A stretch of 42,539 nt of DNA, taken from a virus. The position numbers and the translations under genes are program-made. Positions 1-42,539 of this stretch are shown one piece after another; the stretch's first letter is position 1; each line of letters starts with the position of its first letter. The notes beneath the pieces are model-generated. The model made no database searches and was not told the DNA's origin. It saw nothing but the letters and a program-made list of their open reading frames with translations. The stretch is taken from the IMG/VR virus record IMGVR_UViG_3300020442_001730, positions 1 through 42,539 of that record. One strand, given 5' to 3'.

Positions 1-172
1 TTAAAGCTTTAGCTTTTCGATCAACAATGTCTGACTCTATCCTTGATTCAGTTAAAGCTAGCATTCTATCTTCTTGTGACCTTCTGTTTTTAATATCTTC
101 GGATGCCATTATCCCTTCGAAAATACCGCCAGCAAGTCCAGTACCGCCTATTGCTCTTCTTCTTGTAACCAT
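1..172 (-). CDS. Partial ORF, possible internal virion protein (runs off left edge)
   Basis: An open frame starts at ATG 172-170, two bases after the TAA of the upstream gene, and stays open for 57 codons to the window edge, so the C-terminus is missing. The visible part begins MVTRRRAIGGTGLAGGIFEG, a glycine-rich, possibly membrane-seeking start, and continues as a charged helix rich in R, E, D and K. It directly follows the ejection-type internal virion gene on the same strand, where T7-like gene order would place further internal virion proteins. I do not recognise the family; the role is inferred from position only. Confidence 0.6.
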   Translation of the reverse strand, partial: MVTRRRAIGGTGLAGGIFEGIMASEDIKNRRSQEDRMLALTESRIESDIVDRKAKAL

Positions 173-174
173 GT

Positions 175-1299
175 TTATGCTTTCTTTACTTGTTTAACAG
201 GTTGCTTCTTAGCTCGTTTTAAAGCCTGTGGTTTAATATCTTTTCTAGTAATCGTGCCGTCATTAATAGCACTCATTACGTCATATCCCATCTTCTTAGA
301 AGAAGATGCTTTAGTAACAAACTCTCCGTTAGATACCATTACAGTATCCCCAGTATCTGTATTAATTCCTTTGATAGAATCAGATGTACCTGTGCCTTCT
401 CCTACTAACTTACCGCCCTCTGCACCAAAATACAGACCAGCACCAAGACCAGCTAACTGACCGAATCCTTGCATCATCTGATTCTGACTCTGAGCGTATG
501 CCATCTGGTTAGCATAGTCCTGACTCATTAAGTTGCCAGCACCGCCTATGGCTTTCATCTGTCCACCTAAGCCTTGCATAGCACCGCCATAACCTTGGAA
601 CATTGTAGAGTTCGCACCCATTAGGTTACTGCCTGATGATCTTCCTAGTGCAGAACCTTGTCCGAGAATAGACGTAGCCTGTGATGGTATGTTTCTACCA
701 ATGTTAGCCATCTGCACTTTTCTACCAAACTGATCTTGCATAGCTTGTCTTCGTGCCATGTTTCTAGCACCTACGTTTGCCTTAGATGCCTGAACCGCAA
801 AGTTTGAATTTATCTGAGCAAACTTTGGGCTGTCGGGGCTAATACCTAGACGTTGCAAGTTTCTTGCATTCTGCTTTTTTTGAGCATCAAAAGATTGCTG
901 TACATCAGCACTTGCCAAACCAGCGTAATAATCTCTTTGGATTCTTTCATCATCTCGCATAATATCTGAAGCAAGCTGACTTTCTACTGCTTGGAACTTT
1001 GCTCGTTCTTGTAGCAATTGGTTTGCTAAAGAATCTGCTATCGCTCTACTTCTAATATCAGCTTGAGCCTGTGCTTCAAACATCGGCAAAGTATCAGAGT
1101 ATCTTTGTTTGGCAAATCGTAACTGCTCCATTCCCAAAGCTTTCATGTCATCGCCAACTTGAAGCATGGCTTCTTTTAAAGGAGTGTAGTCAGGGGGTCT
1201 AGCACCCTTACCACCGCCTTCTAAAGTCATAAGACGAGTACCAAAACCTGTTGCTCTAAAAGCTCTCTCTGGGAGCATGGTGTCCCAATCGTAAATCAT
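175..1299 (-). CDS. Putative internal virion (DNA ejection) protein, T7 gp14-like
   Basis: This 374-residue protein has a long, charged, probably helical middle (about residues 60-200, rich in Q, A, R and M), then a Gly/Ala/Met/Gln-rich segment (about 210-290, GLGAGLYFG near 285) that could insert in a membrane, and a basic lysine-rich tail (KRAKKQPVKQVKKA). Such composition is typical of proteins ejected ahead of the DNA in podoviruses. It follows the nozzle-like and GNAT-like genes, the position of gp14 in T7. The start is chosen for the GGAGAAC ribosome site before the ATG; it overlaps the upstream gene by 44 bases. An ATG at 1278 is an alternative. The function rests on composition and gene order, not on a recognised domain. 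Confidence 0.65.
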   Translation of the reverse strand: MIYDWDTMLPERAFRATGFGTRLMTLEGGGKGARPPDYTPLKEAMLQVGDDMKALGMEQLRFAKQRYSDTLPMFEAQAQADIRSRAIADSLANQLLQERAKFQAVESQLASDIMRDDERIQRDYYAGLASADVQQSFDAQKKQNARNLQRLGISPDSPKFAQINSNFAVQASKANVGARNMARRQAMQDQFGRKVQMANIGRNIPSQATSILGQGSALGRSSGSNLMGANSTMFQGYGGAMQGLGGQMKAIGGAGNLMSQDYANQMAYAQSQNQMMQGFGQLAGLGAGLYFGAEGGKLVGEGTGTSDSIKGINTDTGDTVMVSNGEFVTKASSSKKMGYDVMSAINDGTITRKDIKPQALKRAKKQPVKQVKKA

Positions 1300-1762
1300 A
1301 ATTGTTCTCCGCTTTGTAAGACTTTACACATTTATTTTCTTTCTCTTTTAATCTAAGAAACCTACACTCTTTTGCTAACATTCCAAACATAATTAAATCT
1401 TCGCCATCGTGACACGCTTGGCGAACAACACCTTCTTCTATAAAACCAAGTTTAAGTACAAACTTTTGTGCTTTGACGTTGCTTTTACGAACTAACGCAG
1501 TTGCTCTGTTGCAATTAAAATACTGAAAGGTTGCATTGAAACAAAATGTAGCAAACCTTCTGCTGAACCAATTTGAGCCTTCTTCTGCACCAATGTGCAT
1601 ACAGATCGAGTGACCGCTCCACATGTTGTACACAACACCAGCAAGAATATTATCGTTCTCATCTACTAATCCAATAGTTGCACAAGTATCAAAATTATCT
1701 TCATTTGTTTTTTTTGCAACATACTCTAAGATTCTTTGTTCTCCTACAATAATCTTATTCAT
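1256..1762 (-). CDS. GNAT-fold acetyltransferase-like protein, T7 gp13-type position
   Basis: The 168-residue product resembles small GNAT proteins of podovirus tail regions. An N-terminal strand-rich part (ATIGLVDENDNILAGVVYNMW) is followed by ALVRKSNVKAQKFVLKLGFIEEGVVRQACHDGEDLIMFGML, the usual GNAT ending in which a conserved N precedes an amphipathic helix and a LGFxxEG strand. The canonical R/Q-x-x-G-x-G/A acetyl-CoA loop is not obvious (GAEEGSNWFSRRF occupies that place), so catalysis is uncertain. It starts at the last base of the preceding gene's stop (TAATG) and its 3' end overlaps the internal virion gene by 44 bases, consistent with coupled translation. It may be a structural or assembly protein that keeps the fold. 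Confidence 0.7.
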   Translation of the reverse strand: MNKIIVGEQRILEYVAKKTNEDNFDTCATIGLVDENDNILAGVVYNMWSGHSICMHIGAEEGSNWFSRRFATFCFNATFQYFNCNRATALVRKSNVKAQKFVLKLGFIEEGVVRQACHDGEDLIMFGMLAKECRFLRLKEKENKCVKSYKAENNYDLRLGHHAPRESF

Positions 1763-2064
1763 TATATGTTGTGTATTGTTGCATTCACATGTGGTATTTC
1801 TCCGTCAGGAATAAAACCTTCTGGTGGTTCTGCACTAAATGTAATGTCAGATACACCAGCTTGATTTAACTTTCTTCTAATTTCCCAATGTACTGCTGAA
1901 CTAATTGTTCTATACGGTTTGTTAATTATTATGTCGTATTCGCCTAAAATAGTAGTTATTTCTGGTTCAACATGTTTTACTTTAGCCGTAACTTTCATAG
2001 TACCGTCAACCATATTTACTTCTGACTGCGTAACATGTATTTCATAGTTTTCATTTGAACTCAT
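1762..2064 (-). CDS. Hypothetical protein, 100 residues
   Basis: This short acidic protein has alternating hydrophobic and charged residues, consistent with a beta-rich fold (YEIHVTQSEVNMVDGTMKVTAKVKHVEPEITTILGEYDIIIN). No recognised motif is visible. It lies between a putative fibre-associated protein and the GNAT gene in the late operon, with TAATG coupling to the GNAT gene. It is probably a minor virion or assembly protein; that role is inferred only from its neighbours. Confidence 0.6.
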   Translation of the reverse strand: MSSNENYEIHVTQSEVNMVDGTMKVTAKVKHVEPEITTILGEYDIIINKPYRTISSAVHWEIRRKLNQAGVSDITFSAEPPEGFIPDGEIPHVNATIHNI

Positions 2065-2070
2065 AAATTT

Positions 2071-2883
2071 TTATCCTTTGCACATATGAAGTTTTACTAA
2101 AAAGTTATAATGGGTCATTTTAATTTTACCTGTTCCTAACATTCCATTTTGCCATCTACCTACAGCATTGCTAGTGCCATCCATACTCATATTGTAAACA
2201 TAAGGAGCAGAGTAAAATCCGCTATTTACATCAGGTTGATTAGCCATGTCTATACCGCCTAGCCTTCCGCAAATACCTCTATGTACTCCCCATACAAGTA
2301 CATATTGATGATCATATATAGCTGAATTAGGAGTTGCACCGTTTGGTGCAAACTGTGGGTTTTGATAATCAGCATTAGTAGTATGTTTGTAAAAAAATAA
2401 ATCTGCACCAATAAGATTTTGAGCGTTAACACTAAACATATGTCTTATAGGCATACCACCATTTGCTTGAATCCATTTGTCTAAGTCATTGTAAAAAAGA
2501 AATCTATTGTTAGCATTTGTTATTTGAGCATTAGTACTTGTGCCAGCAACTCTTAGTTCATTTTGTTGTGAAGAAGGAAAATATAAGTGCCAAATGAAAA
2601 AAAAATCTGAACTAGGTGGAAAATGATTAAATGATAATCGTGTTACATAATTATCTACAATCCCCCATTTACTTGAAGTCGAATATGGTGGGTATGGACT
2701 AAACATAGGATACGAAGGATCTCCATAAGCTTTAATCCTAACTTCCATGTCTGGAACCGACAAGGAAGAAGTGTATGTTGCAACAACTTTTGGTTGTTTT
2801 TTATTTATGTCAAATTGTGTATCGCCATTAGAGTCTGTTACTCGAAATGTCAATCCTCCAGAAAATGAAATTTCAGTAGTCAT
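2071..2883 (-). CDS. Hypothetical virion-associated protein, possibly receptor-facing
   Basis: The 270-residue product begins MTTEISFSGGLTFRVTDSNGDTQFDINKKQPKVV and is rich in aromatic residues, Ser, Asn and Gly, with few charged helices, so it is probably beta-rich. A proline-aromatic stretch (SYPMFSPYPPYS) lies near residue 60. The next upstream gene shares a similar opening style (DSNGNT / DSNGDT) and composition, so the two may be diverged tail-decoration proteins. It sits after the FN3-containing fibre gene, and only 2 bases separate it from the upstream stop. I do not recognise the family. Confidence 0.65.
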   Translation of the reverse strand: MTTEISFSGGLTFRVTDSNGDTQFDINKKQPKVVATYTSSLSVPDMEVRIKAYGDPSYPMFSPYPPYSTSSKWGIVDNYVTRLSFNHFPPSSDFFFIWHLYFPSSQQNELRVAGTSTNAQITNANNRFLFYNDLDKWIQANGGMPIRHMFSVNAQNLIGADLFFYKHTTNADYQNPQFAPNGATPNSAIYDHQYVLVWGVHRGICGRLGGIDMANQPDVNSGFYSAPYVYNMSMDGTSNAVGRWQNGMLGTGKIKMTHYNFLVKLHMCKG

Positions 2884-2885
2884 AG

Positions 2886-4004
2886 TTAAATATCATACGT
2901 TATACAATCGCCATCATTACCTGAAGAAGCAAATGCTTGTAGTGCTGTAGCTGGAGCAGTTATTGTGCCAGCTTCATTAGATTGTTTTGGGATTTGAACT
3001 ACGATTGATGCGGTAGGTTGAGAGTCTTCACTTGCAATTACACTTCCATTTTTTTTGGCTGTCATTTTAAATTTCCAGCCATCTTTTTCTACACCATTAA
3101 GTGGATAACCGCCTTGAGATGAACCATATAAACCATTCCATAAATTATCATTAAGACCAAACTCTAAGGTATAAGACATGTTCGTGTAAAATTGAACATC
3201 TCCAGAATTATCTCTTTTTAAATAATTTCTGTCACTATCAAATAAAGCTTTAAAAGTACCAGCCGTATTGTTATAGCTACCAGTACCAATTCTTACTCTA
3301 GTTGGTGTCATCTCGACAGCATTGGAAAAAGAAGAATGATCTGCAACTGGATGATTAACTCCGTTGATATTATCTGATGTGGTATTTACGACTTGAAAAT
3401 TAATGTTAGTTATACTGGCACTCGGAACTGTTACATCAGAACAATATATAAGTTCTCTTAAATAAATTCCTGTTGTGTCTGCAAAAGGAAATAAAATTCG
3501 ATAACTATGATTTCCATATTTAAGAAATACACCATTTCCCAATGTTGGGTAAGTGCTATTTTTTAATGTGAAAATAGGTGCTTGTGAAAGATTAGGAGAA
3601 AAAGTAGTTATAGTATATTTATCTTCATCTATAAATGGAACAAGAGAAGAATTTTTACCACCATTAACTAACACATCGTACTTATTCAAACTTATATTTG
3701 TAGTTCCTTGTGTATCGCTAGATAACGATGGTAAATGTTCAAGATAAGTAAAATGAAGATTACTCCATATAACTTTGTCAAGATTTCTTGTAACGCTTGT
3801 TGCTGAAGCTCCTTGTAAAAAACTTGTGTTTCCATTTGAATCTATAACTGTAAAAAAGTTAGCCATATAACGAGAATCTCTATCTTCAGTAATAAACATA
3901 AATGCAGTATTATTGAAATTACTACCAAAATTCATGCAGTTCCCTCGATTACCATTAGCATCAATAGTGAAACAGATGTTTTGACCTATCATAATATGTG
4001 GCAT
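2886..4004 (-). CDS. Hypothetical fibre-like virion protein
   Basis: This 372-residue protein is rich in Asn, Ser, Thr and aromatic residues and looks beta-structured; it lacks membrane segments and coiled coils. It opens MPHIMIGQNICFTIDANGNRGNCMNFG and carries a DSNGNTSF stretch near residue 55 similar to DSNGDTQF in the downstream gene. Its C-terminal third is Ala/Ser/Thr-rich. The position between the FN3 fibre gene and the 270-residue protein suggests a tail-tip or receptor-binding role, which is inference only. Confidence 0.65.
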   Translation of the reverse strand: MPHIMIGQNICFTIDANGNRGNCMNFGSNFNNTAFMFITEDRDSRYMANFFTVIDSNGNTSFLQGASATSVTRNLDKVIWSNLHFTYLEHLPSLSSDTQGTTNISLNKYDVLVNGGKNSSLVPFIDEDKYTITTFSPNLSQAPIFTLKNSTYPTLGNGVFLKYGNHSYRILFPFADTTGIYLRELIYCSDVTVPSASITNINFQVVNTTSDNINGVNHPVADHSSFSNAVEMTPTRVRIGTGSYNNTAGTFKALFDSDRNYLKRDNSGDVQFYTNMSYTLEFGLNDNLWNGLYGSSQGGYPLNGVEKDGWKFKMTAKKNGSVIASEDSQPTASIVVQIPKQSNEAGTITAPATALQAFASSGNDGDCITYDI

Positions 4005-4011
4005 ATCAACC

Positions 4012-5595
4012 TCATGTAGAAATTGTTATAGACTTGTTAGCCAAATCAATTTGCATTTTTCCATCTGCCGATCTTATTAAATGACCTTGCAACGTACCTC
4101 CGCTTAAATTTGCTTTTCCATTTAAAGCAGTAGTTGTAGCAGTAGTTGTCGCATAGCCACTTAACGAAATATTATTAAAAAAAGCAGTCCCATTTTTCTG
4201 TATTAACCAACCATTACCAGTAGCTGTAAAATTCTGATTTGGAGCATCTACAAAAAAATTGTCTGAATAAATACTGTTACCAATTTTGGCATTAGTAATT
4301 GAAGCATCTTGAATAAATGAACTATTCATAAAAACATTATTTCCAATAACTTGAAAAGGAATGTTGGCAATACCAGTAGCACTATTCATTATTTTAAAAT
4401 AATCTGCTTGAAAAAAAGCATTGTTTCCATCAATTTTCATAGACCAATCATTTGAAATAGAGCCAATGCCTATTACCTCACCAGCAGTATTCGTAGATAA
4501 ATTTATATTATTAGCTCCAGCATACAATTGATTAAATTGTGCTATTCCACCAGCAAAATCACTAGCTTGAGCAACTCCAGCCGTTAGTTTTGTAGTAGAC
4601 AAACTTTCAATATTTGCAGAACTGATCGAAGCACTTCCAATAACTGTACTTTTAATAATTGTTCTTCCGTCAGAATCAACTGTAAATGGTATTGATGCTG
4701 ATGCTGGCGTACCTGTCAACGTAGTAGACGTTGACGTTGGTTGTACAATAGCAAACTTATCTGCCCTTATAATAAAAGCTGATTCTACACTTCCATCAAC
4801 TTCTTGACTAGCTAAACCAAATCCAGACACAGCTCCATTATTATCAATTTTTACGGTGTATTGAGATAGCAAACCACCCTCAACTTGTTCTCGTATTTCT
4901 GCTTCTTGTGCAATCCTTCCGTTTAAGTTTTGAGCAAGTATTTCTTGATTTGTATTTGCAATATCTGTTATTTGTGTTTGCAAATCTTGCGTTAAAGAGC
5001 TGGCATTAATCTCTCCTTCAATAGCTTCTATAATTAACTTAGGGTCAATTTCTGCTTTGCCTGAAACTGAATCTTGGGAGTAAGCACCACGCACATCTGC
5101 TTGCGAAACTAATCGAAGCCAATAAAAATATTCAACATTTGTTTCAACTGGGTCTGTATAAAACCCTGTAGTAGATTGAGCAATTAAAACCGCATCTCCA
5201 ATGTTTCCATTTTGAGATCGCCATATTTCTGTAAACGAATGGTTTCTATACGATGGTATACTCCATTGTAAAAATATAGCACCAATAGTACTTGATACTC
5301 TTATTGTGCCAACTTGTGGCGGTGGGGTTAAATCGTTTGATGGGTCATACTGTACTTGAAAATCATAACTGTTTGTGTAAACAGGCATTGTGTTTACTTT
5401 ATTTAGATCGTGTATTTCTTGTTGGTCTTTATCTTGAGCTAACTTTAGCCCAATTAAATCTCTAAAAGTTACTGTACGATCAAGCTGATCTCCAACTCTT
5501 CCTTCCCGAACATTTACGGTTTGAGCTAAAGCTTCTACAACTTGTAATACAGTTTCTTCCGATACGTTTGGAATTTGAGGTAACTTTGTTGTCAT
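4012..5595 (-). CDS. Tail fibre or tip protein with FN3-like and J-type C-terminal segments
   Basis: This 527-residue protein has a probable fibronectin-III-like domain at about residues 90-185 (PPPQVGTIRVSSTIGAIFLQWSIP, then YFYWLRLVSQADVRG). The segment after about 255 resembles the central fibre domain of J-like tail tip proteins (DUF1983 type), with FVVDS/FTVDSDGRTIIKST, SISSANIESLSTTKLTAG and FFVDAPNQNF. The C-terminus carries GWLIQKNGTAFFNNISLSG, common at the ends of such fibres. The start overlaps the end of the nozzle-like gene by 4 bases (ATGA). It probably contributes to host contact at the tail end. Confidence 0.75.
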   Translation of the reverse strand: MTTKLPQIPNVSEETVLQVVEALAQTVNVREGRVGDQLDRTVTFRDLIGLKLAQDKDQQEIHDLNKVNTMPVYTNSYDFQVQYDPSNDLTPPPQVGTIRVSSTIGAIFLQWSIPSYRNHSFTEIWRSQNGNIGDAVLIAQSTTGFYTDPVETNVEYFYWLRLVSQADVRGAYSQDSVSGKAEIDPKLIIEAIEGEINASSLTQDLQTQITDIANTNQEILAQNLNGRIAQEAEIREQVEGGLLSQYTVKIDNNGAVSGFGLASQEVDGSVESAFIIRADKFAIVQPTSTSTTLTGTPASASIPFTVDSDGRTIIKSTVIGSASISSANIESLSTTKLTAGVAQASDFAGGIAQFNQLYAGANNINLSTNTAGEVIGIGSISNDWSMKIDGNNAFFQADYFKIMNSATGIANIPFQVIGNNVFMNSSFIQDASITNAKIGNSIYSDNFFVDAPNQNFTATGNGWLIQKNGTAFFNNISLSGYATTTATTTALNGKANLSGGTLQGHLIRSADGKMQIDLANKSITIST

Positions 5596-8504
5596 TTCGC
5601 ACTTAACTCTTCTAATGATTGTGATAAATGAATACTTGTAATCGTTGCACTACCTTCTACTTGCATCTGCCAATCAGATGCGAGATAACCACCTGATATT
5701 CTAAATGGGTCAGAACTTGTTACAGCAACAGTTTCTTTTGCTGTGCCATCTGCAAATACTTTTAATGTAATACCAGCCGATGGATAACTATCTGCAATAA
5801 CTTGAGCAGTAGAAAAGTTTGTTGGTTTTGGAAACTCAAATGATTTACTTTTCCATGAGTATGATTTTGTAGTTGCAGACTTATCCATCTTAACAATGTC
5901 TCCTGAGTCAACAATATACAAAGAGTCATCAAGCGGAACTACTCTACCAGCAGAACTAGATTGAGTTCCTAAAATCAATGGAGCATCTTGTCCGTTCAAA
6001 GAAAATATAATTAAACCACTTGTGCTTCCATTATTGTAAAACGCATAGTATCTGCCTTCATGCAGATACGAATGCATAGAACTAGGATTGTATGATTGCC
6101 ATTGTTCTTGACTAATAATTTTAGAAGTAATTATACTTACTCCTGACAATCCTAATGATACCAATCCATCTGGACTTGCAAAGATTACAGAGTTTCCTGT
6201 TTCAACAATAGAACGCTTAGATACACAAGCTTGCTGAATACTTGTCTTTGTTAAAGACATTGCATTTGGGTCTATACCAGTTGCAATATATGGGAACGAT
6301 TCTGTAAGAATTGCTACTGATTGACCAAAAGCTCCTAATCCTACAATGTCGTGATCTACTGTTATAAAGTTTTGAGATGCCCACGCATGTGGCTGATACG
6401 GTTCTGAAAAACAAACATCTTTGCCACTAAATCCAACAAAGATACCATTAGCCATTACTCGCAACCCCTTCATATCTGATGGGGGCGGTTCATAGTTTGT
6501 ACTAGGAATTAATTCGCCTAACTCTGTTTGCTGTTTAATATCTATAGTACTTGTAGTACCAACAGAAACTTCTCTTACAAATTGAAAGTTTGTATCTCCA
6601 GAACCAGTTGAGGTTCTGTATAAAAACTTTCTAGTTATATTGTAATCCCCTGTGGGGGCTGTATCCATTGTAACTGTCACAGGGCTATAAGGGTCTATGT
6701 CAATAGCAACAGATGGTTCAGAAGGTTGACCTTCTTCTCCATATGCACTTACATATGTGTAAACATAGTTTCTTGTCTCTGCCACAAATCTTGGTGGTAA
6801 TACTGCAAACCCACCAATAATTGATGTAGGAATAAGTCGCTTTGCTCTTAAATGATAACTATTAGTAGGAGACTCAACTGTGTCGCTAAATTTATATGTA
6901 TATTCTTTTACAGATGCACCTACTTCAGCAACTCTTTTCCACATTCCTTGATTTTCTGTAAAATTTTGACTACTTAATCCATAATGCTCGTTTCTATATA
7001 TTATTCTTGTAATAGCATTTTTTGGAGCATCTTCAGACATTAATATTCTAACTTCTGTTTCACTTGTCCCTTTTATTTTGTTTGAACCTTTTGATAATCC
7101 ACTATGTTTTTCTATAATGTCATAAACTCCTCCAATACTATTACCTTTAAAAGCGTATGCAAATATATAAGAAACTTCTCCTGTAACATCAAATCTTTTG
7201 ATATTAAAAGGAGTAGAAGGGGGAGTCCAACTTCCGTCAGAAGTAAACTCTGTTGACGACACGACAGTTTGCACAGGTTCATTATTAGTTACGTTTGAAG
7301 GAAAAGTACTTCCACCAGAATTAAATCGGAAGAGATCTCCTACTTCAAACCTATGTGCAACATTAGTTGTAAATATTGCACCAGAACCAGAACCAGTAAC
7401 TTTCGTTACTGTTATGATTCTTTGCTCAAGTCTTTCAATTGTTCTATCTTGTGGACTATATACTACGGTTGGAGCAGACTGAGGTTCTTGTGGTCTTTTT
7501 GCAGTTTTTTGATCTTCGGTAGATGCAGAAGGAAGTTGAGCATCAGTTAAATCGTCTACATATTCTTCAATTTCATCAGGGTCTATTTCTGCAATTCTTC
7601 TAAATGTACCACTTTTTTTTCTAAAAATAGCTATATTTTCATGTTCTTGATCTGTTCTTCTTCTAAAACCTCTGAGCTTTACTCTAGGCAAATATCTTCT
7701 TTTTAACTCATAATCTCCTGATGGATTATTTGATGGAAATGTATAAGTATTTTTTATCTTAATACTTTTTTGACTAAGAACTTCTCCTACTTCCCATTGA
7801 TTATTCCATCCAGTTTCTGTTGAGTCACTAAATACTATGTAATCTCCAATTTCTAAATTGTGAGCCACTTCAAAATTAATTTTAAATAAAGATGACGTAT
7901 CCGCAGAAAAAGAAGATGGATATAAATTACCAGCATCTACAACATCTGTTAAAGCTTCTATCTCTATAGAGTCCGTTAAACCACTTTCATATGCAGAACC
8001 TTTCCATGTTGAAGTAGAACTTGCTCCAAGAATTTCTGCAAATGCATATTCTCTTGTAGATAGAGTGTATTCGATTACGGATGTACCACTTGCATTAGGT
8101 GGATTAGAAGGTTTCGGTATTCCTAAATTTAAAGAGTTTCTAGGATACTGAGTGGTTCCTGTAGCAAACGCATCACTAGTTGTAGACATCTTAGGAACAC
8201 CCTGTCCTGTCCAATATATTCTTTTGTACTGATCTTGCGTTATTGGAGATAACGCAACATCAACATCCTCAGAAAACTCTAACCAGTTATTCGCTTCATC
8301 TCCTGTATCTTGTCCTCTAAAAATTGTAGTAGCAGAACCAGAAGAAATCTTCAAAGGAGTAACAGTTGTATTTTCTTTAATAGGTTCTATTGCTCCAGAA
8401 AACAATCTTGTATCTTTTGCTTCCTCTGCTTCGTTAGGAGCAAGATTCTTTTTATTAACAACTGGTCGCATCCCAGAAAAGTTTTTAATAACTATCCCAG
8501 CCAT
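5592..8504 (-). CDS. Tail nozzle-like (tail tubular B-type) protein
   Basis: This is a 970-residue protein with the look of podovirus tail tube or nozzle proteins (T7 gp12 type). The start (IVIKNFSGMRPVVNKKNLAPNEAEEAKDTRLFSGAIEPI) matches the 'F.GM.P......L....A..A.N..L..G.L.P' pattern of this family. Beta-rich repeats follow, including FAYAFKG...YVYTYVSAYGEEGQPSEPS and the later beta-propeller-like strands CFSEPYQPHAWASQNFITVDHDIVGLGAFGQSVAILTESFPYIATG. The protein should form the distal tail tube through which DNA leaves. It precedes the FN3 fibre gene and follows the fibre and chaperone cluster. The family call is from pattern recognition and was not tested by alignment. Confidence 0.8.
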   Translation of the reverse strand: MAGIVIKNFSGMRPVVNKKNLAPNEAEEAKDTRLFSGAIEPIKENTTVTPLKISSGSATTIFRGQDTGDEANNWLEFSEDVDVALSPITQDQYKRIYWTGQGVPKMSTTSDAFATGTTQYPRNSLNLGIPKPSNPPNASGTSVIEYTLSTREYAFAEILGASSTSTWKGSAYESGLTDSIEIEALTDVVDAGNLYPSSFSADTSSLFKINFEVAHNLEIGDYIVFSDSTETGWNNQWEVGEVLSQKSIKIKNTYTFPSNNPSGDYELKRRYLPRVKLRGFRRRTDQEHENIAIFRKKSGTFRRIAEIDPDEIEEYVDDLTDAQLPSASTEDQKTAKRPQEPQSAPTVVYSPQDRTIERLEQRIITVTKVTGSGSGAIFTTNVAHRFEVGDLFRFNSGGSTFPSNVTNNEPVQTVVSSTEFTSDGSWTPPSTPFNIKRFDVTGEVSYIFAYAFKGNSIGGVYDIIEKHSGLSKGSNKIKGTSETEVRILMSEDAPKNAITRIIYRNEHYGLSSQNFTENQGMWKRVAEVGASVKEYTYKFSDTVESPTNSYHLRAKRLIPTSIIGGFAVLPPRFVAETRNYVYTYVSAYGEEGQPSEPSVAIDIDPYSPVTVTMDTAPTGDYNITRKFLYRTSTGSGDTNFQFVREVSVGTTSTIDIKQQTELGELIPSTNYEPPPSDMKGLRVMANGIFVGFSGKDVCFSEPYQPHAWASQNFITVDHDIVGLGAFGQSVAILTESFPYIATGIDPNAMSLTKTSIQQACVSKRSIVETGNSVIFASPDGLVSLGLSGVSIITSKIISQEQWQSYNPSSMHSYLHEGRYYAFYNNGSTSGLIIFSLNGQDAPLILGTQSSSAGRVVPLDDSLYIVDSGDIVKMDKSATTKSYSWKSKSFEFPKPTNFSTAQVIADSYPSAGITLKVFADGTAKETVAVTSSDPFRISGGYLASDWQMQVEGSATITSIHLSQSLEELSAK

Positions 8505-8515
8505 TTAATTCCCCA

Positions 8516-8944
8516 TTATTCGATTTCAAAACCACTTGGATATTCGATATCCCAAGGGTCAGATTGATTTGTTATATCTCTTAAGTCCTGAATGTATTGA
8601 TCTAAATATTCAATTTCATCTAGTTGATCTTTGTTTAACCTTTCAAAAGCAAGATATCTAAATACTCTCCATTCAACAGCTTTAATTCTTTTATCTCTTT
8701 CTGCTCGGACTTTTTCCCATTGCAACCTTGTGGCTTCTTCAGTATTGTCTAAAACTCTCCACCCACTTAAGTCCCATCTTAAAAGTTGCAAGTGTGTAAT
8801 TGTTGGGGGGTCTGATACCTCTGCATAACCAGCACTCGCTATCTGTTCTGGTGTAGCACTAGCACTTTCAACTCTATCTCCATTTTCAAGATTAATTTCG
8901 TCTGGAAGAGATTCTGTTGGATAATTACCTTCATACGACCACAT
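8516..8944 (-). CDS. Tail fibre assembly chaperone-like protein
   Basis: The 142-residue product has a C-terminal helical segment (about 82-135: WEKVRAERDKRIKAVEWRVFRYLAFERLNKDQLDEIEYLDQYIQDLRDITNQ) typical of phage tail assembly chaperones. These usually read 'VRAERDRLLAETDWWVLRDRLTAEQ...YRQALRDIP'. The N-terminal part is acidic and variable. It lies immediately after the 990-residue glycine-rich fibre, the usual place for a fibre chaperone. The chaperone is expected to act in the cytoplasm on fibre folding. The family resemblance is strong; the partner is inferred from adjacency. Confidence 0.75.
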   Translation of the reverse strand: MWSYEGNYPTESLPDEINLENGDRVESASATPEQIASAGYAEVSDPPTITHLQLLRWDLSGWRVLDNTEEATRLQWEKVRAERDKRIKAVEWRVFRYLAFERLNKDQLDEIEYLDQYIQDLRDITNQSDPWDIEYPSGFEIE

Positions 8945-8949
8945 AAAAA

Positions 8950-11922
8950 TTACCTCGCATTGTATGGGAAGTTTCTATTACTTCCCCAAATAATTCGTAC
9001 AGCTCCATTTTGCCCATCTCCACCTCTGCGGTTTAAAGCTCCGCCACCGCCACCACCAAACATACCGCCACAAGCACCTTTACGAGCATTATCTGGGATA
9101 CCACTTGTATCTTGTCCCTCATAACCTGTAACAATATAAATGTCAATTTTTCCTACGTTATCTCCTATTCTTGCAATATCAACATCAAGTTGTTTTAAAA
9201 AACGACTAGAGTGACTTAAATTTTGTTGATAAGACCTTAACCAGTAGTAACGTCCATAGACATCATAGCCACTACTTGTTTCTGCATAAAGATACCACCC
9301 AGCATATTGACTACCAGCGTTACCACTACCATCGACATTGCTTCCAGTTGTATTAGAAGGAGTACCATTATTATCTCTATTCCATACTCCCCCACTAGTG
9401 CCAGTTCCAACTGTCGCCCAAGTCATATTATTATAATTCGTTGTACTAAAAGACTGTGTGCTATGTATAGAATCATTATTTCTTTGATAACTTGAAACAC
9501 TAGTATCGAAAGTATGAGAAAAATCTTGAACTACATTAGTGCCAGCAGAATCCGAAGTATGATACGGTCTTACGTTATCAATTTGAATATCTCCCTTCCA
9601 ATAATTACTACCTGTAGTACCATTTCGATAAACAAATAAAACATAGTAATATACTGAACCAATAGATAAGAGACTAGCTGATGAGCCGACAGGAGTAGTA
9701 CCACTCACTCTATATTGATACGTTGTATAACTAAATGTTTGCCAGTTTTGATCTGTTGTTACACTAGTTCCAGATTGACCTCTACCTTCTACTGAACCAA
9801 CATAATAAAAGTTTTGTTCAGTACTAGCATACGTTGTTGGCTTATAACTGTTTCTTGGGAACGCATCTCCACCATGCGTTCCTAATAAATGTACTCCTTG
9901 TACAGAACCATCAATTCCAGCTTTAGCCATTCGACCAAGCATAATAGTGTCTGATGCCGAAGCATCAAAAGTATTTCCAGTAAATAAAGTCATTCCAGCC
10001 GAACCATTAGTACGACCAATATTTGTAGGTACTGTAGTGTTTCCATATTGACTCGTTAAGTTCCAATCTGAATATTCCAAACACTTTTGAATAATGTCTG
10101 CTGTTGCTTCATTAACTGTAGTGTCTAATCCAAAGATAGAAGTGCCACCACCACCGCCAGCTAGTAAAGCACTATTCGCAGTTGGAAATGTGGAAACACC
10201 ATTAGCACTTGCTCCTTCTATAGCTTGACCAAACCAATGTTGAGTATAAGTGCGGTCAGTTATTGCAAGAGAAGCACCACCGCCACCACCGCCAGATAAA
10301 CCAAAATGTGGAAACATCAGAATGTGTTCCCAACTATAATTGTAAGAACCTGTCATAGAGTAGTTACCCCCTATATGGGTATGACCACCTCCATGACCGC
10401 CTTGTCCATTTCCTTTAAAGTAATATTGATAACCACCAACCTCATCATCAAAACGATTATTATAAGTATTTCTGTTCTGCATTAGGATTGGGAAACCCAT
10501 ACCTGTATGATTTGGACAGTAGAGATAAAAAATAGTATTAATGTTTGTTTGAGCAAAATTTAAGATAGTTCTTTTATTGGTTGTATCAACTGTGTAATCA
10601 CGAATATTTACAAAACGATCCATCGGACTTGAATCATCAACAGCATCATGTACACCTAATATAGTCCCAGCAGTAGTAGATATCTCCCTGTCTCCAGCAG
10701 TACCACCAGATGATGTACCTTCTCTGTTATAACCAATTCTTATTAGATGATTGCCATTAGTAAACGAGTCGTCTGACCAATCAAATACAATAGTTCCATT
10801 AGATAACAGATTTACACCATTCGCTGACCAACTACTGTCATTCCAGTAATTAGCAGTTGGCATAGAACTAAAGTTTTGTGATGCTCCTTCTGTTATTCCT
10901 TCTGTTCGTTTAAAATAAAATTTACCATAGCCAACTGCGACTTTAATAATAGTAATATAGTGATTCGTTACTCCATCAGTACCATAACCCCCAGCACCGC
11001 CACCGCCACAAATTTCAGAAGCTATCTCTCCAAAATCATAATCACTAGAGCTTATATTAGGCACTTTTGGGTCGCCACCACCGCCTTCTCCACCGTAACC
11101 GCCACCAGAAATATTTATAATAGAAGGGTCAATTTCATACGGAGCAGATGTCGCCCCGCCAGATGAAGAATCAAGATTTATTCCCCATCTATAATTTCCA
11201 TAAGTAGCATTATTTCTATAGTTATAACCTACAGTCTTGGCATTTTCTCTTATGTTTTTAACAACGAAACCACCGCCAGCTTTAATTAGAAAACTTGCAT
11301 CGCTTGTTCCATTTCTTATTCCAGAGTCTCCACCATCAATTCCGAGAAACTGCCCAGAACCGCCACCATCATTAGGGGTTTGATTTGAAAGAACTCCATT
11401 AGAACTGCTTGTGGTAGTCATTGTTCCTACAGAAGTAGCATAGACAACTCCTTTAGCATCAACATTGTAACCACCACCTTTTCCTACTTGAATAAGATAT
11501 GTTTTACCACCGCTTACAGGCATGTTATTGGAGTACGCTAACGCACCTCCACCGCCCCCAGCGATACGAACTTTATGATCTAAATCATAGGTATAAGGCG
11601 AATTTGGTACAGACAATCCAGAAGCACCTCCACCAATTGCTACGATAGAAACTTGATGTACGTCATCAGGACAAGTCCAATAATAATTTACATGAGTAGC
11701 GTTTGCTGTACTGCCTGTATCTACCCTTTGAATACTGCCAGTATTGTTACCACTTGCATAAGCTTGCTCTACAGTAAAGACTACTTCTCCTTCTGTGAAT
11801 ACTGGATATTGATTATCAAGAGTGGCATGATAAACATCTTGAATTTCAAGTCGTCCGTCTGTTTCAGTCGGGCTTATGTTTTTTGCAGTTCCAATAAACC
11901 CTCTATTTCTGTTGTAAACCAT
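8950..11922 (-). CDS. Large glycine-rich tail fibre / adhesin
   Basis: This 990-residue protein begins MVYNRNRGFIGTAKNISPTETDGRLEIQDVYHATLDNQYP, an attachment-type N-terminus shared by many marine phage fibres. The rest alternates beta-rich segments with many polyglycine patches (for example GGGAGGYG, SGGGGGGASL, AGGGGGTS and near the C-terminus MFGGGGGGALNRRGGDGQNGAVRIIWG). These resemble polyglycine-sandwich adhesins such as the tips of T-even gp38-type proteins. It should bind the host surface. It lies downstream of the tandem MANPNIV pair and upstream of the chaperone. The polyglycine loops would be the likely specificity determinants; this last point is inference. Confidence 0.8.
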   Translation of the reverse strand: MVYNRNRGFIGTAKNISPTETDGRLEIQDVYHATLDNQYPVFTEGEVVFTVEQAYASGNNTGSIQRVDTGSTANATHVNYYWTCPDDVHQVSIVAIGGGASGLSVPNSPYTYDLDHKVRIAGGGGGALAYSNNMPVSGGKTYLIQVGKGGGYNVDAKGVVYATSVGTMTTTSSSNGVLSNQTPNDGGGSGQFLGIDGGDSGIRNGTSDASFLIKAGGGFVVKNIRENAKTVGYNYRNNATYGNYRWGINLDSSSGGATSAPYEIDPSIINISGGGYGGEGGGGDPKVPNISSSDYDFGEIASEICGGGGAGGYGTDGVTNHYITIIKVAVGYGKFYFKRTEGITEGASQNFSSMPTANYWNDSSWSANGVNLLSNGTIVFDWSDDSFTNGNHLIRIGYNREGTSSGGTAGDREISTTAGTILGVHDAVDDSSPMDRFVNIRDYTVDTTNKRTILNFAQTNINTIFYLYCPNHTGMGFPILMQNRNTYNNRFDDEVGGYQYYFKGNGQGGHGGGHTHIGGNYSMTGSYNYSWEHILMFPHFGLSGGGGGGASLAITDRTYTQHWFGQAIEGASANGVSTFPTANSALLAGGGGGTSIFGLDTTVNEATADIIQKCLEYSDWNLTSQYGNTTVPTNIGRTNGSAGMTLFTGNTFDASASDTIMLGRMAKAGIDGSVQGVHLLGTHGGDAFPRNSYKPTTYASTEQNFYYVGSVEGRGQSGTSVTTDQNWQTFSYTTYQYRVSGTTPVGSSASLLSIGSVYYYVLFVYRNGTTGSNYWKGDIQIDNVRPYHTSDSAGTNVVQDFSHTFDTSVSSYQRNNDSIHSTQSFSTTNYNNMTWATVGTGTSGGVWNRDNNGTPSNTTGSNVDGSGNAGSQYAGWYLYAETSSGYDVYGRYYWLRSYQQNLSHSSRFLKQLDVDIARIGDNVGKIDIYIVTGYEGQDTSGIPDNARKGACGGMFGGGGGGALNRRGGDGQNGAVRIIWGSNRNFPYNAR

Positions 11923-12288
11923 TTAACTAATTTCCTCATAAGAAACTGTCAGCGTTACTAAATTGTTTGCATTTGCTCTACATTGAAGCCTATGCCCTTC
12001 TGTTAAATAAATAGGTGTATCTGATGAAATTAGAGTAAGTGTAGTTTGTGCTGGTAAATCATGATCTCGTACAATATTTAAGAGAATACTTCCACCATCA
12101 GTTGCATAAAGAACTCGTACAGTCCTCAAATTTGTAGAGATATTGCAAGCAACTATACTGTTAATTTTAAAAACTTTACCGCTATTAGCACTATTTGTAA
12201 CTGTGGAATTCGCACCCGCTGTTGTAAGAAGAAACGTTGCTACCTTTGCTTCAATACTGGTTGCTGTAACAATATTAGGATTAGCCAT
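11923..12288 (-). CDS. Small virion-associated protein, MANPNIV paralogue B
   Basis: This 121-residue protein is one of two adjacent paralogues. Both begin MANPNIV, share a K(V/I)FKIN(S/T)I core near residue 40 and end SYEEIS. It starts at ATG 12288, overlapping the TAA of paralogue A (TAATG), so I reject a longer start at 12312. It is beta-rich with no membrane segment. Proteins of this type occur in fibre regions of marine phages with no assigned function; a fibre-linked decoration or trimerisation role is possible. Confidence 0.7.
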   Translation of the reverse strand: MANPNIVTATSIEAKVATFLLTTAGANSTVTNSANSGKVFKINSIVACNISTNLRTVRVLYATDGGSILLNIVRDHDLPAQTTLTLISSDTPIYLTEGHRLQCRANANNLVTLTVSYEEIS

Positions 12289-12662
12289 TAGCTTATTTCT
12301 TCGTAAGAACAAACAACATCTACGGCAGAACTAGTAGAACCAACACGAACTCTTAAATCCCGATCTTCTGGGAGATAAATCATGGCACTTTTTGATGTAA
12401 GAACAAAATTTGTTCTTGGGGGTAAATTCACTCCGTGAACTAATGTACTGAGTGTTGAACCACCAGTGTGTTGAGTAAGATCACAATATATCTGGTTTGA
12501 TGCACCAGCACCTCTATTACAAAATATGATTGTATTAATTTTAAAAATCTTATTGCTATTTGGATTATTAGTTACAAGAACCTGATTACTTGTGGTTAAA
12601 CTAGATTGGTAAGATGTTTTACCATATATATTTGCAACATTAACTATATTAGGGTTTGCCAT
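12288..12662 (-). CDS. Small virion-associated protein, MANPNIV paralogue A
   Basis: This 124-residue product is the upstream member of the MANPNIV pair. It shares the N-terminus, the KIFKINTIIFCN core and the CSYEEIS ending with paralogue B; by eye perhaps a third to two fifths of positions match. It follows the short fibre gene by 11 bases and precedes paralogue B with a one-base TAATG overlap. Function unknown. The tandem arrangement points to duplication within the fibre module. Confidence 0.7.
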   Translation of the reverse strand: MANPNIVNVANIYGKTSYQSSLTTSNQVLVTNNPNSNKIFKINTIIFCNRGAGASNQIYCDLTQHTGGSTLSTLVHGVNLPPRTNFVLTSKSAMIYLPEDRDLRVRVGSTSSAVDVVCSYEEIS

Positions 12663-12673
12663 TTATTAACCTC

Positions 12674-13198
12674 TTATCCAAAGACAATTGCCATAGCAAT
12701 TGCTTTCCCAGTAGAAATTCCAGCATCATCAAAGCTAAGAACTCCATTGCCATCAGTCGTTAATGCTTGACCAGTTGTTCCGTCTAATGACGGCAAAGTA
12801 AATTTATACACATTGCTTCCCTGATTGCCATTGGTAAATATATTACTTGTGTTGACGTGATAGAAAACATATTTATTATTAGTAACTTGAAATCTAAATG
12901 GGTCGATGATTTGGTATGGTTTAGATTGAAGAACTTCGAAATCAACACCACCTCTTAAATTTCCACTACGAAATGAACTATTTTGAAGAGTAGCGGTTGC
13001 AGTTCCAAAACTACTAGTCCCATCAAACACAGAAGCAAGGCTAGTAGCTTCTGCTGTTCCAGAACTTTGACCTAAATAGATCGTAGCAGTACCAGCAGAT
13101 ATTTCTAGCTTGTCATTATTTAAATTTGTAAAGTTCGCATCAACTTCATTATTTGTTAATGGACTTCCTTTGCCTGATCGAGTTGTAATCGTAGCCAT
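12674..13198 (-). CDS. Short tail fibre protein
   Basis: The N-terminus MATITTRSGKGSPLTNNEVDANFTNLNNDKLE is a classic phage fibre start, found where fibres attach to the tail. The remaining part of the 174 residues is beta-rich, with Ser/Thr/Gly stretches and a C-terminal VYKFTLPSLDGTTGQALTTDGNGVLSFDDAG typical of fibre shaft ends. It is short for a complete fibre, so it may act as an adaptor between tail and the larger fibre downstream. Confidence 0.8.
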   Translation of the reverse strand: MATITTRSGKGSPLTNNEVDANFTNLNNDKLEISAGTATIYLGQSSGTAEATSLASVFDGTSSFGTATATLQNSSFRSGNLRGGVDFEVLQSKPYQIIDPFRFQVTNNKYVFYHVNTSNIFTNGNQGSNVYKFTLPSLDGTTGQALTTDGNGVLSFDDAGISTGKAIAMAIVFG

Positions 13199-13199
13199 A

Positions 13200-13658
13200 T
13201 TATGATGCCGATAAAGTAATTGTCCATGTTAAAGATAGAGTATCTGAAGCACCTTTGTTGATAACCGAAAAGGTTGTACGGCAGAGCATATCTCCACCAG
13301 ATGAAGCATTAAATAAACCAGCTTCTGCAATTGCTCCTGTCCCATCTCCAGCTTCAAAGGAAGATACATATTGAACTGACTCATTGTTTGAGCCTGTTAT
13401 TGTTGTAGAGTCCAAAGCTTCCCTTGAACCCAGAGTAGTTCCTAAGTCTGTATCTGATGCAGAAGGGGCTGTTGAGTCTGAACCAACGCCCATGTGAGAC
13501 ATGACGTTTTTCGCTGTACCTGTCATTCTACTGATAGCGTAAGCTAAACCAGAATTTACAACAAGGTTCTCAACTGTTTTGCTTTCTTTGATATTTCCAT
13601 TTGCATCTCGTAAAACAATTTTTAATTGTCCACGAATATTCATTTTTGACACTATCAA
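13200..13658 (-). CDS. Conserved phage tail-region protein
   Basis: This 152-residue product matches a widespread family of phage tail-region proteins with 'G.I.IVL.DANG.VK....V.NLVVN.G......RM.G....VMSHMAVG....A....DT.LG' and a C-terminal 'AGLFNA..GG.MLCRTTFSVINKGA.DTLS.TWTITLS'. Both ends are present here. The start taken is TTG at 13658, 8 bases after an AGGAG; an ATG at 13643 is an alternative. Its biochemical role is not known to me. It sits between the repeat protein and the fibre genes. Confidence 0.75.
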   Translation of the reverse strand: MIVSKMNIRGQLKIVLRDANGNIKESKTVENLVVNSGLAYAISRMTGTAKNVMSHMGVGSDSTAPSASDTDLGTTLGSREALDSTTITGSNNESVQYVSSFEAGDGTGAIAEAGLFNASSGGDMLCRTTFSVINKGASDTLSLTWTITLSAS

Positions 13659-13672
13659 TTTATTTACTCCTA

Positions 13673-14413
13673 TTAAAATGTTTGTGTAGATTCAACGTAG
13701 TTCCCATTACTTCCGTCAAAATAATCTGTCGCATAATCTTGAAATTTAATTTCTCCAGAATCACTAAATGCCATTGAGTCTGTTTTACTAGGCTGTGGGT
13801 TCAGAACCAGTACATCTGATGCAGTAAACAAATCAGAGAAACTATCTCTTTCAAAACTAATTGCTAAACTTTCTGAAATGCTGAACGTATCATCTGGCGA
13901 TCTAAAGAAACTTGCGACAGAATTAACTTGATCTGTAAACGAAGCAGAATTTGATAAAGGTTTATCAGCATCAAAATTAAGCTGTTCAGATATAGTAATC
14001 GTTTCAACAAACCCTTTAGCTACAGATGCAAATAGTGCATCTGTGGCGACAAAAGAATCTGTTAACGGTCTTGATAAGCTAAAGCTGACACTTTCAGAAA
14101 TAGAAAATACATCGGAAGCAACTTTGCTAAAGTCAAAACTCAACACTTCTGAAGCACTAAATCCATCAGCCAATATTTGGACTTTTACAAAATCTCCCTC
14201 TAAGGCGGTAACTACAAGCTCAACAGCATTGGCACTTGTTGATATCTCGTTTGCTAAAGAAGAGAAACTTAAAGACGTTACATTAGAACTTGAATCTAAC
14301 GAGTCGGCAGAATATGTATAACTTAATTGAGTAGCATCTGAACTACTTGTAATATAGTTTGCATCAAGGCTACCAACTAACTTTGTAACTGTAGCTGAAA
14401 AGCTGGAACTCAT
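13673..14413 (-). CDS. Repeat-rich tail protein (SxSESLSFS repeats)
   Basis: The 246-residue product is built of imperfect repeats in which short strands alternate, such as VFSISESVSFSLSRPLTDSFVATDAL, ETITISEQLNFDADKPLSNSASFTDQV and DTFSISESLAISFERDSFSDLFTASDVL, about 30-35 residues each from roughly residue 95 to 215. It is Ser/Asp-rich and almost free of Cys, His and Trp. Such repeats suggest an extended beta fibre or shaft. Its ATG overlaps the TGA of the Ig-like gene by 4 bases. The number of repeats could vary between relatives. Confidence 0.7.
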   Translation of the reverse strand: MSSSFSATVTKLVGSLDANYITSSSDATQLSYTYSADSLDSSSNVTSLSFSSLANEISTSANAVELVVTALEGDFVKVQILADGFSASEVLSFDFSKVASDVFSISESVSFSLSRPLTDSFVATDALFASVAKGFVETITISEQLNFDADKPLSNSASFTDQVNSVASFFRSPDDTFSISESLAISFERDSFSDLFTASDVLVLNPQPSKTDSMAFSDSGEIKFQDYATDYFDGSNGNYVESTQTF

Positions 14414-14733
14414 GCGAAGTCTTCACGAATCTTAAACTTAATAGGGTCAAATATTGTTTGCCTAGTTGAATCATCGAAGACAACTTCAATCTCTCCCTCG
14501 TAGTCTCCAGCATCTTGATTTAAATCTGTAGACTGCCAAACTACTGTCGCTAAACCAGCAGAGCCATCTGTTATAACCATCTGACGACTAAACAAAGTTG
14601 TACTTGAACCTACTGCTCTAAAATGCAAAGTGACAGTAGCACTTGAAATATCAATAGGAGATTCATTCTGCTTGATCGTGAACTGTACTTGTGGCTTTGT
14701 ATCGCCTTGAACTAATTTAATTTTCTCTGCCAT
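14410..14733 (-). CDS. Small Ig-like tail protein (BppU N-terminal type)
   Basis: This 107-residue protein, KIKLVQGDTKPQVQFTIKQNESPIDISSATVTLHFRAVGSSTTLFSRQM ... GLATVVWQSTDLNQDAGDYEGEIEVVF, resembles the small Ig-like domain at the N-terminus of baseplate and upper-fibre proteins (BppU_N-like: 'I.L..GDT.P.....L...G.PIDL..ATV.F'). It is coupled by overlap to the repeat protein, and together they may form one fibre. The role is inferred from the domain resemblance and location. Confidence 0.7.
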   Translation of the reverse strand: MAEKIKLVQGDTKPQVQFTIKQNESPIDISSATVTLHFRAVGSSTTLFSRQMVITDGSAGLATVVWQSTDLNQDAGDYEGEIEVVFDDSTRQTIFDPIKFKIREDFA

Positions 14734-14734
14734 T

Positions 14735-15391
14735 TTATAATCTCGGAATATTAATCTTTACGTTTGAACGAACAAACCCTTTTGTTGCCAATTGTTTTGT
14801 TTTATTAATACCTTGAACAAATCTTTGTAAATGAATCCCAGCCATTTGTGGGTTTGTAAATTTATTATTTGGAATCATCATTAATTTAGACAAAGCACCA
14901 TCTGCAATAATCTCTGCATAGTCTTCGTAAAAAACATCCTCTACTGTAGTAGCATTTCGTGTTGGCTTTAATGCAACTCGCATCGTTAAACTTTGAGCCA
15001 CAGTTTCATCAGGAACTGGTAGCAAAGTAAATGTTCTCTCATCTTTTTGAAAAATGTTTCTTGGCTTGCCTGTTACTACACTATTATCTTTGTTTGCAAA
15101 CCTGTTATAAATTGTTGGGTCTTTTATTCCGTCAGGAGCAATTGGCTGTAACGACTGTCCTTGACACCATGCATTGACAATTTTAATAACCAAGTGATTG
15201 TTAATCGGTGGCTCAAAATCATAATCAGAAATATCTTTTACAATTGTTACTGGGTCGTGATCTCTTTCTAAAATCATTGTTCTTTCACTAAACTCAATAA
15301 TAGAACTCATTAAGTTTGTATCAATTGTAATCTCAGGACATCCGCTAACATGAGGAACTATGTATGGATAAAAACTTGTTAAGGTAGCCAT
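14735..15391 (-). CDS. Head-tail connector / tail adaptor-like protein
   Basis: The 218-residue product begins MATLTSFYPYIVPHVSGCPEITIDTNLMSSIIEFSERTMIL, resembling a group of adaptor-like podovirus proteins ('PYV...VPGCP......A...AA..FC..S'). A helical C-terminus (IIADGALSKLMMIPNNKFTNPQMAGIHLQRFVQGINKTKQLATKGF) contains the P-N-K-F-x-N-P pattern common to that group. It is translated from an ATG sharing one base with the stop of the preceding adaptor-like gene. It probably completes the head or joins the tube to the portal. Confidence 0.7.
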   Translation of the reverse strand: MATLTSFYPYIVPHVSGCPEITIDTNLMSSIIEFSERTMILERDHDPVTIVKDISDYDFEPPINNHLVIKIVNAWCQGQSLQPIAPDGIKDPTIYNRFANKDNSVVTGKPRNIFQKDERTFTLLPVPDETVAQSLTMRVALKPTRNATTVEDVFYEDYAEIIADGALSKLMMIPNNKFTNPQMAGIHLQRFVQGINKTKQLATKGFVRSNVKINIPRL

Positions 15392-16089
15392 TACGCATCT
15401 GCTCCAGCTTCTTTAGGCGGTACTCCAGATTGATTCGCAACATTTGGAGAACTCACATATTTCATTCGTTTATCAATCCCAATAGAACTAGCAAACAGAT
15501 TAAAGTGTGTAACTGCTCTTTGGGCATTACCTGTATACTCTGCATCTTTGCTATATGCTCGATACAGAATGTAATCGTATAAAGTGTTGGTGTGTAAATC
15601 TTCTTTTGCCAACACAGTAGTAGAATCTAAGTCTGATGAACCAACATCAACAGGAGACTTAGAATATAGAATCTCTAGTTTATGCCCACCGCCTGATGCT
15701 GGTGGATATACATAAAATGTTTTAGGACTTCTTTCATCAAACATAAAGTTGACGATTGAAGTTGTCGATGTTGTAGAATGCCAATCAGGATTTTGTGCAT
15801 CAAGAACTTCACGCTCTACAAGTCTTACAACTCTGCCAACTACATCTGATGAACTATAATTTCTAATTGCATCAATAAATCTATTACCATCAGAAGGTAT
15901 AGATTGTTTTGTTCCAGCAACTAAAGCAACTGATGAATGCTCTGAATAAATGTCAGGCTTGTTAATTGCAAGTTCTCTTCTGCCATCATTTAAATAACGC
16001 AAAAGTTCAGCCGATGTCCAACGCACATTCCCAACGTCTTGTAGAGTATCAGCGACTCTAGTAAAAATATTATTCGGTGTTAAAGCCAT
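15391..16089 (-). CDS. Head-tail adaptor-like protein (DUF6682 type)
   Basis: The 232-residue product begins with a helical adaptor-type segment (MALTPNNIFTRVADTLQDVGNVRWTSAELLRYLNDGRRELAINKPD), followed by a beta portion (KTFYVYPPASGGGHKLEILYSKSP) and a helical end with LYDYILYRAYSKDAEYTGNAQRAVTHFNLFASSIG. This matches the pattern of DUF6682-like phage adaptor proteins ('R....L.D.....W...EL...LNDA...I....P...' and 'LL.Y.LYRA..KDAE.AG...RA..H...F...LG'). It follows the capsid gene after a hairpin. Confidence 0.78.
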   Translation of the reverse strand: MALTPNNIFTRVADTLQDVGNVRWTSAELLRYLNDGRRELAINKPDIYSEHSSVALVAGTKQSIPSDGNRFIDAIRNYSSSDVVGRVVRLVEREVLDAQNPDWHSTTSTTSIVNFMFDERSPKTFYVYPPASGGGHKLEILYSKSPVDVGSSDLDSTTVLAKEDLHTNTLYDYILYRAYSKDAEYTGNAQRAVTHFNLFASSIGIDKRMKYVSSPNVANQSGVPPKEAGADA

Positions 16090-16110
16090 TTTTATTTATC
16101 CAAGTAACAT

Positions 16111-16137
16111 AGGGTAGGGGGGCAAGCCCCCCATCCT
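16111..16137 (-). terminator. Stem-loop between major capsid and adaptor genes
   Basis: A G6/C6 stem (16117-16122 with 16127-16132) closed by a CAAG loop is extended by five further pairs after one bulged base. It lies 18 bases after the capsid stop. No T-run follows directly on the minus strand, so it could be a partial terminator, or an RNA end protector that raises capsid message relative to tail genes. Attenuation after the capsid gene is common in phages. Confidence 0.6.
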
Positions 16138-16155
16138 ATTAACTAAGGGTTAACC

Positions 16156-17124
16156 CTAACCTGGGTAGCAGAATAGCTCTGTCAATGCTTCTGGCTTAAC
16201 AACTTTATAGCCATACACATTTAGACCACGAACAATCTGTCCGAAGGTTGAGGTAGAACGCAATGTTTCCATTCTCGTAAACTGAGAAGCGAATGTGATT
16301 GCATCTTTTGTACCAGCAAACACAGATGTTGCTGTTGAAGTACCACTATCTTCATCAGCAATACTAGCTTGCGTTGGTAAAAGATTAGAAACATAAAGTG
16401 TGAAACGATCAATCATTCCTAAACGACCATTTCTCAAAGGAGTCGTTTGATCTCCTGTGATAGATGCATCTTTTAAGTCTGACTGCTTGATACGAGAAGC
16501 GAACCAAGCTGGAACAACTAACCATCTTCCATCTTCTGGTGCATTCTGCTCATCAAGTACTTGACCAAGCTCAACGATATGAGAAATAACATCAGATGTT
16601 TGAACTTTTCTACAAGCTTTAGAACCGCCAGTAGATGTTCCTAAATTGATGTCATTTGATATTCTACCAGCAGTAGAACCAATGTTATCAGCAGAGCCAG
16701 CTCCAACAAGTCCAGAAAGAACTTGTGTGTCAACTGCAATCTTCATTTGCTGAGAAGCATCGCCAGTAAAGATATCCATAAGACGAAGATCGGCTTGCAC
16801 CTCATCGACATCATCAACAACCACTTGAAAGTACTTACCTTTGTCTATCAAGAGTTCTACTAAACTTGTAGTAGGAACTTGATTGGCAAGAGTTTCGCCT
16901 TTCTCATAATCATTGATTGTGATAGAAGGTACGGTTCTGATCTTGACCTTATCGCCTTGATCTCTGATCTCTCCTTCGAAATCATTGTTTGTGATTTCGG
17001 AAAGAACAGTCGTATCGTAAAATTTAACTTGAAGTTTACCTGACCAAATCTCAGGAATAAACTTACCTACATACTCGTCTGTGGCTCCATTTCCATAATA
17101 GCCACTTGTAATTGCTAAAGACAT
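16156..17124 (-). CDS. Major capsid protein (P22 coat-like)
   Basis: The 322-residue protein begins MSLAITSGYYGNGATDEYVGKFIPEIWSGKLQVKFYDTTVLSEITNNDFEGEIRDQGDKVKIRTVPSITINDYEKG. This matches P22-type coat proteins of the HK97 fold ('..IPEIWS..L......V..........I...GD.V.I...P.I...DY..G'). A later part has VELLIDKGKYFQVVVDDVDEVQADLRL and a conserved MDRFTLYVSNLL-like stretch (IDRFTLYVSNLL). It directly follows the scaffold gene and precedes adaptors, the usual order. About 415 copies or more would build the shell, by analogy with T=7 relatives. Confidence 0.88.
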   Translation of the reverse strand: MSLAITSGYYGNGATDEYVGKFIPEIWSGKLQVKFYDTTVLSEITNNDFEGEIRDQGDKVKIRTVPSITINDYEKGETLANQVPTTSLVELLIDKGKYFQVVVDDVDEVQADLRLMDIFTGDASQQMKIAVDTQVLSGLVGAGSADNIGSTAGRISNDINLGTSTGGSKACRKVQTSDVISHIVELGQVLDEQNAPEDGRWLVVPAWFASRIKQSDLKDASITGDQTTPLRNGRLGMIDRFTLYVSNLLPTQASIADEDSGTSTATSVFAGTKDAITFASQFTRMETLRSTSTFGQIVRGLNVYGYKVVKPEALTELFCYPG

Positions 17125-17151
17125 AATAAATCTCCACTAAAAAGAATTTGA

Positions 17152-18138
17152 CTAATCAGCCCGAATTCTTCCTTCGGACTGTGCTTTAAAAATATCACGC
17201 TCAATCCTTTCAGCTTCAGCCTTATTAATTTTTCCATTTCGAACTGCATTATAAAATTGTGCTAATTCTCTATTAGAATAAAATTTCTTTGCTGGGGGTA
17301 CGTTAGTTTTACCCGAAGGTTTCGGACTAACTTGTTCCTCCAAAGAAGGTTTTGAAGTTGAAGGCTCTGATTGTTGTTGCCCAAAATAATCAATAAAGAA
17401 AGTTGCTACTCTTCTAGCATCTCTGTTGCTTTCTGCCTGACTTAACAATTGTTGTCTTGTTTGACCAGAGTACTTGTCTACTTCATTTAACCAAGTTAAA
17501 AACCCAGCATCTTCGTTGCCTTGTCGCCAACTAGGAAACAATGTATTTAACTCGTTATAAAATGTAAGTTCTTGAGAATTACTTTGCTGTTTTTTAATAG
17601 TGTTTAACTCTTGTTTCAAAGTGTCTACTTCTGTGTTACTACCTAAACTCTCTGACATAACCTCTCTCGAAGCTTTTTTCATTACTTCAATAAGATCATC
17701 TCCAAACTGGTCACGATCTTCTTGGCTAACTAAAGGCTTGACTTCTTCTTTAGGCTGAGTTGTCAAAGTTTTTAAGTTTGTAACTTCAGAACGCAAAGAC
17801 TCTAATTCTTCTTTTAAACTTCTATTTTCTTGTGCCATCCGTGGCACTTCAGCATTGTACTTACCTTCTAACACTTTGTACTTCTGTTCAAAGTTTGGTT
17901 CTGCAACAGGTGTTATACTCTCTTCAACTTGCTCAGGCTGTGCCTGTGCAACTTCAGGTTGTTCAACTGCTTGTTGCTGTGTTTCCGTTTCAGAAGGTGG
18001 GGCTACAATATTTGTAACCATTTCTCTTTTTACTTCTGGTTTCTTAGGAGCTTCTTCTGAAGTATTCCCATACAACTCGCTGTGAAGTTGGTTTGCAATT
18101 TTCTCAGCTTGTAGAACTGCTTTATTTTTTCTAGGCAT
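17152..18138 (-). CDS. Capsid scaffolding protein
   Basis: The 328-residue product is highly charged and Gln/Glu-rich, with a Pro/Gln/Val-rich N-terminal region (about 35-90), a predicted coiled coil at about 90-140 (ENRSLKEELESLRSEVTNLKTL) and a basic helical C-terminus (KKFYSNRELAQFYNAVRNGKINKAEAERIERDIFKAQSEGRI) of the kind that contacts coat proteins. It lies between portal and capsid, as scaffolds do. I place the start at ATG 18138 (MPRKNK); an in-frame ATG at 18168 would add ten residues. The sequence TTATAAT just before the chosen ATG carries no clear AGGAG, but CGGAGA is 8 bases upstream. Confidence 0.8.
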   Translation of the reverse strand: MPRKNKAVLQAEKIANQLHSELYGNTSEEAPKKPEVKREMVTNIVAPPSETETQQQAVEQPEVAQAQPEQVEESITPVAEPNFEQKYKVLEGKYNAEVPRMAQENRSLKEELESLRSEVTNLKTLTTQPKEEVKPLVSQEDRDQFGDDLIEVMKKASREVMSESLGSNTEVDTLKQELNTIKKQQSNSQELTFYNELNTLFPSWRQGNEDAGFLTWLNEVDKYSGQTRQQLLSQAESNRDARRVATFFIDYFGQQQSEPSTSKPSLEEQVSPKPSGKTNVPPAKKFYSNRELAQFYNAVRNGKINKAEAERIERDIFKAQSEGRIRAD

Positions 18139-18230
18139 TATAATCTCCGTGAGCCTTCCTTCGTGCATAGGAGCCTTTTCAGGTTTTCCAATTGCCTACG
18201 CAAAGGTATTCTCGGTTGGTTAAAAAAATA
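18139..18230 (-). promoter_or_regulatory. Leader of the scaffold-capsid genes
   Basis: This 92-base gap is the longest within the portal-to-nozzle part of the late operon. On the minus strand it carries GGCTCC and GGAGCC-type complementary pieces and a CGGAG ribosome site. It is a plausible place for a promoter or processing site raising scaffold and capsid expression. I could not identify -35 and -10 boxes. Confidence 0.3.
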
Positions 18231-18419
18231 CTACTTAGTTAATTTAATTAAGTCTCGTAGAGCAAGAGCATAGCCTTGCAACTTGTGAGTTTGAATTGTC
18301 TGTCCAGACTCTTCTAACTCTTCAAGTTTTGTTCTACGCAACTCAACTAAATATTCGATGAGATCATTAAACTCGTTGTGTTGTTTTAATGATCGAATTG
18401 TTTGATTGATTGGCTTCAC
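18231..18419 (-). CDS. Hypothetical helical protein, 62 residues
   Basis: This small, charged protein is probably all helical (TIRSLKQHNEFNDLIEYLVELRRTKLEELEESGQTIQTHKLQGYALALRDLIKLTK). Its ATG overlaps the TGA of the upstream gene (ATGA). It sits between portal and scaffold. Short helical proteins with an RR.KLEELE...D....QG...AL.DLI pattern recur there in podoviruses; the role is unknown. Confidence 0.65.
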   Translation of the reverse strand: MKPINQTIRSLKQHNEFNDLIEYLVELRRTKLEELEESGQTIQTHKLQGYALALRDLIKLTK

Positions 18420-18859
18420 TTTTTGAAGCTATCTTTTTGCCATGACATACGATCAGGACATCCACCCATACCGCCATGATAATATCCAACAGTACCGCCA
18501 TGAGCTAAAAATTGAATAGTTTTACCATCATCTAAATCAGTAACTAGTACTTTTGACTTAGGCTTCTTTAATGTTCCTTCTGATGTATATTCAGATGATT
18601 CATTAGAGGTATTATCTTTTTGAGATGCAAATGTAGTTGTCTTGCCACCAGCAAAGTCTCTGGTTTTCATACCGTTAGAATCCATTTCTGTTGCATTGGG
18701 CATTCCATATGTAACTTCTGATTTCTTGACACCAGTATTTAAAGCCAAAAGACGTTCAGTAAGTGCATCCTGTTTATCTCTTCGTGCTTTATCTTGTTTC
18801 ATTAATCTTGTTTGAATAAAGGCTCCTAGTCCTCCAGCTACTGCGTTTCCAAAACTCAT
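18416..18859 (-). CDS. Hypothetical protein between portal and scaffold
   Basis: This 147-residue product begins with a small hydrophobic helix (MSFGNAVAGGLGAFIQTRLMKQDKARRDKQDAL) followed by a low-complexity, Ser/Thr/Lys-rich middle. It ends with a Gly/His/Tyr-rich segment, AHGGTVGYYHGGMGGCPDRMSWQKDSFKK. The N-terminal small-residue helix resembles membrane-interacting segments of internal virion proteins. Its ATG overlaps the portal stop by 4 bases. I do not recognise the family. Confidence 0.65.
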   Translation of the reverse strand: MSFGNAVAGGLGAFIQTRLMKQDKARRDKQDALTERLLALNTGVKKSEVTYGMPNATEMDSNGMKTRDFAGGKTTTFASQKDNTSNESSEYTSEGTLKKPKSKVLVTDLDDGKTIQFLAHGGTVGYYHGGMGGCPDRMSWQKDSFKK

Positions 18860-20802
18860 TGTTGTATCTCCCCTTGTGGCGGTTGTTGTGGTTGTTGCGG
18901 AGCTTGCTGTGGTTGTTGTTGTTGCATAGCCATTAACTGTTGCATTTGTTCTTGTGCTTTAATCGTTTCAGGGTCTGGAACTAACTTGTCAACATCCATG
19001 TTCAATACTTTTGCAATCTCCCGAAGTAACTCTGCTCTTCCAGTTTGACCCATGATCTGAAGATCAACAGGATTCGATGTAAGTTGTAAGAACTCGTTTC
19101 TTCTTTGCTGTACAGATTCTTTCAATAAAGTCTTAATGATTCCAGATGCTACGATCTTACAATCTCCTTTGATTGTTGGGTCGTCATCATAAATCATTAT
19201 GTGATCGTACAGACGTTGCAATACATCTCCGACTGCTTGGTCAATATTTAAAATAGCTTGCTTGATTCCTTTAGAAGCATTCTCCATTAACATAGATAAT
19301 CCAGAAGCTGTACGTCCAGCACCAGATACAGCAGAGCTTCCATAAATATAATTTGGAACTCCTGTTACTTCATCTGCTATCTTTTGGAAATACTGATATA
19401 CATTTAATAATGTTTCCGCATTCATGTTTGGTTGATAGAACTTAATCGCTGGCTGACCGCCACCAGTTCTATCTGATGTTGTCTGCCATATCTTCCACGG
19501 ATACATCTTTGTTAAATCTTCTCCCTCTGGTAAACGATCAACGCTTACATCTACTTGAGGTGCAGAAGCGAGTGCCATGTTATTTGCCAACGCTCTAGCA
19601 GAACCGTTACACATAACCTGAACATCTCTCATAATCTCAGGAAGACCAACTCCCCAAAATGCATTTGGTATCTGTTCAAAAGAACATTTACTATATGGTC
19701 TGCGATGTAATGGGTCTGTGTTCATTGCACATTTAATTACTTCTGACCCAACTATCCACACATTTACTTCATATTCTTTATAGTCTTCCACATCTGTCAT
19801 ACCATATTCTTTAAGCATATGACCTGATACATTTCCCCAGAACTCAATACCTTCAATTAATTCTGTACCAATTAACGTATTGTTTCTTCCTTCAAGAAGA
19901 CTTCTTTCGGAATCGGACTGTATCATTTCTCTAAGTCCTGTGTTTCCGTATTGCATTAAAACTTGCTGGATAACCTCTTTGTTAAAAGAAGGCATATCAA
20001 TTAACAGTTCTAAATCTTTTCTCGTGAACTGATGTCTTTGAATAATATATCCGTCTTGCGGAGTAACTGCGTTTGGAGAAGGAAAGATATCGTATGGGCT
20101 AACTCTTTCGAAGTCTTCAATAATTTCTTCAGAGACTTCTGGGTCAAAGCTGTCTGACCATTTTAAAAACTTCTTCTTACGAATAATCGGAGCTTTGATA
20201 ATTGCACATGGAAATGTAACGAAGTCATAGATTACTTCTGACAACATATTCTGATAACCAGACTGTTGCATCTTATCCATCATTCTTTTTTCCATTGCAA
20301 GAGCAGACTCTTTTGCCTGAGCTTTAATCTTCTCTTGTACTTCAGTATAGATCTCATCTAATCGAATCTCGACAGCTTTTGGATTAATCTGCTGTCCAGC
20401 CATTTGAACATTCTCTGCTTCAGATACAACTGTATCTACAATCTCTTGTTCATAGTACACAGGAACTTCAGGCTCTACAGTTGGAGTAAGTGACCAGCTC
20501 TTTTCTCCAGAAGAGAACATAACGTCTTTAATCCAACTTTCAGAAGCACGACACTTAATATCTGTGAGCATCATAAATATATCTGAGCCACCAGTATCTC
20601 GAATGCCAGCTAACTTGTCAGGGTCATACTCTCCTCTCCTTTGTCTTTCACAGCGTAACAATCTTTCTGTTATATCAGACTTAGCAGTCTTAGCTTCTTC
20701 ATAACAACGAAGAACATAATGTGCTAAAGAAGAGATTACAATCTCGTCTTCTATTGGAGATTCTTCCTGAATTGAATTTAATCTTTGTGAGTTTAGTGCC
20801 AT
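18856..20802 (-). CDS. Portal protein (podovirus head-tail connector)
   Basis: The 648-residue protein has the P22-like portal layout. An early segment RRGEYDPDKLAGIRDTGGSDIFMMLTDIKCRASESWIKDVMF is followed by a long middle with FERVSPYDIFPSPNAVTPQDGYIIQRHQFTRKDL, then NAFWGVGLPEIMRDVQVMCNGSARALANNMALAS, and a helical crown-like end. The C-terminus is low-complexity Gln/Pro (QQLMAMQQQQPQQAPQQPQQPPQGEIQQ). It forms the dodecameric ring for DNA entry and exit. ATG 20802 (MALNSQ) is chosen over 20853 because the longer form would overlap the upstream gene and the gap is then a normal 4 bases. Confidence 0.9.
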   Translation of the reverse strand: MALNSQRLNSIQEESPIEDEIVISSLAHYVLRCYEEAKTAKSDITERLLRCERQRRGEYDPDKLAGIRDTGGSDIFMMLTDIKCRASESWIKDVMFSSGEKSWSLTPTVEPEVPVYYEQEIVDTVVSEAENVQMAGQQINPKAVEIRLDEIYTEVQEKIKAQAKESALAMEKRMMDKMQQSGYQNMLSEVIYDFVTFPCAIIKAPIIRKKKFLKWSDSFDPEVSEEIIEDFERVSPYDIFPSPNAVTPQDGYIIQRHQFTRKDLELLIDMPSFNKEVIQQVLMQYGNTGLREMIQSDSERSLLEGRNNTLIGTELIEGIEFWGNVSGHMLKEYGMTDVEDYKEYEVNVWIVGSEVIKCAMNTDPLHRRPYSKCSFEQIPNAFWGVGLPEIMRDVQVMCNGSARALANNMALASAPQVDVSVDRLPEGEDLTKMYPWKIWQTTSDRTGGGQPAIKFYQPNMNAETLLNVYQYFQKIADEVTGVPNYIYGSSAVSGAGRTASGLSMLMENASKGIKQAILNIDQAVGDVLQRLYDHIMIYDDDPTIKGDCKIVASGIIKTLLKESVQQRRNEFLQLTSNPVDLQIMGQTGRAELLREIAKVLNMDVDKLVPDPETIKAQEQMQQLMAMQQQQPQQAPQQPQQPPQGEIQQ

Positions 20803-20806
20803 TTGT

Positions 20807-21121
20807 TTACCATAACTTTCTTCTCGCCCAATAATTAGCAGAGAACTTATCATCCTTTGTTAACTTGCCAGACTTATCTCTTATCCCAGCAGAACGCTGT
20901 AAATAATTCTTCCTTCTCTTTTCACTTTTGTGTTGCCTAAAATCTTGATAATCACGATGACCAAACGAGACTAACTTAACCTGATCTCCCTTTTTGGCAA
21001 GAACAATCATTTTCTTTTTACTGCCAGCAGGAGCTTTCTTTGGTTTGTTAAAACCAGAAAAGGTGTGACCTCTATACTTGATCTTTCCGTTTTCTCTTTT
21101 GATGTCCGATGCCTTTGGCAT
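20807..21121 (-). CDS. Conserved small basic phage protein (DUF5754-like)
   Basis: The 104-residue protein contains KKMIVLAKKGDQVKLVSFGHRDYQDFRQHKSEKRRKNYLQRSAGIRDKSGKLTKDDKFSANYWARRKLW. This matches a small conserved phage family with a 'VL...G..V.LV.FGD......D....R..F..RH......D.T.A.YW....W' pattern. The N-terminus is lysine-rich. It lies directly upstream of the portal. Some relatives are thought to be structural, but I know of no established function. Confidence 0.7.
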   Translation of the reverse strand: MPKASDIKRENGKIKYRGHTFSGFNKPKKAPAGSKKKMIVLAKKGDQVKLVSFGHRDYQDFRQHKSEKRRKNYLQRSAGIRDKSGKLTKDDKFSANYWARRKLW

Positions 21122-21248
21122 TTTCTAACCTTTCCATTATTTGTTTATCTCGTATTGATTCACTTGCTTTTAAAATCCAATGAAAAACATTTCCATCTCT
21201 TTGTTTATCGTAGACAGGACGAGTCCGTCCCTTTGGAACTTCCCACAT
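21072..21248 (-). CDS. Small basic hypothetical protein, 58 residues
   Basis: This frame opens at ATG 21248, immediately next to the endolysin stop, and reads MWEVPKGRTRPVYDKQRDGNVFHWILKASESIRDKQIMERLENAKG, then a basic tail KRKRKDQV. It overlaps the start of the next gene by 50 bases in a different frame. Tight packing, a start directly after the endolysin stop and a sensible amphipathic composition support it; it is too short for strong coding statistics. Confidence 0.5.
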   Translation of the reverse strand: MWEVPKGRTRPVYDKQRDGNVFHWILKASESIRDKQIMERLENAKGIGHQKRKRKDQV

Positions 21249-21626
21249 TTAATAACTCCATATCCAAGGTCTTGTGTCGCTTTGTCCAATATCAAGATGG
21301 ATAAACCGACCCTCGACCGCTCCCTTCTGGGCTATACCAATTCCTGTAAAGACTTGCATACTCATTGCATGTTCTAATAAGCAATGGGCATCTTTACCGT
21401 GAACTAAAATGTCACAGGCTAAACCTGTTGTATGCATTCCAGCTTTTTTCTTTTTTGCTTCAATAGGATGTGTCTCATGGCGATAGCCACTTGAGATCAA
21501 CATCGGCTGACCGTATAACTCACGAAGCTTATTGAGAAGATCTAAAAAGTCTTGCGACATATTTTCTTCTCCAGTATGTGAGCATACAAATTCTTGTCTC
21601 GTGAAGTACTTCCCAAAATTTGTCAT
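21249..21626 (-). CDS. Endolysin, M15-type D-Ala peptidase
   Basis: The 125-residue protein is a Peptidase_M15_3-type zinc enzyme that cuts peptide cross-links of peptidoglycan to release progeny. Visible zinc ligands are H65 and D72 (MHTTGLACDI) and H110 (RFIHLDI), preceded by the substrate-side SSGYR at 45-49. The N-terminus YFTRQEFVCSHTGE is the standard family start. The size is normal for a single-domain phage lysin with no signal peptide, so export depends on the holin encoded immediately upstream (4-base overlap). Confidence 0.9.
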   Translation of the reverse strand: MTNFGKYFTRQEFVCSHTGEENMSQDFLDLLNKLRELYGQPMLISSGYRHETHPIEAKKKKAGMHTTGLACDILVHGKDAHCLLEHAMSMQVFTGIGIAQKGAVEGRFIHLDIGQSDTRPWIWSY

Positions 21627-22078
21627 ACCTTTGGTTCCTTCTTCTCCATGATTTCTTGTAACTCTCTACTCTTTTCTTTACTGCCAGTTGATGAACCGAA
21701 GTAGTAATTAATACATGACATCAATGCTCCTGAGAGCAAACCGAGGATGTACAATGCGATTTCATAACTCTTGCCTTCGGTAATGTCTAAGAACAAGATT
21801 GCTGTCATCATTCCGAAAGTAAGGAGAACAATTAGTATGGCGAGACACGGTACGATGATCTTATTTATAAAAGGGGCGAATTGAGATGTGGCGACACGGA
21901 TTTCTCTTTCCCTAGCACTTGCAGTATTTGCATGTTCCGCAGACAGACGAGCAAGCTCGCCAGTTTGTTCCATTTGCTTTAACTCTTTGAGAGCTTTTTG
22001 TTTTGCTTCAGGGTCAGGAATTAATTTGTCAACTAACTTCTCGCCTATAGGCAATAATGAACCAATTAAATTTAACAT
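21623..22078 (-). CDS. Holin, 3TM GTA-release type
   Basis: The 151-residue product resembles the 'holin of 3TMs' family. An N-terminal helix (LNLIGSLLPIGEKLVDKLIPDPEAKQKALKELKQME) is followed by two long hydrophobic segments (about 69-97 and 104-126, ending YFGSSTGSKEK). The 'LIPDP..K..A' and 'YFGSS.GS..K' signatures are family hallmarks. It should open the inner membrane for the endolysin encoded next. Overlaps on both sides (TAATG with the coiled-coil gene, ATGA with the endolysin) make a coupled lysis cassette. Confidence 0.88.
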   Translation of the reverse strand: MLNLIGSLLPIGEKLVDKLIPDPEAKQKALKELKQMEQTGELARLSAEHANTASAREREIRVATSQFAPFINKIIVPCLAILIVLLTFGMMTAILFLDITEGKSYEIALYILGLLSGALMSCINYYFGSSTGSKEKSRELQEIMEKKEPKV

Positions 22079-22581
22079 TACTTAGAACTCTCCATAATAG
22101 CGTTGTACAAGAACCAACATAGATAAAACAAAATTATTAATAAAACCCCAATGACCGAGCCAAGCTTGGAGTTATATATGAGAGCTTTCCTTCTTCGGAT
22201 TCGATTATATTCCTCTTGTTCCTTTTTGGCTCTAATCTCCTCTCTAAGCTTTCGGAAGCGGAGCCATCCACTACGACCTCCCCATTCAGCAGTCCAATTC
22301 GAGCTAAAAAAATTGTAGAGTTCTTTTTCATGTTGGCGAATCTTCTCCTCTAAAATAATGATGTCGAATGCTTGATCGGTTGCACTCTTCGCTTTGTTGA
22401 CTGCCTTTTTTAGTTTGGTTTTACCAAACTGCTTTTCTTGACGGACATGTTCTCTAGCATCTTCTATAGCTCCAGCGTACTTCTTAAGAGAAGACCATAG
22501 GGCTTCAGAATCATCTACACATTTCTTGATTGTCGATATGGTTGCCCCAGCAACGGATATAGCTGTGATGGGGTCAAGCAT
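22078..22581 (-). CDS. Coiled-coil membrane protein of the lysis cassette
   Basis: The 167-residue product begins MLDPITAISVAGATISTIKKCVDDSEALWSSLKKYAGAIEDA, continues as a charged helical region (about 45-130), and ends with one transmembrane segment (about 141-160, VIGVLLIILFYLCWFLYNAI) plus a short tail. Related proteins with an MLDP..A...A..A...IKK start occur near lysis or tail genes of marine phages without known function. A spanin-like or holin-regulating role is possible from location and topology, but it lacks a lipobox and the topology is reversed relative to classical Rz. Confidence 0.65.
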   Translation of the reverse strand: MLDPITAISVAGATISTIKKCVDDSEALWSSLKKYAGAIEDAREHVRQEKQFGKTKLKKAVNKAKSATDQAFDIIILEEKIRQHEKELYNFFSSNWTAEWGGRSGWLRFRKLREEIRAKKEQEEYNRIRRRKALIYNSKLGSVIGVLLIILFYLCWFLYNAIMESSK

Positions 22582-22584
22582 GAC

Positions 22585-22755
22585 TTAAGCCTTTGTTACA
22601 AGACTTAACAATAAGACAATGATAAAGCCACAGGCTCCAATCATTATTGTCTCTAACCTTTTTAACCTACCTAACAAACCGTTGTAGCGTTCCGCACAAA
22701 CTGCTTCGTGCGTAGTCAACCGCTTGTCAATATCGTTGACAATTTGTTCATTCAC
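22585..22755 (-). CDS. XhlA-like single-pass membrane protein
   Basis: GTG at 22755-22753 overlaps the TGA of the upstream gene and opens a 56-residue frame. It reads an acidic/basic helix (NEQIVNDIDKRLTTHEAVCAERYNGLLGRLKRLE) followed by one membrane segment (TIMIGACGFIIVLLLSLV) and a short TKA tail. That layout, 'helix with R-L-x-R-L-E, then TM', is the layout of haemolysin XhlA and related phage holin-like proteins. It probably helps the holin in lysis. It precedes the coiled-coil membrane protein and the holin. Confidence 0.65.
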   Translation of the reverse strand: MNEQIVNDIDKRLTTHEAVCAERYNGLLGRLKRLETIMIGACGFIIVLLLSLVTKA

Positions 22756-23423
22756 TTCGTATCCTTGTATAAATTATTGAAGGTTACTTCAGGGTCTTTG
22801 TAGGAATCATCCTGTTCAGCACAATGCGTAAATTGTGATGGTCTAAACGGTGGTGCTCCATCGCCTGTCTCCCATAAAGCTGGGGAAGTAACTCTTACTC
22901 TATTGTTTGGTAACGCTACTATGTTTCCTTTCCATTGCCCATCTGTTAAGGCAAGGACATGACTTTGTTTGTGTTGTGCTGGGCAATCTGCAATTTCACT
23001 TTCAGAATAATCTACAGTAAATAAATATCTTCCTGTATAAAACTCTCCATCAATTTTACAAAGCCACGGAGATGGTTTACATCTTGCAAGCTCAATAATT
23101 GAATGATGATGCGAAGGACAATCCCAAGGTTGTGCTAGATGGGTTTCCATTCTATCAGCCCATGAATCTAATGGCATATCACAAACTAATCCTGTGATTG
23201 GCATTCTTGCCCACATAGCACCACCTGTTACGTTTGGCTCTTCCGTAAAGTCTGTTTCACATCCAGTAAATATAATTTGAAAACTCAAACATCTATCGGG
23301 CATTGTTGTTACTGCTACTGCCAATCCATGTAAGAATTCTCCTTCGCCTTCATTGTGACCGTTAGTAAATTCTTTACGAACCCAAACTTTTGTATACGGA
23401 ATATTACTTATAAGGTAAGCCAT
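22752..23423 (-). CDS. Hypothetical conserved phage protein, 223 residues
   Basis: The protein begins MAYLISNIPYTKVWVRKEFTNGHNEGEGEFLHGLAVAVTTMPDRCLSFQIIFTG. It contains several Cys and His residues (CDMPLDSW; QPWDCPSHHHSIIELARCKPSPW; ADCPAQHKQSHVLALTDGQWKGNIVALPNNRVRVTSPALWETGDG). The Cys-Pro-x-His pieces could bind metal, although no standard zinc fold is apparent. No membrane segment or signal peptide is seen. It is coupled on both sides (TAATG and GTGA) between terminase and lysis genes, suggesting late expression. I do not know its function. Confidence 0.7.
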   Translation of the reverse strand: MAYLISNIPYTKVWVRKEFTNGHNEGEGEFLHGLAVAVTTMPDRCLSFQIIFTGCETDFTEEPNVTGGAMWARMPITGLVCDMPLDSWADRMETHLAQPWDCPSHHHSIIELARCKPSPWLCKIDGEFYTGRYLFTVDYSESEIADCPAQHKQSHVLALTDGQWKGNIVALPNNRVRVTSPALWETGDGAPPFRPSQFTHCAEQDDSYKDPEVTFNNLYKDTK

Positions 23424-23581
23424 TACTTCATTCGACCCATGCGATTAATCGCTCCTCCTTTTGCATAACCTTTTTTCTGCATACTCTTTTGACCGACTCT
23501 ACCACCGCCCATAAGCTTTTGCTTTTTCTTTTTGTCTTCATCTTTTTTCTTCATCACACTTGTGCCTTTAGCTTTTCTCAT
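23423..23581 (-). CDS. Small basic Lys/Gly-rich protein
   Basis: This 52-residue frame begins MRKAKGTSVMKKKDEDKKKKQ and ends KGYAKGGAINRMGRMK. Lysine and glycine dominate, as in many tiny phage proteins of 'K-G-G-x-x-x-K-M' type found close to terminase and head genes. Its TAA overlaps the next ATG (TAATG), and a TAGGAG site precedes the start, so translation is likely. It may bind DNA or nucleoprotein; this is only a guess from charge. Confidence 0.6.
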   Translation of the reverse strand: MRKAKGTSVMKKKDEDKKKKQKLMGGGRVGQKSMQKKGYAKGGAINRMGRMK

Positions 23582-23590
23582 TTGATTCTC

Positions 23591-23746
23591 CTATTTTAAA
23601 AAAATTTTTATATCTTTCAACTTGCCGATATCAAATAAACCTTGATACCACTTTGCAATTGTTCTGTTAGAAGTAATTAGCTTTACGCAGTTTGATTTAT
23701 CAACAACCACATACTTTTGAATAGACGGAAGATTCGGGTCTATCAT
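23591..23746 (-). CDS. Hypothetical small protein after terminase
   Basis: The 51-residue frame starts at ATG 23746, overlapping the terminase stop (ATGA), and reads MIDPNLPSIQKYVVVDKSNCVKLITSNRTIAKWYQGLFDIGKLKDIKIFLK. A longer in-frame start inside the terminase gene (23821) is unlikely. The W-x-Q-G-L-F-D-I-G piece looks like a folded core, but I do not recognise a family. Confidence 0.55.
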   Translation of the reverse strand: MIDPNLPSIQKYVVVDKSNCVKLITSNRTIAKWYQGLFDIGKLKDIKIFLK

Positions 23747-25173
23747 GTCCAGCCGATTGCAGTTTTCTGGGAAATCATTCTTGCTCTTGTCTGACCCAAC
23801 CCACTTCGTACTCGCATACATGCATACTGCAATGCATCTTGTATGTGAGACATATCATCTTTCAATGGTCTGTCACGATACCGTGCTGTACCAGATACCT
23901 TCAATCTTTGATACTGATACTTGCCGTTGAATCCTTTGCGTAATACTCTGCAACTCTTATTAAGGAGAAAGGAAGGCTTACCATCATTCATGCGTGTTAG
24001 GAAAAAAGCGACTGCTTCCCTTCTCGGCAACCAATCATTCGTACTCGCTATCTCTGTTGGAATACCAATCTCAAATAACTCTTGAATACATGTACGCTCG
24101 TCTGTCTGACTTCTTTGATTTCCAGCGGGGTCTGCGGTAGACACTCGCATGAAACCAGAATACTTATTTGTCAATATAGGTTTCACAATGTCAGAAGCAA
24201 ATTGTCTAATACCCATATCTTCCGATATGATTTCTTCTAGCACCACAAGACTTCCTCTTGCAGTCTGTTGAAGAATTACACAACTAGGAGTCAAACCAAA
24301 GTCCCACCCCAAAATAATCGGTAGTCCTCGTATGGGTTCTATCTCTTCTTCTGCAACGTGAATCTTATCTTTAAACTCTGGGAACACAGGCTTACCATCT
24401 GAGGTTGTACCGTAGTTTCCCAAAACGAAAACATTTATCCACGATTCATCTTTTGCTCCCAGCATGTTGAGATAATAGTTATACCCATTCGGTAAGTTAT
24501 CTATGTTCTCTGCATCTGGGTTTGGTTTATATTCATCTTCTTCTTTGTACAAGCCACCAGCTTGTCGAAAGAACTTCCACCCCTCTGGAGTTTCTTCTTC
24601 TGCGACTTTAAAATACCACGAGTCATCATCTGGAGGGTTCGTATCTAACAGGACACATGGGAAATGAAACCCACCATCCATCTTTCTAGGGAATCGTCCA
24701 ACCCTCTGAGTAACCATGTCAAAGATTTCTTTCGGCACTTCCGAACACTCGTTAATCCATGCAATGGATGTTTCAACAGAACGAAGTCTTCCAGTATCTT
24801 GTACTCTGTCTAATGCCATAAACCAGACTTCTAAATGAAGACCAGTACCATCTCCGATATCATCTATATTCATTACAGATGTAATCGGGGTATCCCATTT
24901 AATCGGAGCTACGTTATACGGAAACCATTGCTCCCACGTTTTGATCGTTGTAGATTTTAATTCAGGATAAGTATTCCGAATCACTAATGCTCTACACTTG
25001 CGTACTCCGTCAGGAGAGGGCGGTTGTTGCAAGGCAAGGTTCAATATCTCTACACAGCAAGCGGAACTCTTACCGCTTCCTACGCAACCCATAAGACCTT
25101 TTACGAATCCTTTTGTGTTGTGAAACTTCTGAGCAACTTTCCCAGCGGGTTTGTAATTAATAATCTCACTCAT
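23743..25173 (-). CDS. Terminase large subunit (packaging ATPase-nuclease)
   Basis: This 476-residue motor cuts concatemeric DNA and pumps it into the head through the portal. The ATPase domain has Walker A GCVGSGKS (29-36), a Walker B-type IAWINECSEV (E142 as catalytic carboxylate) and the coupling motif LLDTNPPD (175-182). The RNase H-like nuclease domain has GWDFG (D291), a second acidic site near TADPAG (D348) and a third near LKDDMSHIQDAL (about 439-446). Length and order are normal. Small basic genes separate it from the putative small subunit upstream. Confidence 0.93.
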   Translation of the reverse strand: MSEIINYKPAGKVAQKFHNTKGFVKGLMGCVGSGKSSACCVEILNLALQQPPSPDGVRKCRALVIRNTYPELKSTTIKTWEQWFPYNVAPIKWDTPITSVMNIDDIGDGTGLHLEVWFMALDRVQDTGRLRSVETSIAWINECSEVPKEIFDMVTQRVGRFPRKMDGGFHFPCVLLDTNPPDDDSWYFKVAEEETPEGWKFFRQAGGLYKEEDEYKPNPDAENIDNLPNGYNYYLNMLGAKDESWINVFVLGNYGTTSDGKPVFPEFKDKIHVAEEEIEPIRGLPIILGWDFGLTPSCVILQQTARGSLVVLEEIISEDMGIRQFASDIVKPILTNKYSGFMRVSTADPAGNQRSQTDERTCIQELFEIGIPTEIASTNDWLPRREAVAFFLTRMNDGKPSFLLNKSCRVLRKGFNGKYQYQRLKVSGTARYRDRPLKDDMSHIQDALQYACMRVRSGLGQTRARMISQKTAIGWT

Positions 25174-25412
25174 GCTCTATACCTTCTGGTTTTCTTAGCA
25201 ATCTTCTTAGGTTGCTTTGAATGTTGCTTTCCCTTCTTTGTGTCTTCTCTTTTTGCCTTTGTCGTCTGAGCATACTCTTTCGCTGTAAGAGCCTTAATGG
25301 CTTTCTCAGGCAAATACCTTTCTCCAGTCTCACTAGATTTCTTACCTGACTTTGTTCTCCACTTTTGCTTTCCCCACTTCTTCAGGCTTTTCTGAGGTTT
25401 TTTGAGTGCCAT
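25170..25412 (-). CDS. Conserved small basic phage protein, 80 residues
   Basis: The sequence MALKKPQKSLKKWGKQKWRTKSGKKSSETGERYLPEKAIKALTAKEYAQTTKAKREDTKKGKQHSKQPKKIAKKTRRYRA matches a recurring family with 'SL..WT.Q.WRTKSGKPS..TGERYLP..A...L...E.A.T...K' in phages and large viruses. A third of residues are Lys or Arg, implying nucleic acid contact. It ends 4 bases inside the terminase start (ATGA). Function unknown. Confidence 0.7.
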   Translation of the reverse strand: MALKKPQKSLKKWGKQKWRTKSGKKSSETGERYLPEKAIKALTAKEYAQTTKAKREDTKKGKQHSKQPKKIAKKTRRYRA

Positions 25413-25545
25413 TTGATTCCTTATGCATTTGTGATAAATGTGTATTAATGTAGTCTTTTAAACTTCTTTGTTTTTTCTCGAATAGCTTTTTTAAAAAATT
25501 TTTTTGAAAGGCTTTTTTCATTCCAAAATTATGTCGACTAATCAC
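25342..25545 (-). CDS. Hypothetical basic protein, start uncertain
   Basis: A frame rich in Lys, Phe and Gln (MKKAFQKNFLKKLFEKKQRSLKDYINTHLSQMHKESNGTQK) overlaps the downstream gene by 71 bases and the upstream stop by 8 (GTGATTAG). I choose GTG 25545 because a G-rich ribosome-like site (GGTGGGGG) stands 5 bases before it; ATG 25521 and GTG 25557 are alternatives. The large overlap lowers confidence that it is translated. Confidence 0.4.
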   Translation of the reverse strand: MISRHNFGMKKAFQKNFLKKLFEKKQRSLKDYINTHLSQMHKESNGTQKTSEKPEEVGKAKVENKVR

Positions 25546-25825
25546 GATAGCCCCCACCCTTTTGTTTATAGAGTCTCGCTAGGGCTTGGGCTTTCCGAGC
25601 CGACCACTTCCCACTAGCCGTTCCATAGGAGTTCGAATTTAAAATTTGTTGATACAGTCTTTTCCTGAGTGCTGGCTTCGTGTAATTGCCAGCAGAGTTA
25701 ACCTTTGATTTCGCCTTAACCTTGCCACCTTTCTTGTATCCCATCTTCTCAGCAACTTCAGGACGTACTTGTTTTAGTTTTCTAATTCCAGCCCCTTTGG
25801 CTCCAGACGGTATTGGCTTTGGCAT
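25538..25825 (-). CDS. Conserved small phage protein with SARKAQ-GGGY motif
   Basis: The 95-residue protein ends NSNSYGTASGKWSARKAQALARLYKQKGGGYRD. The W-S-A-R-K-A-Q...Y...GGGY signature is shared by many small proteins of marine phages and giant viruses. The N-terminal half is very basic (KKGGKVKAKSKV). It shares one base with the preceding gene (TAATG) and sits between small and large terminase genes. Function unknown; packaging help is possible by position. Confidence 0.7.
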   Translation of the reverse strand: MPKPIPSGAKGAGIRKLKQVRPEVAEKMGYKKGGKVKAKSKVNSAGNYTKPALRKRLYQQILNSNSYGTASGKWSARKAQALARLYKQKGGGYRD

Positions 25826-26091
25826 TATTGCTCCTCTTCTTCTCTATTAACGACATCTGTTACAGTTTCATCCAACTTTAAGTTAAATGTAATTCCTTGT
25901 GATACATGCTCCGTCTTAACGTCCGACAAGCTCGGCAAAGACTTATCAAGCAATATCTTGATTGAGTTAACCTGAGAGTTGGACAAGTCTACCTTGCCCT
26001 CAATATGACCCATCAAACGGTTAATCAATTGAGTGACCTGTATCTTCTGTCTACACAACTCACTATGTCTCGTATTTAATCTTCTAGCCAT
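25825..26091 (-). CDS. Putative terminase small subunit
   Basis: The 88-residue product has a helical core, RHSELCRQKIQVTQLINRLMGHIEGKVDLSNSQVNSIKILLDKSLPSLSDVKTEHV. This matches small phage proteins with 'R..I...QL..RL..H..G...MS..Q..AA.ILL.K.LP.L...E', often found just before the large terminase and regarded as small terminase subunits. The C-terminus is acidic. It would recognise phage DNA and regulate the motor. Placement at the head of the packaging block supports the call; I cannot verify DNA binding. Confidence 0.65.
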   Translation of the reverse strand: MARRLNTRHSELCRQKIQVTQLINRLMGHIEGKVDLSNSQVNSIKILLDKSLPSLSDVKTEHVSQGITFNLKLDETVTDVVNREEEEQ

Positions 26092-26093
26092 TT

Positions 26094-26330
26094 CTACTTA
26101 TTCCTATTCTTTTGCAAATCAGATTCATCTGCCCATAAAAATGCACAGGTGTACTCCAGCTTGTCTCTGTTCATCTTGAACTGAGCTTTCGCAATATCAT
26201 ACCCATCAGACTTACCAACCTTGTAAGCGGTTTCCCACATATCAAACATCTTTGCATCGTATTTGGTCATCAACATATACGTCAGTACTATGCCAGCCAT
26301 AAAAGTTAAAACAGGTGCGACTACATTCAT
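26094..26330 (-). CDS. Small membrane-anchored protein, first gene of late operon
   Basis: The 78-residue product has an N-terminal hydrophobic segment (VVAPVLTFMAGIVLTYMLM, about 3-21) followed by a soluble charged part with several Tyr, Met and Lys residues. It could be an uncleaved signal anchor with the C-terminus outside or inside. AAGGAA lies 6 bases before the ATG. It is the first gene of the leftward block. I do not recognise it; possible roles include superinfection exclusion or holin-like activity. Confidence 0.6.
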   Translation of the reverse strand: MNVVAPVLTFMAGIVLTYMLMTKYDAKMFDMWETAYKVGKSDGYDIAKAQFKMNRDKLEYTCAFLWADESDLQKNRNK

Positions 26331-26618
26331 TCAGGTTCCTTTCAGAGAAGTGCGTGTGGACATGCTCTATACATGTAGTTTTAGACCCCCGTGTGCATGT
26401 ACCTGTGTCCACTAGGGGGGGTGTGCAAGGGCAACGGATTCTAAAACCGATGACCGCTAGCCAATACCTTTGCTCTTCAACGGTCTGTGACCACGATTAA
26501 CCATGTTTCAGCTACCTCTTTTTTTACCCGAAGGCGAGGTATGCCTTTTTTTCTATTAAAACCGCACGGCATTGATGTTCATATGTCGTTGATTCAAATA
26601 AAGAAACGGAGCTAACTT
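26331..26618. promoter_or_regulatory. Divergent intergenic region between late and early blocks
   Basis: These 288 bases separate the leftward late operon from the rightward early block. They hold complementary pieces (TGGAC near 26357 with GTCCA near 26409; CCCCC near 26386 with GGGGGGG near 26415), no tRNA and no convincing ORF. A terminator-like hairpin with a T-run sits at 26513-26558 on the plus strand. I cannot find strong -35/-10 pairs, but promoters for both blocks are expected here or nearby. Confidence 0.5.
26513..26558 (+). terminator. Rho-independent-type terminator T1 with CTATTA tail
   Basis: TACCTC (26513-26518) pairs with GAGGTA (26536-26541) around a 17-base loop that contains ACCCGAAGG. 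The T-run TTTTTTT follows, then CTATTA. It is the first of three hairpins in this block that end in TTTTTCTATTA. It stands 60 bases before the first rightward gene, so it would stop any plus-strand transcript that started in the divergent region, or act as an attenuator. Confidence 0.6.
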
Positions 26619-26882
26619 ATGCAAGACCACATCTTCTACGCAATCATCGATTTTCTTTGGATAACAGTTGTATGTCCATTAACAGCCTTCTTAGCATACG
26701 GCTGGTATTCATTAGAACTATTCGCTATATGGCACTACGTTGTCATGTTCCTCTTATGCTTTCCATCCATTCTTGCACCTTGGTTTCTAGCAGACTTTGG
26801 GCATCGCATACAGGAATGCATCAACCATCACAGAAAAATCAAAGAACTACGTTCCCTCACACGATGGACTTTCTTCGATTGA
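26619..26882 (+). CDS. Small membrane protein, 87 residues
   Basis: Two hydrophobic segments are visible (about residues 6-28, YAIIDFLWITVVCPLTAFLAYGW, and 35-58, LFAIWHYVVMFLLCFPSILAPWFL), followed by a basic cytoplasmic-type tail with His, Arg and Lys. A CGGAG site lies about 8 bases before the ATG. It is the first rightward gene and is flanked by the terminator-like hairpins T1 and T2, so it forms its own unit. It may act on the host envelope; no family is recognised. Confidence 0.65.
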   Translation: MQDHIFYAIIDFLWITVVCPLTAFLAYGWYSLELFAIWHYVVMFLLCFPSILAPWFLADFGHRIQECINHHRKIKELRSLTRWTFFD

Positions 26883-26887
26883 TTACC

Positions 26888-26933
26888 ACCTTCTCCTTTA
26901 TCCCTGAAGGAGGAGGTTCCTCTTTTTCTATTA
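26888..26933 (+). terminator. Terminator T2 with CTATTA tail
   Basis: An 11-pair stem (26888-26898 with 26907-26917, one G-T wobble) closes the 8-base loop TATCCCTG and is followed by CTCTTTTTCTATTA. The loop-side sequence CCCTGAAGG resembles those of T1 and T3. It lies 5 bases after the membrane protein stop and 25 bases before the next ATG. Confidence 0.75.
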
Positions 26934-26958
26934 ATGTTCAAAACCATAGGAGATTTAA

Positions 26959-27513
26959 ATGAACATATCTACCATTGAAGTACCTACCGCTGATACCGTA
27001 GTTGACGTATCCCCAGCCACCCCAGCTCAAATCAATAGCTTGGTTAGCATGAAGCTAAAAACCGAAGATGAAGCTAAGCAGTTGACTAAAGTCGAAGCTT
27101 CTCGGTTAATCACGCAACGGCAAGTGTTTGCTAATACGCAACCCGCTGGTGGACTAGCTATATCTGCTAATCAGCAAGGAGCTAGAACGTTTCCCACCGC
27201 TATGGATTCGGAAACTGGTGTAACCACTTGCAATCTTGGAGAGACTCGTAGGTCTTTGCAGAATACGCTGTTAATCAAAGAGCTTATGGCAAACATCGTA
27301 GAACTGGATACGCTTGTTGGCACATCCGATGGCGAAGTAACCGAAGAGCATCAGACGTTGCTTAATCAACTGAAGATGGTTGCTATCAAACTTGGGAAAG
27401 TCAATATGCTGACATCCCATCTCGTGGACAGCGTTTGCGATTCAAACAAAGATGCTGACCGCAAGGCTGTGTCTGACTTCGTGAATCGGGTCAAGATACC
27501 AAACGTTGGCTAA
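26959..27513 (+). CDS. Hypothetical soluble protein, 184 residues
   Basis: The protein is acidic, with an N-terminal Ala/Val/Pro/Thr part (ISTIEVPTADTVVDVSPATPAQINSL), a Gln/Ala segment (ITQRQVFANTQPAGGLAISANQQGART) and a helical C-terminal half (SLQNTLLIKELMANIVELDTLVGTSDGEVTEEHQTLLNQLKMVAIKLGKVNMLTSHLVDSV). A TAGGAGA site precedes the ATG. It stands alone between terminator T2 and composite element A, so it is probably separately controlled. Its base composition is more GC-balanced than its neighbours. No family is recognised. Confidence 0.65.
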   Translation: MNISTIEVPTADTVVDVSPATPAQINSLVSMKLKTEDEAKQLTKVEASRLITQRQVFANTQPAGGLAISANQQGARTFPTAMDSETGVTTCNLGETRRSLQNTLLIKELMANIVELDTLVGTSDGEVTEEHQTLLNQLKMVAIKLGKVNMLTSHLVDSVCDSNKDADRKAVSDFVNRVKIPNVG

Positions 27514-27523
27514 ACCTCGATTA

Positions 27524-27604
27524 CTCGATACCGTGGCTGAAGTACACGGTATCGAGTTCACTTCTTATCGGAGTTCACAAGCCTGATTCACACTATTTCC
27601 ACAA
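27524..27604 (+). promoter_or_regulatory. Composite element A: stem-loop plus 18-base box
   Basis: A perfect 12-base inverted repeat (CTCGATACCGTG at 27524-27535, CACGGTATCGAG at 27545-27556, 9-base loop) starts 10 bases after the upstream stop. After 30 bases comes the box TTCACACTATTTCCACAA (27587-27604), which runs directly into the GGAG ribosome site of the next gene. The same arrangement is found at 28101-28167 and 35271-35341. No T-run follows the hairpin, so simple intrinsic termination is not the obvious reading. Confidence 0.75.
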
Positions 27605-27613
27605 GGAGAAGCA

Positions 27614-27697
27614 ATGAGTTACAGCTACAAACAACGCAAAAAGAATCTTAAGCGTAAGACTAATCAACCACAACCACGAGGTAATTATGCATACTAG
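27614..27697 (+). CDS. Tiny basic peptide, 27 residues
   Basis: ATG 27614 stands 6 bases after AAGGAGAAG and opens MSYSYKQRKKNLKRKTNQPQPRGNYAY before TAG. Nine of 27 residues are Lys or Arg. Its last codons overlap the start of the next gene (ATG 27687) by 11 bases. The good ribosome site and overlap suggest it is translated, either as a small nucleic-acid-binding peptide or as a leader that couples translation to the DUF6876-like gene. Confidence 0.5.
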   Translation: MSYSYKQRKKNLKRKTNQPQPRGNYAY

Positions 27698-28082
27698 AAA
27701 CGCAAACTACGATTTAAACACTTTCTTTGGTTCACGAACTTTCTCAAGTTTAGGTGGGCTGTTTCCTAAATACGAAGTATCAGAAGGTGTTGCACACCTG
27801 ATGACTACAGCACAAGCATCATGGTTTGTAACAGACTGTGTTGCTTTTCATTCCGTGAAATGTAAACCTCAAGACGGACTCATTGTATGTCAGCTTGTTT
27901 GTGACCCTCGCATGAGCGGTGGAGACAAACAACAAGACGGTTTCTTAATGATAACCGATGGGGATTACAACGTTCTTCATAAACAAACTTATGATTCTGT
28001 TAACTTAGAAGACGGTAAATACGAAATCTGGATTCAGTTTAACGGAGATGGTTTCACAGTTTACTTGCCTTCCGAGCATTGA
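27687..28082 (+). CDS. DUF6876-like protein
   Basis: The 131-residue product contains VSEGVAHLMTTAQASWFVTDCVAFHSV, then a strand-rich part, and ends DGKYEIWIQFNGDGFTVYLPSEH. This matches the DUF6876 pattern ('...T.GV.YLA..A..YWL.D.I.S.Q...... W.L......LTC.DGN..V...Q.I.YTDFPL..I.LY.....LLPSEY'), common in phages and plasmids but of unknown role. It ends 18 bases before the stem of composite element B. Predicted soluble. Confidence 0.7.
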   Translation: MHTRNANYDLNTFFGSRTFSSLGGLFPKYEVSEGVAHLMTTAQASWFVTDCVAFHSVKCKPQDGLIVCQLVCDPRMSGGDKQQDGFLMITDGDYNVLHKQTYDSVNLEDGKYEIWIQFNGDGFTVYLPSEH

Positions 28083-28100
28083 TACACCAACTATTGTGTG

Positions 28101-28167
28101 CTGAGGACTTCGGTTCTCAGCCACTATGGTTGCGTGTTGACGAGACTAACTCACACTATTCCCACAA
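28101..28167 (+). promoter_or_regulatory. Composite element B: UUCG stem-loop plus 18-base box
   Basis: CTGAGGAC (28101-28108) pairs with GTTCTCAG (28113-28120) around TTCG, a C(UUCG)G tetraloop, the most stable common RNA loop. After 29 bases comes CTCACACTATTCCCACAA (28150-28167), one or two bases different from the boxes of elements A and C. Terminator T3 begins seven bases further on. Confidence 0.75.
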
Positions 28168-28173
28168 CCATTC

Positions 28174-28217
28174 CTTCCCCAACCCTCAAAGGGGAAGCAC
28201 ATCCCTTTTTTCTATTA
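28174..28217 (+). terminator. Terminator T3 with CTATTA tail
   Basis: CTTCCCC (28174-28180) pairs with GGGGAAG (28191-28197) around AACCCTCAAA; nine bases later TTTTTTCTATTA follows (28206-28217). The loop sequence CCCTCAAAGG resembles T2. The distance from stem to T-run is longer than in classical terminators, as in T1, so the T-run plus CTATTA tail may have a separate meaning. Confidence 0.6.
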
Positions 28218-28254
28218 CGCAGTACAACTTTTGAAACTAAGTGAAAGGAAAGTT

Positions 28255-28620
28255 ATGGATAATTTAGACGATTTAATTGTTGTTTGGTCACAACCTCATG
28301 TAAGTTTTGGTGCTGAAACTCCTGAAGGATGTCAATGGACAAAGTTTCAGAAAGAACAACCTCCTGTATTTTTATGTGACGAAAATGGAGCGGTGCTTAC
28401 ATTTAAATCTCAGCAAGAGTTGTTTGATGCCCAACTGTTTAAAGCGGAAAACATTGATGACCTTTTAGATTATTCCGAAGCTGGAATATACATTACAACA
28501 TTAAAACAATGTAAAGCACGAAACGAAAACTTCAGAATGTTTAGTTGGCACAGAGACGGCACGGAACAACCAGCTAAAACAGGTCGTATATCAAACATAT
28601 TTTCTATAGTTAAAGATTAA
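28255..28620 (+). CDS. Hypothetical acidic protein, 121 residues
   Basis: The product begins MDNLDDLIVVWSQPHVSFGAETPEGCQWTKFQKEQPPVFLCDENGAVLTFKSQQELFDAQLF. It contains alternating acidic loops and hydrophobic strands, suggesting a small alpha-beta fold. The start at 28255 is taken from AAGGAAAG eight bases upstream; an in-frame ATG at 28231 lacks such a site. It is the first gene after the T3 hairpin. No recognised family. Confidence 0.6.
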   Translation: MDNLDDLIVVWSQPHVSFGAETPEGCQWTKFQKEQPPVFLCDENGAVLTFKSQQELFDAQLFKAENIDDLLDYSEAGIYITTLKQCKARNENFRMFSWHRDGTEQPAKTGRISNIFSIVKD

Positions 28621-28649
28621 CTCAACCATCAAATCCACAGGAGATTACG

Positions 28650-28895
28650 ATGAATAGATTTAAAAATCCTATCGTTTTAAATAAACGAATAGAGTCTACT
28701 AATAAGAATGCCGAGACACTTACGTTTGACTGGCGTGTCACACATGGAACGAATCGTTTGTATCCAACAAACATGGGTACACAAGTATGGATGAAGTTAC
28801 TTGGTAATCACAACAAGACACTTAGTCCAGCTCAACTTATGCACGTTGTTAATAGTGACAAGTTCAACGTAGAGATTAACGCATCACTTGATTAG
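28650..28895 (+). CDS. Hypothetical protein, 81 residues
   Basis: The sequence MNRFKNPIVLNKRIESTNKNAETLTFDWRVTHGTNRLYPTNMGTQVWMKLLGNHNKTLSPAQLMHVVNSDKFNVEINASLD is hydrophilic, with one amphipathic helix near the C-terminus. CAGGAGA lies 6 bases before the ATG. Tight spacing with the next gene (9 bases) places it in the small-gene operon. I see no known motif. Confidence 0.6.
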   Translation: MNRFKNPIVLNKRIESTNKNAETLTFDWRVTHGTNRLYPTNMGTQVWMKLLGNHNKTLSPAQLMHVVNSDKFNVEINASLD

Positions 28896-28904
28896 GAGAT
28901 ACGA

Positions 28905-29318
28905 ATGCCTATTGACCTTCGCACAGATGCACAGCCCTTGAAGAAAGCTCTCAAGGAAATACAACAAGTAACACATAGTGTAGATAACGACATGAAACCT
29001 ATCGTTACTAAAACAAACTATCAATGTTGCCAAAGCTGTGGTTGCAGTTTCATCGCTCATTATTATGGCGAGAATTGCGACTACATTTTTTATCACAATC
29101 AAAGCAATGAATCACTCAAAGCTTGGGGTTGCACCATGTTGTATCACACAATTGAACCTACTAGTCGTAGATTTGTTGTCGACACTCTTCGCAAACATGA
29201 TTGCACCGTTAACTGGGATGGATGTGAACACACAGCCATTGAAGTTATGGTTCCCAAAGCTAAAGAAATATTAAAACCTGAACATTGGGTAAAGGAGATT
29301 CCAAATGAACAGTATTAG
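28905..29318 (+). CDS. DUF6891-like Cys-rich protein
   Basis: The 137-residue product has NYQCCQSCGCSFIAHYYGENCDYIFYHNQSNES, then LYHTIEPTSRRFVVDTLRKHDCTVNWDGCEHTAIEVM. The layout, a Cys-Cys-x-x-C-G metal site, Y-x-F-Y-H and a final V-x-W-D-G strand, resembles DUF6891-type proteins ('F.CCQ.CG.A.........YVFYH.QD......G....L.........V...I...L...G..V.WDG....RI.V'). It may bind zinc. Its 3' end overlaps the next gene by 14 bases. Confidence 0.6.
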   Translation: MPIDLRTDAQPLKKALKEIQQVTHSVDNDMKPIVTKTNYQCCQSCGCSFIAHYYGENCDYIFYHNQSNESLKAWGCTMLYHTIEPTSRRFVVDTLRKHDCTVNWDGCEHTAIEVMVPKAKEILKPEHWVKEIPNEQY

Positions 29319-29514
29319 TGATATTGAAATGGAACCATTAATCCCTGATTGTTGTATGTGTGGCAAGTCTTGTCGTAATGACGAGACTGGCTGGCATTAC
29401 GGTCATAATCCAGACCCTTTTTGCACACCTGAAGGCAGATGTTGCGATGAGTGTAACAAATTAGTTGTTGCTTATCGTATACAAAAGTTTAACGAATTGA
29501 AAGGAACTGTATGA
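29305..29514 (+). CDS. Zinc-knuckle protein, 69 residues
   Basis: MNSISDIEMEPLIPDCCMCGKSC followed by GWHYGHNPDPFCTPEGRCCDECNKLVVAYRIQKF is a compact zinc-binding protein. Ligands are probably C16/C19 with H and C in GHNPDPFC and C-x-x-C in CDEC. The 'GHNP.P......RCC..CN..VV..R' motif recurs in phages and bacteria. Its first nine codons have a diverged copy in the intergenic region near 38966. Overlap with both neighbours suggests coupling. Confidence 0.7.
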   Translation: MNSISDIEMEPLIPDCCMCGKSCRNDETGWHYGHNPDPFCTPEGRCCDECNKLVVAYRIQKFNELKGTV

Positions 29515-29906
29515 ATAAGCGAAATGATTATCCAAAAGTCGAAGTAATAACGAGAAAGGAAGTCAAAGTCACTAAGCTGAAAATTAGCTTTACGATAGCA
29601 ACAGACACAACAATTTCCGAAGACAAGCTTTTGATGGAATTGAGATGGCTTCTAAGCGATATTAAGATTCCTCACTCAGATTTTACTGGAATATATTTGG
29701 CTCCAATAAAGATAGATACAGTAGATTTAGTCCCAGAAGATACGAGAGTTTTTGCGACTCAAAAGGTAGAGAACTTTTTCTACATGAAAACCGCAGATTC
29801 TATTGCAGATGGAGAATGGGAAGAACTAGAAAATCCGAGCGGAATAGTAGCAACTTCTGAACCAACAATTACTAATGATAAAGAATGGAGCTTTTATGAA
29901 CGATAA
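29511..29906 (+). CDS. Hypothetical protein, 131 residues
   Basis: The product begins MNKRNDYPKVEVITRKEVKVTKLKISFTIATDTTISEDKLLMELRWLLSDIKIPHSDFTGIYL and has an acidic C-terminal half (ADSIADGEWEELENPSGIVATSEPTITNDKEW). The beta-alpha pattern and W-E-E-L suggest a small soluble fold. It starts by ATGA overlap with the zinc-knuckle gene and overlaps the next start by 11 bases. No family recognised. Confidence 0.6.
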   Translation: MNKRNDYPKVEVITRKEVKVTKLKISFTIATDTTISEDKLLMELRWLLSDIKIPHSDFTGIYLAPIKIDTVDLVPEDTRVFATQKVENFFYMKTADSIADGEWEELENPSGIVATSEPTITNDKEWSFYER

Positions 29907-30237
29907 CATTGAAACCATTACGTTCACAGTTAAGTACACCGTATTTACAGACTGGGAAGTTCAAGTAAGTGTCCCAGCATACGAACTTACGCAAGAGCAA
30001 ATGCAATTACTTGCTAATGAAGAAATTGGTTATTACGATTTACCTGAATCACTCAGAGATGGTTGCGATTTAGATAGTAACTTAGCAGACACCGCTGATA
30101 TGGGACGACCAATAGGACATGCACAAGCAATACATGACCAAAGTTTAGCTAACTTAGAATTTTACGACATCACAAATGTAGAATTCGAAGATAGTGATGG
30201 TAAGTCAGTTGAACTAGAACAGGAGGATACACTATGA
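29896..30237 (+). CDS. Hypothetical acidic protein, 113 residues
   Basis: The product, MNDNIETITFTVKYTVFTDWEVQVSVPAYELTQEQMQLLANEEIGYYDLPESLRDGCDLDSNLADTADMG..., is strongly acidic with a beta start. ATG 29896 is chosen since TGGAGC stands a few bases before it and it overlaps the upstream stop by 11 bases; an in-frame ATG at 29875 is possible. Highly acidic small phage proteins can mimic DNA, but no particular family supports that here. Confidence 0.55.
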   Translation: MNDNIETITFTVKYTVFTDWEVQVSVPAYELTQEQMQLLANEEIGYYDLPESLRDGCDLDSNLADTADMGRPIGHAQAIHDQSLANLEFYDITNVEFEDSDGKSVELEQEDTL

Positions 30238-30380
30238 CTGACGAATTTTATGAGTGGCTCAACCAATGTCCTGTCCAATGGGTACGATTAGGAACAAAAG
30301 GAAGTCTTCATTTAGAATCTGCTACATATGAATTTTATGCAGATACCGAAGACACCGAAGACGAACAAGGAGACTTATGA
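30234..30380 (+). CDS. Small acidic protein, 48 residues
   Basis: ATG 30234 overlaps the TGA of the preceding gene (ATGA), with AGGAGG 6 bases upstream. The product MTDEFYEWLNQCPVQWVRLGTKGSLHLESATYEFYADTEDTEDEQGDL resembles short phage proteins beginning '..F..WL..CPV.W......' of unknown role. Four bases separate it from the GP88-like gene. Confidence 0.65.
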   Translation: MTDEFYEWLNQCPVQWVRLGTKGSLHLESATYEFYADTEDTEDEQGDL

Positions 30381-30384
30381 CCAC

Positions 30385-31053
30385 ATGAATTACAATACTG
30401 CCAAGCAAATTGTTGGCTCTGACCTTGGACAAGCTTCCAAGATGCCAACAAAAACTTGGGGTATTTCTGCAAGTAAGTGTGTTACTGGAATCAAACTTTC
30501 GAAATTACCAAACAGCTCTTGTTATTTTTGTTATGCAAAGAATAACAAGTATTCAACTCCTGTGGTAATGGACTGCCATGAACGTAGACTACAAGGTATT
30601 GAACATCCCCTTTGGGTTGATGCAATGGTGTACCTCATGCAGTTTCATTCGCTGTCTGACTTTCGTTGGTTTGATTCTGGCGACATACAAAGCTTAGAAC
30701 ATTTGCAAAAGATTGTAACTATTGCCAGAAAGCTACCTCAAGTAAAGTTCTGGTGTCCAACTCAAGAACGTAAGTTTATTAGTCAGTTCTTAAAGACCGA
30801 CACCATTCCCACTAACCTTGTTTTCAGACTTTCTCGTCCGTTCATTAACATGACCGTACCGAAGAAAGATTTATTAACTACAACAAGTTCTGTATTAACA
30901 AAAGACTTTTTTGCTAAGACTGTTTCCAATGCACGAGCTGTTAAGTGCATGGCAAAGTCTGTTGCAAAAGACCATCCCAGCTACGGCAAATGCGGTACAT
31001 GTCGTGCTTGCTGGGATTCAACTGTAGACCACATCTACTACCTAAAGCATTAA
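30385..31053 (+). CDS. GP88-domain protein
   Basis: The 222-residue product matches the phage GP88 family: TWGISASKCVTGIKLSKLPNSSCYFCYAKNNKY near the N-terminus (Cys positions S-K-C and C-Y-F-C), then DFRWFDSGDIQSLEHLQKIVTIARKLPQVKFWCPTQERKFI, and a C-terminal CGTCRACWD. The Cys arrangement suggests metal or iron-sulphur binding, and the W-D-S-G-D-I.. F.T/S.. pattern resembles a TIM-barrel-like strand order; no reaction is established. ATG 30385 is preferred over 30328, which would overlap the previous gene entirely. CAAGGAGA lies 12 bases upstream. Confidence 0.78.
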   Translation: MNYNTAKQIVGSDLGQASKMPTKTWGISASKCVTGIKLSKLPNSSCYFCYAKNNKYSTPVVMDCHERRLQGIEHPLWVDAMVYLMQFHSLSDFRWFDSGDIQSLEHLQKIVTIARKLPQVKFWCPTQERKFISQFLKTDTIPTNLVFRLSRPFINMTVPKKDLLTTTSSVLTKDFFAKTVSNARAVKCMAKSVAKDHPSYGKCGTCRACWDSTVDHIYYLKH

Positions 31054-31057
31054 ATTA

Positions 31058-31085
31058 TTAACAATAGTAATATTTAGTGTATAAT
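31058..31085 (+). promoter_or_regulatory. Sigma-70-type promoter before DUF932 gene
   Basis: TTAACA (31058-31063), a 16-base spacer and a perfect TATAAT (31080-31085) stand 33 bases before the DUF932 start, just after the GP88 stop. The spacer includes ATAGTAAT, similar to the TTAGTAAT half-sites in the 35.4 and 39.0 kb regions. It is the best bacterial-type promoter I see in the window. Confidence 0.7.
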
Positions 31086-31118
31086 GAACCTATCTACTTT
31101 AATTAAAGGAGAAACACT

Positions 31119-32096
31119 ATGGATTTGACTTCCATGATGTCTGTCGAAACAGACACCCCTGTTGCACCAGCAATTATTACTGATACTCATACGAATTATG
31201 ATGCTCGTTTTGCTTTGTTTCCACCATTGCCTGATGCCTTGAACTATCTTCCAGTAGCTAAGCCTGTTTTCTCTGAAGACATGAACGGTGTATTGACAGA
31301 GAACAAACATCAAGTCCAACTTTGGAATCCTAAAGTCAATGAGCCGATTCAAATTGTTGGCAACAAGTATACGTTTCATAACTTCAATGACTTGTATAGC
31401 CGTTATGTTCAATGCATTGTAAACTCTGACCTCAATCTTAAAGATATGCGTATTCAGTTCAAACCGAACTGGAACGCTTCATCTGTTGAAATATGGGTAT
31501 CTTTGCCAGCACATAACTTTGAAAAATATCTGGGCGAGGAATCATTTATGCTTATTCGCTTGCGTGATTCACACAATCAAAGTAGTGTGCGTTCTGTTAC
31601 CGCAGAGATTGTTCGTCGTTTTTGTTTCAACGGTTGTGTCTGGGGCAAAGAAAAATCTACATACATACAAGAGAAACATACAAGTAGGGCTGACCCATTG
31701 AGTCTTGCTGACTCTGCTAGTAAGTTTCCATCTATCCTTGCTAACCACGCTGAAATGATGGCAAGCATGAAAGATGTACATGTTTCCAAAGATGAATCCT
31801 TTGACTTCTTTAGAAGTACTATTGCTTCTCGTATTGTCAATGGCAAATCAAAAGTCAATGAAAGAGAAATGGAGCGTTGCAACCATCGTTGGGCAAAGTA
31901 TCCCCAAGATGGAGAAACTCTTTGGAGAACATACAACGTGCTTACTGATTACTCTACTCACTTTACTACGAATGCTAGTGATGAAGTCCGTAAAGCGGAA
32001 GACCGCAGAAGTGAAGTACGTTCTGCTCTCAACACTAGTTGGTTCAGGTCAAAGCTTTTTAAAGCAGAAGCTGATGAAGTAGAAGTTTTATCGTGA
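31119..32096 (+). CDS. DUF932 family protein
   Basis: The 325-residue protein resembles DUF932 phage and plasmid proteins: PVFSEDMNGVLTENKHQVQLWNPKVNEPIQIVGNKYTFHNFNDLYSRYVQ (a 'VG..Y....N.D...' start), then a central part with EESFMLIRLRDSHNQSSVRSVTAEIVRRFCFNGCVWGKEKSTYIQEKHTSR ('..G.D.S.S......VRV.C.NGM......' type). A helical C-terminus follows with NALTDYSTHF-like TYNVLTDYSTHFTT. The family is often linked to plasmid maintenance or phage genomes; its activity is unknown. It has its own promoter and an AAAGGAG site, implying strong expression. Confidence 0.78.
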   Translation: MDLTSMMSVETDTPVAPAIITDTHTNYDARFALFPPLPDALNYLPVAKPVFSEDMNGVLTENKHQVQLWNPKVNEPIQIVGNKYTFHNFNDLYSRYVQCIVNSDLNLKDMRIQFKPNWNASSVEIWVSLPAHNFEKYLGEESFMLIRLRDSHNQSSVRSVTAEIVRRFCFNGCVWGKEKSTYIQEKHTSRADPLSLADSASKFPSILANHAEMMASMKDVHVSKDESFDFFRSTIASRIVNGKSKVNEREMERCNHRWAKYPQDGETLWRTYNVLTDYSTHFTTNASDEVRKAEDRRSEVRSALNTSWFRSKLFKAEADEVEVLS

Positions 32097-32296
32097 AGTC
32101 AAACGATGTGTTGTTCAACATAATCATCATTGGTCTTTGTGATGCTCAATACGAAGATGACAGGGAACGATTCGAAGCAATCATTCAATGGCTTGATAAG
32201 GGAAGAGACTTTGGTTTCTTCTCTGTTGAGTCAGTTGATGAACTGCTTAACCAGTATCAAGACTATTTAGACAAAGACAAAGATGAACATAACTAA
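32093..32296 (+). CDS. Hypothetical acidic protein, 67 residues
   Basis: GTG 32093 overlaps the DUF932 stop (GTGA) and opens MKSNDVLFNIIIIGLCDAQYEDDRERFEAIIQWLDKGRDFGFFSVESVDELLNQYQDYLDKDKDEHN. A short hydrophobic strand near the start is followed by acidic helices. The overlap indicates translational coupling with DUF932. No family recognised. Confidence 0.55.
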   Translation: MKSNDVLFNIIIIGLCDAQYEDDRERFEAIIQWLDKGRDFGFFSVESVDELLNQYQDYLDKDKDEHN

Positions 32297-32304
32297 GGTT
32301 GCTT

Positions 32305-32847
32305 ATGCTAACTAAAACAAGAAAGGTAATACGCAAACGTAAGTCTTCCAAGTTCAAGATGTACGACTATACTGCTGGACTCCTCAAGGAGTTCGGCAGA
32401 TATTTTCTTAGCTTCTTAACTCGTAAGCATTACATTATCAATGACGTAATGGATTATCGACAAGAAGGCGAAATAGTAGACAGATGCTTTGAGCTTTACC
32501 TAAAAGAACATTCAGACTTATCTGACTGTCGTCCTGAAGATTTTAAACATTGTTCTTCTCAAGGACTTTGGAAACAAGATTGTCTCATTGATTACGACAA
32601 CAACATTGCCTTCGGTATTTACCGTGGCAAGCTTGTTTATGCAACGCTAGATGAAATGCATCAAGGTTCTTTCAATGGTTCATTCGATAGTATTGCTAAT
32701 CCAAATGTACTCAAGCCAATCGAGCTTGAAGACTTTACCGATGAGCATTACGAAATCACAAACTTTTTATTAAGGGATGCAAATGACTACGAAGTCCAAA
32801 CCTTATGGTCGGAAAGCGAAAGCATGGGTGCATGTAAACCAACATAA
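32305..32847 (+). CDS. Hypothetical protein, 180 residues
   Basis: The product begins with a basic stretch (MLTKTRKVIRKRKSSKFKMYDYTAGLLKEFGRYFLSFLTRKHYIINDVMDYRQEGEIVDRCFELYLKEHSDLSDCRPEDFKHC) and has an acidic C-terminal half. ATG 32305 follows TAAGG by 6 bases; a TTG at 32299 is possible. It overlaps the next gene by 65 bases in another frame. No recognised motif. Confidence 0.6.
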   Translation: MLTKTRKVIRKRKSSKFKMYDYTAGLLKEFGRYFLSFLTRKHYIINDVMDYRQEGEIVDRCFELYLKEHSDLSDCRPEDFKHCSSQGLWKQDCLIDYDNNIAFGIYRGKLVYATLDEMHQGSFNGSFDSIANPNVLKPIELEDFTDEHYEITNFLLRDANDYEVQTLWSESESMGACKPT

Positions 32848-33046
32848 GATTCGTGCTAACTCCAAACTACCTGACGATGCAACGCCTGAGCCTGTGCTTA
32901 CAGTAAAGCAAGGCAAGCAAAACACTTATTGTTTTGAAGTTGAGTTCGAAGGCAAAACTAAATTTGTGTACAGCCCTGACAAACCAAAGCCCTGTGGGGC
33001 TAAGGTTTGGGCAGAGACTGATGGCAATGTAAAAATTATTAAATAG
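32783..33046 (+). CDS. Hypothetical basic protein, 87 residues
   Basis: The product, MTTKSKPYGRKAKAWVHVNQHKIRANSKLPDDATPEPVLTVKQGKQNTYCFEVEFEGKTKFVYSPDKPKPCGAKVWAETDGNVKIIK, looks like a small beta-barrel with a basic N-terminus. ATG 32783 is favoured by TAAGGGA 8 bases upstream; ATG 32777 is too close to that site. Part of the frame lies within the end of the preceding gene, which shows dense packing. A nucleic-acid-binding role is possible but unsupported. Confidence 0.6.
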   Translation: MTTKSKPYGRKAKAWVHVNQHKIRANSKLPDDATPEPVLTVKQGKQNTYCFEVEFEGKTKFVYSPDKPKPCGAKVWAETDGNVKIIK

Positions 33047-33056
33047 GAGAACGCTT

Positions 33057-33440
33057 ATGGCATTTAATACCACAACGCTTTACCAGTTGGTCATCAATAC
33101 AGATGATCAACGACTTCTTGCGACAACAAGAATCAGACAAAATCTTTTGTTCTCAAGTGCAGTTGCACTATTGACTGAGCTAACTAAATGGCATTTCATT
33201 CCTGAGCTTAAGAAACAAATAAGTTCTGTAAAGCCAGTACATATTGCTAAGTTAGACCCAGACTCGCACCTTGAGTTTTCAACTTACAACGATTGCTATT
33301 CAGGTTCTGTTCACATTATTAAACGCAGATGTACTGCTAGTAAGCAAGACTTTATGAAATTCTTTAATCGTTACTCCACACATGAATCTTTATTCATTAC
33401 TCCTAAGAGAAAGGAATCAGCATATGAAGTCGAATGCTAA
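33057..33440 (+). CDS. Hypothetical protein, 127 residues
   Basis: The protein has a helical N-terminal half (LYQLVINTDDQRLLATTRIRQNLLFSSAVALLTELTKWHFIPELKKQISSV) and a strand-rich second half with two Cys. TAGGAGA precedes the ATG by 7 bases. It overlaps the next gene by 17 bases. No family recognised. Confidence 0.6.
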   Translation: MAFNTTTLYQLVINTDDQRLLATTRIRQNLLFSSAVALLTELTKWHFIPELKKQISSVKPVHIAKLDPDSHLEFSTYNDCYSGSVHIIKRRCTASKQDFMKFFNRYSTHESLFITPKRKESAYEVEC

Positions 33441-33750
33441 TGACCACAGGTTAAACCTTGATGTTTATTCTAAGATTGCCGAGTCTTTGGACTGGGCAAT
33501 GTTTACTCCGACAGGCAACAAAAAAGTTCAAAGAATATTTCAGCAAGCTTTACAAAGAGACAGAGGTTCTTATGCAGAACCATACTTTTTATTTGCATCA
33601 CAAGCAGTAGCTAGACTGAGCAACAATAAAAACTTTGGAGAAGCAATGGACTCTGAAGTACGCAGAACTCTTTACAACCGCATCCAATATGTATTGGAAA
33701 AGTCTGACATGCTTAAATTCGGAGAAAGCTGGGACGACTATGTCTGGTAA
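33424..33750 (+). CDS. Hypothetical helical protein, 108 residues
   Basis: The product MKSNANDHRLNLDVYSKIAESLDWAMFTPTGNKKVQRIFQQALQRDRGSYAEPYFLFASQAVARLSNNKNFGEAMDSEVRRTLYNRIQYVLEKSDMLKFGESWDDYVW looks mainly helical. ATG 33424 follows AAAGGAA by 7 bases, so the longer frame from 33382 is not used. Coupled on both sides by overlaps. Unknown family. Confidence 0.6.
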   Translation: MKSNANDHRLNLDVYSKIAESLDWAMFTPTGNKKVQRIFQQALQRDRGSYAEPYFLFASQAVARLSNNKNFGEAMDSEVRRTLYNRIQYVLEKSDMLKFGESWDDYVW

Positions 33751-33946
33751 CAAACCTAAACGGTGCAAGCTATGTCACAACAGAGGTTACATTCATACTT
33801 ACAACACCCAAATGGACGTAGATGAAGTACAACGATGTGACGAGTGTTGGTTTAACAGCCAACCTTGGTCACTTCCAAACGATGAAGTTGCATTCCAAGA
33901 AATGCAATTCACTAAGCAATACTGGTCAATTAAGGAGAACCAATGA
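33740..33946 (+). CDS. Zinc-finger protein, 68 residues
   Basis: RCKLCHNRGYIHTYNTQMDVDEVQRCDECWF forms two C-x-x-C pairs (residues 9-12 and about 33-36), as in DnaJ-type zinc hairpins, followed by an aromatic-rich tail. ATG 33740 lies 8 bases before the upstream stop in a different frame, with GGGACGA upstream as weak ribosome site. It probably folds around one zinc ion and may contact nucleic acid or protein. Confidence 0.65.
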   Translation: MSGNKPKRCKLCHNRGYIHTYNTQMDVDEVQRCDECWFNSQPWSLPNDEVAFQEMQFTKQYWSIKENQ

Positions 33947-34089
33947 AAAATAATACGCTAGGCACTATGCCCGTTAATGAACTCTTAGCTAAACTAAAAT
34001 CTGAACCTGTGTTAGACATGTACTATCGCTTGCTTTTAAATTTAGTCGAAGACCTAGAGCTTATGGAATTCTTAGAAGAGGAGAACTAA
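33943..34089 (+). CDS. Small acidic helical protein, 48 residues
   Basis: ATG 33943 overlaps the zinc-finger stop (ATGA), 7 bases after AAGGAG. The product MKNNTLGTMPVNELLAKLKSEPVLDMYYRLLLNLVEDLELMEFLEEEN is acidic and probably helical throughout. Its TAA shares a base with the next ATG (TAATG). Start and stop overlaps give good support despite its length; function unknown. Confidence 0.6.
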   Translation: MKNNTLGTMPVNELLAKLKSEPVLDMYYRLLLNLVEDLELMEFLEEEN

Positions 34090-34373
34090 TGAATATCGAA
34101 AGATTTAAAACAATAATAGCTCAAATGAAAAGCCAACTTGACTTTCCGAAAGATGCACATGGTAACTACATAGGTCGATATGCTGTCTATGAAAATGACG
34201 AACATGGAGAGGTATGTTACGTTGAAGACATAAATGGTAATCCTGTAATTTTTGATGAAATAGAAGATGCTGTTTCATACATCAGAATAACAAGACAGCT
34301 ACCTGTTCATAGCGAAGATGATTTACATGAGGTAGGTATTTATATTCAGTACATAGACGAGGAGAACCAATGA
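34089..34373 (+). CDS. Hypothetical acidic protein, 94 residues
   Basis: The product begins MNIERFKTIIAQMKSQLDFPKDAHGNYIGRYAVYENDEHGEVCYVEDINGNPVIFDEIEDAVSYIRIT. It has strands around G-N-Y-I-G and E-V-C-Y-V, and the acidic C-terminus DDLHEVGIYIQYIDEENQ. It follows AGAGGAGAA and is coupled to both neighbours by 1-base and 4-base overlaps. Unknown family. Confidence 0.6.
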   Translation: MNIERFKTIIAQMKSQLDFPKDAHGNYIGRYAVYENDEHGEVCYVEDINGNPVIFDEIEDAVSYIRITRQLPVHSEDDLHEVGIYIQYIDEENQ

Positions 34374-34708
34374 ACGAACAAGTTTTAACAGTCGCTACTT
34401 TGAAAGAAGTAAGCAGACATGTATACAAGGGATACAACATTATTATTTACATTCACGAAAACGAAATTAAGGACGGTATTAAACTTAAAAAAAATGAAGA
34501 ATGGTTATTCCAAAATTTTAGTTACGCAATAAATAAAAGTGACGAAATAACTGGCTTACCATTACTCGATGATCATTATCATTCATCAAAAAACTCAGAT
34601 GGCGAATCAATGCATAGCGTTTCAGAATGTAAAGACAATGCAATGAAATACATTGACCTTAATGAAAATATTGATGTAGCTTTTTCCCAATACTTAAAGG
34701 AGTCGTAA
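34370..34708 (+). CDS. Hypothetical protein, 112 residues
   Basis: The product, MNEQVLTVATLKEVSRHVYKGYNIIIYIHENEIKDGIKLKKNEEWLFQNFSYAINKSDEITGLPLLDDHYHSSKNSDGESMHSVSECKDNAMKYIDLN, contains an 'Y.GY.I......W.Y.I..' type strand pattern and then 'A...A..YID', seen in small phage proteins of unknown role. It starts by ATGA overlap 8 bases after GAGGAGA. Predicted soluble. Confidence 0.6.
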   Translation: MNEQVLTVATLKEVSRHVYKGYNIIIYIHENEIKDGIKLKKNEEWLFQNFSYAINKSDEITGLPLLDDHYHSSKNSDGESMHSVSECKDNAMKYIDLNENIDVAFSQYLKES

Positions 34709-35013
34709 TGAATAATGGAGTTATAGAAGGAAACCATCATATAACCGAAGAGTTTCTTAACGATAATTACAAAGTTTATGAAGTTCCTGTCAGAGAAACT
34801 AATGACTTTGTTTTAACAGTAATAGCCGATAGCAAAAAAAATGCTTTGCGATGGGTGCAATCACACATTAATAGTTTGGAAAACGAATACTATTTGTCAA
34901 ACAAGTTACATGTGCCAGTTGACTTTTACGCCCTTGATGATAAGAATCCATCAATAGGTCAAATTACAAAGAAAGAAACTGTTGATGTCAAACGCAAAAT
35001 CAGGAGGACTTAA
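34708..35013 (+). CDS. Hypothetical protein, 101 residues
   Basis: MNNGVIEGNHHITEEFLNDNYKVYEVPVRETNDFVLTVIADSKKNALRWVQSHINSLENEYYLSNKLHVPVDFYALDDKNPSIGQITKKETVDVKRKIRRT reads as strand, then helix (D-S-K-K-N-A-L-R-W-V) and a basic tail. The 'F...V.A.....A...V' layout is common to small phage proteins of this kind. AAGGAG precedes it by 5 bases. It is coupled at both ends. No named family. Confidence 0.6.
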   Translation: MNNGVIEGNHHITEEFLNDNYKVYEVPVRETNDFVLTVIADSKKNALRWVQSHINSLENEYYLSNKLHVPVDFYALDDKNPSIGQITKKETVDVKRKIRRT

Positions 35014-35270
35014 TGTCTATAGTACAAAAAGTATTAATCGAACTTAAAGTTCCAAAAGATACAGTCTTCAGAGATGCAGACCATGATGCCATTGATACGT
35101 TTATACACGAACAATTAGCTAGATACTTTGTTACCAGAGCTAAAATCAAAGATGGTTTTAATATTAAACCTTTGAGAGATGGTCATAAACCAGCTCATGT
35201 CATATTGCCGAATGGTCGGTTCATTGAAAACTATGAAACCACAGATGTAATACTTACCAAAAAATACTAG
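35013..35270 (+). CDS. Hypothetical protein, 85 residues, last gene of early block
   Basis: The product MSIVQKVLIELKVPKDTVFRDADHDAIDTFIHEQLARYFVTRAKIKDGFNIKPLRDGHKPAHVILPNGRFIENYETTDVILTKKY is a mixed alpha-beta protein. It shares one base with the upstream stop. The stem of composite element C begins at the first base after its stop codon. Unknown family. Confidence 0.6.
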   Translation: MSIVQKVLIELKVPKDTVFRDADHDAIDTFIHEQLARYFVTRAKIKDGFNIKPLRDGHKPAHVILPNGRFIENYETTDVILTKKY

Positions 35271-35341
35271 GCTTTGGGGGGGAACCCCCAAGGCTTCAAT
35301 CCTTGTTTAGGGTAGACACACTACTCACACTATTTCCACAA
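35271..35341 (+). promoter_or_regulatory. Composite element C: stem-loop plus 18-base box
   Basis: GCTTTGGGGG (35271-35280) pairs with CCCCCAAGGC (35285-35294, one wobble) around GGAA. After 29 bases comes CTCACACTATTTCCACAA (35324-35341), immediately followed by an A-run. This is the third copy of the hairpin-spacer-box arrangement. It ends the rightward early block and leads into the structured region 35348-35494. Confidence 0.75.
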
Positions 35342-35347
35342 AAAAAA

Positions 35348-35494
35348 CCAGCCCCAAAGGATAAACATATATTACGTTTGGAGACATAATGAAATATAAG
35401 AGATGGGGCTGGGAGGACATAAAGGAAATTAGTAATGTGGTTGAAAACAAGAAGAATCGCACTAAATATAGTGCAGAAAGTCCACATTACTAAT
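35348..35494 (+). ncRNA. Candidate structured RNA with nested inverted repeats
   Basis: Three perfect pairings follow one another. CCAGCCCCA (35348-35356) pairs with TGGGGCTGG (35404-35412). ATTAGTAATGTGG (35428-35440) pairs with CCACATTACTAAT (35482-35494). Inside that second stem, GCACTA (35459-35464) pairs with TAGTGC (35469-35474) around AATA. The arrangement fits one folded transcript or a set of operators. The stems also form on the opposite strand, so a bidirectional terminator between convergent blocks is a serious alternative. A 34-codon ORF lies inside. Confidence 0.45.
35389..35493 (+). CDS. Possible 34-residue peptide inside the structured region
   Basis: ATG 35389 follows TTGGAG by 5 bases and opens MKYKRWGWEDIKEISNVVENKKNRTKYSAESPHY. 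The frame contains one arm of the first stem and both arms of the second, and its stop lies at the end of the last arm, so translation would disturb the RNA fold. The K-x-K-R-W-x-W start and W-E-D-I-K-E-I could be a real small protein or chance; the good ribosome site is the main support. Confidence 0.35.
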   Translation: MKYKRWGWEDIKEISNVVENKKNRTKYSAESPHY

Positions 35495-35520
35495 AGTAAT
35501 TATATACTGTTTGACAATAA

Positions 35521-35994
35521 TTATGTATCTTTATTTAACTCTAACCAATCCCACAACTTTGCTGTAAGACTGTCTTCTATAGACTGTAAGTTATGTAATG
35601 CTTTCCTTCTGTACTTCCATGCACGATAATTACTAATACTCATATTCCTTGCACATTTACGCACAGAATCTGACAATAACACCTGATAAATTTTATCTCT
35701 GTCGAGATTAAATCTTTTCCATTCCACCTTATCCGCAAGAAGCTTAGATGCTTTTGCTTTCTCTTCCTTACTTCCATACGTCCAGTATGTCCACAACACT
35801 TCCAATTCTGTCTGCTTATCTATAAAACGAAAAATCATTGCACTCTGTGCATGAAAGTCAAACGGTGTGAGCTTGTCATCATCGTGACGAAACTTATCTG
35901 CCATAAAGAAAGTAAAGCTAGGCTGACTCACAATACTTTTCTCACGAGTTTTAAACGCAAAACGAATTGCTTGATCAGCAGAATAAAATCTCAT
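35521..35994 (-). CDS. Putative antiterminator or HTH protein after RusA
   Basis: The 157-residue product begins MRFYSADQAIRFAFKTREKSIVSQPSF and has a C-terminal stretch VRKCARNMSISNYRAWKYRRKALHNLQSIEDSLTAKLWDWLEL that looks like a helix-turn-helix. Its ATG overlaps the RusA stop (ATGA). In lambdoid phages the late antiterminator gene Q follows a resolvase (rap or rusA) gene, so this may act likewise. The HTH and the neighbour argument are suggestive only; a terminase-like DNA-binding protein is an alternative. No Cys zinc site is seen. Confidence 0.45.
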   Translation of the reverse strand: MRFYSADQAIRFAFKTREKSIVSQPSFTFFMADKFRHDDDKLTPFDFHAQSAMIFRFIDKQTELEVLWTYWTYGSKEEKAKASKLLADKVEWKRFNLDRDKIYQVLLSDSVRKCARNMSISNYRAWKYRRKALHNLQSIEDSLTAKLWDWLELNKDT

Positions 35995-36404
35995 AACTTA
36001 ACAAATCGTACAAATAAATATGGTTTATTACCAAACTGTTTAGTTACTGTACATTTAGTAACTTGTTGATCATCTACATACACAGTTCTATTACAAGCAT
36101 CTAATACAATTTTCACTACGTTATCTACATCAGGTTTGGCTGGTGCAATTAAGTTTTGTTCTGCCAGTTCTTTCTTTTTCTTTGTCCATGACTTTGGAAT
36201 CTCATGGACTGCTAGTATCCTAGCTTCTATCCTACCTTCCCACGGCTCATCTCCATTCATCTCAGCCATTGCGTAATCACGCACAATACTCTCATACGAT
36301 CTAGTTCTTGCTGGTGTAATTGCTACGCCAGTCTTCCTGACAAAGTGTGGTCTTCCTTTGCCTATGACCTTGCCATGTACTACTATTTCCACAAAATCAC
36401 GCAT
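35991..36404 (-). CDS. rusA: RusA-type Holliday junction resolvase
   Basis: The 137-residue product is a RusA-like endonuclease that resolves branched DNA made by replication and recombination. The active-site signature KPDVDN (90-95; D92, D94), followed by a D-D pair at 111-112 (VYVDDQQV) and a conserved K-Q at 122-123, is complete. The strand GKVIGKGRPHF near residue 11 is the usual N-terminus. The start is ATG 36404, overlapping the upstream stop by 8 bases; 36470 would give 22 extra residues inside the upstream gene. Confidence 0.9.
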   Translation of the reverse strand: MRDFVEIVVHGKVIGKGRPHFVRKTGVAITPARTRSYESIVRDYAMAEMNGDEPWEGRIEARILAVHEIPKSWTKKKKELAEQNLIAPAKPDVDNVVKIVLDACNRTVYVDDQQVTKCTVTKQFGNKPYLFVRFVKL

Positions 36405-36732
36405 TGTACGCTCGTCTTTCCATACGACTATCTGCCTGACGAGTTCTCCAAATCTCAATCTCAAGCTCAATTCTTTTTAAAAGAAAGCGTAATCTACTTT
36501 CTTCTTCTACCGCTACCTTCAAAGCATCAAGTATATCTAAATATTCCTGATCGCAACGAGCATCTCTTTCCTGTGTGCTGACAGTCTTTACCCCATGCGA
36601 CTCAGCCTTTTTCATACACATCGCAAGCTTGGATTTTTTAAAGTCCTCAAGATGGGAAAGCTGTGCCTTTGCATTTGCATACGTTGGGCAAAGCTCACGA
36701 TACTCAGTTAGCAAAACTTCTATTTCATCCAA
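36397..36732 (-). CDS. Hypothetical coiled-coil protein, 111 residues
   Basis: The product is charged and helical (MDEIEVLLTEYRELCPTYANAKAQLSHLEDFKKSKLAMCMKKAES...LDALKVAVEEESRLRFLLKRIELEIEIWRTRQADSRMERRAYNA). Its end, 'LEIE.WRT.QA..R', is a frequent pattern in small phage proteins located beside resolvase or HNH genes. It probably dimerises. Overlaps its neighbours on both sides (8 bases each). Function unknown. Confidence 0.65.
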   Translation of the reverse strand: MDEIEVLLTEYRELCPTYANAKAQLSHLEDFKKSKLAMCMKKAESHGVKTVSTQERDARCDQEYLDILDALKVAVEEESRLRFLLKRIELEIEIWRTRQADSRMERRAYNA

Positions 36733-37030
36733 TTTTAATAATCTCCTCTTTGGATAACTGCATAATTGTTCGGCAGATTGCCGTCAATGTGAAGTCTCTC
36801 TTCTCTTCTTTGCTCATCTTATTACCTTGATCTAATTCTGAATGACATAAAAAACAGAGCCACATTGCCATGAGATCACTTGATTTCGAAGACATACATT
36901 TCCCATGTTCCATTAAATTAGAATGAGCTAGTACAGTTGTACCGTCCTCAACTCCACACATTACACAAGGCTTATCTCGTGCAGACTCTCGTAGTTTTTT
37001 GGAACGAATAACGTGTGGTTTAATCATCAT
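36725..37030 (-). CDS. DUF1364-like HNH-related protein
   Basis: The 101-residue product has MIKPHVIRSKKLRESARDKPCVMCGVEDGTTVLAHSNLMEHGKCMSSKSSDLMAMWLCFLCHSELDQG. The pattern 'R...LR..A....C......C....TTVLAH.N....GKG...K..D.....C..CH...D.G' is that of DUF1364 (ninX/NinZ-like region) proteins. These carry C-x2-C and C-x2-C-H metal ligands and an HNH-like layout. It may bind or cut DNA in recombination. Location beside rusA matches this idea. The two C-x2-C pairs and the H-N residues are intact. Confidence 0.75.
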   Translation of the reverse strand: MMIKPHVIRSKKLRESARDKPCVMCGVEDGTTVLAHSNLMEHGKCMSSKSSDLMAMWLCFLCHSELDQGNKMSKEEKRDFTLTAICRTIMQLSKEEIIKIG

Positions 37031-37181
37031 CCTGTGTTACCTCAAATCCACCTTCACAAATATAAGTAACCTGACAAGAAGGGAATCTCTCACGAAATCT
37101 TGTAAGATACTTAACAGTTACTGGGAACAACTCTCGAATTTCTTGCGGTGTATACATTTCATTTAGTTCAGATACTGACAT
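37020..37181 (-). CDS. Small protein, 53 residues, after primase-helicase
   Basis: ATG 37181 opens MSVSELNEMYTPQEIRELFPVTVKYLTRFRERFPSCQVTYICEGGFEVTQDDD. The frame overlaps the helicase end by 14 bases and the next gene by 11. The E-I-R-E-L-F-P-V-T-V piece looks like a helix-turn-helix-like start and the rest is strand-like. A GTG at 37226 would add 15 residues but lies deep inside the helicase gene. Unknown role. Confidence 0.55.
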   Translation of the reverse strand: MSVSELNEMYTPQEIRELFPVTVKYLTRFRERFPSCQVTYICEGGFEVTQDDD

Positions 37182-38841
37182 TTTGATAAGAACATTCTTC
37201 GTTACTCCACTCTTTGAATCTCCCACTCTTCTTGCTCCACGTTAATCTACACATACCTACCTTACCTAACCATCTACTACGAATCTTTTGAACATGCACT
37301 TCTGTATCATCAGAACCAGCAGTTCTGTGAATCGCCACAATGTTATCTGCTTTGTTAAAAAAATGAGCTGAACCTGATACGGAATACCCATCAGGAATAG
37401 GGTAGTTCCCATCCTTATCTTTTTGTAACTTGGCTGGATGAGCTACCAGCCATACATGTACATTATTTTCTCTGGCGAACTTGCGTATCGTAGTTAAAAA
37501 TGAGCTGACATATTCTGTTTCATTGACTCCAACATCACGCTTTGTGTGATCAAGCTCGTTATAGGGGTCGATCACTAGACCACGCATACCATACTTCTTT
37601 ACAAGAATCTTAGCGTTTGCTAGTACTGCCTTTAGAGTTGGCTCTTCAGGCAAAATAAAATAATAGTGGTCGTTCAACCACTCTATTGCTGAATCAAACT
37701 CATCCTTTTCAAAGTAAGCAATCCTTTTTCCTACCTTTTTCTCCAACAGTTTGGTGCAATGCCATTCAAGAGGTTGATTTTCTGGAGAACAAATCCCAAA
37801 TGTCCAGCCCTCATTCGCAAGATTCACAGTCAAAGCATCTAAGAACTCACTCTTTCCCATACTCGGAATCCCTGTGAGCAAAGTCCATTGTGATTGCACA
37901 GGCGAATACAACTCATCCAAACAAGACCAGCCAGTTTTCTCTCCGCTTGGCATCCCACCTTCATAGATTGAACTGAGCCTGTTGTAAATATCTGTAATCG
38001 TAAACACACCTTCAACAGGATATGCCTTCGCTTTCTGGATAAGACTTTGTACTCCTTCCACACCGTATTTAAGAAGTACATCGTTTGCATCCTTGCAATC
38101 AGAAGGATACTTTACAACTTTACATCGCTCTTTCCCAAACCTTCTGCTTAACTCCTCTCCTAGTTTAAGACCGACAGCATCGCCATCTGTAGCAATTACA
38201 AACTCCTCAACAGTATCAAAAATTTCATCGTCTAAAAAATTAAACTTTGCTTGATAGTTTTTTGTGTTGATCGGAGAAGCTCCATCTGGAACAGAAATAC
38301 AGTTTGTAAACCCAGCTACTTCCATAGCTAGTTTGTCAAACTCGCCTTCACAAACGATAGTCTGGGCAGATATATCGTCATAACCATACACAATTTTTTC
38401 CGCTCCCGATTCCTGTCGAAAGTTCTTTTGAGTATCCCGATACTTAACGTTAGCAACTACACCGCCCTTAAAATAAGGAAAGCAAAGACAATCCACTTCT
38501 TGAGACAAAGCTGGCATGTACATAGGCTTCGAACAAATTTGATTTCTCTCAATAACAGGCGTTGTAATCCCACGACTCTTTAATAGTTGTAAATAATTAG
38601 TAGATAAATTCGTTTTATTAATACTAATGTTTGATTTTGTAGTTGTTTTAATTTCCATGTCCTTTTTTTTAAGGTGTCCTGACCATCCACAATGAAAGCA
38701 ATGCCAGACTCCATCATGCGTATTGACGGATAAGCACTTAAGATTTTTCTTTTTTCGCTGTGAAGAACACTTCGGACAGACTGTTTTAACTTCGCCTGAG
38801 CCAGATACTTCTATCCCATAGTCTGAAAAAAGTTCTTGCAC
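37168..38841 (-). CDS. Primase-helicase (T7 gp4 / Twinkle type)
   Basis: The 557-residue protein should unwind the fork and prime lagging strands. A zinc-binding primase start (C22, C25, C48, C51) is followed by a Toprim domain with E165 (CEGEFDKL) and D219/D221 (ATDGDAVG). A RecA-like helicase domain follows with Walker A GIPSMGKS (324-331), Walker B LVIDPYNEL (422-430) and a sensor-like LVAHPAK (465-471). The length is normal for this family. It starts at GTG 38841 with GGGG about 6 bases upstream. It leads the replication operon; no DNA polymerase is encoded in the window. Confidence 0.92.
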   Translation of the reverse strand: MQELFSDYGIEVSGSGEVKTVCPKCSSQRKKKNLKCLSVNTHDGVWHCFHCGWSGHLKKKDMEIKTTTKSNISINKTNLSTNYLQLLKSRGITTPVIERNQICSKPMYMPALSQEVDCLCFPYFKGGVVANVKYRDTQKNFRQESGAEKIVYGYDDISAQTIVCEGEFDKLAMEVAGFTNCISVPDGASPINTKNYQAKFNFLDDEIFDTVEEFVIATDGDAVGLKLGEELSRRFGKERCKVVKYPSDCKDANDVLLKYGVEGVQSLIQKAKAYPVEGVFTITDIYNRLSSIYEGGMPSGEKTGWSCLDELYSPVQSQWTLLTGIPSMGKSEFLDALTVNLANEGWTFGICSPENQPLEWHCTKLLEKKVGKRIAYFEKDEFDSAIEWLNDHYYFILPEEPTLKAVLANAKILVKKYGMRGLVIDPYNELDHTKRDVGVNETEYVSSFLTTIRKFARENNVHVWLVAHPAKLQKDKDGNYPIPDGYSVSGSAHFFNKADNIVAIHRTAGSDDTEVHVQKIRSRWLGKVGMCRLTWSKKSGRFKEWSNEECSYQNVSI

Positions 38842-38869
38842 AATGTCCCCAAATAGTAATACTTATAAG

Positions 38870-38902
38870 GTATTCATATTTATTTAAAATAAATATGAAT
38901 AC
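38870..38902. repeat. 33-base perfect palindrome
   Basis: GTATTCATATTTATTT (38870-38885) and AAATAAATATGAATAC (38887-38902) are exact reverse complements around a single base. The arms are AT-rich and the repeat lies 29 bases before the primase-helicase start. A dimeric or tetrameric DNA-binding protein could recognise it; a cruciform or a bidirectional terminator is less likely since no GC core is present. Confidence 0.75.
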
Positions 38903-38965
38903 ATGTAGTATTATATTATAAATGTAGTACTACGTTTTTTTTTAAACCATTATAAAGAATATTAA

Positions 38966-38993
38966 TATTAGTGATGTTGAAATGCAACCATTA
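38966..38993 (+). pseudogene. Diverged copy of the start of the zinc-knuckle gene
   Basis: Twenty-six of 28 bases match 29313-29340, the codons for ISDIEMEPL of the zinc-knuckle gene. The copy reads ISDVEMQPL in frame, but has no start codon and soon meets a stop. It is therefore a remnant of a related gene, or of recombination between the early block and this region. The two substitutions in protein terms are conservative. Confidence 0.6.
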
Positions 38994-39022
38994 TTTTTTG
39001 TTTAAATTATATAAAATAATTG

Positions 39023-39065
39023 TTGTAACTTATTATTAGTAATAGTAGGATATGAGTGTTACTAA
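39023..39065 (+). promoter_or_regulatory. Predicted promoter with TTAGTAA operator
   Basis: TTGTAA (39023-39028), 17 bases and TAGGAT (39046-39051) form a modest sigma-70 type promoter 33 bases before the annealing-protein start. TTAGTAA (39036-39042) and TTACTAA (39059-39065) form an inverted repeat around the -10, a suitable repressor site. The boxes each match consensus at four of six positions, so the call is moderate. Confidence 0.45.
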
Positions 39066-39083
39066 CATTTATTATTAATCATT

Positions 39084-39800
39084 ATGACAACAACAACAAT
39101 AAAATCTGTTTTCGATCAGTTATCGAAAGTTAAGTTTGACTCTAAGGAAATTAAAACTAAAGGAGATTTTACATACGTTCCGTGGGCGGTAGCCCAGCGT
39201 GATGTATTTAGTTTGTTTCCTGAAACCAAAGTCACATGGGGAGATATCCGTTCTCTTAAGGACGGCACATGTCTGGTCAAAACGACTGTTGAAATTGCTG
39301 GAGTAGTTAAGGAACAAGAATTACCTGTCCAAAACTATCGATGCCAATCACTACAAAATCCTGACTGTAACGATGTCAATAAAGCTTTCCAAAGATGCTT
39401 TGTCAAAAATCTTAGTCAGTTTGGATATGGTCTTAAATTTTTCTTAGGGGAAGACCCCTTCGATTACTCTAAAGAAGGAGCAGAGCCTGATGGACAGGTA
39501 CAATCCGAAAATAAAGAGACATCTTTTCCACCAAACAAAGGTAAGCCGATTGCTGACGATGATGAAATCCTTCAGGGAGACATCTTGGAACTGGCTTCGG
39601 AAGCGGATTTGCACGGCATGGAAAAAGAAAAATTAGTTAATGCAATTAATCATTATTGCAAAAAATTTAAAGAAGAAACATTTAAAACTTTTGATGAGTT
39701 TGAAACTGCTTATAAAAAAGGACATGTAAGTGGCAACGTATCTACATTGATACGTCAGAGTTTACAAAAGTTTTTAAAGAAACATATTACACAACACTAG
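39084..39800 (+). CDS. Single-strand annealing protein (DUF1071 type)
   Basis: The 238-residue product has an N-terminal annealing domain, GDFTYVPWAVAQRDVFSLFPETKVTWGDIRSL ... CLVKTTVEIAGVVKEQELPVQNYRCQSLQNPDCNDVNKAFQRCFVKNLSQFGYGLKFFLGED. This matches DUF1071-type Rad52/Sak-like recombinases ('YL.WA.A...L......A.....................V...V.I.G.......PV.....A.......D.N.A..R...K.....GLGL..'). The rest is an acidic linker and a lysine-rich end. It pairs complementary single strands in phage recombination, working with the nuclease two genes downstream. No AGGAG precedes the ATG. Confidence 0.82.
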   Translation: MTTTTIKSVFDQLSKVKFDSKEIKTKGDFTYVPWAVAQRDVFSLFPETKVTWGDIRSLKDGTCLVKTTVEIAGVVKEQELPVQNYRCQSLQNPDCNDVNKAFQRCFVKNLSQFGYGLKFFLGEDPFDYSKEGAEPDGQVQSENKETSFPPNKGKPIADDDEILQGDILELASEADLHGMEKEKLVNAINHYCKKFKEETFKTFDEFETAYKKGHVSGNVSTLIRQSLQKFLKKHITQH

Positions 39801-39808
39801 GAGACATT

Positions 39809-40135
39809 ATGAAAAAAATGGCTGATACATTTTGTGCGGTCTATGACAATTCCGAAGCTTGGGAGCAAGCAAGTGGGAATCAAAAACAACCGCCAGCAAA
39901 AAGAGTGAAACTACATTTTAACGTAGACTTTACTTGCGACAACGGTACAGTTATTCCAAAGGGAACAGAATTGGAAAGTGGTTTGTATCCTTCTGCCGAA
40001 GGAGCAAGCTATGAATACTCTGGCAAAATTCAGAATCCTTACAAAAAAAATGGCAAGAAGTTTCAGGTTAATGCAAAGAAAGTAGAAGAGCCTAGCACAA
40101 TTAATGTTGACGATTCTGGAGTGGTTGATTTGTGA
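39809..40135 (+). CDS. Hypothetical protein between annealing protein and nuclease
   Basis: The 108-residue product, MKKMADTFCAVYDNSEAWEQASGNQKQPPAKRVKLHFNVDFTCDNGTVIPKGTELESGLYPSAEGASYEYSGKIQNPYKKNGKKFQVNAKKVEEPSTINVDDSGVVDL, looks like a small beta-rich protein with an acidic tail. The acidic C-terminus and place between SSAP and exonuclease recall single-strand binding proteins, but no OB-fold signature can be claimed. CTAGGAG precedes the ATG by 6 bases. Its stop overlaps the nuclease GTG. Confidence 0.6.
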   Translation: MKKMADTFCAVYDNSEAWEQASGNQKQPPAKRVKLHFNVDFTCDNGTVIPKGTELESGLYPSAEGASYEYSGKIQNPYKKNGKKFQVNAKKVEEPSTINVDDSGVVDL

Positions 40136-40965
40136 TCGTCACTAACGAGAAGAATCTACCTGAACCGATTGTCAAAGCAATTCAAAACGATGGTTATGAT
40201 GGACACAAGAAATCAGATATTACTGTTAGTAGTCTGATCTCGCCACCACAAATCACACATCTTCGTAGAAAGTTTCACGAATTTATTATGGTTGATGTGG
40301 AAGATAGACTCTATAGTTTGTTTGGCTCTGCCATTCACAAAGTCTTCGAACAGGCAAATTCAAAAGATATTATCGAAAAAAGATTTTACACAACCATAGA
40401 TGGTTTGAGTTTGAGTGGTCAGGTTGACCGACTCATTCCTGAAGATAATAAAATTTCGGATTGGAAATTTACAAGTGTCAATAAAGTTTTGTATGCCAAT
40501 TTCGAAGACTGGGAAAAGCAATTAAACTGTTATGCCTACCTTGCAAGACTTGATGGATATCAGATTGAAAAGCTAGAAGTCGTAGCTATATTACGAAACT
40601 GGGAGAAGATGAAGGTAAAAACTTCTAAAGATTATCCCGACAGTATGATACAAATTATAGACATTCCTGTTTGGACACAGGGAAAAGCAAAAGAGTTTAT
40701 TACAAAACGTATTGCTTTGCACAAAGAAGCTCGATCTGGCAAGGTTCAACCTTGTACAGACGAAGAAAGATGGACGAGAGAATCTGTCTGGGCTTTGATG
40801 AAAGAAGGTAGAAAGTCTGCCATTAAACTTTATAAGGATAAAAAGGAAATTCCGAAGCTTGAACCCAAGCAATTTATTCAATTCAGAAAGGGCGAATCTT
40901 TGAGGTGCGAACACTATTGTGAAGTGGCTCAGTTTTGTCCACAATATCAGAAGGAAAAAAAATGA
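40132..40965 (+). CDS. PD-(D/E)XK exonuclease with Cys cluster
   Basis: This 277-residue nuclease probably resects DNA ends for the annealing protein. Motifs are GSAIHKVFE (65-73), GQVDR (D99), ISDWKF (D110, K112) and Q130 in EKQLNCYAYL, the order of the RecB/Cas4 nuclease family. The C-terminal CEHYC...FCPQY (three Cys within about 12 residues) resembles the iron-sulphur or zinc staples of Cas4 and AddB, although the fourth Cys would have to come from elsewhere. GTG 40132 overlaps the upstream stop by 4 bases. Confidence 0.85.
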   Translation: MIVTNEKNLPEPIVKAIQNDGYDGHKKSDITVSSLISPPQITHLRRKFHEFIMVDVEDRLYSLFGSAIHKVFEQANSKDIIEKRFYTTIDGLSLSGQVDRLIPEDNKISDWKFTSVNKVLYANFEDWEKQLNCYAYLARLDGYQIEKLEVVAILRNWEKMKVKTSKDYPDSMIQIIDIPVWTQGKAKEFITKRIALHKEARSGKVQPCTDEERWTRESVWALMKEGRKSAIKLYKDKKEIPKLEPKQFIQFRKGESLRCEHYCEVAQFCPQYQKEKK

Positions 40966-41183
40966 GTATTGACGATACGAATGACACAGCAGATAGAAAA
41001 TTTACAATGTCCATCAGCGATGTAGCAGATATGTTTAGTCTGCATCCAAACACCGTTAGAAACATGGCATTGAAACAAGACATACCAAGTGTTAGAGTAG
41101 GCAGACAGTTTCGTTTTAATAAGAAAGAGTTGTTAACAAAGTTAACAAATGATTTTAAAAAAGGGCAAGCAGATGTTACTTAG
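40962..41183 (+). CDS. Excisionase-like winged-helix protein
   Basis: The 73-residue product contains FTMSISDVADMFSLHPNTVRNMALKQDIPSVRVGRQFRFNKKELLTKL, the MerR/excisionase-type HTH (HTH_17) with 'L...E.A..L.V...TV......G.IP...VGR..RF....L'. Such proteins bend DNA next to attachment sites or repress promoters. ATG 40962 overlaps the nuclease TGA. With an integrase 660 bases downstream, a role as recombination directionality factor is reasonable, though a repressor is also possible. Confidence 0.75.
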   Translation: MSIDDTNDTADRKFTMSISDVADMFSLHPNTVRNMALKQDIPSVRVGRQFRFNKKELLTKLTNDFKKGQADVT

Positions 41184-41204
41184 CATGGGTAAAAAATATT
41201 GTAA

Positions 41205-41609
41205 GTGAATTGTAGCAAGTGTGGCTCGCAAAATATTGGAACATTAGATACTCGCAAAAAATATCATAGTAGTTTTTCGCAAGTCGCTAGTAGTTTCGAA
41301 TCAGGCGAAAATATTATTCGTAAAAAGAAATGTGCTGAATGTAATCATATTTTTTTTACAAAAGAATTTTTTTTGGAAAGCCTTGAGCAAAGAGTAGTCG
41401 TTCAAAAGCCTGAAAAGAAAAAGATAAAAATTAGTAAACCTAAGCCTAAACCGAAACCGAACAAACCAAAAGTAAAAAAGAGTGTGAGTATCAAAAAGAT
41501 TAAACACGAAGCCACGGATAGCCTGTTTGATGAGGTCGAGGATTTGGAAGATCGTGTAAATCTGGATGACATAGGAAGGGAGTTAGGAATTGATTTCGGA
41601 AAAGATTAA
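41205..41609 (+). CDS. NrdR-like zinc ribbon with lysine-rich tail
   Basis: The N-terminal 60 residues (MNCSKCGSQNIGTLDTRKKYHSSFSQ...IIRKKKCAECNHIFFTKEFFLE) match the zinc ribbon of NrdR ('M.C..C......V.DTR......IRRRR.C..C..RF.T.E'), with C3, C6 and a C-x2-C pair near 46-49. The ATP-cone domain of NrdR is missing; instead there is a K/P-rich linker (KPKPKPKPNKPKVKK) and an acidic end. It may bind DNA. It starts at GTG 41205 and overlaps the next gene by 20 bases. Confidence 0.7.
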   Translation: MNCSKCGSQNIGTLDTRKKYHSSFSQVASSFESGENIIRKKKCAECNHIFFTKEFFLESLEQRVVVQKPEKKKIKISKPKPKPKPNKPKVKKSVSIKKIKHEATDSLFDEVEDLEDRVNLDDIGRELGIDFGKD

Positions 41610-41829
41610 TAGCCCAAACCATTACACAGATGGGGGAATCGAAACGATTGATTACATCAAAGCTAAGATTCCTGTCCAATCTTACAAGGATGGATGCCGT
41701 TGGCACATCCTTAAATACGCTAGTCGGGCTGGAAAAAAAGAAGGAAATAGTGAGTTACAGGACGTTCAGAAGCTAATTGTTTTTGCAAAGTATTGGGAAA
41801 AGGCTATCCTAGATAACGAACCGTCCTGA
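41590..41829 (+). CDS. DUF3310 family protein
   Basis: The 79-residue product, INSPNHYTDGGIETIDYIKAKIPVQSYKDGCRWHILKYASRAGKKEGNSELQDVQKLIVFAKYWEKAI, matches DUF3310 ('..P.HY..G.IE.ID.I........ F..G...KY..R...K...ED..K...Y.....'). The family is common in phages, includes a domain of T7 gp1.7, and is linked to nucleotide kinase activity in that case. The start is TTG 41590, overlapping the zinc-ribbon gene by 20 bases. Confidence 0.78.
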   Translation: MISEKINSPNHYTDGGIETIDYIKAKIPVQSYKDGCRWHILKYASRAGKKEGNSELQDVQKLIVFAKYWEKAILDNEPS

Positions 41830-41844
41830 GCATAAGGAGGACAT

Positions 41845-42539
41845 ATGGATAAGAATCTCAGAAAAAGAAATGGCATTTGGCAGTACCGCTTTGTAATTGA
41901 AGGCAAGACGTATCGTGGTTCTACACGATGCAAGGAGCTACAGTTCGCAAGAAAGGTATTGCACAAAGCAAAGCTCAAAGCGTATACAGAATATGCTACC
42001 AATCAGAAAGAACCGCATACTTTCGCAGAAGCTTTAGAGGAATGGCTTGAGGATAAGAATGGAAATAGAACTGTGCTAGAAAGTGCAACAAAAGGTAGGG
42101 TTTGGATACAATACTTTGAGCAGTATAGGGTAAAGTATCTTACAGACATCACACCTGATGTTGTTAGAAAGATTATCAGAGAGAAGTTTCGTAAGATAAT
42201 CTCTGCAAAAGGTACACCTTTAACCGATGCAACAATCAATAGATACATTGCGTTGCTTCGTACAGTTTTAAACTTTGCCTGTCGGGATTTACAATGGATA
42301 GACAATGTTCCACGCTTTCGTCTTGAAGCTGAAAACAACGCACGATCTCGCTATCTAAGCTTGGCTGAATACAAAAGACTCCATGCGGTTTTGCCTGAGC
42401 CTTACAAGGCTATGGCACAACTGTCTGTTGCAACTGGGTTACGTCAAGGTAATGTACTGGGATTGATGTGGGAGCAAATTGATCTAGCAAATCGAATGCT
42501 GATACTACCCTCACAGGTTATGAAAAACGGTCAACCTTT
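41845..42539 (+). CDS. int: Tyrosine-type integrase, partial (runs off right edge)
   Basis: Only 231 codons are present. The N-terminal arm-binding region (MDKNLRKRNGIWQYRFVIEGKTYRGSTRCKELQFARKVLHKAKLKAY) is followed by a core-binding SAM-like domain (about 57-155) and the start of the catalytic domain, where R200 in ATGLRQGNVLGLMWEQIDL is the first catalytic arginine. The HxxR and tyrosine motifs lie beyond the edge. AAGGAGG stands 4 bases before the ATG. It implies site-specific insertion into a host chromosome; the adjacent attP is not visible. Confidence 0.9.
   Translation, partial: MDKNLRKRNGIWQYRFVIEGKTYRGSTRCKELQFARKVLHKAKLKAYTEYATNQKEPHTFAEALEEWLEDKNGNRTVLESATKGRVWIQYFEQYRVKYLTDITPDVVRKIIREKFRKIISAKGTPLTDATINRYIALLRTVLNFACRDLQWIDNVPRFRLEAENNARSRYLSLAEYKRLHAVLPEPYKAMAQLSVATGLRQGNVLGLMWEQIDLANRMLILPSQVMKNGQP

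Follow-up and report, generated by a model that had tools for sequence, protein, structure and literature searches.

The inverted repeats at positions 35,348 to 35,494 of a phage record from IMG/VR probably belong to a minus-strand late-promoter unit that works by processive antitermination of the Q/AlpA type, with the 157-amino-acid product of the adjacent gene as the antiterminator. The window, i.e., the whole 42.5-kb stretch of DNA analyzed here, carries this element at the point where small genes on the plus strand and the minus-strand replication operon converge (Table 1). The structure, its strand, the layout of promoter, box and pause-like element in nine phages, the covariation between protein and box, and the match to the AlpA fold were all obtained by computation.

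Table 1. Features of the element and its surroundings (window coordinates).
Feature	Position	Strand	Basis or remark
Late operon, structural genes to terminase	175-26091	-	putative read-through target, same strand
Block of small genes	26619-35270	+	
G-rich hairpin, GGAA loop, end of plus-strand operon	35271-35294	+	outside the interval of the sequence-only reading
U8 tract of terminator	35340-35347	-	8-A run on plus strand; L002 and further relatives likewise U-rich here
Predicted leader RNA, ~153 nt	35340-35492	-	fold z = -8.2
9-bp pairing CCAGCCCCA/TGGGGCTGG	35348-35356 and 35404-35412		sequence
Terminator stem, 3' arm	35348-35356	-	pairs with 35404-35412
Terminator stem, 5' arm	35404-35412	-	9 bp in window; L002 has 12 bp, one of them G.U
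34-codon ORF	35389-35493	+	GGAG start site; judged non-coding, frame lost in 7 relatives
Pyrimidine-rich stretch TTTCCTTTATGTCCTCC, anti-Shine-Dalgarno-like	35412-35428	-	largely unpaired in fold
13-bp pairing ATTAGTAATGTGG/CCACATTACTAAT	35428-35440 and 35482-35494		sequence
Outer stem P1, 3' arm	35428-35440	-	pairs with 35482-35494
Outer stem P1, 5' arm	35482-35494	-	two pairs become G.U in L002
6-bp pairing GCACTA/TAGTGC	35459-35464 and 35469-35474		sequence; nested inside 13-bp pairing
Palindrome CACTATATTTAGTG, hairpin P2, NrdR-box-like	35460-35473	-	conserved
-10-like TAATGT, candidate sigma-dependent pause	35484-35489	-	sequence only
-10 element TATAAT	35499-35504	-	sequence and alignment with relatives
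Putative antiterminator-binding box CAAACA in promoter spacer	35508-35513	-	GGGACA in other phages
157-aa AlpA-like antiterminator gene (candidate, unannotated)	35521-35994	-	directly downstream of RusA gene
-35 candidate TACATA	35522-35527	-	weak, 3/6; overlaps stop codon; 17 bp from -10
Replication operon: primase-helicase, HNH endonuclease, small gene, RusA, 157-aa gene	38841-35521	-	
Stand-alone NrdR zinc-ribbon protein	41205-41609		PF22811 above curated cut-off; no ATP-cone match reported

An earlier reading of the letters without database searches (the sequence-only reading) had claimed three perfect pairings in this region, all of which were found there. Its view that the stems are unlikely to have arisen by chance is borne out by dinucleotide and local shuffles: one of 100 whole-window dinucleotide shuffles contained a perfect inverted repeat of 13 bp whose arms were at most 60 apart, while local shuffles of 163 bp yielded the 13-bp repeat in none of 2000 trials and the 9-bp repeat in 2.1%. 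Folding of both strands, one of the checks it had asked for, gave structures far better than those of shuffled sequences, with z = -6.7 for the plus strand of the region and z = -8.2 for the predicted minus-strand RNA from 35492 to 35340 (0 of 200 shuffles). No Rfam family was matched in the window at the gathering score, relaxed thresholds returned only chance-level matches and nothing credible in the region, and a search for tRNA and tmRNA found none. A sequence resembling a tRNA T-arm (TTCAATCC) near position 35297 was treated as a coincidence.

The strand on which the structure is formed was deduced from a comparison with L002, a near relative that keeps the whole element and whose version of the 157-aa protein is 84% identical. 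Four pairs located in P1, P2 and the terminator stem differ between the two phages, two of them in P1. Because each of the four makes a G.U pair on the minus strand but an A.C mismatch on the plus strand, we assign the stems to a minus-strand RNA. The sequence-only reading had considered a plus-strand structured RNA or a translation-controlled leader peptide, and it is hard to see how either could be correct. Folding is possible on either strand thanks to the symmetry of the stems, but every changed pair is A.C on the plus strand; a ribosome site does precede the 34 codons, but the frame is broken in L002 and unconserved in six other relatives, i.e., in every relative examined. A leader-peptide attenuator calls for a conserved small ORF, and here the frame is lost in those seven relatives. 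The further suggestion of a bidirectional terminator between convergent operons was right as to termination but not as to a single two-way element, since two separate one-way terminators are present. Minus-strand transcription is predicted to end at the 9-bp stem followed by U8. The hairpin at 35271-35294 has G.U pairs on the plus strand only in both phages, with the loop GGAA in the window and GAAA in L002; because of this opposite wobble pattern and the GNRA loop on the plus strand, it was taken to mark where the plus-strand operon ends. What gives the minus-strand structure its meaning are a promoter, a pause-like element and an antiterminator gene, all of which had been missed.

Relatives other than L002 were not found by nucleotide and single-protein searches; a DNA search of phage records gave no match, and a prophage search in genomes gave nothing. 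The pattern ACTATTAGTAATGTGGA matched, besides L002, six places without the rest of the element, which were taken as chance. We reached further relatives via the terminase (268 phages), with a homologue of the 157-aa protein present in 17 of the 50 records tested, and a profile search with the 157-aa family led to 50 loci. The comparisons below use nine distinct phages: the window, L002, L120, L121, L122, L123, L124-L126, L132 and L162/L165, where the near-identical L124-L126 were counted once and L162/L165 likewise. The window is mosaic relative to another phage, G001 (L020, L021): the terminase proteins are 97% identical, with about 93% DNA identity over 23592-26961, the replication/antiterminator region has 73% DNA identity, and for the plus-strand genes just ahead of the element no match was detected in G001.

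Behind the 157-aa gene, all nine distinct phages share the same layout, in which a -35 element is followed at 17 bp by a -10 element and a hexameric box lies in the spacer (in L122 the fixed-spacing script places the -10 one base away from its position). The -35 hexamer is weak in L002 as it is in the window; in most relatives a good one occupies the same place (TTGATA, TTTACA, TTGTCA, TTGCAA). The box has two versions: CAAACA follows the -35 at 8 bp and GGGACA at 5 bp. At a distance of exactly 18 bp from the box, each of the nine phages has TAnnnT, against a background of 1.9% per position, the motif having been found in these same sequences. When offsets from 34 upstream to 39 downstream were scanned, only offset 18 had TAnnnT in all nine. 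This layout resembles that of the AlpA system, in which a GGGACG site lies between -35 and -10, a -10-like pause between -1 and +5 is required, and a downstream intrinsic terminator is passed (PMC7969949, PMC9371919). GGGACG and the phage GGGACA are one base apart, and simple arithmetic on the published motif GGGACG-N5-GGTA yields a box-to-pause distance that is also 18 bp if TA begins the -10 at -12. At the more distant loci L127, L129, L131, L137, L140, L147, L154, L160 and L163, no CAAACA or GGGACA box occurs at the same spacing; these have a short hairpin, a pyrimidine-rich stretch and a terminator behind the homologous gene, their leaders are shorter, and several show a -10-like hexamer near the stop codon.

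The leaders of the relatives range from 104 to 213 nt and end in a U-rich tract; most contain pyrimidine-rich runs with CC. An intrinsic terminator, consisting of a GC stem and a U-rich tract, was found in the window, L002, L120, L123, L124, L162 and others; in the window its loop, at 47 nt, is a long one. Just past the terminator, a motif near GTGGAAATA is present in the window (35331-35339, minus strand) and in L002, L120, L121, L124, L132, L162, L128, L129, L131 and L149, with the variants GTGTAAATA in L131 and CGTAAATA in L129 and two copies in both L120 and L124.

Searches of Pfam, PHROG and PDB sequences with the 157-aa protein gave no match and no function. Its AlphaFold model (pLDDT 86) was compared by Foldseek with 350,542 PDB chains, and ranks 1 and 2 were taken by Pseudomonas aeruginosa AlpA with probability 1.00. 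AlpA was again the top PDB match, at probability 1.00, for the L123 homologue modeled with its own sequence as first row, the two models having alignment rows in common. These matches are modest, with E-values of 1.4e-3 to 7.8e-3 and TM scores of 0.45-0.65. A viral protein annotated as Antitermination protein Q was also matched structurally (probability 0.90), while the Q21 fold was a weak match (rank 45, E 4.8). The AlpA/Q fold comprises an N-terminal ring segment and a C-terminal helix-turn-helix, and helices 111-118 and 122-154 of the model are compatible with the latter. Since AlpA is absent from profile and single-sequence PDB searches of the 157-aa family, we call the protein AlpA-like by fold and layout, not a sequence homologue. 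The expectation of a Q-type protein came from the DNA layout, before the fold result. Judged by its modeled fold, the 157-aa product is probably a processive antiterminator of the AlpA type.

Additional evidence comes from the residues that may read the box. AlpA contacts its DNA through R128, K138, S139, T140 and H142 (PMC7969949, PMC9371919). In the phage family R112 is invariant, and ten residues separate R112 from K122, as is the case for R128 and K138 of AlpA; this correspondence rests on spacing, not on superposition. All phages with a GGGACA box carry K122 with N, S or T as the next residue (SK[NST]), and all those with CAAACA carry N122-Y123 (NY). Box type thus tracks recognition-helix residues 122-123 without exception in nine of nine distinct phages, which, because these phages are related, represent fewer than nine independent events. 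The alignments suggest a putative recognition code in which residues 122-123 specify the CAAACA or GGGACA box. The family would then provide a set of natural specificity variants in which box and residues 122-123 differ together, and the code could be tested on them directly.

Further into the leader, the palindrome CACTAnATnTAGT(G) lies 10-12 nt after TAnnnT in all eight leaders that reach this point (L122 is cut before it). A pyrimidine-rich stretch usually comes next, ahead of the GC stem and the U-rich tract. Its outer pairs covary among the nine sequences, with a score of 0.302 versus 0.087 for shuffles and at most 0.125 for slid controls. The inner arms are invariant, and a DNA-binding role is therefore also possible for the palindrome. 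We know of no antitermination unit with a conserved palindrome inside its leader. The palindrome matches the core of the NrdR box, acaCwAtATaTwGtgt. The fetched loci, which total 1.52 Mb and include redundant copies, contain 22 matches to the NrdR-box-like pattern, and every one of them lies in this leader. A stand-alone NrdR zinc-ribbon protein is encoded by the window and by 21 of 38 related records, palindrome-less phages included. The palindrome might be an operator at which this phage-encoded NrdR-type protein blocks or releases polymerase at the loading point, although we consider this quite unlikely: true NrdR needs two boxes and binds single ones 530-1000 times more weakly (PMC12051234), and the window has one perfect match in place of two 16-bp boxes spaced by an integer number of helix turns. 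If such an operator did exist, late transcription would need a second signal linked to nucleotides or replication.

Transcription, pausing, antitermination and the late-gene target are steps that we infer. RNA polymerase would start near 35492, from the promoter directly behind gene 35521-35994, and make a structured leader of about 153 nt, normally stopping at the GC stem and U8 (35412-35340). During a hold at TAATGT, the 157-aa protein would bind CAAACA in the spacer and load onto the polymerase, which could then pass the terminator at 35340 and later ones. The most likely output would be the late operon from 26091 to 175, the only long same-strand target. In the window, 8.6 kb of opposite-strand genes separate this operon from the element, and read-through via the plus-strand block (35270-26619) would therefore be antisense to it; the same layout, with an opposite-strand gap of 6-9 kb, is present in 13 relatives mapped. 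A second box-plus-palindrome site was found neither in the fetched loci nor near the late genes, and a promoter scan for a second late promoter near 26100-26600 gave nothing above shuffles. Several observations weigh against the antitermination reading: the late genes are not adjacent, the -35 of the window and of L002 is weak, the terminator loop is long, AlpA is matched by fold and not by sequence, and more distant family members do not have the box.

Other features of the window were noted in passing. A tyrosine integrase gene (41845-42539) runs off the record end, which points to a temperate phage and an incomplete record. The primase and Sak-like genes diverge from an AT-rich region with a perfect inverted repeat (38870-38905) of 16 bp or more, possibly an origin or operator. 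Directly behind gene 26959-27513, another perfect inverted repeat, of 13 bp (27523-27557), is possibly the terminator of that gene.

The compact succession of promoter, hairpin, unpaired stretch and terminator would also suit a stand-alone small RNA acting in trans, which would base-pair with ribosome-binding sites through its CUCC-rich unpaired stretch, with antitermination playing a lesser part or none. Terminated phage RNAs can work in this manner, as exemplified by StxS (PMC12197685), pyrimidine-rich CC-containing runs are found in most relatives, and the unpaired stretch has a perfect 10-nt complement in the integrase ribosome site GGAGGACATA (41836-41845). However, 4.8% of shuffled segments equal this match, L002 does not have the TCCTCC core, and the spacing of box and pause as well as the AlpA-like neighbor would be left unexplained; we therefore view this alternative as rather unlikely, albeit one to be kept in mind.

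Instead of an antiterminator, the 157-aa protein could be an activator of transcription from the promoter behind its gene. The weak -35 of the window is what one sees at activator-dependent promoters, but the -35 is good in most relatives, the fold matches are antiterminators, and an activator needs neither a -10-like element in the transcribed region nor a terminator, all of which makes this role improbable. We find it similarly improbable that the element lacks its own promoter and simply serves the replication operon (primase to 35521) as structured 3' UTR and intrinsic terminator. In keeping with such a view, it immediately follows the final gene of the operon, and a stem with U8 is an ordinary way for an operon to end. 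Against it stand the fixed spacing, conserved in nine phages, of TATAAT, the box in the spacer and the second -10-like element, the good -35 hexamers that most of these phages have, and the protein/DNA covariation, which the view cannot accommodate.

Antitermination by the 157-aa protein can be compared with several known systems. The Caulobacter GTA protein GafZ with its ZBE site likewise combines an antiterminator with terminators further downstream and with a putative element in the spacer from -35 to -10; GafZ differs in being structurally unlike Q or AlpA, according to its authors, and in requiring GafY and IHF (PMC11150451). The Q proteins of phage 21 and lambda with pR'/tR' share with the element the succession of regulator gene, promoter, spacer element, pause, leader and terminator, and the likeness to lambdoid Q includes a regulator gene behind RusA (PMC6606751). 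Q21 uses direct-repeat sites, unlike the protein described here, and its fold match is weak. At a lambdoid pR' the late genes follow directly downstream, whereas here 6-9 kb of opposite-strand genes lie between. The lambda 6S and StxS RNAs originate in the late leader. Both resemble the predicted transcript in being short RNAs ended by a phage terminator, but differ from it in sequence and structure, and a trans role is here only a candidate (PMC12197685).

The closest likeness is to AlpA, the alpB promoter and tB of P. aeruginosa, with which the phage element shares the fold, the spacer element, the -10-like element in the initial transcribed region and the downstream intrinsic terminator (PMC7969949, PMC9371919), as well as a similar spacing of the DNA-reading R and K residues. 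No sequence similarity between the proteins was detected, however, and the box is CAAACA in the window versus GGGACG for AlpA. While AlpA serves a chromosomal lysis locus, the phage unit is found in a replication-gene neighborhood, with no lysis genes directly past the terminator, and its leader is longer, structured and equipped with a conserved palindrome. If our reading is true, a conserved palindrome inside the leader would be added to antitermination units, and late-type control would be exerted from a site upstream of the late genes and 6-9 kb away from them, with genes of the opposite strand in between and read-through yielding a long antisense RNA. AlpA would no longer be an isolated bacterial curiosity, because a phage family would possess AlpA-fold proteins together with their cognate sites; this would support the derivation of alp from a prophage, as previously suggested (PMC7969949).
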